From the IMG/VR virus record IMGVR_UViG_3300012228_000011, positions 1-31,940 of that record: a DNA stretch of 31,940 bases; one strand, written 5' to 3'. The notes beneath the pieces are model-generated. The model was not told the origin of the DNA. It did not search any database and worked only from the letters and a program-made list of their open reading frames with translations. Origin of the DNA: a virus. Made by a program: the position numbers and the translations under genes. Shown in pieces: positions 1 through 31,940 of this stretch (position 1 is the stretch's first letter; every line of letters begins with the position of its first letter).

Positions 1-180
1 CTCGGTCAGGAGGCGCGCTGGTTGAGGGAGCGCCAGGGCGAGCACCACGGCCGCCGGTGTCTCCGTCAAGAGACGCGCCGGTTGGGGCAGGGCGAGCGCG
101 AGCGGGACCGCGGCCGGCGTCTCCGTGCGGAGAATCGTCGGCGCCGGCAGGACGAGGGCGAGCACCGCGGGCGTCGGCGC
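1..180 (-). repeat. Three visible 60-bp tandem repeats coding a 20-residue motif
   Basis: Units lie at 1-60, 61-120 and 121-180 and the array continues off the left edge. Read on the minus strand each unit gives 20 residues: the two left units differ by one residue (TPAAV[V/P]LALALPQPARLLTE) and the third is a diverged copy, APTPAVLALVLPAPTILRTE. By direct comparison the first two units differ at about 15 of 60 bases yet at one residue, so most changes are silent. The repeat is therefore an old, protein-level repeat and not a fresh duplication. Confidence 0.9.
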
Positions 181-1407
181 GATCGGGTCCTCCCCGAACG
201 AGAAGCAGAGCGTAGGCAGGTCCGCCGAGGCCGAGACGAGCACGTTGTAGTCGAAGCCGGTAACCGTGATCGCGACCACCCGCGCGGCCCACTTCGACTC
301 CACGTGGTGGAACTGGTCGGAGGCAATCGAGCACGTCGTAACGCTGGTCGTCTGGGCGTCGGCCGAGTTCCACTTCGCCATGCTCCCGCCGGCGCTCCCG
401 GTCGCTGGCGCGTACACCCCGAACGACATGGCCCCGACCGTCGCGTCGAGCGTGTTCGCAGTCGCAGCCGCGCTCCCCACCGTGAAGAGCGCCCGCGCCT
501 TGAATCCCGCCCCCGCGTAGCTCGACACTCCGAGCGTGTCCGAGTTCAAGGCCGGCAAGTCCGCGACGCACCTCTCCCCGTTCAGCGAGAACGCGAGCAA
601 CCCGACCCCGATAGCCTCGCCCGCCGTGTCGCGCGTCGTCAGCTCCACGTCATCGGCGTTCCAGGCCGTGAGCTGGATCGAGATTGCCTCAGTGACGACG
701 CCAGCCGTAGAGATCACGATCGAGAGCAGGCGATCGTTCCTCGCCTTCATGCCTACGCTGGTCGGGGACGCCAGGTCTTGCGCGCAGATCCCCACGCACG
801 CCTGCGAGGTCGAGGGGAGCCGCCCCGCGAAGCCCATTGAGAAGATCACGTTGTTGAGGCCGGCATCCGTGTTCCAGACGGTGCGGGCGCTGATCGCGAG
901 CACGGCGTCCGCCACCAGGCCGAGCGACGGCGAGTTGAAGGCCGTGTTGTCCGTCGTGGGGGAGGAGACCGTTACCAGCTTGGCCGAGAGGTTCGCGCCG
1001 TACATGAAGCGCACGAAGCCCTTGAGCACGGACGCCGTGTCCACGTTGATCGTGAGCGCGTTAACCCCAACCGATGTGAACGTGGCCCCCACCCCGAGCG
1101 CCTCCGTGGTCGTCACCGGGAGGTTCAGGATCTTGTTGTTGGCTCGCCTCCTCCCCGTGTCCGCCAGGGTGGCGAGCACGTTGTGCTCAGCCATGAGGCC
1201 GATCGCGATCGCGGCCGCCCCGTCCGTGAGCCCGATCGAGATTCGGGCGGGGTTGGTCTCGCCTCCCGTACCGCTCGCCCCCGAGAGCACGATGATGCAG
1301 GCCTTGGGCGTCATACCCGCCGGCCCGCCCGTGTCCGTGATCGTGAAGGCGCCGCTCGCGTTCGGCAACGTGAACGGCACGTCCCGGACGATGATCTCGT
1401 TCCCCAC
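1..1407 (-). CDS. Large repeat-containing virion/adhesin-like protein, 3' end cut by the window edge
   Basis: The minus-strand frame is open from a GTG at 1407 to the left edge, 469 codons, and its C terminus lies outside the window. No named family is recognised. The body reads as about three beta-rich domains of roughly 130-150 residues, each ending in a hydrophobic strand such as LTINVDTAS, DVELTTRDTAG or VAITVTGFDYN. The visible end is a tandem run of 20-residue proline/alanine/leucine repeats. The same layout recurs in the gene at 8898-10403, so the two are probably paralogous tail-associated or receptor-binding proteins (inference). The start is doubtful: an ATG at 1456 opens with a natural-looking MPATVTLTPGGAP but hits TAG after 14 codons, and dropping one base in the CCCGGG near 1415-1420 would join it to this frame. 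The strand choice rests on G/C-rich third positions and a normal amino-acid mix; the long plus-strand frame here is its shadow. Confidence 0.8.
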   Translation of the reverse strand, partial: MGNEIIVRDVPFTLPNASGAFTITDTGGPAGMTPKACIIVLSGASGTGGETNPARISIGLTDGAAAIAIGLMAEHNVLATLADTGRRRANNKILNLPVTTTEALGVGATFTSVGVNALTINVDTASVLKGFVRFMYGANLSAKLVTVSSPTTDNTAFNSPSLGLVADAVLAISARTVWNTDAGLNNVIFSMGFAGRLPSTSQACVGICAQDLASPTSVGMKARNDRLLSIVISTAGVVTEAISIQLTAWNADDVELTTRDTAGEAIGVGLLAFSLNGERCVADLPALNSDTLGVSSYAGAGFKARALFTVGSAAATANTLDATVGAMSFGVYAPATGSAGGSMAKWNSADAQTTSVTTCSIASDQFHHVESKWAARVVAITVTGFDYNVLVSASADLPTLCFSFGEDPIAPTPAVLALVLPAPTILRTETPAAVPLALALPQPARLLTETPAAVVLALALPQPARLLTE

Positions 1408-1480
1408 GGCGCTACCCGGGCGCTCCGCCCGGCGTCAGCGTGACGGTGGCAGGCATGGGAGGCCGGCCCACTCCACTAGC

Positions 1481-1921
1481 TCACCCGGTGAGCTGGAGGA
1501 TTCCGAGCGCGGCCCACTGGATCGTGTTGTTGGCGCCCGTGCCGTCGAAGGGGAAGCCCCCCGTGTCGAAGAAGGCCACGGGGATCTCGAGCCCCGGCGT
1601 CGCGTTGTGGACGTGGAGGAGGGCCGCCTGGTTCTGGCGCGTGCCGGCGCCCAGGTTCGTGAAGACGGCGTCGGTCGCGTCCACGTACCAGATGAGGTTC
1701 CCGTCGTCCCGGACGCCCGTCACCCCGGCCAGGTCAACCCTGGCGTAGTTCGCCCCGTCGCACTCGTCCAGAGTCGTGAAGCCCGCGAAGGTGTTGGCGG
1801 CCTTCTGGGTGTCCGTGGTCGTGTTGGTCATGACCAGGGCCACCCGCAGGTCCGCGGTGGAGAGGTTCAGGCCCGCGGTCGCGATCAGTTCCTTGGCGCG
1901 CTGGTAGACGAAGGATGACAT
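1481..1921 (-). CDS. Phage virion-associated structural protein, unnamed family
   Basis: A 146-residue protein starting with ATG at 1921. It opens with SSFVYQRAKELIATAGLNLSTADLRVALV and carries IWYVDATDAVFTNL, VAFFDTGGFPFDGTGAN and a final beta strand, TIQWAALGILQLTG. This resembles the small all-beta proteins common among tail-fibre neighbours in phage genomes, which begin with a short helix and a line about an 'alvd'-type strand and end in an N-t-i-x-W strand. That assignment is by pattern memory, and no enzyme motif is seen. It sits upstream of the repeat protein in the same direction, 73 bases before the GTG at 1407. Its start faces the plus-strand gene at 2002 across 80 bases, so a divergent promoter pair probably lies there, although no clear -35/-10 boxes were found. 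Confidence 0.75.
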   Translation of the reverse strand: MSSFVYQRAKELIATAGLNLSTADLRVALVMTNTTTDTQKAANTFAGFTTLDECDGANYARVDLAGVTGVRDDGNLIWYVDATDAVFTNLGAGTRQNQAALLHVHNATPGLEIPVAFFDTGGFPFDGTGANNTIQWAALGILQLTG

Positions 1922-2001
1922 GGGCGGGGACCTCGAGGGGTGGGGCCGGGGCCCCGAGCATAGGGAGCCAGTCCGGGCGTTCCAAGAGGTAGAGTGTCCC
2001 C

Positions 2002-2538
2002 ATGGTCTCCAGCCTCGAGGTCCCCGTGCGGGCCACCCGAGCCGAGCTCTCCCTCCCCGCGACCGGCTCGGCCAAGCTCACGAAGGTCGCCTTTCCTCTC
2101 GTCTACACCGGCTCCGCTCCGTCGAAGGTCCTCGCGTTCGTCGCGGCGACCGCGGGCGACTCGGTCCAGGTCGAGCTTTCGTACCCAGACCGTCCCGCCG
2201 GGGCGTGGAAGGACACGTGCCGACTTACCGGAGCGAAGATCAAGCTGCCCGGCAAGAAGGACGGCGAGCGCGTCGCGGTCGTCCTCGCGCTCACCCTCAC
2301 GCGCGCCGACACGCGCGCGCCGCGCGAGCTCCTCGAGTTCCTCCTGGACGCGGCCCATGCCGAGGCGCTCGAGCTCGACATGAAGGTTCGGGTCGTCCAG
2401 GAGCCGCTCCCCTTCCAGGAGCCTCCTGATCCGCGCGTCGATGAGCGGGTGCGTCGAGCTGGTGGTTCGCTGGCTGTTCCGGAGCCAGCGCGTCGGGCCG
2501 CGCGTGGGCCGAAGGCCTCGAGCCCTCCGCCCGCCTAG
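2002..2538 (+). CDS. Orphan plus-strand protein of unknown function
   Basis: A 178-residue frame from ATG 2002 to TAG 2538. The first about 137 residues look genuinely coded: third positions are nearly all G/C and the composition is balanced (VAFPLVYTGSAPSKVLAFVA, RVAVVLALTLTRADTRAP). No family is recognised. An AGAGG about 12 bases upstream is a weak ribosome site. It is the only plus-strand gene inside a minus-strand run of structural genes. Its last about 40 codons have many A/T third positions (about 15 of 38), while the +1 frame there is much more G/C-rich at third positions, so either the tail was changed by an indel or a second small frame overlaps. Its TAG shares the palindrome CTAG with the stop of the convergent gene at 2535. 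Confidence 0.6.
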   Translation: MVSSLEVPVRATRAELSLPATGSAKLTKVAFPLVYTGSAPSKVLAFVAATAGDSVQVELSYPDRPAGAWKDTCRLTGAKIKLPGKKDGERVAVVLALTLTRADTRAPRELLEFLLDAAHAEALELDMKVRVVQEPLPFQEPPDPRVDERVRRAGGSLAVPEPARRAARGPKASSPPPA

Positions 2539-2990
2539 TAAACGCGACCGTGCACGTGCACGGTCATGTCGTCGAGAACGTCGATCGCGTTGACGTCACG
2601 GCAGCGGAGCTTCATCCCCTTTAGCAGGACGACCTCGCGGACCGGGACGTCGACATAGATCAGCGGGGAGAGGACCACCTCGGCGCGCCCCATCGGAGCA
2701 AACTGGAGGTCGCGCGCTTGCCCGGCTGTGATCGCGGTTGCCGACGCGAAAACGAGGACCGTGTCGTCCTCGGCGTCGAGGAGCTCGAAGACGAGCGCGC
2801 GGTTCCCCACCGTCGCCGTGGCGACGAACTCGAGGCGGACGACCGCGATCACGAGCGCCTTCGCTTGCGGCCCCACGTCCGTGTCGAAGACGAGGGTCTT
2901 CGAGGGCGCGTTCGGGGAGTCGTCGGTAAAGATCGCCCACGAGAAGTTGCCTGGGTCCCCCGCGGCCGCCTCGTCCTTTACCCAGGTCAC
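2535..2990 (-). CDS. Small beta-rich phage virion-type protein
   Basis: A 151-residue protein with a GTG start at 2990 (MTWVKDEAAAGDPGNFSWAI). It is rich in beta strands and ends with a motif often seen in small phage structural proteins of this size: LKGMKLRCRDVNAIDVLDDM followed by TVHVHGRVY. No catalytic motif is visible. The GTG lies 9 bases after the stop of the holin-like gene at 3000-3257, so the two are probably cotranscribed. Its stop codon overlaps the stop of the convergent plus-strand gene in the shared CTAG at 2535-2538. A role as an accessory virion protein is inferred from composition and neighbours. Confidence 0.75.
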   Translation of the reverse strand: MTWVKDEAAAGDPGNFSWAIFTDDSPNAPSKTLVFDTDVGPQAKALVIAVVRLEFVATATVGNRALVFELLDAEDDTVLVFASATAITAGQARDLQFAPMGRAEVVLSPLIYVDVPVREVVLLKGMKLRCRDVNAIDVLDDMTVHVHGRVY

Positions 2991-2999
2991 GGGGTCAGC

Positions 3000-3257
3000 T
3001 CACCGGAACGGAGGACGCGAGGTCGGCGCGGCGACGTTCTTCGGCGCCTTCGTCCCCTCGCTCGTGACGTTGTCGTCTCGCGCGAAGAGGCCGATGAAGG
3101 CTGCCCCCACGGCCGCCAGGAGCTCGGCCGCGTATTCGGGTTGGAAGACCGCGAGGAGGCCCGGGCCCCCCTCCGCGAGGAGCTTCGAGGCGAGGGAGAG
3201 GAGTAGGCCCAGGCCGGCGGCCACGCCGGCCACGGTCGTCTTTCGGCTCTTCAGCAT
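3000..3257 (-). CDS. Small two-helix membrane protein, holin-like
   Basis: An 85-residue protein starting with ATG at 3257. It has a basic N terminus (MLKSRKTT), a first hydrophobic helix (VAGVAAGLGLLLSLASKLLA, about residues 9-28), a short loop, a second hydrophobic helix (LLAAVGAAFIGLFA, about 46-59) and a charged C terminus. Two membrane helices, a short length and charged ends fit class II phage holins, which make the inner-membrane lesion at lysis. No endolysin is visible next to it, so the lysis role is inference; a small tail-associated membrane protein is the alternative. It is followed closely by the gene at 2535-2990. Confidence 0.65.
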   Translation of the reverse strand: MLKSRKTTVAGVAAGLGLLLSLASKLLAEGGPGLLAVFQPEYAAELLAAVGAAFIGLFARDDNVTSEGTKAPKNVAAPTSRPPFR

Positions 3258-3288
3258 GGCGCCAGGGTAGCTTCCGGGCTCCGGGACC

Positions 3289-4839
3289 TCACGGGTAGCC
3301 CTTGGAGAAGGGCCGAAGCCCCTCGCCCTGGAGCGCAAGCTGGGCCTCGTCCTGGACGGGGTAGCCTCGAGCCGCTGCCAAGGCCCGAATGGCGGGCGTG
3401 TTGCACCGGCGGATGCGGACACCCTCGGTCACCCCGCCCACCTGGGCGAGGACGTGCCACCCGTAGGCCGCGCTGTCCGTGATCGTGAGCGAGCGGGCGA
3501 CCGCGGCGTTCGGCATCCAGGCCCGGAGCGTCCCGACCCGGAGGAAGGGGTCGTAGTCGGCGTCCCCGACCGAGCGGAACCCGCACCGGCGGAGGACCAC
3601 GTCCCCGGTCGCCGGCCCCGGACCGCCCGGCCGGCCCTGGTCGTCGTAGTAGTCCTGGCCTCCGTCGTCGACCATGAGGCAGTGGGGGTTCCCAGGGACC
3701 GCGGAGCGCGGGGCACCCCAAAAAACGCAGTCCTCCGCGCGGACGTTGGTCCTCCCGCCGATCCCCTGAAAGGTCCACCCGGCGCCCCCGCGCCAGCCCC
3801 ACTCCTGGTCCCAGCGAAGGGCGCTGCAGCGCTTGAAGTAGAGGAGCGCGCCCGGGACGTCGTGGCATTCCGCCGGGCGCGCCGTGTGCTTCGAGCCCTC
3901 GGAGCCGGAGGCGTTGATCTGGACGTCGACCCAGGAGGAGCCGCGCGAGGCGTAGCCGTGCGAGTAGTGGGCGTGCTCGGCTCCGCGGGCGAAGTCGTAC
4001 ACGACGTCCCGGAAGTCGAGGTCGCCCTGGTAGCTGAAGGTTCCCCACACCGCCGAGTTCTGGATCCCCTGGGCGCCGCTCACGCCCGCGGGCGCGTGCT
4101 CGAGCCGGAGCGCGACCGTGACCGACTCCTCGTCGTCGATCGCAGGCCGGACGAGGATCGTCGCCTTCCCGCCGGCGATCGTCCCGGTTGTCGTCGTCCA
4201 GAAGCGGACACCGTCGGGCCGGACGACCACCGTCCCCGCCGGGACCATCGCGCCGTCCGTGCCGGTGAAGATCACCGAGCGCGCGGGATCCGCGACTATG
4301 CGCACGTCCCGGAGCACGAGGCGGAAGCGCGGCCGGATCGGCGAGACGTCCACGAGCTCGCCCTTGGCGTCCGCGTCCCGGGTCGCCAGGCCGAAGTGGA
4401 TCGCCTTCCTCTTCGCCGCGTGGATGGTCATGTGCTCGAGCCAGAGCACCCCGTCGAAGGGCCCGACGAAGATCGTCGAGTCGTGGTAGGTGTCCTCGCC
4501 GGCGACTATGTGGGTGAGGTCCCGCCCGGCGCCGGTGAAGCGCACGCCCTCGAGCTCCCGGGAGAGCCAGACCGCGGGGTCGTAGCGCTGGCGGTTGTCC
4601 CCTCGGAAGGCGAGGTCGAAGCCTGGCACCGTGCCGGCCGGCAGGTCCACCTGGCCGAGGCGGAGCTCGTCGGTCCCAGGGAAGAGCTCGAAGGGCTCGA
4701 GCGCGGCGCGCTCGAAGTCGAGAGGCTCCTCGGCCCCGGAGGGGAAGAGCTCGCGCGCGGTGACGCAAGCGAGGAAGCCGAGGAGGAGCCCGAGCAGGGC
4801 GAGCCAGACGATCCGGAAGGGGTTCGAGGGAGAGCGCAT
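3289..4839 (-). CDS. Exported or membrane-anchored beta-helix protein, function unknown
   Basis: A 516-residue protein with ATG at 4839, preceded by a good GGAGG. The N terminus is a signal or anchor: MRSPSNPFR, then a hydrophobic stretch IVWLALLGLLLGFLACVTA (about residues 10-28). A type I signal-peptidase site after VTA is possible; the cysteine context FLAC is a poor lipobox. The rest shows repeated short strands with regular turns (LWLEHMTIHAAKRKAIHF, LVLRDVRIVADPARSVIF, DVVLRRCGFRSV, RSLTITDSAAYGW, GVRIRRCNTPAI), the pattern of a right-handed parallel beta helix as in pectate-lyase-like proteins and tailspikes. No catalytic site could be assigned. Phage tailspikes normally lack a signal peptide, so an exported protein that alters the infected cell surface, or a virion protein with an N-terminal hydrophobic anchor, are both open. 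It is divergent from the plus-strand gene at 4896 across 56 bases. Confidence 0.75.
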   Translation of the reverse strand: MRSPSNPFRIVWLALLGLLLGFLACVTARELFPSGAEEPLDFERAALEPFELFPGTDELRLGQVDLPAGTVPGFDLAFRGDNRQRYDPAVWLSRELEGVRFTGAGRDLTHIVAGEDTYHDSTIFVGPFDGVLWLEHMTIHAAKRKAIHFGLATRDADAKGELVDVSPIRPRFRLVLRDVRIVADPARSVIFTGTDGAMVPAGTVVVRPDGVRFWTTTTGTIAGGKATILVRPAIDDEESVTVALRLEHAPAGVSGAQGIQNSAVWGTFSYQGDLDFRDVVYDFARGAEHAHYSHGYASRGSSWVDVQINASGSEGSKHTARPAECHDVPGALLYFKRCSALRWDQEWGWRGGAGWTFQGIGGRTNVRAEDCVFWGAPRSAVPGNPHCLMVDDGGQDYYDDQGRPGGPGPATGDVVLRRCGFRSVGDADYDPFLRVGTLRAWMPNAAVARSLTITDSAAYGWHVLAQVGGVTEGVRIRRCNTPAIRALAAARGYPVQDEAQLALQGEGLRPFSKGYP

Positions 4840-4895
4840 GGGTGGAAACCTCCGGGGGAGGAAAGGGGCGGTCGCCGAGGTTACCCTCGCCGGCC

Positions 4896-5426
4896 ATGGT
4901 TCACCGCATCGACAGTCCGGGCTCCGTGGCGGGGACGTGGGTCGGGGGGAACCCCTTCGCCGGCGTGCCGGGAACGATCATCGCGGCGGACTACTTGAAC
5001 GCCCACCAGGAGGAGCTCGTCTCCATGGTCGAGGCCGAGGGCCTCGCGGCGGACAAGCTCGACACGACCCAAGTCCGCCAGGCCGTCCTCCATGCCATCG
5101 CGCGCGTCGCTGGCGTCGAGCTCGTCTTCACCGCCGGCGCTAACCTCACCGCGGGGCAGGGGCTCCTCTCGGGCGACGTCTTCGGCGTCGTCAAGGATTC
5201 GGTCTCGACCGGCCAGCAGGCGACGCTCGTCGTCCGTGGGTCCTTCAATCTGCCGAAGGTCACCGCCGACGCGATGACCCTTCACCAGCGCGTCTATTGG
5301 GACAACGGGGTGGGCAAGCTCACGACCACCTCCGCCGGGAACCGCTCCGCCGGCGTCGTGATCGTGGCCGCGGGCGCGGGGTCGACGAGTGTCGAGGTCC
5401 TGCTCCAGGGGCCGCCGAACCTATAG
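4896..5426 (+). CDS. Chimera of tail-fibre-type N terminus and DUF2190 decoration domain
   Basis: A 176-residue protein from ATG 4896 to TAG 5426. Residues about 1-70 match the N terminus of the tail fibre at 7009-8292: HRID here versus HRVD there, P-x-x-VP-x-T, a D-[YF]-LNA-x-QEELV core, then DK...Q...AI...[VI]A. Residues about 75-176 have the DUF2190 pattern also seen in the capsid decoration protein at 21458-21808: LTAGQGLLSGDVFGVV, GSFNLPK, a VYWD or FWDD strand, then N-x-x-AGVV. It therefore looks like a decoration-type beta domain mounted on a fibre or baseplate tether. It is transcribed against the neighbouring structural genes. The ATG at 4896 is chosen over an upstream in-frame ATG at 4842 because homology to the fibre begins there. 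Confidence 0.8.
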   Translation: MVHRIDSPGSVAGTWVGGNPFAGVPGTIIAADYLNAHQEELVSMVEAEGLAADKLDTTQVRQAVLHAIARVAGVELVFTAGANLTAGQGLLSGDVFGVVKDSVSTGQQATLVVRGSFNLPKVTADAMTLHQRVYWDNGVGKLTTTSAGNRSAGVVIVAAGAGSTSVEVLLQGPPNL

Positions 5427-5772
5427 CGCTCGGAAGAAACGGGCGGCCCCCCCGGAACCGCGCGCTCGGTTCGCCCGGACCGCGCCTTCCATGGGCTCCG
5501 AGGCACGGAGCGCCGGCTCCAGTCCGAGCGACGCGCGGGGTCTCCCTGCTCATCCGTCCCCGGAGTGGTTGGGAGGAGGAGGCAGGACGACCAGGATCCC
5601 AGGAACTCGTTTCGCCTCCCGGGAGGCCGTCCGCGGAGGGCCCGCGCGGCGGTGAACCGGACCGCGCGCCCCTCCAGGGAGAAACCTACTCCGTTTCGGC
5701 TCAGGAAGCGTTCGCTCTCCGTCCGACATATGTAGCGCGCCGAGTGGCGACGAAGGAAAGGGAGCCGACACC
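5427..5772. other. 346-base intergenic stretch with several hairpins, no gene seen
   Basis: No frame in this stretch has convincing codon bias on either strand. It contains a perfect hairpin at 5455-5472 (GAACCG, 6-base loop, CGGTTC) about 30 bases after the stop of the previous gene; a second at 5495-5511 (GCTCCG, 5-base loop, CGGAGC) whose right arm can instead pair with GGCTCC at 5515-5520; a 14-bp palindrome GCCTCCCGGGAGGC at 5614-5627; and an 11-bp direct repeat CCGGACCGCGC at 5475-5485 and 5657-5667. The last 70 bases are the least GC-rich and include ACATATGT near 5727-5734, with a strong GGAAAGGGAG ribosome site before the ATG at 5773. It plausibly holds a terminator for the upstream gene and the promoter of the downstream operon; no good -35/-10 pair was found. 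Confidence 0.6.
5455..5472 (+). terminator. Candidate hairpin terminator without U-tract
   Basis: A perfect 6-bp stem GAACCG/CGGTTC with loop CGCGCT begins 28 bases after the TAG of the DUF2190 chimera. No T-run follows, so intrinsic termination is not certain; it could act with Rho or simply stabilise the 3' end of the message. Confidence 0.3.
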
Positions 5773-5961
5773 ATGAGCGTTCAGGAGATCCTGCGGGCGA
5801 TCGAGGTCGACGAGAAGCTGACCCAGGCCGAACGTCGCGGGGCACGCGCGCTCGAGACCGAGGAGAGCCGCCGGGGTCGCGAGGCCCTCGAGCGGATCGG
5901 CCGGCGCGAGCTGAAGGATCGCGCCCAGCTCCGGCTCCAGGTCCGCGGGGTGCGCCCGTGA
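5773..5961 (+). CDS. Small charged helical protein, unknown
   Basis: A 62-residue protein starting with ATG at 5773, preceded by a strong GGAAAGGGAG ribosome site about ten bases upstream. It is almost entirely helical and charged (EILRAIEVDEKLTQAERRGA, ERIGRRELKDRAQLRLQVRG). No family is recognised. It is the first gene of a five-gene plus-strand operon in which consecutive genes overlap by four to seven bases; its TGA overlaps the GTG start at 5958 as GTGA, implying translational coupling. Confidence 0.65.
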   Translation: MSVQEILRAIEVDEKLTQAERRGARALETEESRRGREALERIGRRELKDRAQLRLQVRGVRP

Positions 5962-6203
5962 GCCCCTTCCTCCGCCGGATGGCCTCGGACCTCGTCCACC
6001 TCCCGGGGGCGGCCTCGGCGTGCTACGTGCTCGACGCGCTGCTCCGGACCTGGCTCGCCTCCGAGGCGCCCACGGTCGACGTCCTGCCCGTGCTCGTGCT
6101 CGCGGCCTACGGGCTCGCATGCGCCTTCCACCAGCTCGTCCGCGGGGACGACTGGGTCTGGTCCGAACCTTCCACCTCGAACGAAGAGGATCCTGCCTCG
6201 TGA
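5958..6203 (+). CDS. Small membrane protein, unknown
   Basis: An 81-residue protein with a GTG start overlapping the previous TGA. A hydrophobic stretch VDVLPVLVLAAYGLACAFHQ (about residues 40-59) is a likely single membrane span, preceded by an amphipathic region and followed by an acidic tail (SEPSTSNEEDPAS). No family is recognised. Together with the next gene it makes a pair of tiny overlapping membrane proteins. That is compatible with a lysis or superinfection function, but nothing in the sequence proves it. Confidence 0.65.
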   Translation: MSPFLRRMASDLVHLPGAASACYVLDALLRTWLASEAPTVDVLPVLVLAAYGLACAFHQLVRGDDWVWSEPSTSNEEDPAS

Positions 6204-6403
6204 ATCCCGTTGCCTTCCACCGCGCTTGCGCGGCCTTCCACGCCTTCGCGGGCGTCCTCCTCCACGTCGCCGGCGGGTGCGGGGGCTGGGCGGCCTTCGC
6301 CTTCGCCCTCGCCTCGCTCCACGGGTGGCGCTCCCTCTGGCTCGAGCTACGGGGGCGCCAGGGCCGGGAGAGCGTTACCCTCTCGGGCGAGGACTTCCGG
6401 TGA
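6200..6403 (+). CDS. Tiny membrane protein, unknown
   Basis: A 67-residue protein with a GTG start forming GTGA with the stop of the previous gene. Residues about 10-45 are hydrophobic and rich in A, F, G and H (AAFHAFAGVLLHVAGGCGGW, then AAFAFALASLHGW), giving one or two membrane spans, followed by a charged C terminus. No family is recognised. The start is fixed by the overlap and by the length of the hydrophobic core; longer open frames through here are not supported. Confidence 0.6.
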   Translation: MNPVAFHRACAAFHAFAGVLLHVAGGCGGWAAFAFALASLHGWRSLWLELRGRQGRESVTLSGEDFR

Positions 6404-6621
6404 TTGTGAGCCACGAACGCGCGCGGGCGTTGAGGGCGGACCTCCTCGCTCGAGGGCCCGCCACGAAGGACGAGCTCTCGAAGCGCCTCGGCTGGCCCGA
6501 GGCCGTCGTGCGCGGCGCGCTCCGACTCCTCGGGGACGCCGGGGAGGCCGACTACTACCTGCTCTCCCAGCCGGGCGGCCGGCCGATGCGGGTCTGGGAA
6601 GCGCAGGACCCCGGGTGCTGA
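6400..6621 (+). CDS. Small winged-helix DNA-binding protein
   Basis: A 73-residue protein starting at GTG 6400, again overlapping the preceding stop as GTGA. Residues about 5-45 look like a winged helix-turn-helix: RARALRADLLARGPATKDEL, then SKRLGWPEAVVRGALRLLGDAG, followed by a short wing (EADYYLLSQPGGRPMRVWEA). Such domains bind DNA as small phage regulators or serve as an N-terminal reader for recombination proteins. It is directly followed, with a seven-base overlap, by the DUF1064 nuclease-like gene, so the two may act together. The target site is unknown. Confidence 0.65.
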   Translation: MIVSHERARALRADLLARGPATKDELSKRLGWPEAVVRGALRLLGDAGEADYYLLSQPGGRPMRVWEAQDPGC

Positions 6622-7007
6622 AGGGGCGCGCGGCGCTCGAGGCGGCCCTAGCCTCCGCGCGACGCGGTCGCGGCGCGAACAAGTACCACGTGGCCCCGCG
6701 CGAGGAGCGTACCGCGGACGGGATCGTCTTCGCCTCGAAGGCCGAGGCCCGGCGCTACCAGGACCTGAAGCTCCTCCGCTCCGCGGGGCATGTGCGTTTC
6801 TTCCTCCGCCAGGTCCCGTTCCACCTCCCGGGGGGGACGCGCTACCTGCTCGACTTCCTCGTCTTCTGGACCGACGGGCACCAGTCCTTCGAGGACGTGA
6901 AGGGGACGCGGACCGAGGTGTACGAGCTGAAGAGGCGCCAGGTCGCGGAGCTCTACGGCGTCGAGATCGAGGAGCTCGGCGTGCGCCGGCGCACGCCGAG
7001 GCGCTAG
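6615..7007 (+). CDS. DUF1064 family, predicted PD-(D/E)XK nuclease
   Basis: A 130-residue protein with a GTG start at 6615. It has the features of DUF1064 phage proteins: NKYHVAP, then DGIVFASKAEARRYQDLKLL, a Q-x-P-F strand (RQVPFHLPGG), YLLDFLVFW and FEDVKGTRTEVYELKRRQ. The F-x-S-K-x-E-A-x-x-Y helix, the D in LLDF and the E-D-V-K-G strand supply the E, D and E-x-K residues of a PD-(D/E)XK nuclease fold. The family is usually found among phage recombination or replication genes and may resolve branched DNA; that activity is inference here. Finding it between tail genes is unusual. Its TAG is one base from the stop codon of the convergent tail fibre gene. Confidence 0.85.
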   Translation: MLKGRAALEAALASARRGRGANKYHVAPREERTADGIVFASKAEARRYQDLKLLRSAGHVRFFLRQVPFHLPGGTRYLLDFLVFWTDGHQSFEDVKGTRTEVYELKRRQVAELYGVEIEELGVRRRTPRR

Positions 7008-7008
7008 G

Positions 7009-8292
7009 TCATGGGGCGGTGAGATCATCGCCGGTGCGCGTGATCTCCGCGAAGGCCTCCCAGCCGGCCGCGAAGACCTTCGTCCCGGCGGCCGGCGGGG
7101 CACCCGAGAAGATGGGCGCCCCGGTCGAGTTCCCGTTGTAGCTCTCCAGACCGGTCGCGCTCGTGATGACCGCGTGGTGCACGTCGACCGCGGCCCTCTC
7201 CGTGACGAAGCCGGCGAGGTTGTTCCTGCCCCACCAGCGGATCCCGAAGGTCCCTGTGTTCGTGAACTTGTCCGCGCGGAAGGTGTCGCGGAAGGACCCG
7301 ATGGCGTTCCCGCCACCGGTCGCCCAGACGAAGGCGGTGTCCCAGAGGCGGGCGAGGATCGAGCCCGCGCCGTTGGTCCCGCTCATCCCGTTGTTCTCCC
7401 GCGCCGTGTTCTCGTAGTACCGCCAGCACATGAGCCGCTCGAGCGGTTCAGGGCGCGAGAAGAAGCCGGGGTCCTTGCTCCCGCGGGAGAGCGAGAACGC
7501 GGTGAACTCGACGTCAATCGCCGTGTTGACGGGCCAGATAACCCGGACCTCGAGATAGGCCGGCTGCAGGAGGTCCTTCCCGGCGACGCTCGGGAGCGTC
7601 CCGGTGAAGGCAAAGCGGCGCCAGGAGGTGTCGACGAGGTTCCCGAGGACCGGGGTCAACGTGGTCGTGACCGGCGAGCCGGAGCCGAAGACCTGCTCCA
7701 CCTCCACCGCGAGGAGCGAGTGGTCCGCGCCTCCGATCCGGCGGAGGTCGAAGGCAAGGGTGATCGGCCGGCCCTCGTAAGTCTCGGCACGCTCGACGCG
7801 CTGGCGGAGCTTCGCGCTCTGCCCGACGACTGCGATCGAGTCCCATCTACAGGCGTAGGCGGAGCCGGATGGACCGCGGGGAGTCGCTCCGGTCAGGAAC
7901 GAGCGCGAGAGATTGCCCGTCCCGCCGGCGGAGTCGAAGAGCCAGCGGTCGGGCCCATAGTAGCCGCGCGAGAAGGTCGCCCCGACGACCGTTGTCCCGT
8001 AGCGGTTCCAGATCCGGAAGTCGGGATTGAGCAGGACGTTCCCGCTCGTGCCCTGGGCGGCAATCTTCAGGATGGCCTCGAAGAGCTGATCGCGGCTCCC
8101 CTTGTCGAGCGTCAACCCCATCCCGAGGACGGGCGCGACGAGCTCCTCCTGGACCGCGTTTAAGAAGTCGTCGGTCACTCGGGTTGCGGGGACCGCCATC
8201 AGCGGGTCGCCCTCGGTGAAGAAACCCGGGGTCCCGACCGGGTCGGGCGAGGGGATCACGGGGACGGCGGTAGTGTGGTCAACACGGTGCAT
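7009..8292 (-). CDS. Tail fibre protein
   Basis: A 427-residue protein from ATG 8292 to TGA at 7009. The N-terminal about 80 residues (MHRVDHT, VTDDFLNAVQEEL, LDKGSRDQLFEAILKIAAQG) are a baseplate-tethering region typical of phage fibres. From about residue 85 comes a carbohydrate-binding-module-like beta sandwich: NVLLNPDFRIWNRYGTT, then FSRGYYGPDRW. A further beta-rich region with a tip-like end (AGFVTERAAVDVHHAVITSA) follows. It probably recognises the host surface. Its position just after gp48 is the normal place for a fibre gene in Mu-like tails. The N terminus is shared with the plus-strand gene at 4896. No separate fibre-assembly chaperone is visible downstream; the DNA switches strand instead. 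Confidence 0.85.
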   Translation of the reverse strand: MHRVDHTTAVPVIPSPDPVGTPGFFTEGDPLMAVPATRVTDDFLNAVQEELVAPVLGMGLTLDKGSRDQLFEAILKIAAQGTSGNVLLNPDFRIWNRYGTTVVGATFSRGYYGPDRWLFDSAGGTGNLSRSFLTGATPRGPSGSAYACRWDSIAVVGQSAKLRQRVERAETYEGRPITLAFDLRRIGGADHSLLAVEVEQVFGSGSPVTTTLTPVLGNLVDTSWRRFAFTGTLPSVAGKDLLQPAYLEVRVIWPVNTAIDVEFTAFSLSRGSKDPGFFSRPEPLERLMCWRYYENTARENNGMSGTNGAGSILARLWDTAFVWATGGGNAIGSFRDTFRADKFTNTGTFGIRWWGRNNLAGFVTERAAVDVHHAVITSATGLESYNGNSTGAPIFSGAPPAAGTKVFAAGWEAFAEITRTGDDLTAP

Positions 8293-8295
8293 GGT

Positions 8296-8922
8296 CTAAG
8301 TCCTCGTGGGGATCGGAAGGACGAGGCGGATCGGGAGGCTCGAGGGGATCGCGAAGCTCCAGGGGGCGTAGCCGGTGTAGGGCTTGTCGTACACGTAGAG
8401 GAAGAAACCGTGGGCGGGCTTGATCGAGTCCAGGGTGCACTCGAGCAGGCCGTTCCCGAAGGTGACGAGCGGTTCGCCGGCGACCGTGATCCCCGCGCGC
8501 GCGAAGCGCGGGGTCACCTCGCCCGCGTGGATCTCCACCGCGAAGGCCCAGTCGTCACCGTAGAGGTAGTCGCCGGCCGCGCTCCCCGCGACGAAGGCCT
8601 GGAACCCGACGATGTCCACGACCTCGACGTCGTACCCGAGGCCCTTCGCGACCTCGGAGAGGTGGAAGCGGTTCTGCCCGCCGGGCAGGGCTATCTTCCG
8701 GTAGGCCGCGTAGCGTTGCTCCGTCGTTGTCTGGGGCAGGCCGTCGGTGCAGTCGTCCGCCAGGCCGAGGAACTCAATCCACTCCGGGAGGAGCTCGAGC
8801 ACGGTGCGGAGGTCCGCCTCGTCGTGGAGGTCGAGCGAGCGCTCCTCAACGTCGGCGAGGAGCTCGGCCGGGGCGCGGAGGAGATCGAGGAGGACGGTCA
8901 AGGGCTGGACCTCTTCGGCCAC
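8296..8922 (-). CDS. Mu gp48-like baseplate protein (DUF2313/YmfQ), N terminus in another frame
   Basis: From a possible GTG at 8922 this frame encodes 208 residues with the body of the DUF2313 family: LLDLLRAPAELLADVEE, LRTVLELLPEWIEFLGLADD, GGQNRFHLSEVAKGLGY, DYLYGDDWAF, LLECTLDSIKPAHGFFLYVY. In Mu-like phages this protein follows gp47 and completes the baseplate periphery where fibres attach. The family's first block (a Y-x-x-x-L-x-x-LLP-x-G-x-AW motif) is missing here but is present at 8966-8919 in the neighbouring frame, at the end of the 501-codon gene. Joining W (8921-8919) to the GCC codon at 8919 needs one base to be read twice, so the gene is frame-broken or recoded. The GTG has no ribosome site. 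The stop lies three bases before the tail fibre ATG. Confidence 0.85.
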   Translation of the reverse strand: MAEEVQPLTVLLDLLRAPAELLADVEERSLDLHDEADLRTVLELLPEWIEFLGLADDCTDGLPQTTTEQRYAAYRKIALPGGQNRFHLSEVAKGLGYDVEVVDIVGFQAFVAGSAAGDYLYGDDWAFAVEIHAGEVTPRFARAGITVAGEPLVTFGNGLLECTLDSIKPAHGFFLYVYDKPYTGYAPWSFAIPSSLPIRLVLPIPTRT

Positions 8923-10403
8923 GCTAGGCCGCGGGGGAGGAGCGCGGCCAGTGACTCGTGATAGGCGGGGCCTAGATCCGGCTCCTCGACGATCACCGGA
9001 ATCGCCGGCGTGAAGACGGCCGGCGCCGGCAGGACCAGCGCGATCGGAACCGCGTTGGGTTGGTGCGGCGCCATGATGGTAGGCACCGGGACCGAGAGAG
9101 GGATGGGGACGGGGGTCGGAAAAACCCGGTTCTCCGCGAGGAGCGAAGGGGCGGGGAGCCCGAGGTCGAGGGTCGCCGCGGCGGGCTCGAGCGCGGGGAT
9201 CCGCGAGACGCCCCACAGGAAGAGGCGCCCCGCCTGGGATGTCGCGACGTCGATCGAGAGCCCGGTCGGCGTGATCGCGACCGAGGTCGCGCGGAAGGCC
9301 GTCCCGCCGGCGCCCGAGACCACGTTCCACTCGCCCGATTTGTAGCGCGAGTACGCCACGGTGGGCATCGAGTCGGGGTCAAGGCCCTCGTCGATCGCAC
9401 AGGAGATCGAATGGGTCTCGACTCCGTCCGTGACGAAGACCCCGAGCTGTTGCGCCGGCGCTCCGGTCTGAAGCGCGTCGCTGCTCGTGGCTCCGATCCA
9501 AACGCCGATCACAACCTCGCAGTAGCGCCCGAGGCCGACGAGCGCCGTGACGCCACTCTCGCTCCCGGTGAAGGTCTCGACCGCGATCAGGCCGACGCGG
9601 TCGTCAACCCAGTTGAAACCAAGCCAGAAGGCACCGACGGCGGTCCCGTCGCGGTCGAAGCCGTCGGTGACGAAGTCCGTCACCGCGTCGTCGCTCACGG
9701 TGGTTGGAACCCCGCCCGCCTCCTGGATCGCCCCCGCGTAGTTCGTGGTGCTCAGGTACTGTCCGCACGAGACCGGGTCGGCGGCCGTGGGCCAGCACGT
9801 GCCGGCGAAGCCCTGGACGATCGAGCCGCCGTCCACCGCTCCGCCGACCGTGACCGAGAAGCCGGTGGCTATCCCGCCGAAGCTTCCGCGCTTCGCGAAG
9901 GAGAGGAGATGGGTCGGCGACCCGCCCACGTAGAAGGAGGCGTTCTGGGCGGCCGAGCCGGCGCGGACCCCGCACCCTCCGAAGAGGATCACGATGAGCT
10001 TGACCTTCCTCGAGGAGGAGAGCCCGGAGACGTCGGTCCAGTTGACCGCGATCCCGTCCGAGAGGTCGGAGACCGTGCCCAGCGCCCAGTCTCCCCCGAG
10101 CGTCGCCGGATCGAGGACGCGGATCAGGCCCGTTCCGGCCGAGGAGGTGGAGGCCGCGTGTCTCGCGACGCTCGCGCCGCTCTGCCCCGCACGGAAGAAG
10201 CTCGAGAGGCCTCCCGCCTTCGTGCTCGGGCCCTGCTTCGAGAAGTAGGCGAGCGAGAGCTGGGCGGAGCTCGCCTCGGTGAGGTAGTCGCCGGAGACGA
10301 AGACCACCGCGGCCTGGAAGTCCGTGATCTTCGGAGAGGTGTAGTTGACAACGCCCGTGGAGAGGGGCGCGTCGACCACGAGGACGGCGAACTCGTCAGC
10401 CAT
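8898..10403 (-). CDS. Large adhesin-like virion protein with proline-rich repeats, fused to the gp48 N-terminal motif
   Basis: A 501-residue protein starting with ATG at 10403, 11 bases after the gp47 stop. No family is recognised by name. It appears to hold three beta-rich domains of about 130-150 residues, recognisable by closing strands (KVKLIVILFGG near 165, DDRVGLIAVETFTG near 290, ATSVAITPTGLSIDVA near 385). Residues about 406-466 are three proline-rich repeats of about 20 residues. The architecture matches the truncated gene at 1-1407. The last 22 residues (AYHESLAALLPRGLAWP) are not part of that layout: they are the conserved start of DUF2313/gp48, whose remainder continues one frame away. 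Mu has no such gene between gp47 and gp48. A receptor-binding or decoration role at the baseplate is inferred. Confidence 0.8.
   Translation of the reverse strand: MADEFAVLVVDAPLSTGVVNYTSPKITDFQAAVVFVSGDYLTEASSAQLSLAYFSKQGPSTKAGGLSSFFRAGQSGASVARHAASTSSAGTGLIRVLDPATLGGDWALGTVSDLSDGIAVNWTDVSGLSSSRKVKLIVILFGGCGVRAGSAAQNASFYVGGSPTHLLSFAKRGSFGGIATGFSVTVGGAVDGGSIVQGFAGTCWPTAADPVSCGQYLSTTNYAGAIQEAGGVPTTVSDDAVTDFVTDGFDRDGTAVGAFWLGFNWVDDRVGLIAVETFTGSESGVTALVGLGRYCEVVIGVWIGATSSDALQTGAPAQQLGVFVTDGVETHSISCAIDEGLDPDSMPTVAYSRYKSGEWNVVSGAGGTAFRATSVAITPTGLSIDVATSQAGRLFLWGVSRIPALEPAAATLDLGLPAPSLLAENRVFPTPVPIPLSVPVPTIMAPHQPNAVPIALVLPAPAVFTPAIPVIVEEPDLGPAYHESLAALLPRGLAWPKRSSP
9006..9188 (-). repeat. Three proline-rich 20-21 residue repeats within the adhesin-like protein
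   Basis: The encoded units are EPAAATLDLGLPAPSLLAEN, then a 21-residue unit beginning RVFPTPVPIPLSVPVPT, then HQPNAVPIALVLPAPAVFTP. They share the spacing P-x-x-h-h-x-L-x-L-x-x-P-x-P with the 60-bp repeats at 1-180 but are too diverged to align at the DNA level by eye. Confidence 0.75.
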
Positions 10404-10414
10404 GGCCTCTTCAC

Positions 10415-11479
10415 CTACACGAAGGTCACCGTCCCGAGGACGGGGAGGCTCGTCGCCCCGACGACGACGTCGCCGGCGGGCACGGTGAGGACGTGGTCCT
10501 GTTCGCCCGCGGCCGTCGCGATGGCCTCGACGAACTTCGCGTGGGAGATCGTCCCACCTGGCGCGCCCTCACGGACGAGCATCCCGCGAAGCGCGTCCTC
10601 CACGGCCACCTGGACGGGGAGCGTGTTCGGGGTGAGCGCGACCGTGATCGCGATGGCCTGGGCAACGGGCGGGATCGTCGTCACGGCCGCTGTCACCGGA
10701 GCGCTGTCGCGGCGCGTCTCGTCGGTCAGGCGGTCCTGGACCTCCTGGACCTTCGCCGGGTTCGGGATCGGGCCGCCTGGGTCGTCGTCGACCGCGAAGA
10801 GAACGAGCACCGTGCCGAGGCCCAGGCCGTTCTCGATGACGAAGACGCGGGTTACGCCGGGGACCTCGCGCGCCCAGGCTTTGTAGTCGGCGACCGATCC
10901 GCCCTGGGGTGGGGCCGAGACGAGCTCCTGCAGTCGGTCGCGGAGCTCGCGGTCGGTCTCCGCGTCGAGCCCGTTCACGAGGCCGCCGGCGTCAACCGTG
11001 GCACCGGTCACGCCGGCGATCGGCGTCGCGAGTGCGAGCGAGCTCGCCGCGGCGGTGTTCCCGGCCAGCCCAGCGAGCTCGGCCAGGACCGGGAGCGAGA
11101 GCACGCCGGCCGCGATCGTCCCGCCGGCGGTCGTGATGAAGCGCCGGCCGTCGACCCGCTGGACGACCGTTCCGAGGGGCACTGCGACCCCGCTCGTCCC
11201 GGCGAAGGTCACGGTTCCGGCGGCCCCCGCGGCCGGCCGACGCTCGAGGCCGAAGAGGTCCGCCCAGCGCTCGAGCACCTCGGCGTCCGCGGTCAGGGGC
11301 ACAACCTGGCGTGAGACCCAGTCGAGGTAGCCGTAGAGCCCGTGGAGTCCTCCCGCCCAGACGCGCGCCAGGACCTTCAGGACCGACCGATCGAGGAGCG
11401 AACCGAGGCCCAGGCGCGAGGCAGTCTCGCTTTCCGCACGGGCCACGAGCTCGGCGAGGGTCGGGCGCGCGAAGGTCAC
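10415..11479 (-). CDS. Baseplate J-like protein (Mu gp47)
   Basis: A 354-residue protein from GTG 11479; a TTG at 11488 in the same frame is an alternative start. It has the baseplate J signature: FARPTLAELVARAESETASR, LYGYLDWVSRQVVPLTADAE then LERWADLFGLERRPA, VTFAGTSGVAVPLGTVVQ, and FITTAGGTIAAGVLSLPVLA. The later VNGLDAETDRELRDRLQEL and SVADYKAWAREVPGVTRVFV are also typical. In Mu and P2 this protein builds the wedges of the baseplate around the spike. It sits between gp46 and the adhesin-like gene in the Mu order. Confidence 0.93.
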   Translation of the reverse strand: MTFARPTLAELVARAESETASRLGLGSLLDRSVLKVLARVWAGGLHGLYGYLDWVSRQVVPLTADAEVLERWADLFGLERRPAAGAAGTVTFAGTSGVAVPLGTVVQRVDGRRFITTAGGTIAAGVLSLPVLAELAGLAGNTAAASSLALATPIAGVTGATVDAGGLVNGLDAETDRELRDRLQELVSAPPQGGSVADYKAWAREVPGVTRVFVIENGLGLGTVLVLFAVDDDPGGPIPNPAKVQEVQDRLTDETRRDSAPVTAAVTTIPPVAQAIAITVALTPNTLPVQVAVEDALRGMLVREGAPGGTISHAKFVEAIATAAGEQDHVLTVPAGDVVVGATSLPVLGTVTFV

Positions 11480-11502
11480 GGCGCCCAATGGTGCCGTCCG
11501 CG

Positions 11503-11994
11503 CTAGGGGACCGCCACCAGCGCGAAGCGGGCCGGCCCCACCGCGAGGGTGACCGCGAGCTGGGCCGTCCAGAGGTCCGCGCGCTCGGCCGCCTGGCCGC
11601 GGATCAGGCGCACCTCGAGGAAGAGCGTCTGGCCGTCGAGCCTCGAGGCGGTAGCCTCGACGCGCTCGGCGATCCCGGCCTCGAGAAGCCAGGCGAAGGC
11701 CGCGCGCGCGTGCGCCTCGGCCTGAACGAGGGTCTCGTTCCGGAGCTTCGAGCGCTCGAGAAGCCAGAGGAGCGAGCCGAAGCCCGCGGCGCGGTCCTCC
11801 TCGATCACCTCGGCGGCCCACCAGCCACGCCGATCAGTCCCGAGGTCGGGGAGCTCGTCGTCGGCCGCGGCGAGCGCGTCCGAGAAGAGCGACACCAGGG
11901 CCGCGGTTGTCAGACCGTCCTCTGTCCGAAGGTCGCCGTCCTCGAGCACGAGGTCGAGCGTCTCGCCCACCGGAACCAGCGCTACGTCGATCAT
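11503..11994 (-). CDS. Mu gp46-like baseplate protein
   Basis: A 163-residue protein from ATG 11994. The N terminus IDVALVPVGETLDLVLEDGD, then LRTEDGLTTAALVSLFSDA, DRRGWWAAEVIEEDRAAGFG, SLLWLLERSKLRNETLVQAE and AGIAERVEATASRLDGQTLF follow the pattern of the Mu gp46 / phage GP46 family: a W-W-x-D-type turn and a helical middle, then LEVRLIRG-type strands. It is a baseplate wedge component (the counterpart of P2 W / T4 gp25). There is an in-frame upstream extension, but family homology begins at this ATG. No strong Shine-Dalgarno is visible. Confidence 0.88.
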   Translation of the reverse strand: MIDVALVPVGETLDLVLEDGDLRTEDGLTTAALVSLFSDALAAADDELPDLGTDRRGWWAAEVIEEDRAAGFGSLLWLLERSKLRNETLVQAEAHARAAFAWLLEAGIAERVEATASRLDGQTLFLEVRLIRGQAAERADLWTAQLAVTLAVGPARFALVAVP

Positions 11995-12026
11995 GGGTGG
12001 AAGAGCGTACACACCCGACAATCGAA

Positions 12027-12064
12027 CGGCCGCGGCCACCCCCTATCGAGGTCGGCCGCGGCCG
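12027..12064 (-). other. Strong GC hairpin between two baseplate genes
   Basis: An 11-bp perfect inverted repeat (CGGCCGCGGCC at 12027-12037 and GGCCGCGGCCG at 12054-12064) separated by 16 bases, within the 90-base gap between the gene ending at 12085 and the gp46 start at 11994. No T-run follows on the minus strand. It may be a Rho-independent-like terminator or pause, or an mRNA structure tuning expression of the downstream baseplate genes. Confidence 0.45.
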
Positions 12065-12084
12065 TCATGGAAGGGGGCAGCCCT

Positions 12085-12546
12085 TCAGGAGCGCCGGGAG
12101 CGGAGCTTGCTCGCGCTGGTCGCGGTTCGGATCGCGCCGAAGACGTCGGACTGGCCGTTCGCGTCGGCGCCGATCGAACCGGACAGCACGACGGTGTTGG
12201 CGTCGCGCTTCGACTCGACCGCAACCGCCACGCCGGCGTTGACTCCGGTCCCGCCGGCAGGGACGAAGACCTCGCCCGAGCTCGGGCTGTAGTTCTGGAA
12301 GGCTCCCTGGGCCGAGAGCGTGCGGCTCTGCTCGTCCCAGGTGGCCGCGTTGACGGTGACGACGATCGGGAACGGGTCCGTGGCGCTCGCGCCCATCTCC
12401 TCGAGCTCGGTCGCGACCGCGCCGAAGGCCTCGGCCTCCTCGGGCGTCAGGTCCGCGTCTTCGATCAGTTGGCGAATCCGCGCGCCCACTCGGGACGTCG
12501 CGACGTTGAAGCGATCGATCATCTTCTGGGTTTCCGGGCCGATCAT
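12085..12546 (-). CDS. Unknown tail-module protein with helical head and beta C-terminal domain
   Basis: A 153-residue protein from ATG 12546, which overlaps the preceding TGA as ATGA. Residues 1-55 are helical (TQKMIDRFNVATSRVGARIR, ADLTPEEAEAFGAVATELEE) and residues about 60-153 are beta-rich (FPIVVTVNAATWDEQSRTLS, GGTGVNAGVAVAVESKRDA, TVVLSGSIGADANGQ). No family is recognised. Lying between the gp45 spike and gp46, it is probably a baseplate or tail-tip accessory. The helical segment PEEAEAF resembles TPEGVAAFDAVARKLERLG in the neighbouring gene, hinting that the two share a common module. Confidence 0.75.
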   Translation of the reverse strand: MIGPETQKMIDRFNVATSRVGARIRQLIEDADLTPEEAEAFGAVATELEEMGASATDPFPIVVTVNAATWDEQSRTLSAQGAFQNYSPSSGEVFVPAGGTGVNAGVAVAVESKRDANTVVLSGSIGADANGQSDVFGAIRTATSASKLRSRRS

Positions 12547-12791
12547 AGGGGTAGCTCTTCCTTCTGGGTCTGGGGGGGTTTTGGTCGGGTGGGGCCGCCG
12601 AGCCGCTCGAGCTTGCGGGCCACGGCGTCGAAGGCGGCGACGCCCTCGGGGGTGAGATCGTGGGCGAGGTCGAGCTTGTGCTCGATCCTCGCCAGCGTCC
12701 GCTCTATCGCGGCGAAGGCTCGGCCGAGCTCGATCCCGAGGTGGACCGATGCCGGGTCGTGCGCGCTCCGCTCTCGGTGCTCTGGGGTCAT
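12543..12791 (-). CDS. Small helical protein, unknown
   Basis: An 82-residue protein from ATG 12791. It is helical (LGIELGRAFAAIERTLARIE, then HDLTPEGVAAFDAVARKLER) with a proline/lysine-rich C terminus. The spacing of hydrophobic residues suggests a coiled coil. The segment LTPEGVAAFDAVARKLERLG resembles LTPEEAEAFGAVATELEEMG in the next gene, with which it overlaps by four bases. A 67-base gap separates its start from the gp45 stop. The function is unknown. Confidence 0.7.
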   Translation of the reverse strand: MTPEHRERSAHDPASVHLGIELGRAFAAIERTLARIEHKLDLAHDLTPEGVAAFDAVARKLERLGGPTRPKPPQTQKEELPL

Positions 12792-12858
12792 GGTGGAGGA
12801 GGGTACGGCGCGCGGGGGCTGGGCGGAAGGACTCCCCGTCCAAGCGCAATGCCCGGCC

Positions 12859-13404
12859 CTAGACCGTCGGCACAGGGGGCCCTGTCGTCCCGCCCTGCGG
12901 GTCCGAGTGGGTGTGCACGTTGTACGCGGAGCGGAGAGCCGCGAGCGTCCCGACGAGGTCGCTCACGTTCCCGGTGGCCTCGACGTCCCCGGTCACGGCC
13001 ACCTTGCCCGCGACCTTCAGGTCCCCCGAGGCGACGACCTCTACCGAGCCGTCGGCGCGAACGAAGATCCGGGCCGGCCCGGAGGCATAGAGGCACACCT
13101 CGCCCTCGGCGAGCGTCGCGACCGGACGCGCTCGGCGGTCCTCGTCCGCGACCACGATAGGGTGGTCCCGGTTCCCGCCGAGGCAGAGGACCACGACCTC
13201 GGAACCCGTGGGCGGCCGGGTCGTCAGGCCGAAATGGGCGAACCGCTCAACCTCGCGGAGGGTCTCCCTCGAGAGCACGGCGAGCTCGAGCGTCTGGGCC
13301 TTCGTCGTGTCCGTCGAGGAGCGCACGACCGCCCGCTGGGCCAGCACCTTCACGCGGTGGAGGACCGGCTCGACCAGGCGCCGGACGAGGTCGACCATCG
13401 CCAC
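12859..13404 (-). CDS. Mu gp45-like baseplate spike protein
   Basis: A protein of 181 residues from GTG 13404, or 179 from the ATG at 13398. It has the phage baseplate assembly protein V / gp45 pattern: an N-terminal helix and OB-like part (VDLVRRLVEPVLHRVKVLAQ, then TKAQTLELAVLSRETLREVE), the strand GSEVVVLCLGGNRDHPIVVA, and repeats of short G-containing strands (ASGDLKVAGKVAVTGDVEAT), forming a triple beta-helix. It ends with YNVHTHSDPQ. The HTH triplet (about residues 164-166) is the H-x-H iron-binding motif seen at the tips of contractile-tail spikes. It punctures the outer membrane. Its start is four to ten bases after the P stop. Confidence 0.92.
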   Translation of the reverse strand: MAMVDLVRRLVEPVLHRVKVLAQRAVVRSSTDTTKAQTLELAVLSRETLREVERFAHFGLTTRPPTGSEVVVLCLGGNRDHPIVVADEDRRARPVATLAEGEVCLYASGPARIFVRADGSVEVVASGDLKVAGKVAVTGDVEATGNVSDLVGTLAALRSAYNVHTHSDPQGGTTGPPVPTV

Positions 13405-13407
13405 CGC

Positions 13408-14478
13408 TTAGAAGCCTCCGTCCTCTTCGCCGAACTCGAGCTCCTCGGCCGCGTCCACCGCGGGCTCGGGATCGTAGGCGTCCGCACGCGTCAGTCCGAC
13501 CTCGGTCAGGGTCCCCTGCTCGAGGTCGCGCGTGTGGTGGAGTTCATTCACGAGGAGGACCTGGTCGAGCCCGGCGCCCTGGATCGCCACGTGGGAGAGG
13601 ACGTTGAGCGGCCAGACGCGCCCGCCTGGACGTTGGCGCCAGCCCTGGACCACGCACGAGCACGTGGCGCTGCGGGCGGCCCGCACCGTCGCCTCCCAGC
13701 CCGCGCGGTCCTTCGCACTCTCGAAGACTAGCGCGCCCTCCGCCAGCACGAGGAGCGGGCGGAATCGCTCGACGCCCGGGTCCTCCGCCGTCCCCTCGAC
13801 GAGCGCCGACTGGTCCGCGAAGTAGTCGTCGGCGCCGGGGTGCTGGGCCCGGACGACGTAGCTCGAGAAGCGCTGGCGGAGGTTCGTCTCAACCGCCCAC
13901 TCGAGGACGTTCCGGCCCTCGATCAGGGCCACCTGGGCGAGCTGGCGCCCGGGGCGCTCGAGGAGGAGCGCGCCGTCACCGGCGGAGTGGGCGAGGACCC
14001 CGCGGAGTCGACACGCGCGCTCAATCGCGCTCCAGGCGGTCTCTCCTGGCTGGCGCGCAAAGCGGAGGAAGGGCTCGGTCTCTTCCTCGAGGAGCGAACG
14101 GACCTCGACGTCGAAGGGCTTCGCGATCAGCTCCACGAGCTGCTGCAGGTCCACGTCGTGCCACTCGCCCGGCTCCGAGAGCTCGGAGCAGTCGACGAGA
14201 TCCGCTGTCCGGTCGCGCCCCGAGACGACCACCGAGCGCTCGCGCGCGCCCCCGCGCGCCTGGATCGCGTCCACGTACCCACGGATCACGACCTCGCCCG
14301 CGAGGCGCACGGTCACCTCCTGGCCGGCCCGGATCGGCAGGGGGTCGCGGTCGGAGACCTGGACCGTGAAGGCACCCGAGGCCGCCTCCATCGAGCGGGA
14401 GACCTCCACGCGCTCCCAGCCCGAGAAGCTCCGGCCGCCGACCAGGAGCTCGAGCTCGTCCTCGTCTACCGCGGGCAA
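13408..14478 (-). CDS. P: Mu gpP-like baseplate hub protein
   Basis: A 356-residue protein starting at TTG 14478, with GAGGTGA five bases upstream as its ribosome site; it begins five bases after the N stop. The sequence has the contractile-tail hub pattern: LELLVGGRSFSGWERVEVSR, AASGAFTVQVSDRDPLPIRA, GQEVTVRLAGEVVIRGYVDA, SVVVSGRDRTADLVDCSELS, then ETAWSAIERACRLRGVLAHS. This matches the Mu P (gp44) / P2 D / T4 gp27 hub fold, the trimer that joins the tube to the spike. It has a slightly acidic C terminus (VDAAEELEFGEEDGGF). The neighbours N and gp45 support the call. Confidence 0.93.
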   Translation of the reverse strand: MPAVDEDELELLVGGRSFSGWERVEVSRSMEAASGAFTVQVSDRDPLPIRAGQEVTVRLAGEVVIRGYVDAIQARGGARERSVVVSGRDRTADLVDCSELSEPGEWHDVDLQQLVELIAKPFDVEVRSLLEEETEPFLRFARQPGETAWSAIERACRLRGVLAHSAGDGALLLERPGRQLAQVALIEGRNVLEWAVETNLRQRFSSYVVRAQHPGADDYFADQSALVEGTAEDPGVERFRPLLVLAEGALVFESAKDRAGWEATVRAARSATCSCVVQGWRQRPGGRVWPLNVLSHVAIQGAGLDQVLLVNELHHTRDLEQGTLTEVGLTRADAYDPEPAVDAAEELEFGEEDGGF

Positions 14479-14482
14479 GGGT

Positions 14483-15688
14483 TCACCTCGAGAGCACGAG
14501 GAGCGGGACGAGGCCGGGGAGGCGGAGCGGGTGGCGGAGGGCGTTCTGGTCGACGAGCTCCTGGGCCCGGCTCTCGTCCTGGTAGAGCTCGTGGGCGACG
14601 ACCAGGGCCGGGCGCGTGGTCGAGAGGGTCATGGTCCGGAGACTCGGGAGGTCGCGGTCAGGCGGAGGCACGGAGCGCGCCAGGGTCACGCGGAGGGCCT
14701 CGAGGGTGGGGATCGCGTCGTCCGAGGCGTGGGCCTCGAGCTCGTCCAGGCGCGCCGCGAGCTCGGCCTGGACCTCCTGGGCCTCCTCGAGGGTCCGGTA
14801 GTCTACGCGCGCGGCCGCCCGTACGGAGCCGGCCATGGCGGCCGTCTCCACGAGCTCGGCCGTGAGCCGGCCGTTCTCGACCGCGACCTCGCCCTGCAGG
14901 CCCGGCCCGGCGTCGTCCACGGGGGGGAAGTCCCGGAGGGCCCGGTAGGCCTCGAGCGCCCCGAGCGGCGCGGAGGAGGCATCCAGGACGGCGTCGAGGG
15001 CTTGAAGCACGCGCGCCGCGAGGTCCGCCGGCGCCGAGACCAGGACGGAGACCTGGGTCAGGAGACCGGTCAGAGCCGACTCGAGCGAGGCCACGTCCCG
15101 CGCGGGCCCGCTGAAGACGTCCAGGTGCCGGAGGCGCGCCACGGCCTCCAGGACGACGTCCTCGACCGCGGTACGGGCGCGCTCGACCACGCCGGCCACC
15201 ACGACCCCTTCCTCGAAGGCCTCCAAAGCGGCCGTCCCAAGGGCCTCCGCGGCCTGGTCGGCTTCACCCACCGGGTCCGCCCGCGGGGCCGGCTCGATCT
15301 CCTCCCCGACCTCCTCGAACTCGGCCATGAACCGGACCATCCGCCCCTCGTCGGTCGTCTCCCGGAACCGGAAGGACCGGCACAGGGCGAGGAACGTCCC
15401 GATGGTCGGATGAACGAGCGTTCGGCCGGGCTTCCGCGGGAACCCGGGGCTCGCACCTTCGAAGACTGCCTGCAGGCGGTCCCGCTGCAGGGCGTAGTCC
15501 TCGCCCAGGAGGTAGCCCTCGACCTGGATCCGGCGCACCTCGCGCCCGAGCTCCTCGACGAAGGGCCGGTCGCGCAGCGGGTACTCGTGCACGGCCGCCC
15601 GCCGGCCGCCGGCGAACTCGCTTTCCCGGACCTTGAAGGGGACGCCGGCGAAGCTCGCCGGCAGGAGTCTTTCCTTCCAGGTGGGCAT
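14483..15688 (-). CDS. N: Mu gpN-like DNA circulation / tail protein
   Basis: A 401-residue protein from ATG 15688. Its N terminus is the diagnostic part: MPTWKERLLPASFAGVPFKV, then GGRRAAVHEYPLRDRPFVEE and VEGYLLGEDYALQRDRL. This is the DNA circularisation protein N family (Mu gp43). In Mu, N is a tail/baseplate component that enters with the DNA. The remaining two thirds are helical (RVDYRTLEEAQEVQAELAAR, and others). It lies between the tape measure and P as in Mu. Confidence 0.92.
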   Translation of the reverse strand: MPTWKERLLPASFAGVPFKVRESEFAGGRRAAVHEYPLRDRPFVEELGREVRRIQVEGYLLGEDYALQRDRLQAVFEGASPGFPRKPGRTLVHPTIGTFLALCRSFRFRETTDEGRMVRFMAEFEEVGEEIEPAPRADPVGEADQAAEALGTAALEAFEEGVVVAGVVERARTAVEDVVLEAVARLRHLDVFSGPARDVASLESALTGLLTQVSVLVSAPADLAARVLQALDAVLDASSAPLGALEAYRALRDFPPVDDAGPGLQGEVAVENGRLTAELVETAAMAGSVRAAARVDYRTLEEAQEVQAELAARLDELEAHASDDAIPTLEALRVTLARSVPPPDRDLPSLRTMTLSTTRPALVVAHELYQDESRAQELVDQNALRHPLRLPGLVPLLVLSR

Positions 15689-15875
15689 GGGGGCGGACCT
15701 TATCGGGTTCCGGGAAGTCGATAAAGAGCCGGCCGTGGCCGTCGGCGTCCGTCACCAGGCGGGGCGCGGATGGTCTCCAGCCCGCCGGGACGGCAGCGCG
15801 GAGGAGGAGGACGCTCGCGTATCCGGCGGTTCCCCCGGGCGGCTCGTCCGGCCTCGGCCGGCGCGCGCGAGCCTA
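15689..15875 (-). other. Interval between tape measure and N with unexplained coding signal
   Basis: The tape measure ends with two consecutive TAG codons. The same frame after them is open and has a coding-like third-position bias from about 15870 to 15700, reading YASVLLLRAAVPAGW and LVTDADGHGRLFIDFPEPDK, but it has no ATG/GTG/TTG until 15755 and runs on deep into N without a stop. Either a small gene here has lost its start and stop by indels, or this is a relic of a longer tape measure C terminus. It is not called as a gene. Confidence 0.4.
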
Positions 15876-17468
15876 CTAGCCCGCGAGGCCCCCCGCGAGG
15901 ACGTAGCCCGTGTCCACCTCGAGCGGGACGTCGCCGGTCTGGCGCGCGCGGACGCGCGTCCCGGCCGGGGCGTTCCTGAACTCGATCTGGACGGAGCCCG
16001 AGACGTCGGTCCGTCCGGTCGCCGGCGCCCCCTGGGCCGCGGCGTCGAGCCTCTTCGTTCCGAGCGTGCGGCCGATCGCGGCGCGCACGGAGCCTTCGGG
16101 CGCGGAGGTCCCCTGCTTGAACGCTGCGCCGGCCAGGAGCCCGCCGAGCGGGAGCCCTCGGGCCATGGAGAGCGCGCGCGGAAGGACGCGTGGTAGCGCC
16201 GTCCCCACCGCTCGGGCGGCCGGGCCCATGAAGCGGAAGAGCCCAAGGAGCTTCCCGCCGACCTGGAGGACATTCCCCATGCCGACGAGGAATGGCCCGA
16301 GCGCCGCGGCCGCGATCCCGAGCGCGACAACCGTCGTCCTGACCGGCTGGGGCAGGGTGCGGAACCGATCGATCACCGCCCCGAGCTTCGTCGCGAGCGC
16401 GCCCAGGGCCTCGAGCAGGCCGGAGCGCGCAACCGTGATCAGGAACCGCTCCCACTTGCCCTGGAACTCCTCGAGGACGCCGACCCCGCCCCCGAGCTGC
16501 ACGCGCGCGAGGTCCCCGGCCGCCCCGCCGGCGCCGCGGAGCTCCTCGACGAAGGCGCGCACCTTGGCTGTCCCGGGCCCGAGGAGCGCCGCGAGCGAGA
16601 GCCCGGCCTTCGCCCCGAAGAGGCCGATCGCGTCGCGCGCGTCCGCCCCGTGGAGGTTCAGGGTCTCGAGGATCTCGTCGAGGTTCCGGAGCTGGCCGTC
16701 GTCCCGGAAGAGGTCCCGCGACGTGAGCCCAAGCCGGAGGAGCGTCCTGGACGTCTCGCCGCTGGGGCGTTGGAGCGCGCCCACGGCCTTCTTGAAGAGG
16801 GCCGCTCCCGCGGCGCCCTCGAAGTGCGCGTCGGCGAGGACGTTCAGGATCGCGGCGGTCGACTCGAGATCCTGGCCCGTCTCGCGCGCGCTCTGCCCCG
16901 CGCCGGCGAGCCCCTCGACGAGCGCGGCGAACTCCTGCTCCCCGCGATTCGCGGCGAACGCGAGGATGTCCGTCACGCGCCCGGCCTCCTCGGTCCGGAG
17001 CCCGTAGGCGTCGAGGACGTCGGTCGTCGCCTTCGCGGCCGTGGCCTCGTCGACCAGAGCGGCTGTGGCGAGCGCGACCACGCCCGGCAGCGCGCCCTGG
17101 ACCTCAGCGAGCGAGCGACCTCCGCGCGCGAGCTCGGCCATCGCGACCGCCGTCTTCCGCGCGCTCGAGGGTATCCCGGCCGCCCCGAGCGTGGCATCGG
17201 CGCTCGCCGCGAGCGCCTCGACCTCGGCCGCGGTGGCGCCGGTCGTGGCCTGGACGCGGTTCAGGGCCCGCTGGTACTCGAGGCCGGTCTTCACCGAGAG
17301 CGCCCCGAGCGCCGCGAGCGGGACCGTCAGACCGACAGTGAGCTTCCGCCCCGCTCTCTCCGCCTTCCGTCCGAAGCCCTCGAGCGCCCCGCCCATCCTC
17401 CCGAGCGGCGCCGTGAAGCGGTCGAACGCCGTGATCGGGACGAAGAGCGGGAAGGTTCGCTGGGCCAA
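15876..17468 (-). CDS. Tail tape measure protein (Mu gp42-like)
   Basis: A 530-residue protein from TTG 17468, starting 12 bases after the end of the frameshifted chaperone frame. The first 120 residues carry the TP901-type tape measure signature: ALGALSVKTGLEYQRALNRV, then QATTGATAAEVEAL, SSARKTAVAMAELARGGRS and TDVLDAYGLRTEEAGRVTDI. The middle is helical, with hydrophobic stretches near residues 360-400 (TTVVALGIAAAALGPFLVGM). The C terminus has GSVQIEFRNAPAGTRVRA, typical of Mu-like tape measures. It sets tail length; at about 0.15 nm per residue this would give a short tail of very roughly 80 nm (inference). It ends in a tandem TAG TAG. Confidence 0.92.
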   Translation of the reverse strand: MAQRTFPLFVPITAFDRFTAPLGRMGGALEGFGRKAERAGRKLTVGLTVPLAALGALSVKTGLEYQRALNRVQATTGATAAEVEALAASADATLGAAGIPSSARKTAVAMAELARGGRSLAEVQGALPGVVALATAALVDEATAAKATTDVLDAYGLRTEEAGRVTDILAFAANRGEQEFAALVEGLAGAGQSARETGQDLESTAAILNVLADAHFEGAAGAALFKKAVGALQRPSGETSRTLLRLGLTSRDLFRDDGQLRNLDEILETLNLHGADARDAIGLFGAKAGLSLAALLGPGTAKVRAFVEELRGAGGAAGDLARVQLGGGVGVLEEFQGKWERFLITVARSGLLEALGALATKLGAVIDRFRTLPQPVRTTVVALGIAAAALGPFLVGMGNVLQVGGKLLGLFRFMGPAARAVGTALPRVLPRALSMARGLPLGGLLAGAAFKQGTSAPEGSVRAAIGRTLGTKRLDAAAQGAPATGRTDVSGSVQIEFRNAPAGTRVRARQTGDVPLEVDTGYVLAGGLAG

Positions 17469-17480
17469 GGGCCCCCTGGT

Positions 17481-18286
17481 CTAGCGCCGGCGGATCCGCT
17501 CGTCGAGGCGCTCGAGAGCCTCCCACCAGTGATGGAGCTCGGAGGCGGAAAGGCTATCCAGGACCTCGGGCGTGAACCCGAGGCGCCAGGCGAGCGTCAC
17601 CCAGAGGTCGCGGTAGTCCCTCGGATAGCCAAGAAAAAAAGCTGCGCGAGCGCGAGCGCGCGGTTCAGGTCGCGGCCCGTGAGCTTGTCGACTACCGCGG
17701 CCGGCGCGCCGGTGAGCTGCTCCACGAGCCAGGGGAGGCGCGACACCTGAAGCCCGTCCGTCGGGAGCGCGCGCGCGACCTTGCCCGTGAGCTCCGAGAA
17801 CTCGAGCGCGGAGACGGAGTCGCGGCCGGCGGACACGGGTCGAGCGAGCGCGAGCACGTACCCACCCGCGAAGCTCGGGAGCTTCCGCTGTGGAGGCGCC
17901 GGCTCGCCGACCTTCACGCCCTCCTCGACCTCGAGCCTCCACGTCGCCTCCCACTGGACGGGGAGGTCGAGCATCGGCCAGGAGGAGGAGACGGTCGCGC
18001 GGATCACGTCGCCGACGTCCGACCCGAGGAGCTGGTCGAAGACCGAATCGGGTAGCCCGGTGAGCTGGCCCGCGAAGAGGAGCACGCGGTCGGTCTGCTC
18101 CCAGTCGGGGGGCGCGCGCCTCACGTGCGCGCCCGTGAGCGCCGCGAACGTGAGCGAGTCGAGGGATCGGTCCCCGTGCTTCACCGCGCGCCGCAAGGGG
18201 AGCACGTGCCCCTCGAGGCGGCGCTCGACCGGGATCGCCACCCCGTCGGGGAGCGGATCGGCCGTCGCCGGCGTCGTGTCGTTCAT
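17481..18286 (-). CDS. Tail assembly chaperone, -1 frameshift product
   Basis: The predicted long product of the chaperone gene. Translation from ATG 18286 shifts -1 on TTTTTTC at 17633-17639, then continues as LGYPRDYRDLWVTLAWRLGF and ELHHWWEALERLDERIRRR to TAG at 17481, about 268 residues. The downstream part has the W-x-x-L-x-x-R-x-G-x-S/T helical pattern common in G-T type tail chaperone extensions. It lacks a start of its own, lies directly before the tape measure gene, and has strong codon bias in this frame only. This is the conserved arrangement of tail chaperone frameshifts in lambda, P2 and Mu-like phages; the long form recruits the tape measure while the tube assembles around it. 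Confidence 0.85.
17597..18286 (-). CDS. Tail assembly chaperone, unshifted form (Mu gp41-like)
   Basis: A 229-residue protein from ATG 18286 with GGAGG six bases upstream. It contains two similar halves: VERRLEGHVLPLRRAVKHGD with SLTFAALTGAHVRR, later VSALEFSELTGKVARALPTD, and repeated G-L-P-D-S-V-F-D-Q-L or A-P-A-A-V-V-D-K-L helices (LTGLPDSVFDQLLGSDVGDV; LTGAPAAVVDKLTGRDLNRA). This suggests an internal duplication of the gp41/E-type chaperone domain. The protein is not in the virion in related phages; it escorts the tape measure. It ends LAQLFFLAIRGTTATSG when no frameshift occurs. Confidence 0.85.
   Translation of the reverse strand: MNDTTPATADPLPDGVAIPVERRLEGHVLPLRRAVKHGDRSLDSLTFAALTGAHVRRAPPDWEQTDRVLLFAGQLTGLPDSVFDQLLGSDVGDVIRATVSSSWPMLDLPVQWEATWRLEVEEGVKVGEPAPPQRKLPSFAGGYVLALARPVSAGRDSVSALEFSELTGKVARALPTDGLQVSRLPWLVEQLTGAPAAVVDKLTGRDLNRALALAQLFFLAIRGTTATSG
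17633..17639 (-). promoter_or_regulatory. Predicted -1 ribosomal frameshift site TTTTTTC
   Basis: On the minus strand, seven T's followed by C give zero-frame codons CTT TTT TTC. The heptamer T-TTT-TTC allows both tRNAs to slip back one base and re-pair. The frame entered continues for 50 well-biased codons, whereas the zero frame stops 12 codons on. Confidence 0.85.
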
Positions 18287-18346
18287 GGCGTCCTCCGGGT
18301 CGTCCTACTTCTGGCGTGGGCCCCGACCCGTGGGCCCGCACTCCCT

Positions 18347-18712
18347 TCAGGCCGGGTTCATCTCCATCGAGAGCCCCTCGAAGCGCAGCGCGAGGTTCCC
18401 CTCCTCGGTCCCGTAGGTCCCGTCGCCCGCCTGCCAGGCTTCGCGGAGCACCCCGGTCTGGCCGTTCGCGAGCTCGGCCGTGATCGTCGCCTCGCGCACG
18501 TCGAGGAGCGCCGGCACGTCCGTGTCGGGCATGACCGTAGCCTCGCCCTCGATCGAGGGAACCTGCGGAGTCTCCTTGTAGCCGTGGACCTGGTCCATCC
18601 CGACCACGCCCTCGCGCTTCGGGCGGCCGGGGTTCAGGTTCCAGTTGCCCTTGACCGCGAGGCGGACGCCGTTGACGGCGATAAAGAGCGTTCCACCGAT
18701 CCGGGAGGCCAT
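18347..18712 (-). CDS. M: Tail tube protein (Mu gpM-like)
   Basis: A 121-residue protein from ATG 18712. The pattern IGGTLFIAVNGVRLAVKGNW, then NLNPGRPKREGVVGMDQVHG, YKETPQVPSIEGEATVMPDT, REATITAELANGQTGVLREA and a closing beta strand is that of the Mu M / phage tail tube family. It polymerises into the inner tube surrounded by the sheath. It follows the sheath gene by ten bases and precedes the chaperone gene by 60 bases, the invariant order in Mu-like tails. Confidence 0.95.
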   Translation of the reverse strand: MASRIGGTLFIAVNGVRLAVKGNWNLNPGRPKREGVVGMDQVHGYKETPQVPSIEGEATVMPDTDVPALLDVREATITAELANGQTGVLREAWQAGDGTYGTEEGNLALRFEGLSMEMNPA

Positions 18713-18722
18713 GGCTTCGTCC

Positions 18723-20195
18723 TCAGAGAAGGAACTGCAGGGAGACGCCGGCGACCTGGAGTTGGTTCACCAGGTCGGTAGGCAAGAGGAGATCGAGGCG
18801 GTTCCGGTCCGTGACCGAGCGCTCGACCACGACGTCGCGCTGGAATTGCTCGAAGCCCTCGACGAGCCCGAGCTGCTCCCACCCGCGGAAGACGGAGACG
18901 GCGAAGGCCTTCCCGATCTTCGGCGTGACGATCGGTTGACCGGGCCCGTAGCGCGTGCCGTCGTCCGCGAGCTTGTGGCGCGGGAAGGTGGAGGAGAAGC
19001 GGGTCCGGAAGTCGAAGCGGAGATAGGAGAGGGTCAGGAGCGTTGTCACGTCGAGGAAGGCGACGTCCTTCGCTCCGGTCGCGTTCGTCTGGTAGGTCGT
19101 GATCAGGCGCTCGGCGCGGGTGACGCCGGCGTCGTCCACGAGCGCGGTCGCGATCCCGTTCTTCAGGAGCAGGTCGCGCTCCAGGAGCGTGAAGCGGTCC
19201 GCGAGCGCGGGGCCGACCACGCCCACGAGTTCCAGGGTCTTGAAGGGGCGCGCCGGGTCCGCCTGGCCGAAGCGGGCGACCACGCCGGCGACCGCAGCGC
19301 CGATCTCCCAGACCGGCGAGAGTGGGGCCTTCAGGCCTACGACCGTCGTGTGCTTCGAGTTCAGGGAGAAGCCGAAGGTCACGAGGTTCGCGTGGGTGTC
19401 CGCCTTCGCGTAGAAGGCGGAGCCCTCGAGCTGGACGGAGGGGCCGAAGCGCGTCGCGAGCTCGGCGTCCACCGCGGCGATGGAGGTCGCGTCGTTGAGG
19501 CCGACCGCGAGCACGTGGTACTGCTTCGCGCCGAGCGAGGCGAGCGCGGTCCCAAGGGTCGGGTCGGTGGCGCCGGCGACGCCCGCGGCGGAGACGAACG
19601 AGACGCCCGTGGGGAAGACCTCGCCCGTCTGGAAGTTGAAGCGCGCGTCGATCCCGTTCCCCTGGGTCCCGCCGTTCCGCGCCGTCAGGGTGACGACATT
19701 GGTCGCGACGCCGGAGGTCACCGGGAGCTCGGTGACGAACTCGCTGGCGAGGATCGCCGCGTTGATCGAGGCCGCGATGGTGTTCGCGGCGTCACCGCTC
19801 GCGACCGAGGCGACGATGCGCCGGCCGGCCACGTAGAGGAAGACCGAGCCCGAGGCCGTCGCCGGGCCCGTGACGGTCAACGTCCGGGTCGCCTTGATCG
19901 AGCCTCCGCCGTCCTCCACGCCGACGAACCAGGCCTCGGTGACCTTGTTCGACTTGAACCACGCGAGCGCCATCCCGTGCAGGATCGAGCCGAAGCCGAA
20001 GGCGAGCCCGACCTGGTCAGCCGAGGTCGCGAGCGTGGGGACGTTGGCCGCGACCGAGGTCGCGGGGAGCTTCTGGCCGATCAGGGCCGCGCGATACTCC
20101 TGGATCTGGGGCCCGCTCGAGGCGCGCGAGGCGTCGATCTCGACGAACACGAAGGGGACGCGCGTCGAGCTCGGAACCTGGGAGAAGGTGACCAT
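18723..20195 (-). CDS. L: Contractile tail sheath protein (Mu gpL-like)
   Basis: A 490-residue protein from ATG 20195. The opening MVTFSQVPSSTRVPFVFVEI, then DASRASSGPQIQEYRAALIG, is almost diagnostic of Mu L. Other family blocks are VGLAFGFGSILHGMALAWFK, NTIAASINAAILASEFVTEL, GNGIDARFNFQTGEVFPTGV and, in the C-terminal contractile domain, KDVAFLDVTTLLTLSYLRFD, DDGTRYGPGQPIVTPKIGKA and RNRLDLLLPTDLVNQLQVAG. The sheath shows that the particle is a myovirus. The gene begins three bases after the DUF2635 stop. Confidence 0.96.
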   Translation of the reverse strand: MVTFSQVPSSTRVPFVFVEIDASRASSGPQIQEYRAALIGQKLPATSVAANVPTLATSADQVGLAFGFGSILHGMALAWFKSNKVTEAWFVGVEDGGGSIKATRTLTVTGPATASGSVFLYVAGRRIVASVASGDAANTIAASINAAILASEFVTELPVTSGVATNVVTLTARNGGTQGNGIDARFNFQTGEVFPTGVSFVSAAGVAGATDPTLGTALASLGAKQYHVLAVGLNDATSIAAVDAELATRFGPSVQLEGSAFYAKADTHANLVTFGFSLNSKHTTVVGLKAPLSPVWEIGAAVAGVVARFGQADPARPFKTLELVGVVGPALADRFTLLERDLLLKNGIATALVDDAGVTRAERLITTYQTNATGAKDVAFLDVTTLLTLSYLRFDFRTRFSSTFPRHKLADDGTRYGPGQPIVTPKIGKAFAVSVFRGWEQLGLVEGFEQFQRDVVVERSVTDRNRLDLLLPTDLVNQLQVAGVSLQFLL

Positions 20196-20198
20196 GGG

Positions 20199-20411
20199 CT
20201 AGTGGCTCTTGTCTCGTTCCTTGGACGGTCTCGAGGTCTCCGCCAGCCGGGGGTGCTCGGCCTTCACGTCCCCGTCCTGGAGCCGGCGGATCCAGTAGGA
20301 CGAGAGCCCCACCTCGCGTCCCTCGGGCGGAAGGGGAAGATCGCCGTGGTCTGGGTCGAGTACTCGTAGTCCTGGACGGGAAGGGACGAGGTGGGCGCGT
20401 TCGAGCGACAT
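20199..20411 (-). CDS. DUF2635 protein (Mu gp38-like)
   Basis: A 70-residue protein from ATG 20411. It fits the DUF2635 consensus: LVPSRPGLRVLDPDHGDLPL followed by PPEGREVGLSSYWIRRLQDG, DV. The P-E-x-G-x-E-V and the S-x-Y-W-x-R-R-L-x-D-G-D-V blocks are the family hallmark. The family is almost always found directly before the tail sheath gene in Mu-like phages, as here. Its role is unknown. An upstream in-frame extension overlapping the preceding gene is ignored because the family starts here. Confidence 0.9.
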   Translation of the reverse strand: MSLERAHLVPSRPGLRVLDPDHGDLPLPPEGREVGLSSYWIRRLQDGDVKAEHPRLAETSRPSKERDKSH

Positions 20412-20424
20412 GGCGCCCGCCACC

Positions 20425-21039
20425 CTACCCCCCTGGGAGCTCGATTTCATCCCCGGCGACCGTCTCGGCCTCCGGGGTGAGGGGCGGAAAGCGGTAGACG
20501 ACCCCGAGCCGCTCGAGGTCCGTGGCGCGCGCCTGTTCACGCTCGTCGACGTCGGTCCCGTAGGCGATCATGAAGACGAGGCGCGCAGCCCCCTGTAGCT
20601 GGACCCCGCGGGCGTCTAGGCCGATCTCCACGCGCTCGAGCCCCGAGGCGGAGGGGTTCACGGAGAGTTTCTGCCCCGTCCCCGGCACCTCCACGGCCGC
20701 GAGCCCTGGGATCCGCGGTTCCACCACGCACTCGACCTGGTCCGAGACGTCGTCGATGAGGTCCTCTATCGCGTCCGCGTCGAGCTCGGGGCCCTGCTCG
20801 AGGAAGAGCTCGACCGCGAGCTCGAGCCGGCGGGAGTAGGTCCGCGGCGTGTCCGTGTGGCGCGTGACCGTGTCCGTGAGCGTGTAGACGAGGAGCGAGG
20901 CGAAGACGTCGACCCCGTCGAGCTCCAGCTCGGGGAGGATCGGCTCGAACCGTTGAGGCCGGACGTTCTGGCCGGCGCGCGTCGCGCCCTTCAGGGCGTC
21001 CGCGAAGTAGCACCGGATGGCCTTCCGCTCGACGGTCAT
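20425..21039 (-). CDS. Tail completion/terminator-like protein
   Basis: A 204-residue protein from ATG 21039, overlapping the preceding stop as ATGA. The N-terminal half has the tail terminator pattern: IRCYFADALKGATRAGQNVR, PQRFEPILPELELDGVDVFA and SLLVYTLTD. This resembles lambda gpU and other tail-completion proteins, in which a short helix is followed by R-V-x-x-x-R-x-x-P-I-x-x-x-x-L-P. The middle (YSRRLELAVELFLEQGPELD) also fits. It probably caps the tail for joining to the head. A P2 R-like or Mu gp37-like function is an alternative. Confidence 0.6.
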   Translation of the reverse strand: MTVERKAIRCYFADALKGATRAGQNVRPQRFEPILPELELDGVDVFASLLVYTLTDTVTRHTDTPRTYSRRLELAVELFLEQGPELDADAIEDLIDDVSDQVECVVEPRIPGLAAVEVPGTGQKLSVNPSASGLERVEIGLDARGVQLQGAARLVFMIAYGTDVDEREQARATDLERLGVVYRFPPLTPEAETVAGDEIELPGG

Positions 21040-21419
21040 TCCTTACGCCGGAGCAGGAGCTCCACCATCCCCTCGCCATCGAGCTGTCGATCGATCACCG
21101 CATAGCGGTAGCCGGTGGAGGTGTCGAGCGGGTCGCCACCGGGCGGGCGGGCGAGCACGAAGCGGGAACCGTCCTTCAGGGGCCAGTCCGGGAGGAGCTC
21201 GGCGATCTTCACACCGATCTTCGGCTGCCATGTCGAGACCGGAGGCCCGAGCGGCTCGAGGACCTTCTCGAGGTGGCGCTCCCTGAAGATGGCCTGCACC
21301 GGCCGCGCTACCCCGCCCTCCGGATCGTAGACGACCGAGAGGGCGCCGGCCGCGTCCCTCTCGGTCATGGTGTCCAGGATCACGTCCTGGGCGTGGTCGG
21401 CGTAGTCGCGCCAGGACAC
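21036..21419 (-). CDS. Head-tail joining protein, lambda FII-like
   Basis: A 127-residue protein with a GTG start at 21419. The pattern DYADHAQDVILDTMTERDAA (N-terminal helix), then VYDPEGGVARPVQAIFRERH, TWQPKIGVKIAELLPDWPLK, DGSRFVLARP, YRYAVIDRQLDGEGMVELLL is that of small head-tail attachment proteins of the lambda FII type, a beta barrel that attaches to the head connector. The position between the decoration protein and the tail completion protein supports it. The family call is by pattern, so moderate. Confidence 0.65.
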   Translation of the reverse strand: MSWRDYADHAQDVILDTMTERDAAGALSVVYDPEGGVARPVQAIFRERHLEKVLEPLGPPVSTWQPKIGVKIAELLPDWPLKDGSRFVLARPPGGDPLDTSTGYRYAVIDRQLDGEGMVELLLRRKE

Positions 21420-21457
21420 GCGCGGGCGTCTCCGTGGAGGAGGTGGGGGAGGGATGA

Positions 21458-21808
21458 TCAGGGGATCGCGGTGACCGCGACCCCGTCGAGGTCCACGTCG
21501 GCCGTGAGGTCCGCGGCGAGCTGGACCTTCTGGACCGTGCCGATGACGAACCGGCCCGAGGCGGAGGCGTTCCGGACGCGCTTCGTGGTGTCGTCCCAGA
21601 AGGCCTTCTGCCCTTCGGTCAGGGCTTCGGTCGCGTTCTTCAGGAGCCTGACCGTCCCGTTCCGAAGGCCGATGAACTTCGCGGCCGCGGCCGCGGGGCC
21701 CTCGGCCACGACGAAGTACGAACCGATCACGTAGCCGGTGTCGACGAGCACGCCCCCACCGGGGGCGGTGAGCTCGACCTTGTCGCCGGGTCCTAGGTAG
21801 CTGCGCAT
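21458..21808 (-). CDS. DUF2190 capsid decoration/cement-like protein
   Basis: A 116-residue protein from ATG 21808. It has the DUF2190 pattern: GDKVELTAPGGGVLVDTGYV, IGSYFVVAEGPAAAAAKFIG, NGTVRLLK, EGQKAFWDDTTKRVRNASAS, GRFVIGTVQKVQ. This family decorates capsids at symmetry axes, or is annotated as a capsid cement protein. It follows the capsid gene by 52 bases; the sequence just before the ATG lacks a Shine-Dalgarno (it reads CTCTCCTCCA on the coding strand). A second DUF2190 domain lies on the plus strand at 4896-5426. Confidence 0.88.
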   Translation of the reverse strand: MRSYLGPGDKVELTAPGGGVLVDTGYVIGSYFVVAEGPAAAAAKFIGLRNGTVRLLKNATEALTEGQKAFWDDTTKRVRNASASGRFVIGTVQKVQLAADLTADVDLDGVAVTAIP

Positions 21809-21860
21809 TGGAGGAGAGATGGGGTCGGGGTCTTCGGAAGTGGTCTCGTGGTCGCTCGGC

Positions 21861-24209
21861 TCAGGTCGCGCCGTCGTTCCGGTAGAGGCCGCGGTACTCG
21901 GTCGGGGCGACGCCCACGTCGAGGCGGCACTTCATCTCCACGCCGTCGGCGTGCCAGCTCATGCGGCTCTCGATCACCGGGCCGCTCTCGCCCTGGAGGA
22001 AGTCGACCTCGATCGTATCGAGGGCGGACGGGTCGGCCATCATGTAGAACGCGGCCTGCGAAACGGCGCCGAGGCGTGGCTCGGCCATGACCGACTGGAA
22101 CTGACCCTGGAATGGATTCACGCCGGAGACCTGCTGGGGCGTGAGCGAGGCCGTGATCTTCTGGGCCACGGTCTCGAGGTTCTCGGGCACGCGCAGGTGC
22201 ACGAGGTCAAGCGCGAGGAAGAAGGCCACCTCGTTGTTCGGGGAGCCCGGGGGGATTCCCTTCTGCCGGCGCGCAAGGGCGCGCGTGTTGGAGAGGGCGT
22301 TGACCGCGTTGGCGTCGGTGAAGGCGTTCCCCGCGGCCGTGATGAGGTTCCCGTGGGTCGCGGCCTCGAAGAGCGCGAGGCCGTCGGAGAGCACCGCGTT
22401 CGCGGTCAGGACCGAGTAGACGAGGTCGGCGATGAGCTGCTTCGAGCTTCCGCCGAAGGCGCGGGGAAAGCGCGTGAAGGCGCCGAGGTCGTCGTTCACA
22501 ATCGACTCGCGCGAGATATTCACCGCGCGCCCGTACGTGAGGAGCTGGACGTTCTCGCCCTTCTCTCCGACCGCGCCCACTTTGTACTCGGCGCCCTCGA
22601 GCTTCCGGAGGAGCCGCGGCGCGTCGCCGAGGTTGACGCGCTTCGTCTGCTTGAAGTCGGGCAGGGTCCCGGGGACTGTCCATTGGCTGTAGGTGTCGCG
22701 CGTCAGATCAAACTGGCGCTGCAGACCCTTGTTCGCGACGTTGGCGAGGACGCTCGCGAAGTCGCTCGTGACGTGGAAGCCGGGCGTGCCCCGCGTGCCC
22801 ATCATCTGGTCGCGCCGGCGGAAGAGGATCTCATGCGCGAGGTCTAGAGGGCCCAGGCGCTCGAGGCCGCGCGTGCCGTGCACGAGCTCGAGGTAGCGCT
22901 CGCCGATGCGGAGGAGGCGCTGGTGGATGAAGGGGTTCCCGGCCAGGCGCCCGTCGAGCTCGGTCCGTTCCTTCTCGGTCAGAATCGGGCGGAGCGAGCG
23001 ATGCTCGAGGACGTCCTGGATCGCTCGGCAGGTCTTGTCCTCCTCGGCGTCCGTGATCGTCGCGGTCCCGCCTTGCGTCGCGTCGCGGCGCGTGACCTCG
23101 TCGAGGATCCGATCGGTCGCGACCGCGGAGCTCACCCGAGTGTCGAGGAGCTCGGTCGCGAGCCGGCCGTCGAGGGGCAGGCCGGCTTTCCGGAGCTTGT
23201 CGCGGATCGAGCGCTGACGGAGGAGCTCCTGGTCGGCGCCCGTGTCCTCGGCTCGCGCTCCGTTCGGAGTCGCCGGCGGCTGGACCGCGCCGGTAGTCGG
23301 CGTCGGGGCCGTGGTCGTCCCGCGCGCGCCCTCGGCGGGCGGAGGGGGAGCCGGGGGCGTGGCGGTGGCGGTCGGGCTCGTGGGGGCTTCGGTGGGGTCC
23401 ATCGTCTTCTCGGGTTGGGCGGTCCAGACGGGGACGGAGGTTGCCCCGCCCGGGGGACGCTCCGTGGAACGGGTCGACGTCTCCCAGTCGGCGCCGACCG
23501 GGACCAGGCTACCTTCCCGGCTCTCCCAGTCCACCGCCTCGAGGCGGCGAACCCGGCGCGCGGGGGGGCGTTCGGCCTGGGCGGGGATCGCGCCGGCGGG
23601 CGCTGGATCCAGCGGTGTCACGTCGCGGTACAGATACACGCGGTAGCCCAGGCTCGTGTTCGTAAGAATCCGACTCTTCAAGTCCTGGCGCACGCCCTCG
23701 AGCTCGGCCCGGCTCGAGATCCGCGCGCGGACGCGGTAGGTCCCGGCCTGGGCGTCGATTCGCGGGTCGGCGCAGACGCCGAGGACGGCGTCGAGGTTCC
23801 ACTGGTCGTGGACAGCGAGGAGGGGCATCCGACCGGAGCGGACCCGCTCTTCGCGGTGGGCGCCGGGCGCGAAGCTCAAAACCTCGTCGATCTCCTCCAT
23901 CCGTCCGTCGACCCAGGCCACCCGGCGGATGGGCTTCGCCGTCGCGAGCAACATATCGATCACGAGGGACCCGTCCGGCTGGGTCTGGATCTCGGGGAGG
24001 ACCTCCCCGCGGATCGAGGGCTCCTCCTCGAACTCGAGCGTGCGGATTGCCCCACCCTCGAGCCCGTGCGCGGTTGCGCGCGCGCGTGCCTCGGCCTCGG
24101 TGAACCCGGGCGCGCGGGTCCTATCGGGAGCGGCGCGGGTCTCGTGGCCGGGCTTCTCGACCTTGTTGGACACGACAGGCAGTCTCCCGCGGGCGCGGGC
24201 CGCCTTCAA
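21861..24209 (-). CDS. Prohead protease / major capsid protein fusion
   Basis: A 782-residue protein from TTG 24209, which overlaps the portal stop as TTGA. Residues about 50-245 are a prohead protease: FEEEPSIRGEVLPEIQTQPD, LLAVHDQW with likely catalytic His 134, AGTYRVRARISSRAE, and LTNTSLGYRVYLYRD with likely catalytic Ser 186. Residues about 272-316 are a Pro/Thr/Ala linker. After a helical scaffold-like segment (about 325-450), the HK97-fold capsid part follows, with FHVTSDFASVLANVANKGLQ, LLTYGRAVNISRESIVNDDL, FEAATHGNLI, TDANAVNALSNTRALARRQK, and the C-terminal DTIEVDFLQGESGPVIES. Such protease-capsid fusions are known in phages, so the protease presumably releases mature capsid by self-cleavage. 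An internal ATG at 23402 could also start a 513-residue capsid without the protease. Confidence 0.92.
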   Translation of the reverse strand: MKAARARGRLPVVSNKVEKPGHETRAAPDRTRAPGFTEAEARARATAHGLEGGAIRTLEFEEEPSIRGEVLPEIQTQPDGSLVIDMLLATAKPIRRVAWVDGRMEEIDEVLSFAPGAHREERVRSGRMPLLAVHDQWNLDAVLGVCADPRIDAQAGTYRVRARISSRAELEGVRQDLKSRILTNTSLGYRVYLYRDVTPLDPAPAGAIPAQAERPPARRVRRLEAVDWESREGSLVPVGADWETSTRSTERPPGGATSVPVWTAQPEKTMDPTEAPTSPTATATPPAPPPPAEGARGTTTAPTPTTGAVQPPATPNGARAEDTGADQELLRQRSIRDKLRKAGLPLDGRLATELLDTRVSSAVATDRILDEVTRRDATQGGTATITDAEEDKTCRAIQDVLEHRSLRPILTEKERTELDGRLAGNPFIHQRLLRIGERYLELVHGTRGLERLGPLDLAHEILFRRRDQMMGTRGTPGFHVTSDFASVLANVANKGLQRQFDLTRDTYSQWTVPGTLPDFKQTKRVNLGDAPRLLRKLEGAEYKVGAVGEKGENVQLLTYGRAVNISRESIVNDDLGAFTRFPRAFGGSSKQLIADLVYSVLTANAVLSDGLALFEAATHGNLITAAGNAFTDANAVNALSNTRALARRQKGIPPGSPNNEVAFFLALDLVHLRVPENLETVAQKITASLTPQQVSGVNPFQGQFQSVMAEPRLGAVSQAAFYMMADPSALDTIEVDFLQGESGPVIESRMSWHADGVEMKCRLDVGVAPTEYRGLYRNDGAT
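23402..23413 (-). promoter_or_regulatory. Candidate internal ribosome site and start in the protease-capsid gene
   Basis: On the minus strand GAGAAG lies three bases before the ATG at 23402-23400 (codon 270), exactly at the boundary between the protease and the proline-rich linker. Initiation here would make capsid precursor without protease, comparable in logic to nested starts in lambda C/Nu3. The spacing is shorter than ideal. Confidence 0.3.
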
Positions 24210-25900
24210 GTGCCGAAGAGCGCCGCGCAGGCCTCCGCGGGGGTCATACCGCGGGCCTGGAGCTTCCCGAGGAGCGCGCGGCCGAGCTCGTCCTCCTCCT
24301 CGTCCGTCTCGCCGTTTGCGGCCGCGTGGGTCGCCGCGGCGGCCTGGTTCGGCGTCTGGGTCTTCCCGGGGCCGGGGTTCTTCCCGTCCACGGTGAGCGA
24401 GAGCCCAAGCGCGCGCGCCTTCTCGAGGTCGAGGGCCAGGGCCTCCATGACCCGGTCAGGGTCCGAGCCGAGACCGGAGACCACCTGGGAGAGCGACTTG
24501 AAGCCGGCGCGCACGCTCTCGACCTCGGCCGTGACTTCCGTCCGCGGGTCGAGCATCTCGCGCCGCGGCGGGATCCACTCCCAGCCGAGACGGCCTGGGT
24601 CAGGGAAACCAGGCGTCAGGAGGTCCGCGACCTCGGCCGCGTCGCGCCACCAGCGGAGGCCCGGCTCGCAGAGGTGCGGAATCAGGATCCGCTCTCGGAT
24701 CCCGTCGGCGTTCCGAACGAAGCCGATCCAGTCGCCGCGGATGCTCGAGAAGTTGACGCCCGAGAGGTCGCCGGTCAGGAGCCAGTAGGGGACGCCGTAG
24801 CCCTTCGCGACCGCGCGGAGCTGGACCGTCGAGAAGGCCGTGAAGCCCTCGTTCTGGGGCGGGTTCGGGAACGTGATCGTCTTCCCGGGCTTCAGGTACT
24901 CGATAGTCCCGGAATGGAGCTCGTCGACCGCCTGGCCCAGGCGGTTGACGTTGTCGCCCGTCGGCACGAGCGCGCCCTGGACGCCGTCCGAGAACGAGCT
25001 GTCGGCGCCGGAAAGGTCGTGCACGAAGCCCGCGAAGCTCGTCGCGACGACCATCCGGAGCTGTTCGTTGTCTTCGTAGGCGTCGAAGTCGTGGAGCCGG
25101 AGCGCCACGACCGCGCCCCACGGGATCCCGCGCACCTGGCCGACGCGGTCGGCGCGGTAGACGTGGCGAATCTCGGAGTCCCGGACGAAGGCCGAGGGCT
25201 GGAAGACTGCCGATGTGAACGAGTCCCCGGGGTGGTCCTGGAAGAGCCAGTAGCCGCGCCGACGCCCGATCGCGTCGTACTCGACGCCCTGGACGATCCG
25301 GTTCCCGCCCTTGTCGCGCTCGAAGTCCTTCAGGGTGTCGAGGTGGTCGCCCTCGAGGAGCTGGACCTGCAGGGGAACCGCGAGCGCGTCCCCGTCACGC
25401 CGGAACCGCCGGCGCATGAGCGTCTCCCCGCCGTCGATCATGCCCTCCACCGCGGCCGCCTGGAGCCCGTAGAACGTCTCCCGGCCGGAGGCGTCCGCCT
25501 GGGGCGTGTGTGCCCACTCCTCCCATAGCTCGGTGGCCAGGCGGAGCTCGGAGTCCCGCTCGTGCTTGAAGCGCGGGCGGATCCCGCGGCCTACCACGTG
25601 GGCGGTCAGCTCGCGAACCGCGGTAGCGGCCCATGGGTTGTTCCGGCGGAGGTCACGGCAGCGCGCGCGGAGCTCGTGGAGCGCGCCGCGCATTGCGGCC
25701 ACGGCCGAGGTGTCGTGGGCGAGCCAGCCCTGGGTCCGGCGCCCGCGGTCGGCGCCTTCGTAGCGCCGAAGCTGGTCACGGGCGCGCTCGAGCCGCTCGA
25801 GGGTCTCGAGCCGGGCGCGGGCGACGGAGCGGCGGAGCGCCCAGGCGGGCGAGGCGTGCGCGATCAGGCGGTCGAGCCGGCTCACTCCCACCAGGGCCAC
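24206..25900 (-). CDS. Portal protein, lambda gpB type
   Basis: A 564-residue protein from GTG 25900. Family blocks in order: LRRNNPWAATAVRELTAHVV and GRGIRPRF in the N-terminal domain; EWAHTPQADASGRETFYGLQ; AAVEGMIDGGETLMRRRFR; VPLQVQLLEGDHLDTLK; YWLFQDHPGD; IRHVYRADRVGQVRGIPWGA; VVALRLHDFDAYEDNEQLRM; EYLKPGKTITFPNPPQNEG; and GVPYWLLTGDLSGVNFSSIR with GDWIGF. This is the lambda portal family, the dodecameric ring through which DNA enters and leaves. The C-terminal acidic region (NGETDEEEDELGRALLG) is variable in the family. The gene overlaps the gpW-like gene by 19 bases. Confidence 0.96.
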   Translation of the reverse strand: MALVGVSRLDRLIAHASPAWALRRSVARARLETLERLERARDQLRRYEGADRGRRTQGWLAHDTSAVAAMRGALHELRARCRDLRRNNPWAATAVRELTAHVVGRGIRPRFKHERDSELRLATELWEEWAHTPQADASGRETFYGLQAAAVEGMIDGGETLMRRRFRRDGDALAVPLQVQLLEGDHLDTLKDFERDKGGNRIVQGVEYDAIGRRRGYWLFQDHPGDSFTSAVFQPSAFVRDSEIRHVYRADRVGQVRGIPWGAVVALRLHDFDAYEDNEQLRMVVATSFAGFVHDLSGADSSFSDGVQGALVPTGDNVNRLGQAVDELHSGTIEYLKPGKTITFPNPPQNEGFTAFSTVQLRAVAKGYGVPYWLLTGDLSGVNFSSIRGDWIGFVRNADGIRERILIPHLCEPGLRWWRDAAEVADLLTPGFPDPGRLGWEWIPPRREMLDPRTEVTAEVESVRAGFKSLSQVVSGLGSDPDRVMEALALDLEKARALGLSLTVDGKNPGPGKTQTPNQAAAATHAAANGETDEEEDELGRALLGKLQARGMTPAEACAALFGT

Positions 25901-26124
25901 CCGTGGCGCTCCCCGCCGGCCGCCTCGACGCCCTTGCTATGGGCCATGACCTTTCGGACCGGGCCGCCCGGCGAGAGCTCGGCCTCGATCACCGCGCGGG
26001 CTTGGAGGAGCTCCTCCATCGAACGGTAGGTGACCTGGCGCCCGTCGTCGTACCGGACGATGAGCGCGCCCGACGCGATCGCGCGTCTGATCCGGTCTAG
26101 GTCCGCCTGCGAAAACGATCCCAT
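25882..26124 (-). CDS. Head-tail connector, gpW-like
   Basis: An 80-residue protein from ATG 26124. It matches the gpW fold family: FSQADLDRIRRAIASGALIV, then RYDDGRQVTYRSMEELLQAR, AVIEAELS. A helix, a two-stranded hairpin around the D-G-R-x-V-x-Y/F core and a second helix, as in lambda gpW, are evident. gpW stops DNA leakage and prepares the head for tail joining. As in lambda, it lies between the large terminase and the portal, here overlapping the terminase by 28 bases. The C terminus is extended by a Gly/Trp-rich tail (GGERHGWPWWE). Confidence 0.88.
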   Translation of the reverse strand: MGSFSQADLDRIRRAIASGALIVRYDDGRQVTYRSMEELLQARAVIEAELSPGGPVRKVMAHSKGVEAAGGERHGWPWWE

Positions 26125-28094
26125 CGGCTGTCTCGGTTCCGGCGCCTCGGCTCCTGCCCCGGCTCGGGGGGCGGCGGCGCCTCGGCTGGGGTGGGTGCGG
26201 CGATCTTCGTGACGAGCTCCCGCATTGCGGACCAATCCTGCCGGCTCCAGCGGTCGGCGCCAAGGACGTAGGCGGCCGCCCTGGCGTAGACCCGGCAGTC
26301 GAGCGGCTCGTTCCTCTCGCGGGTCTTCTCCCAGTCGAGGACGACGCGGCCGCCCTTCAGGCGCCGGCGGACCAGGGTCTCAGCGGTCAGGCCCTTGAAG
26401 TGCTCCGGCCCGTACTGGGGAAAATGGCAGTAGCCGGCGGGGTAGGGCGCCCCGGGCTCGACCGGCGGCCGTAGCTGGAGGTTGTCGTAGAGCTCCTCTT
26501 TCAGGACCCCGGTGTCGATCGGCCAGACGCGAACCCCTCGCTTGATGCGCCGGCCGCCCACCTCGACGTCGAGCGCCATGGGGAGATCAACCGGGGAGCG
26601 CGTGCCGGTCCGCCCCTTCACGAGGAAGAGCCGAGCCGAGCGGCCGTAGCGCCGCGCCCACTTGTAAACCTTCTGGGCCTCGTACCCGGTGTCGACGGCG
26701 ACGCCGGCGAGCCGCGATGGAGCTCCGCCGTCTGCGAACGTGAACGTCTGGACGAGAAGGCGATCGATCTCCGCCTGCCAGTCGCCCTTCGCCTGGTCGT
26801 ACGGGCGCACCTGGTAGAGGACCGACCAGCTCTCGAGTTCAGGGCCCCACGCGACCACCTCGTACTCGATCCGGTCGGCCTGGAGGTCCACGCCGGCGGT
26901 GAGCAGGACGCCACCCTTCGGAACGCGCCCGAGCTGGAAGGTCTCGCGGAGTTCATAGAGCCGGCGCCACTCGGGGACGTCGCCCTTCTCCTTGAAACCC
27001 TCGCCGAGGTCCTGGTTCACCCAGACGCGGAGACGTGTCGGGTGCCCCTGGGCCCGTAGGAAGCGCGCGACGCTCTGGCTCCAGGAGTACCACCCGTAGG
27101 GCGAGTAGAGCGCCGAGAGGTGGTAGCCGCGCACGTGCTCACCCAGGCTCGGGTCCTCGGGGATCCAGACTCCGCGCTCGAGCATCCCGTCCTTCTCGTG
27201 CTCCTCGATCCGGCGCTTGCATCCCTCGCACTCGAGCCACGCGACGCGCCGGCGCTCGCGGAGCTCGAGGATGACCCGCTCGACGGGCTCGTCGTCGCCC
27301 TGCTCCCACCGGATGCGAGGCCAGACGATCCGCTGCAGCAGGCCACAGTGCGGACACGGAACGTGGTAGTAGCGCCGGTCCGTCTCCACGAAGGCCTTCA
27401 GGATCCGGCTCCGGCCCTCGACCGTCGGGGTCGAGACGCGGAGGATCTTCCTCGAGGTCCCGAACGAGTGAGTCGCGCGTTCCGCGAGCTCGACCGGGTC
27501 GCCCTCGCCCTCGAGCTCCTCGGGGAAGGCGTCCACCTCGTCGAGGAAGAGGAAGCGCGCGGCCATCGATCGGAGGTCGGCCGCGCTCTCGGCCGAACCG
27601 AGGACGAGCATCCCACCAGGGAAGACCTTCATCAGGGTCGTGTTCCCTGGGTCGCGACTCTTCCGGCTCGAGACCTTCGCGGCGAGGCGAGGCGTGTCCT
27701 CGATCAGGGCGTCGAGCGTCTGGCGGCTCTTCCTCTTCTGGACCTTCTCGGTCGGCATGACCGTGAGGAAGGGCCCCGGGCAATGGTCGATCACGTAGCC
27801 GATCCAGTTGTTCCCGAGCTCGGTCCCGCCGAGCTGGCTCCCCTTGACGAAGGTTACGTCCTCCACCGAGGAGGTGGACGAGAGGCAGTCCATGGGCTCG
27901 CGCAGGTAGGGCGTGCGCGCCGTCCTCCACGGGCCCTGCTCGCGCGAGCTCCTGGTCGAGAGCATCCGGTGGCGGTCCGCCCACTCGGAGACCGTGATCC
28001 TGGGGTCGGGCGCGACCCCGCGGAGGAAGGCCTCGCGGTAAGCGCGCCGCGAGACTTCGGCACGCTCGAGGACCGCGGCCGGTCCATCGGTCAT
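26097..28094 (-). CDS. Terminase large subunit, lambda GpA family
   Basis: A 665-residue protein from ATG 28094, overlapping the preceding TGA as ATGA. Blocks: TVSEWADRHRMLSTRSSREQ (31-53) and PWRTARTPYLREPMDCLSS; TFVKGSQLGGTELGNNWIGY (81-100), the variant Walker A region of this family; LTVMPTEKVQKRKSRQTLDA; Walker B FLFLDEVDAF (181-190) with catalytic Glu 186; ATPase coupling strand LRVSTPTVEG; a zinc site with CPHC (247-250) and CEGC; YHLSALYSPYGWYSWSQSVA; and nuclease strands GVDLQADRIEYEVVAWG and AGVAVDTGYEAQKVYKWARR. GpA-type terminases cut cos or headful DNA and drive packaging. The basic C terminus (RRRNRDSRWDRFRRRT) is typical. Confidence 0.96.
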   Translation of the reverse strand: MTDGPAAVLERAEVSRRAYREAFLRGVAPDPRITVSEWADRHRMLSTRSSREQGPWRTARTPYLREPMDCLSSTSSVEDVTFVKGSQLGGTELGNNWIGYVIDHCPGPFLTVMPTEKVQKRKSRQTLDALIEDTPRLAAKVSSRKSRDPGNTTLMKVFPGGMLVLGSAESAADLRSMAARFLFLDEVDAFPEELEGEGDPVELAERATHSFGTSRKILRVSTPTVEGRSRILKAFVETDRRYYHVPCPHCGLLQRIVWPRIRWEQGDDEPVERVILELRERRRVAWLECEGCKRRIEEHEKDGMLERGVWIPEDPSLGEHVRGYHLSALYSPYGWYSWSQSVARFLRAQGHPTRLRVWVNQDLGEGFKEKGDVPEWRRLYELRETFQLGRVPKGGVLLTAGVDLQADRIEYEVVAWGPELESWSVLYQVRPYDQAKGDWQAEIDRLLVQTFTFADGGAPSRLAGVAVDTGYEAQKVYKWARRYGRSARLFLVKGRTGTRSPVDLPMALDVEVGGRRIKRGVRVWPIDTGVLKEELYDNLQLRPPVEPGAPYPAGYCHFPQYGPEHFKGLTAETLVRRRLKGGRVVLDWEKTRERNEPLDCRVYARAAAYVLGADRWSRQDWSAMRELVTKIAAPTPAEAPPPPEPGQEPRRRNRDSRWDRFRRRT

Positions 28095-28342
28095 CGGGCC
28101 CTGACCTCCGGACGGAGGATGCCCTGTCGGCGAGCCTTGGCCTTCGCGAGGGCGCGCGCCTGTAGGGCCGTGATCCTCCGCACGCCCTCGAGCGAGAGGA
28201 TCGTGTGCCCGGCGCGCTGCGCGTGCTTCACCGCGTGCTCCCGGCAGAGCGCGACGAGGCCGTGCCCGTCCGAGAAGCAGGCGCTCGTCGCCCTCGCGCC
28301 GTGTCGGTGCGAGCACCGGGGGCCTGTCTTCGGTTGGCTCAC
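28091..28342 (-). CDS. Small protein with possible zinc-binding site, unknown
   Basis: An 83-residue protein with a GTG start at 28342; its TGA overlaps the terminase ATG. The first half holds C-x-H (CSHRH), C (SACFSDGHG) and C-x-x-H (LVALCREH), which could bind one zinc ion; the second half is a basic helix (ITALQARALAKAKARRQG). No family is recognised. Its place between the small and large terminase genes suggests, but does not prove, a packaging or nucleic-acid-binding role. Confidence 0.65.
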   Translation of the reverse strand: MSQPKTGPRCSHRHGARATSACFSDGHGLVALCREHAVKHAQRAGHTILSLEGVRRITALQARALAKAKARRQGILRPEVRAR

Positions 28343-28378
28343 GGGCGCGACCGTACCCGACAGGGGCGGCTCGAGCTC

Positions 28379-28635
28379 CTACCCTCGACGCGGTCGCCAC
28401 CCAGGCTTGAGCTCGAGCGCCTTCGCCGCGCCTTCGATGACCGGCGCCACGTCGCAACACCAGGCCTCGAAGTCGGAGGCCTTCCCCTCAGGCCCGCGGG
28501 CCAGGACCTCGAGGACCTCCGCCCCGAGCTGGCCAGCGCGCGCACGCGACCCACGTCCTCGGGCTCGAATGGCCCGTTGCCGACCACGGCGTCGATGAGC
28601 TCGAGGTCGGTCCTCTTTGCCTTGCGCTTTGCCAT
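28379..28635 (-). pseudogene. Small gene with a 2-base frame break
   Basis: Starts well at ATG 28635: MAKRKAKRTDLELIDAVVGN, then GPFEPEDVGRVRA. Beyond that the frame turns into arginine/serine-rich, poorly biased sequence, while another frame shows normal coding: GAEVLEVLARGPEGKASDFE, AWCCDVAPVIEGAAKALELK, PGWRPRRG, ending at TAG 28381-28379. Removing one GC unit from GCGCGCGC at 28536-28543 joins the two parts cleanly into an 84-residue protein (RVRA followed by GQLGAEV). It is therefore an intact-looking small gene disrupted by a dinucleotide expansion, or by an assembly or sequencing error. Function unknown; it lies among the genes upstream of the terminase. Confidence 0.7.
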
Positions 28636-28637
28636 GG

Positions 28638-29024
28638 TCAGGCGGACTGGACGAGGCAGAGCGCCGGCGATGGGCGGGGCTTCCCGCAGGGCAGGCCGCC
28701 GGGGAGCGTGCGGCCCTCGGCGTGGGCGATCCGGAGGTCTCCGTCCCACCTCTGCCCGGCGGAGTCGTCGAGCACGAGGTGGAGCGGACGGCCGTTGGGC
28801 GGCTCGAAGGTGGCGATCACTTCGCCGGAGCAGGAGACGAAGGTCCTCCCGTCGTCGCGGATCGTGAAGCGCGCGCCCTGGACCTTGACGTCGAGGAGGT
28901 CGTGCCTGGTCCCTTTGCCGTGGCGGTCGATTCGCTCGATCGACTCCGAGGAGAAGACGAGCTCGAGGCGGTGGCGGATGCTGTCCGCGTGCTCGAGGCG
29001 GTGGTGGATGCTCTTCGTTTCCAT
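28638..29024 (-). CDS. Unknown protein
   Basis: A 128-residue protein from ATG 29024. Residues about 1-35 are helical and histidine-rich (KSIHHRLEHADSIRHRLELV), where a 30-bp imperfect duplication gives two HRLE copies. The rest is beta-rich (DLLDVKVQGARFTIRDDGRT, then VIATFEPPNGRPLHLVLDDS). No family is recognised. It begins seven bases after the methyltransferase stop and its own stop is two bases before the next ATG, so it belongs to the same message. Confidence 0.7.
   Translation of the reverse strand: METKSIHHRLEHADSIRHRLELVFSSESIERIDRHGKGTRHDLLDVKVQGARFTIRDDGRTFVSCSGEVIATFEPPNGRPLHLVLDDSAGQRWDGDLRIAHAEGRTLPGGLPCGKPRPSPALCLVQSA
28961..29012 (-). repeat. 22-bp direct repeat, period 30
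   Basis: Two copies at 28961-28982 and 28991-29012 differ at one base and encode the two HRLE segments at the start of the 128-residue protein. A recent in-frame duplication. Confidence 0.75.
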
Positions 29025-29031
29025 GGCGGGG

Positions 29032-30222
29032 CTATCGGCCGGCTGGCTCGTCGACCTGGAGCGGTTCCGGCGTCTCGTCGCGGTGGAAGAGCGGCGCGTC
29101 CGCTATGAACCTTTTCCCAGCCAGGGAGGCGTGCGCCTCGTCGCGCTCGATCCCGACCGAGCGGAACCCGAGGCGCGCGGCCGCGATCAGGGTCGAGCCG
29201 GAGCCGGCGAAGGGGTCGAGCACGAGCTCGTCTCCGCCCGGCCGGCGGACGAGCTCGAGGAGCCAGCGCATAAGGTCCAGGGGCTTGACGGTCGGGTGCT
29301 CGTTCCGGATCGCCCCGTCCATCGAGCGGTCGGAGGCGCTCGCCTTCGGGGCGTAGAAGAAGGCCGCGCGTTCGGGTCCGAGCTGGGCGGCCGCGGCCTC
29401 GCCGAGCAGGACGTCGGACGGCCAGCCCCCGCCCTCCGTCAGGCCGTGGGCCCCGAGGTGGAGGCCGGCGCCCCCTTCCTCGAGCGCGGCGCCCTTGAAC
29501 CCGTCCGCGTGCGGGCGTTGGAGGAGCAGGATCGGTTCCCAGCCAGAGCGGAGGTCGGTCGTCCAGCCGGTCCACTCCGGGCGGCCGGTGAGTGTCTCGA
29601 GGCGGGCCGCCTTCGGGAAGCCCTGGCCGAAGAGCCACGCGAGCGTGCGGCGCATCTCGAAGCCGGCGTCCTCGAGCCCGGCCGCGAGGCGGTGGAAGGT
29701 GCGCGGCGAGCCGAAGGCAAGAACCATCGCGCCGGGCTTCAGCACCCGGTAGAGCTCGAGCCCCCACGTCCGGACCCACTCCTGGAAGGCTCGAGCGGTG
29801 GGAGGCGCCGCGTGCGGGTCGATGATCTCGCGGCGCCAGACCTCGCGGTCCGCGCACCCGTGGGGCTTCCTGTAGACGTCGCGGCGGCCGCAATTCTGAC
29901 ACCTCGAGGTCGAGGGCCGGCGCGAGACGCCGATCACAACGCGTAGCCCGCGATGCTTCGAGTAGCGCGCGCGCCTCTCGCTGGCCGCGCCTACATCCTC
30001 GATCCCTCCCACCGCGCCGGCGCGCTCGCCGCGGAACCTGGAGGAGAGCGTGTCGTCGAGACGGAACCGCTCCCAGTCGCGGCCCATGAACTCGAGCCCG
30101 TAGGGCGGGTCGGTCACGCACGCGGTGAAGGCTCCGGCCGCGAAGCGCGGGAGGAGCTCGAGCGCGTCGCCGAGGTGAACGTCGACCGGGCCCGAACGGA
30201 AGAATGGGGCGGGCGCGGTCAC
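29032..30222 (-). CDS. Site-specific DNA methyltransferase (N4-cytosine or N6-adenine)
   Basis: A 396-residue protein with a GTG start at 30222, overlapping the terminase small-subunit stop as GTGA. Catalytic motif IV is DPPY at residues 38-41 (ACVTDPPYGLEFMGRDWERF) and the S-adenosylmethionine motif I is DPFAGSGSTLIAA (336-348); the order IV then I makes it a beta-class enzyme. A HPTVKPLDLMRWLL block precedes motif I, as usual. A C-x-x-C...C segment (CQNCGRRDVYRKPHGCADRE) may form a zinc-binding insert. No restriction enzyme lies beside it, so it probably modifies phage DNA against host restriction or marks it for packaging (inference). Confidence 0.93.
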   Translation of the reverse strand: MTAPAPFFRSGPVDVHLGDALELLPRFAAGAFTACVTDPPYGLEFMGRDWERFRLDDTLSSRFRGERAGAVGGIEDVGAASERRARYSKHRGLRVVIGVSRRPSTSRCQNCGRRDVYRKPHGCADREVWRREIIDPHAAPPTARAFQEWVRTWGLELYRVLKPGAMVLAFGSPRTFHRLAAGLEDAGFEMRRTLAWLFGQGFPKAARLETLTGRPEWTGWTTDLRSGWEPILLLQRPHADGFKGAALEEGGAGLHLGAHGLTEGGGWPSDVLLGEAAAAQLGPERAAFFYAPKASASDRSMDGAIRNEHPTVKPLDLMRWLLELVRRPGGDELVLDPFAGSGSTLIAAARLGFRSVGIERDEAHASLAGKRFIADAPLFHRDETPEPLQVDEPAGR

Positions 30223-30788
30223 TCGGGACGCTCGTCGAGGAGCTGGAGCGCCTGGGCGATCTCGGCCGCGAGCGTCTCGTGGATTTGGGCGGGCTTGTCG
30301 AGCGCGGCGAGCCGGGTAGACAGGCGGTCAGGAATTGCCTGGAGTCGGTCGCGGAGCTCGCGGCCGAGGCGGAAGGCCTCGCGCTGGACCTCGCGCTTGT
30401 CGATCAGATACCCGCGGAGCTGGTCGAGCTCGAGCTGTTTCAGTTCGGCCTCGAGCCCGACGCGGATCGCCGACGCTCGAGCGTGCGAGAGCTGCTCCAC
30501 CTTGCGCTCGCGGTCGACCGGGGTCTCGAACATCGAGGGCGTACCCTTCGAGGCCTTCGAGGGCCGGCCGGGAGGCTTCCTCCCCTTCGGTCTCTTCGAC
30601 GGGTCGGCCCAGGCCTCCCACTCCGAGCGCCCGCGCTCGAGCTCGATCAGGTGGTGGCCAGTGCGCTCGTCCTTCGAAAGCGCGGCCTTCAGGCGGCCGG
30701 TGCGGATCGCCTTTTGGACCGCCTGGCGCGTCACGCCGACGGCCTCGCCGAAGGCGCGCGGGGAGAGGAGCTGGGCGGTCGCGGTCAC
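30219..30788 (-). CDS. Terminase small subunit, Nu1-like
   Basis: A 189-residue protein starting at GTG 30788, whose G-T-G-A overlaps the stop of the ASCH gene. Residues about 5-40 form a winged helix-turn-helix (LLSPRAFGEAVGVTRQAVQK then AIRTGRLKAALSKD) of the Nu1/small terminase type that recognises the packaging site. A basic region (SKRPKGRKPPGRPSKASKGT) and a long helix follow (AELKQLELDQLRGYLIDKRE, VQREAFRLGRELRDRLQAIP), which resembles the Nu1/gp3-type coiled coil with Y-L-I-D-K-R-E-V. It is separated from the large subunit by the methyltransferase and three small genes. An upstream extension in frame is rejected because of the overlap. Confidence 0.85.
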   Translation of the reverse strand: MTATAQLLSPRAFGEAVGVTRQAVQKAIRTGRLKAALSKDERTGHHLIELERGRSEWEAWADPSKRPKGRKPPGRPSKASKGTPSMFETPVDRERKVEQLSHARASAIRVGLEAELKQLELDQLRGYLIDKREVQREAFRLGRELRDRLQAIPDRLSTRLAALDKPAQIHETLAAEIAQALQLLDERPE

Positions 30789-31264
30789 GGACGAGCGGCC
30801 TCGCGAGCGAGTTCCTCGAGCTCGGGCGGGAGCTCCACGTCGAAGAGGCGCTGTCTTCCGCGCCAGGGGATCGGCTCCGCAAGGCGGAACGGGTGGATGA
30901 GTCTCCACGCGAAGCGGTCCGGAGCGAAGTTCCCGACGAGCATCTCCGCCTCGCCGATCCGCTCGGCCAGGGGCTCGAGGTCCTCAGTGTGATAGACCTC
31001 CTGGACCACAACGCCCCCGATGATCGCCCCGAGCGGGAGGTCGTCGACGCCGTAGCCTCGAGAGGCCAGGTCGCGGTACATGCCGTCGAGCTCGGGCATG
31101 TGGAAGCCAGTAGGACCGCGCTCCTCGGGTCGAGCTGGTCGCCGGCGCGAGGCGTGGATCAGGAGCGGCCCGCGGTGGCGCGTCGTCCACGGGCGCGTCT
31201 CGTACCGCTTGAGCCCGAGGACCACGAGCTGGGCCCAGGGCTGGAAGAGGGAGAGGCACTTCAA
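30785..31264 (-). CDS. ASCH-domain protein
   Basis: A 159-residue protein. I place the start at TTG 31264, which forms TTGA with the preceding stop, has GGAG nine bases upstream and leads straight into the ASCH domain; an in-frame ATG at 31309 lacks a ribosome site. The diagnostic ASCH block is CLSLFQPWAQLVVLGLKRYE, then TRPWTTRHRGPLLIHASRR, followed by LPLGAIIGGVVVQEVYHTED and FAWRLIHPFRL. ASCH domains (PUA-like) bind RNA, and some hydrolyse N4-acetylcytidine. In phages they occur in early or modification regions. The role here is unknown. Confidence 0.88.
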   Translation of the reverse strand: MKCLSLFQPWAQLVVLGLKRYETRPWTTRHRGPLLIHASRRRPARPEERGPTGFHMPELDGMYRDLASRGYGVDDLPLGAIIGGVVVQEVYHTEDLEPLAERIGEAEMLVGNFAPDRFAWRLIHPFRLAEPIPWRGRQRLFDVELPPELEELAREAARP

Positions 31265-31851
31265 CCCTCTGGGCTCCAGTCGATCGCCACCCAGCGCGTA
31301 TTCGTCCATCCACGCTCGAGGCCGGTCACGAGCTCGATGACTACCCAGCGGTCTCCCTCGCGGCGCACGAACACGCCGACGCGGTCGGACGTGATTCCTC
31401 GCAGCGAGGACGTCTCGACCACGAGGTCGCCCGGCCTCGGGTTCAGGTGTCGATCCAGGACGCCCCGGGTGCGGTGGCCGACGATGAGAGCGTCATGGAG
31501 TCGAAGCCCGACGGCGACCAGGCGGCACGCTACCTCGAGCGCGCCGAGGAGGAGGCCCGCCGCGAGCCGGTGGAGTCTCGCCCAGGAGCTCCGGGTGTCG
31601 CGGGCCCATCGGACGAGCTCGCGCTGCGCGTCGAGCTGTCCAGAGTCCAGAGCCGCGCGGTAGGCGGTCGGGTCGAGCGCCCACCCGACCGAGTCGGCGC
31701 GCGCGAGGGCTCGCGCGATCGCCTCGAGGTCGATCCCGTCGAGCAGGAGGTGGGCGGTGGAGAGCGTGGTGGCCAGGCGGTTGACGTCGGCGCGGTAGGC
31801 CTCGAACGAGCTCGAGGGCTGGGCCGCGCCCTCGGAGGGCGGCGGGTTCAT
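31261..31851 (-). CDS. Unknown protein with a beta C-terminal domain
   Basis: A 196-residue protein from ATG 31851. The first about 130 residues are helical (FEAYRADVNRLATTLSTAHL, LDLEAIARALARADSVGW, WARDTRSSWARLHRLAAGLL, LGALEVACRLVAVGL); the C-terminal 65 residues are beta-rich (RPGDLVVETSSLRGITSDRV, GVFVRREGDRWVVIELVTGL, WVAIDW). The final part resembles small SH3-like barrels, by eye only. No family is recognised. It is the first complete gene of the minus-strand late operon in the window. Confidence 0.7.
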   Translation of the reverse strand: MNPPPSEGAAQPSSSFEAYRADVNRLATTLSTAHLLLDGIDLEAIARALARADSVGWALDPTAYRAALDSGQLDAQRELVRWARDTRSSWARLHRLAAGLLLGALEVACRLVAVGLRLHDALIVGHRTRGVLDRHLNPRPGDLVVETSSLRGITSDRVGVFVRREGDRWVVIELVTGLERGWTNTRWVAIDWSPEG

Positions 31852-31885
31852 GGCGAAGCCGAGCGTACCCGGCCACGGTGGGGGT

Positions 31886-31924
31886 GCAACCCTTTTTGCA
31901 GGGTCGAGACTAGAGAAAGGTTGC
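31886..31924. other. AT-richer inverted repeat upstream of the late genes
   Basis: GCAACC-C-TTT (31886-31895) can pair with AAAGGTTGC (31916-31924), a 9-bp stem with one bulge around an about 20-base loop. It lies 35 bases before the first complete minus-strand gene. It could be the terminator of an upstream minus-strand gene, or an operator; no T-run or clear promoter hexamers were found. Confidence 0.35.
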
Positions 31925-31940
31925 GGCCCCGCGTCACCAA

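What the first reader, a model, noticed from the sequence alone, without database searches (positions are those of the whole stretch)
8898..8990. gp48 split across two frames and joined to the adhesin-like protein
The conserved DUF2313 opening motif (LAALLPRGLAW) ends the 501-codon frame, while the rest of DUF2313 continues one base back. A single re-read or missing base at TGG/GCC (8919) restores the join. If repaired, the product is one about 700-residue polypeptide fusing three adhesin-like domains, the repeats and gp48, a design not known to me in Mu-like baseplates.
Basis: partly seen in the sequence, partly recalled or inferred. Interest (0 to 1): 0.7.

Follow-up and report, generated by a model that had tools for sequence, protein, structure and literature searches.

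The report
Phage baseplate protein split between genes
In this phage the first helix of the tail baseplate protein gp48 is encoded at the end of the upstream gene while the rest of gp48 is a gene of its own, and a diverged relative has the same split, so it looks like a natural rearrangement rather than a sequencing error.

Summary
The break is real and correctly placed. ORF501 (8898-10403, minus) ends in the N-terminal segment of gp48 (AYHESLAALLPRGLAWPKRS). The rest of gp48 runs in another frame to 8296. A profile of 66 intact gp48 proteins matches the ORF501 tail at positions 14-33 and the core at 37-202, so the split is clean and co-linear.

A second contig matches the window exactly over 17,237 bases. 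A diverged relative (L004, about 83% protein identity) has the same two-gene layout with a junction 2 bases longer. Its core therefore lies in the other relative frame, with an ORF stop before a GTG start and no earlier start. No fused form was found; 148 of 160 related loci carry an intact single-frame gp48.

Best explanation: a stable fission of gp48. The core starts at TTG 8901, overlapping the ORF501 stop (TTGA). The cut falls in the loop between helices 1 and 2 of the helix-turn-helix that builds the wedge core bundle. I infer that the ORF501 tail supplies helix 1 in trans and may anchor ORF501 to the baseplate. That step is untested.

The parts
10415..11479 (-). gp47-like baseplate J protein (wedge BW2), GTG start, 354 aa
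   Evidence: PF04865 Baseplate_J 2.1e-60; phrog_6 1e-69; 94% identical to the L004 copy
8898..10403 (-). ORF501: protein of unknown fold (residues 1-404), Pro-rich repeats, and the gp48 N-terminal segment as its C-terminal tail
   Evidence: only relatives found are the window's twin and L004, plus the paralog at the left window end
8979..9191 (-). Pro-rich repeat linker of ORF501 (residues 405-475; unit LxLxLPxP), fast evolving
   Evidence: dN/dS 0.49 against L004; repeat units at residues 412, 434, 454
8907..8966 (-). displaced gp48 N-terminal segment AYHESLAALLPRGLAWPKRS (ORF501 residues 480-499), helix 1 plus start of loop
   Evidence: HMM of 66 intact gp48 matches profile 14-33; no amino-acid change in LLPRGLAWPKRS against 5 synonymous changes
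8910..8916 (-). Shine-Dalgarno-like GAAGAGG, 8 nt before TTG 8901 (10 nt before GTG in L004)
   Evidence: duplex energy -6.5 kcal/mol in both; modest, near the 10% quantile of background
8898..8901 (-). TTGA: start codon of the gp48 core overlapping the ORF501 stop codon
   Evidence: aligned with GTG 5890 in L004
8296..8901 (-). gp48 core (wedge BW3 without helix 1), TTG start, 201 aa
   Evidence: PF10076 and phrog_203; 84% identical to L004; profile 37-202
7009..8292 (-). tail fiber protein, 427 aa, directly downstream
   Evidence: phrog_4492 and several other tail fiber families

Best explanation
This is a stable fission of the baseplate wedge protein gp48 (BW3). Shown: the N-terminal segment (helix 1 and the LLPxGxAW turn) is the C-terminal tail of the upstream ORF501; the rest of gp48 is a separate open frame; a relative about 83% identical keeps the same split. 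Strongly suggested: the core is translated from its own start (TTG 8901 here, GTG in L004), coupled to the end of ORF501. Inferred: the ORF501 tail still packs as helix 1 into the gp47-gp47-gp48 core bundle, so the wedge is completed in trans and ORF501, possibly a surface or receptor-contact protein on a Pro-rich tether, is anchored to each wedge.
For: Co-linear, non-overlapping profile matches 14-33 and 37-202. Second contig identical over 17,237 bases and extending 6,182 bases further left. L004: same layout, 2-base longer junction, opposite relative frame, TGA then GTG 5890 as the only start. Tail dN/dS 0.087, and LLPRGLAWPKRS 0 nonsynonymous / 5 synonymous, beside a linker at 0.49 (Fisher p 0.02 and 0.013). 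The gp48 core is also constrained (dN/dS 0.3). Model of an intact relative: helix 5-14, loop 15-28, helix 29-55; the cut falls in the loop. In phage XM1, gp17 residues 1-48 form a helix-turn-helix in the core bundle (PMC10457771), and Mu wedges have the same three-helix bundle (PMC11915804). A TTG start with a similar leader (GAGGTGAACCC) is likely for the hub gene at 14478.
Against: Only two distinct lineages carry the split, and both are metagenomic contigs. Purifying selection rests on a single pairwise comparison, and the tail is not significantly more constrained than the ORF501 N-terminal part (p 0.41). The Shine-Dalgarno match is not exceptional for this GC-rich DNA. No structure of ORF501 could be predicted, so anchoring and surface exposure are guesses. 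No expression or protein data exist.
Confidence: 0.68

Rival explanations
1. Sequencing or assembly error: a lost base splits what is really one fused gene.
For: The frames differ by one base and the two pieces are co-linear.
Against: Identical in a second contig; L004 has the split with a different junction length and opposite relative frame, and its core frame is closed 27 nt upstream of the start.
Confidence: 0.04
2. Programmed ribosomal frameshifting makes a fused product in addition to the separate ones.
For: A 20-nt identical stretch lies at the junction; an SD-like element lies just upstream; in L004 a stop codon follows the SD-like element closely, loosely as at prfB.
Against: No X XXY YYZ heptamer in the ORF501 frame in either sequence (read); the shift would have to be -1 in the window and +1 in L004; no unusual RNA structure (z 0.13, -0.86, -1.18, 0.06); other identical runs in the same genes are longer.
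Confidence: 0.08
3. Fission with the tail a relic: the core works without helix 1 and the LLPRGLAW tail has no function in ORF501.
For: The core starts just before helix 2 and is otherwise complete.
Against: The tail is kept at the protein level while the adjacent linker diverges; intact relatives nearly all retain the segment.
Confidence: 0.18

Closest known systems
Phage Mu gp48 (PF10076; PHROG 203; PDB 9ki1), baseplate wedge BW3
   Same: Core sequence and fold family, gene lying between gp47 and the tail fiber gene; profile of relatives hits 9ki1 at 4.5e-28 and Foldseek of an intact relative's model ranks it first.
   Different: Mu gp48 is one polypeptide with its own start before LLPSGLAW and follows gp47 directly; here the N-terminal segment is on another protein and ORF501 lies between.
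XM1 gp17 / gp16 core bundle (PMC10457771)
   Same: N-terminal helix-turn-helix (residues 1-48) forms the core bundle; this is the element cut here.
   Different: In XM1 the helix-turn-helix is within one chain.
Prophages with a fiber-like gene between gp47 and gp48 (L028, L057, L074)
   Same: A large extra gene sits between gp47 and gp48.
   Different: gp48 there is intact with its own start; the extra gene does not carry the LLPxGxAW segment and shows no similarity to ORF501.
Sphingomonas sp. Ant H11 gp48 (L174)
   Same: A Pro-rich stretch runs in frame into the gp48 N-terminal segment.
   Different: No adhesin-like ORF; the frame breaks there lie elsewhere in a draft assembly and may be errors.

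Membership tests
Phage_Mu_Gp48 (PF10076) | Whole-protein score above the curated cut-off | tested here: met
   54.2 bits against 37.4 for the core frame
Phage_Mu_Gp48 (PF10076) | N-terminal LLPxGxAW segment in the same polypeptide | tested here: not met
   Segment is in ORF501; the core matches only from profile 17 of PF10076 or 37 of my profile
Phage_Mu_Gp48 (PF10076) | Gene directly follows gp47 | tested here: not met
   ORF501 intervenes; about 1.5 kb gap against about 0 in most relatives
Phage_Mu_Gp48 (PF10076) | C-terminal LEC...PAH region | tested here: met
   LECTLDSIKPAH present
Programmed ribosomal frameshift gene | Slippery site in the upstream frame | tested here: not met
   No X XXY YYZ heptamer in the window or L004 (sequence read)
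Programmed ribosomal frameshift gene | Same shift direction in relatives | tested here: not met
   -1 in the window, +1 in L004
Programmed ribosomal frameshift gene | Stimulatory RNA structure | tested here: not met
   No z-score below -1.2; pseudoknots were not tested
Translationally coupled gene pair | Overlapping or adjacent stop and start with an upstream SD | tested here: met
   TTGA overlap in the window; TGA-ACCC-GTG in L004; GAAGAGG 8-10 nt upstream in both
Translationally coupled gene pair | Expression of the second gene depends on translation of the first | not testable with these tools
   Needs reporter assays

The most novel reading that the evidence does not exclude
A split baseplate wedge protein whose first core-bundle helix is donated in trans by the C-terminus of an adhesin-like protein, so that the same 20 residues complete the wedge and tether a probable receptor-contact protein to each wedge.
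Probability: 0.45. Interest if true: 0.65.

Novelty: new variant of a known kind. Interest (0 to 1): 0.5.

Why it matters
gp48 homologs form part of the conserved core bundle of contractile tails. A natural cut inside that bundle shows where the chain can be interrupted, and suggests a simple way for a phage to hang an extra protein on its baseplate without a new docking site. It would make testable whether the first helix of the wedge can act as a separate docking peptide. It also warns that apparent frameshifts in metagenomic phage genes can be real gene splits.

Tried and rejected
ORF501 family identity: Pfam, PHROGs, PDB sequences and the phage collection gave nothing; the AlphaFold model was unusable, so no fold search was made with it. 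Searches for a fused gp48 in IMG/VR, GTDB genomes and Pseudomonadota prophages found none; the long open frames in three prophages were out-of-frame read-through of the overlapping gp47 gene, not fusions. Programmed frameshifting tested and disfavoured. An alternative start at GTG 8922-8920 was rejected because the equivalent frame stops early in L004. L106 and L174, two draft genomes with a broken gp48, break inside the core or helix 2 and do not match this split. A survey of PF10076 in the Sphingomonas relative's family gave only intact gp48 with starts at the motif, apart from that draft itself. Literature searches for a split wedge protein found nothing relevant.

Full report
What is there. 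The window is a whole IMG/VR record of 31,940 bases of a contractile-tailed phage: terminase, portal, a protease-fused major head protein, sheath, tape measure, hub and baseplate genes run on the minus strand. In the baseplate region the order is gp47-like J protein (10415-11479), ORF501 (8898-10403), gp48 core (8296-8901) and tail fiber (7009-8292). ORF501 ends ...LGPAYHESLAALLPRGLAWPKRSSP*. The gp48 frame continues one base back and matches PF10076 only from profile position 17.

The tail is the missing start of gp48. I built an HMM from 66 intact gp48 proteins that excluded the window and its relative. It matched ORF501 residues 480-499 at positions 14-33 and the core at positions 37-202. 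The two pieces are co-linear and do not overlap. In the known phages compared, including Mu, the same segment is the N-terminus of gp48, with its own start codon about a dozen residues upstream. The same holds in 111 intact relatives.

It is not a sequencing slip. A second record (IMGVR_UViG_3300012231_000052) equals window 1-17237 without a mismatch and extends 6,182 bases beyond the left end; it may come from the same population or even the same reads, so alone it is weak. The stronger evidence is L004 (IMGVR_UViG_3300011443_000127), whose ORF501 is 83% and gp48 84% identical in protein. L004 has the same layout, but the junction is 2 bases longer. Its core is therefore in the +1 frame relative to its ORF500 instead of -1; ORF500 stops with TGA at 5883-5885, and the core's GTG is at 5890. 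The core frame is closed by a TAG 27 nt before that GTG, with no other start between. GTG 5890 aligns with TTG 8901 in the window, which overlaps the ORF501 stop as TTGA. A 2-base length change at the junction could be tolerated because each piece has its own stop and start.

No fused form was found. Of 160 loci retrieved with the J protein from IMG/VR and GTDB (some redundant), 148 have a full single-frame gp48; the rest are contig ends, loci without gp48, edge cases in one frame, two drafts broken elsewhere, and the window's twin and L004. PF10076 matches in 14 of 299 genomes sampled from one phylum all start at profile positions 1-6; three long open frames there proved to be out-of-frame read-through of the overlapping gp47 region. 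A few prophages have a fiber-like gene between gp47 and gp48, but their gp48 is intact.

Selection. Against L004 the Pro-rich linker of ORF501 evolves fast (dN/dS 0.49), the tail slowly (0.087), and LLPRGLAWPKRS shows no amino-acid change beside five synonymous ones. Fisher tests against the linker give p = 0.02 and 0.013; against the N-terminal part of ORF501 there is no difference (p 0.41). The tail is thus kept as protein in the ORF501 frame. This is one pair of sequences, so the strength is limited.

Where the cut falls. An AlphaFold model of an intact relative (L027, mean pLDDT 84.7, pTM 0.52) has helix 5-14, loop 15-28 and helix 29-55; Foldseek places Mu gp48 (9ki1) first. The ORF501 tail ends inside the loop, and the core begins just before helix 2. 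In phage XM1 the equivalent residues 1-48 of gp17 form a helix-turn-helix that joins two gp16 chains in the core bundle (PMC10457771). In Mu the corresponding regions of BW3 and two BW2 chains form a three-helix bundle held between gp43 helix-rich domains (PMC11915804). The break therefore separates helix 1 from helix 2 of a structural bundle.

How it probably works. Translation of ORF501 ends at 8898; the GAAGAGG element 8 nt before TTG 8901 would allow re-initiation (inferred; the SD energy is ordinary for this DNA). The ORF501 tail then packs as helix 1 in the wedge (inferred), which would tether ORF501 through its Pro-rich linker. The role of ORF501 residues 1-404 is unknown: no family match and no usable model. 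A paralog with the same repeats lies across the left window end (L011 5769-7589), and the gp48 core ends in one copy of the repeat motif.

Verdict. This is a new variant of a known baseplate protein, a conserved gp48 fission, seen so far in two lineages. Interest is moderate: the split itself is well supported, the in-trans helix is an attractive but untested inference.

Noticed in passing
window 16-813 (minus); full gene L011:5769-7589 minus: A 606-aa paralog of ORF501 (28% over residues 194-462) with seven LxLxLPxP repeat units; it has no gp48 segment. A 77% relative exists in L184.
   Followed up: partly
window 8299-8331 (minus): The gp48 core ends in one copy of the LxLxLPxP repeat motif (IRLVLPIPTRT; IPLVLPIPTRT in L004), the same unit as in ORF501 and its paralog.
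   Followed up: partly
window 3289-4839 (minus): 516-aa ORF with a weak match (residues 188-231, E 2e-4) to baseplate J-type PHROGs (phrog_2103, phrog_6).
   Followed up: no
L174: Sphingomonas sp. Ant H11 prophage gp48 with a ~60-residue Pro-rich extension running into the N-terminal segment, followed by two frame breaks in the draft.
   Followed up: partly
L028, L057, L074: A 670-770 aa fiber-like gene between gp47 and gp48, with gp48 carrying an extra ~40-residue N-terminal extension (DYLY.V...G..L.W..A.LIWE).
   Followed up: partly
window 21861-24209 (minus): Head protease and major head protein appear joined in one 782-aa ORF (phrog_4523).
   Followed up: no
window 5394-5486 (plus): ARAGORN calls a tRNA-Tyr with the unusual anticodon ATA; possibly a false call.
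   Followed up: no
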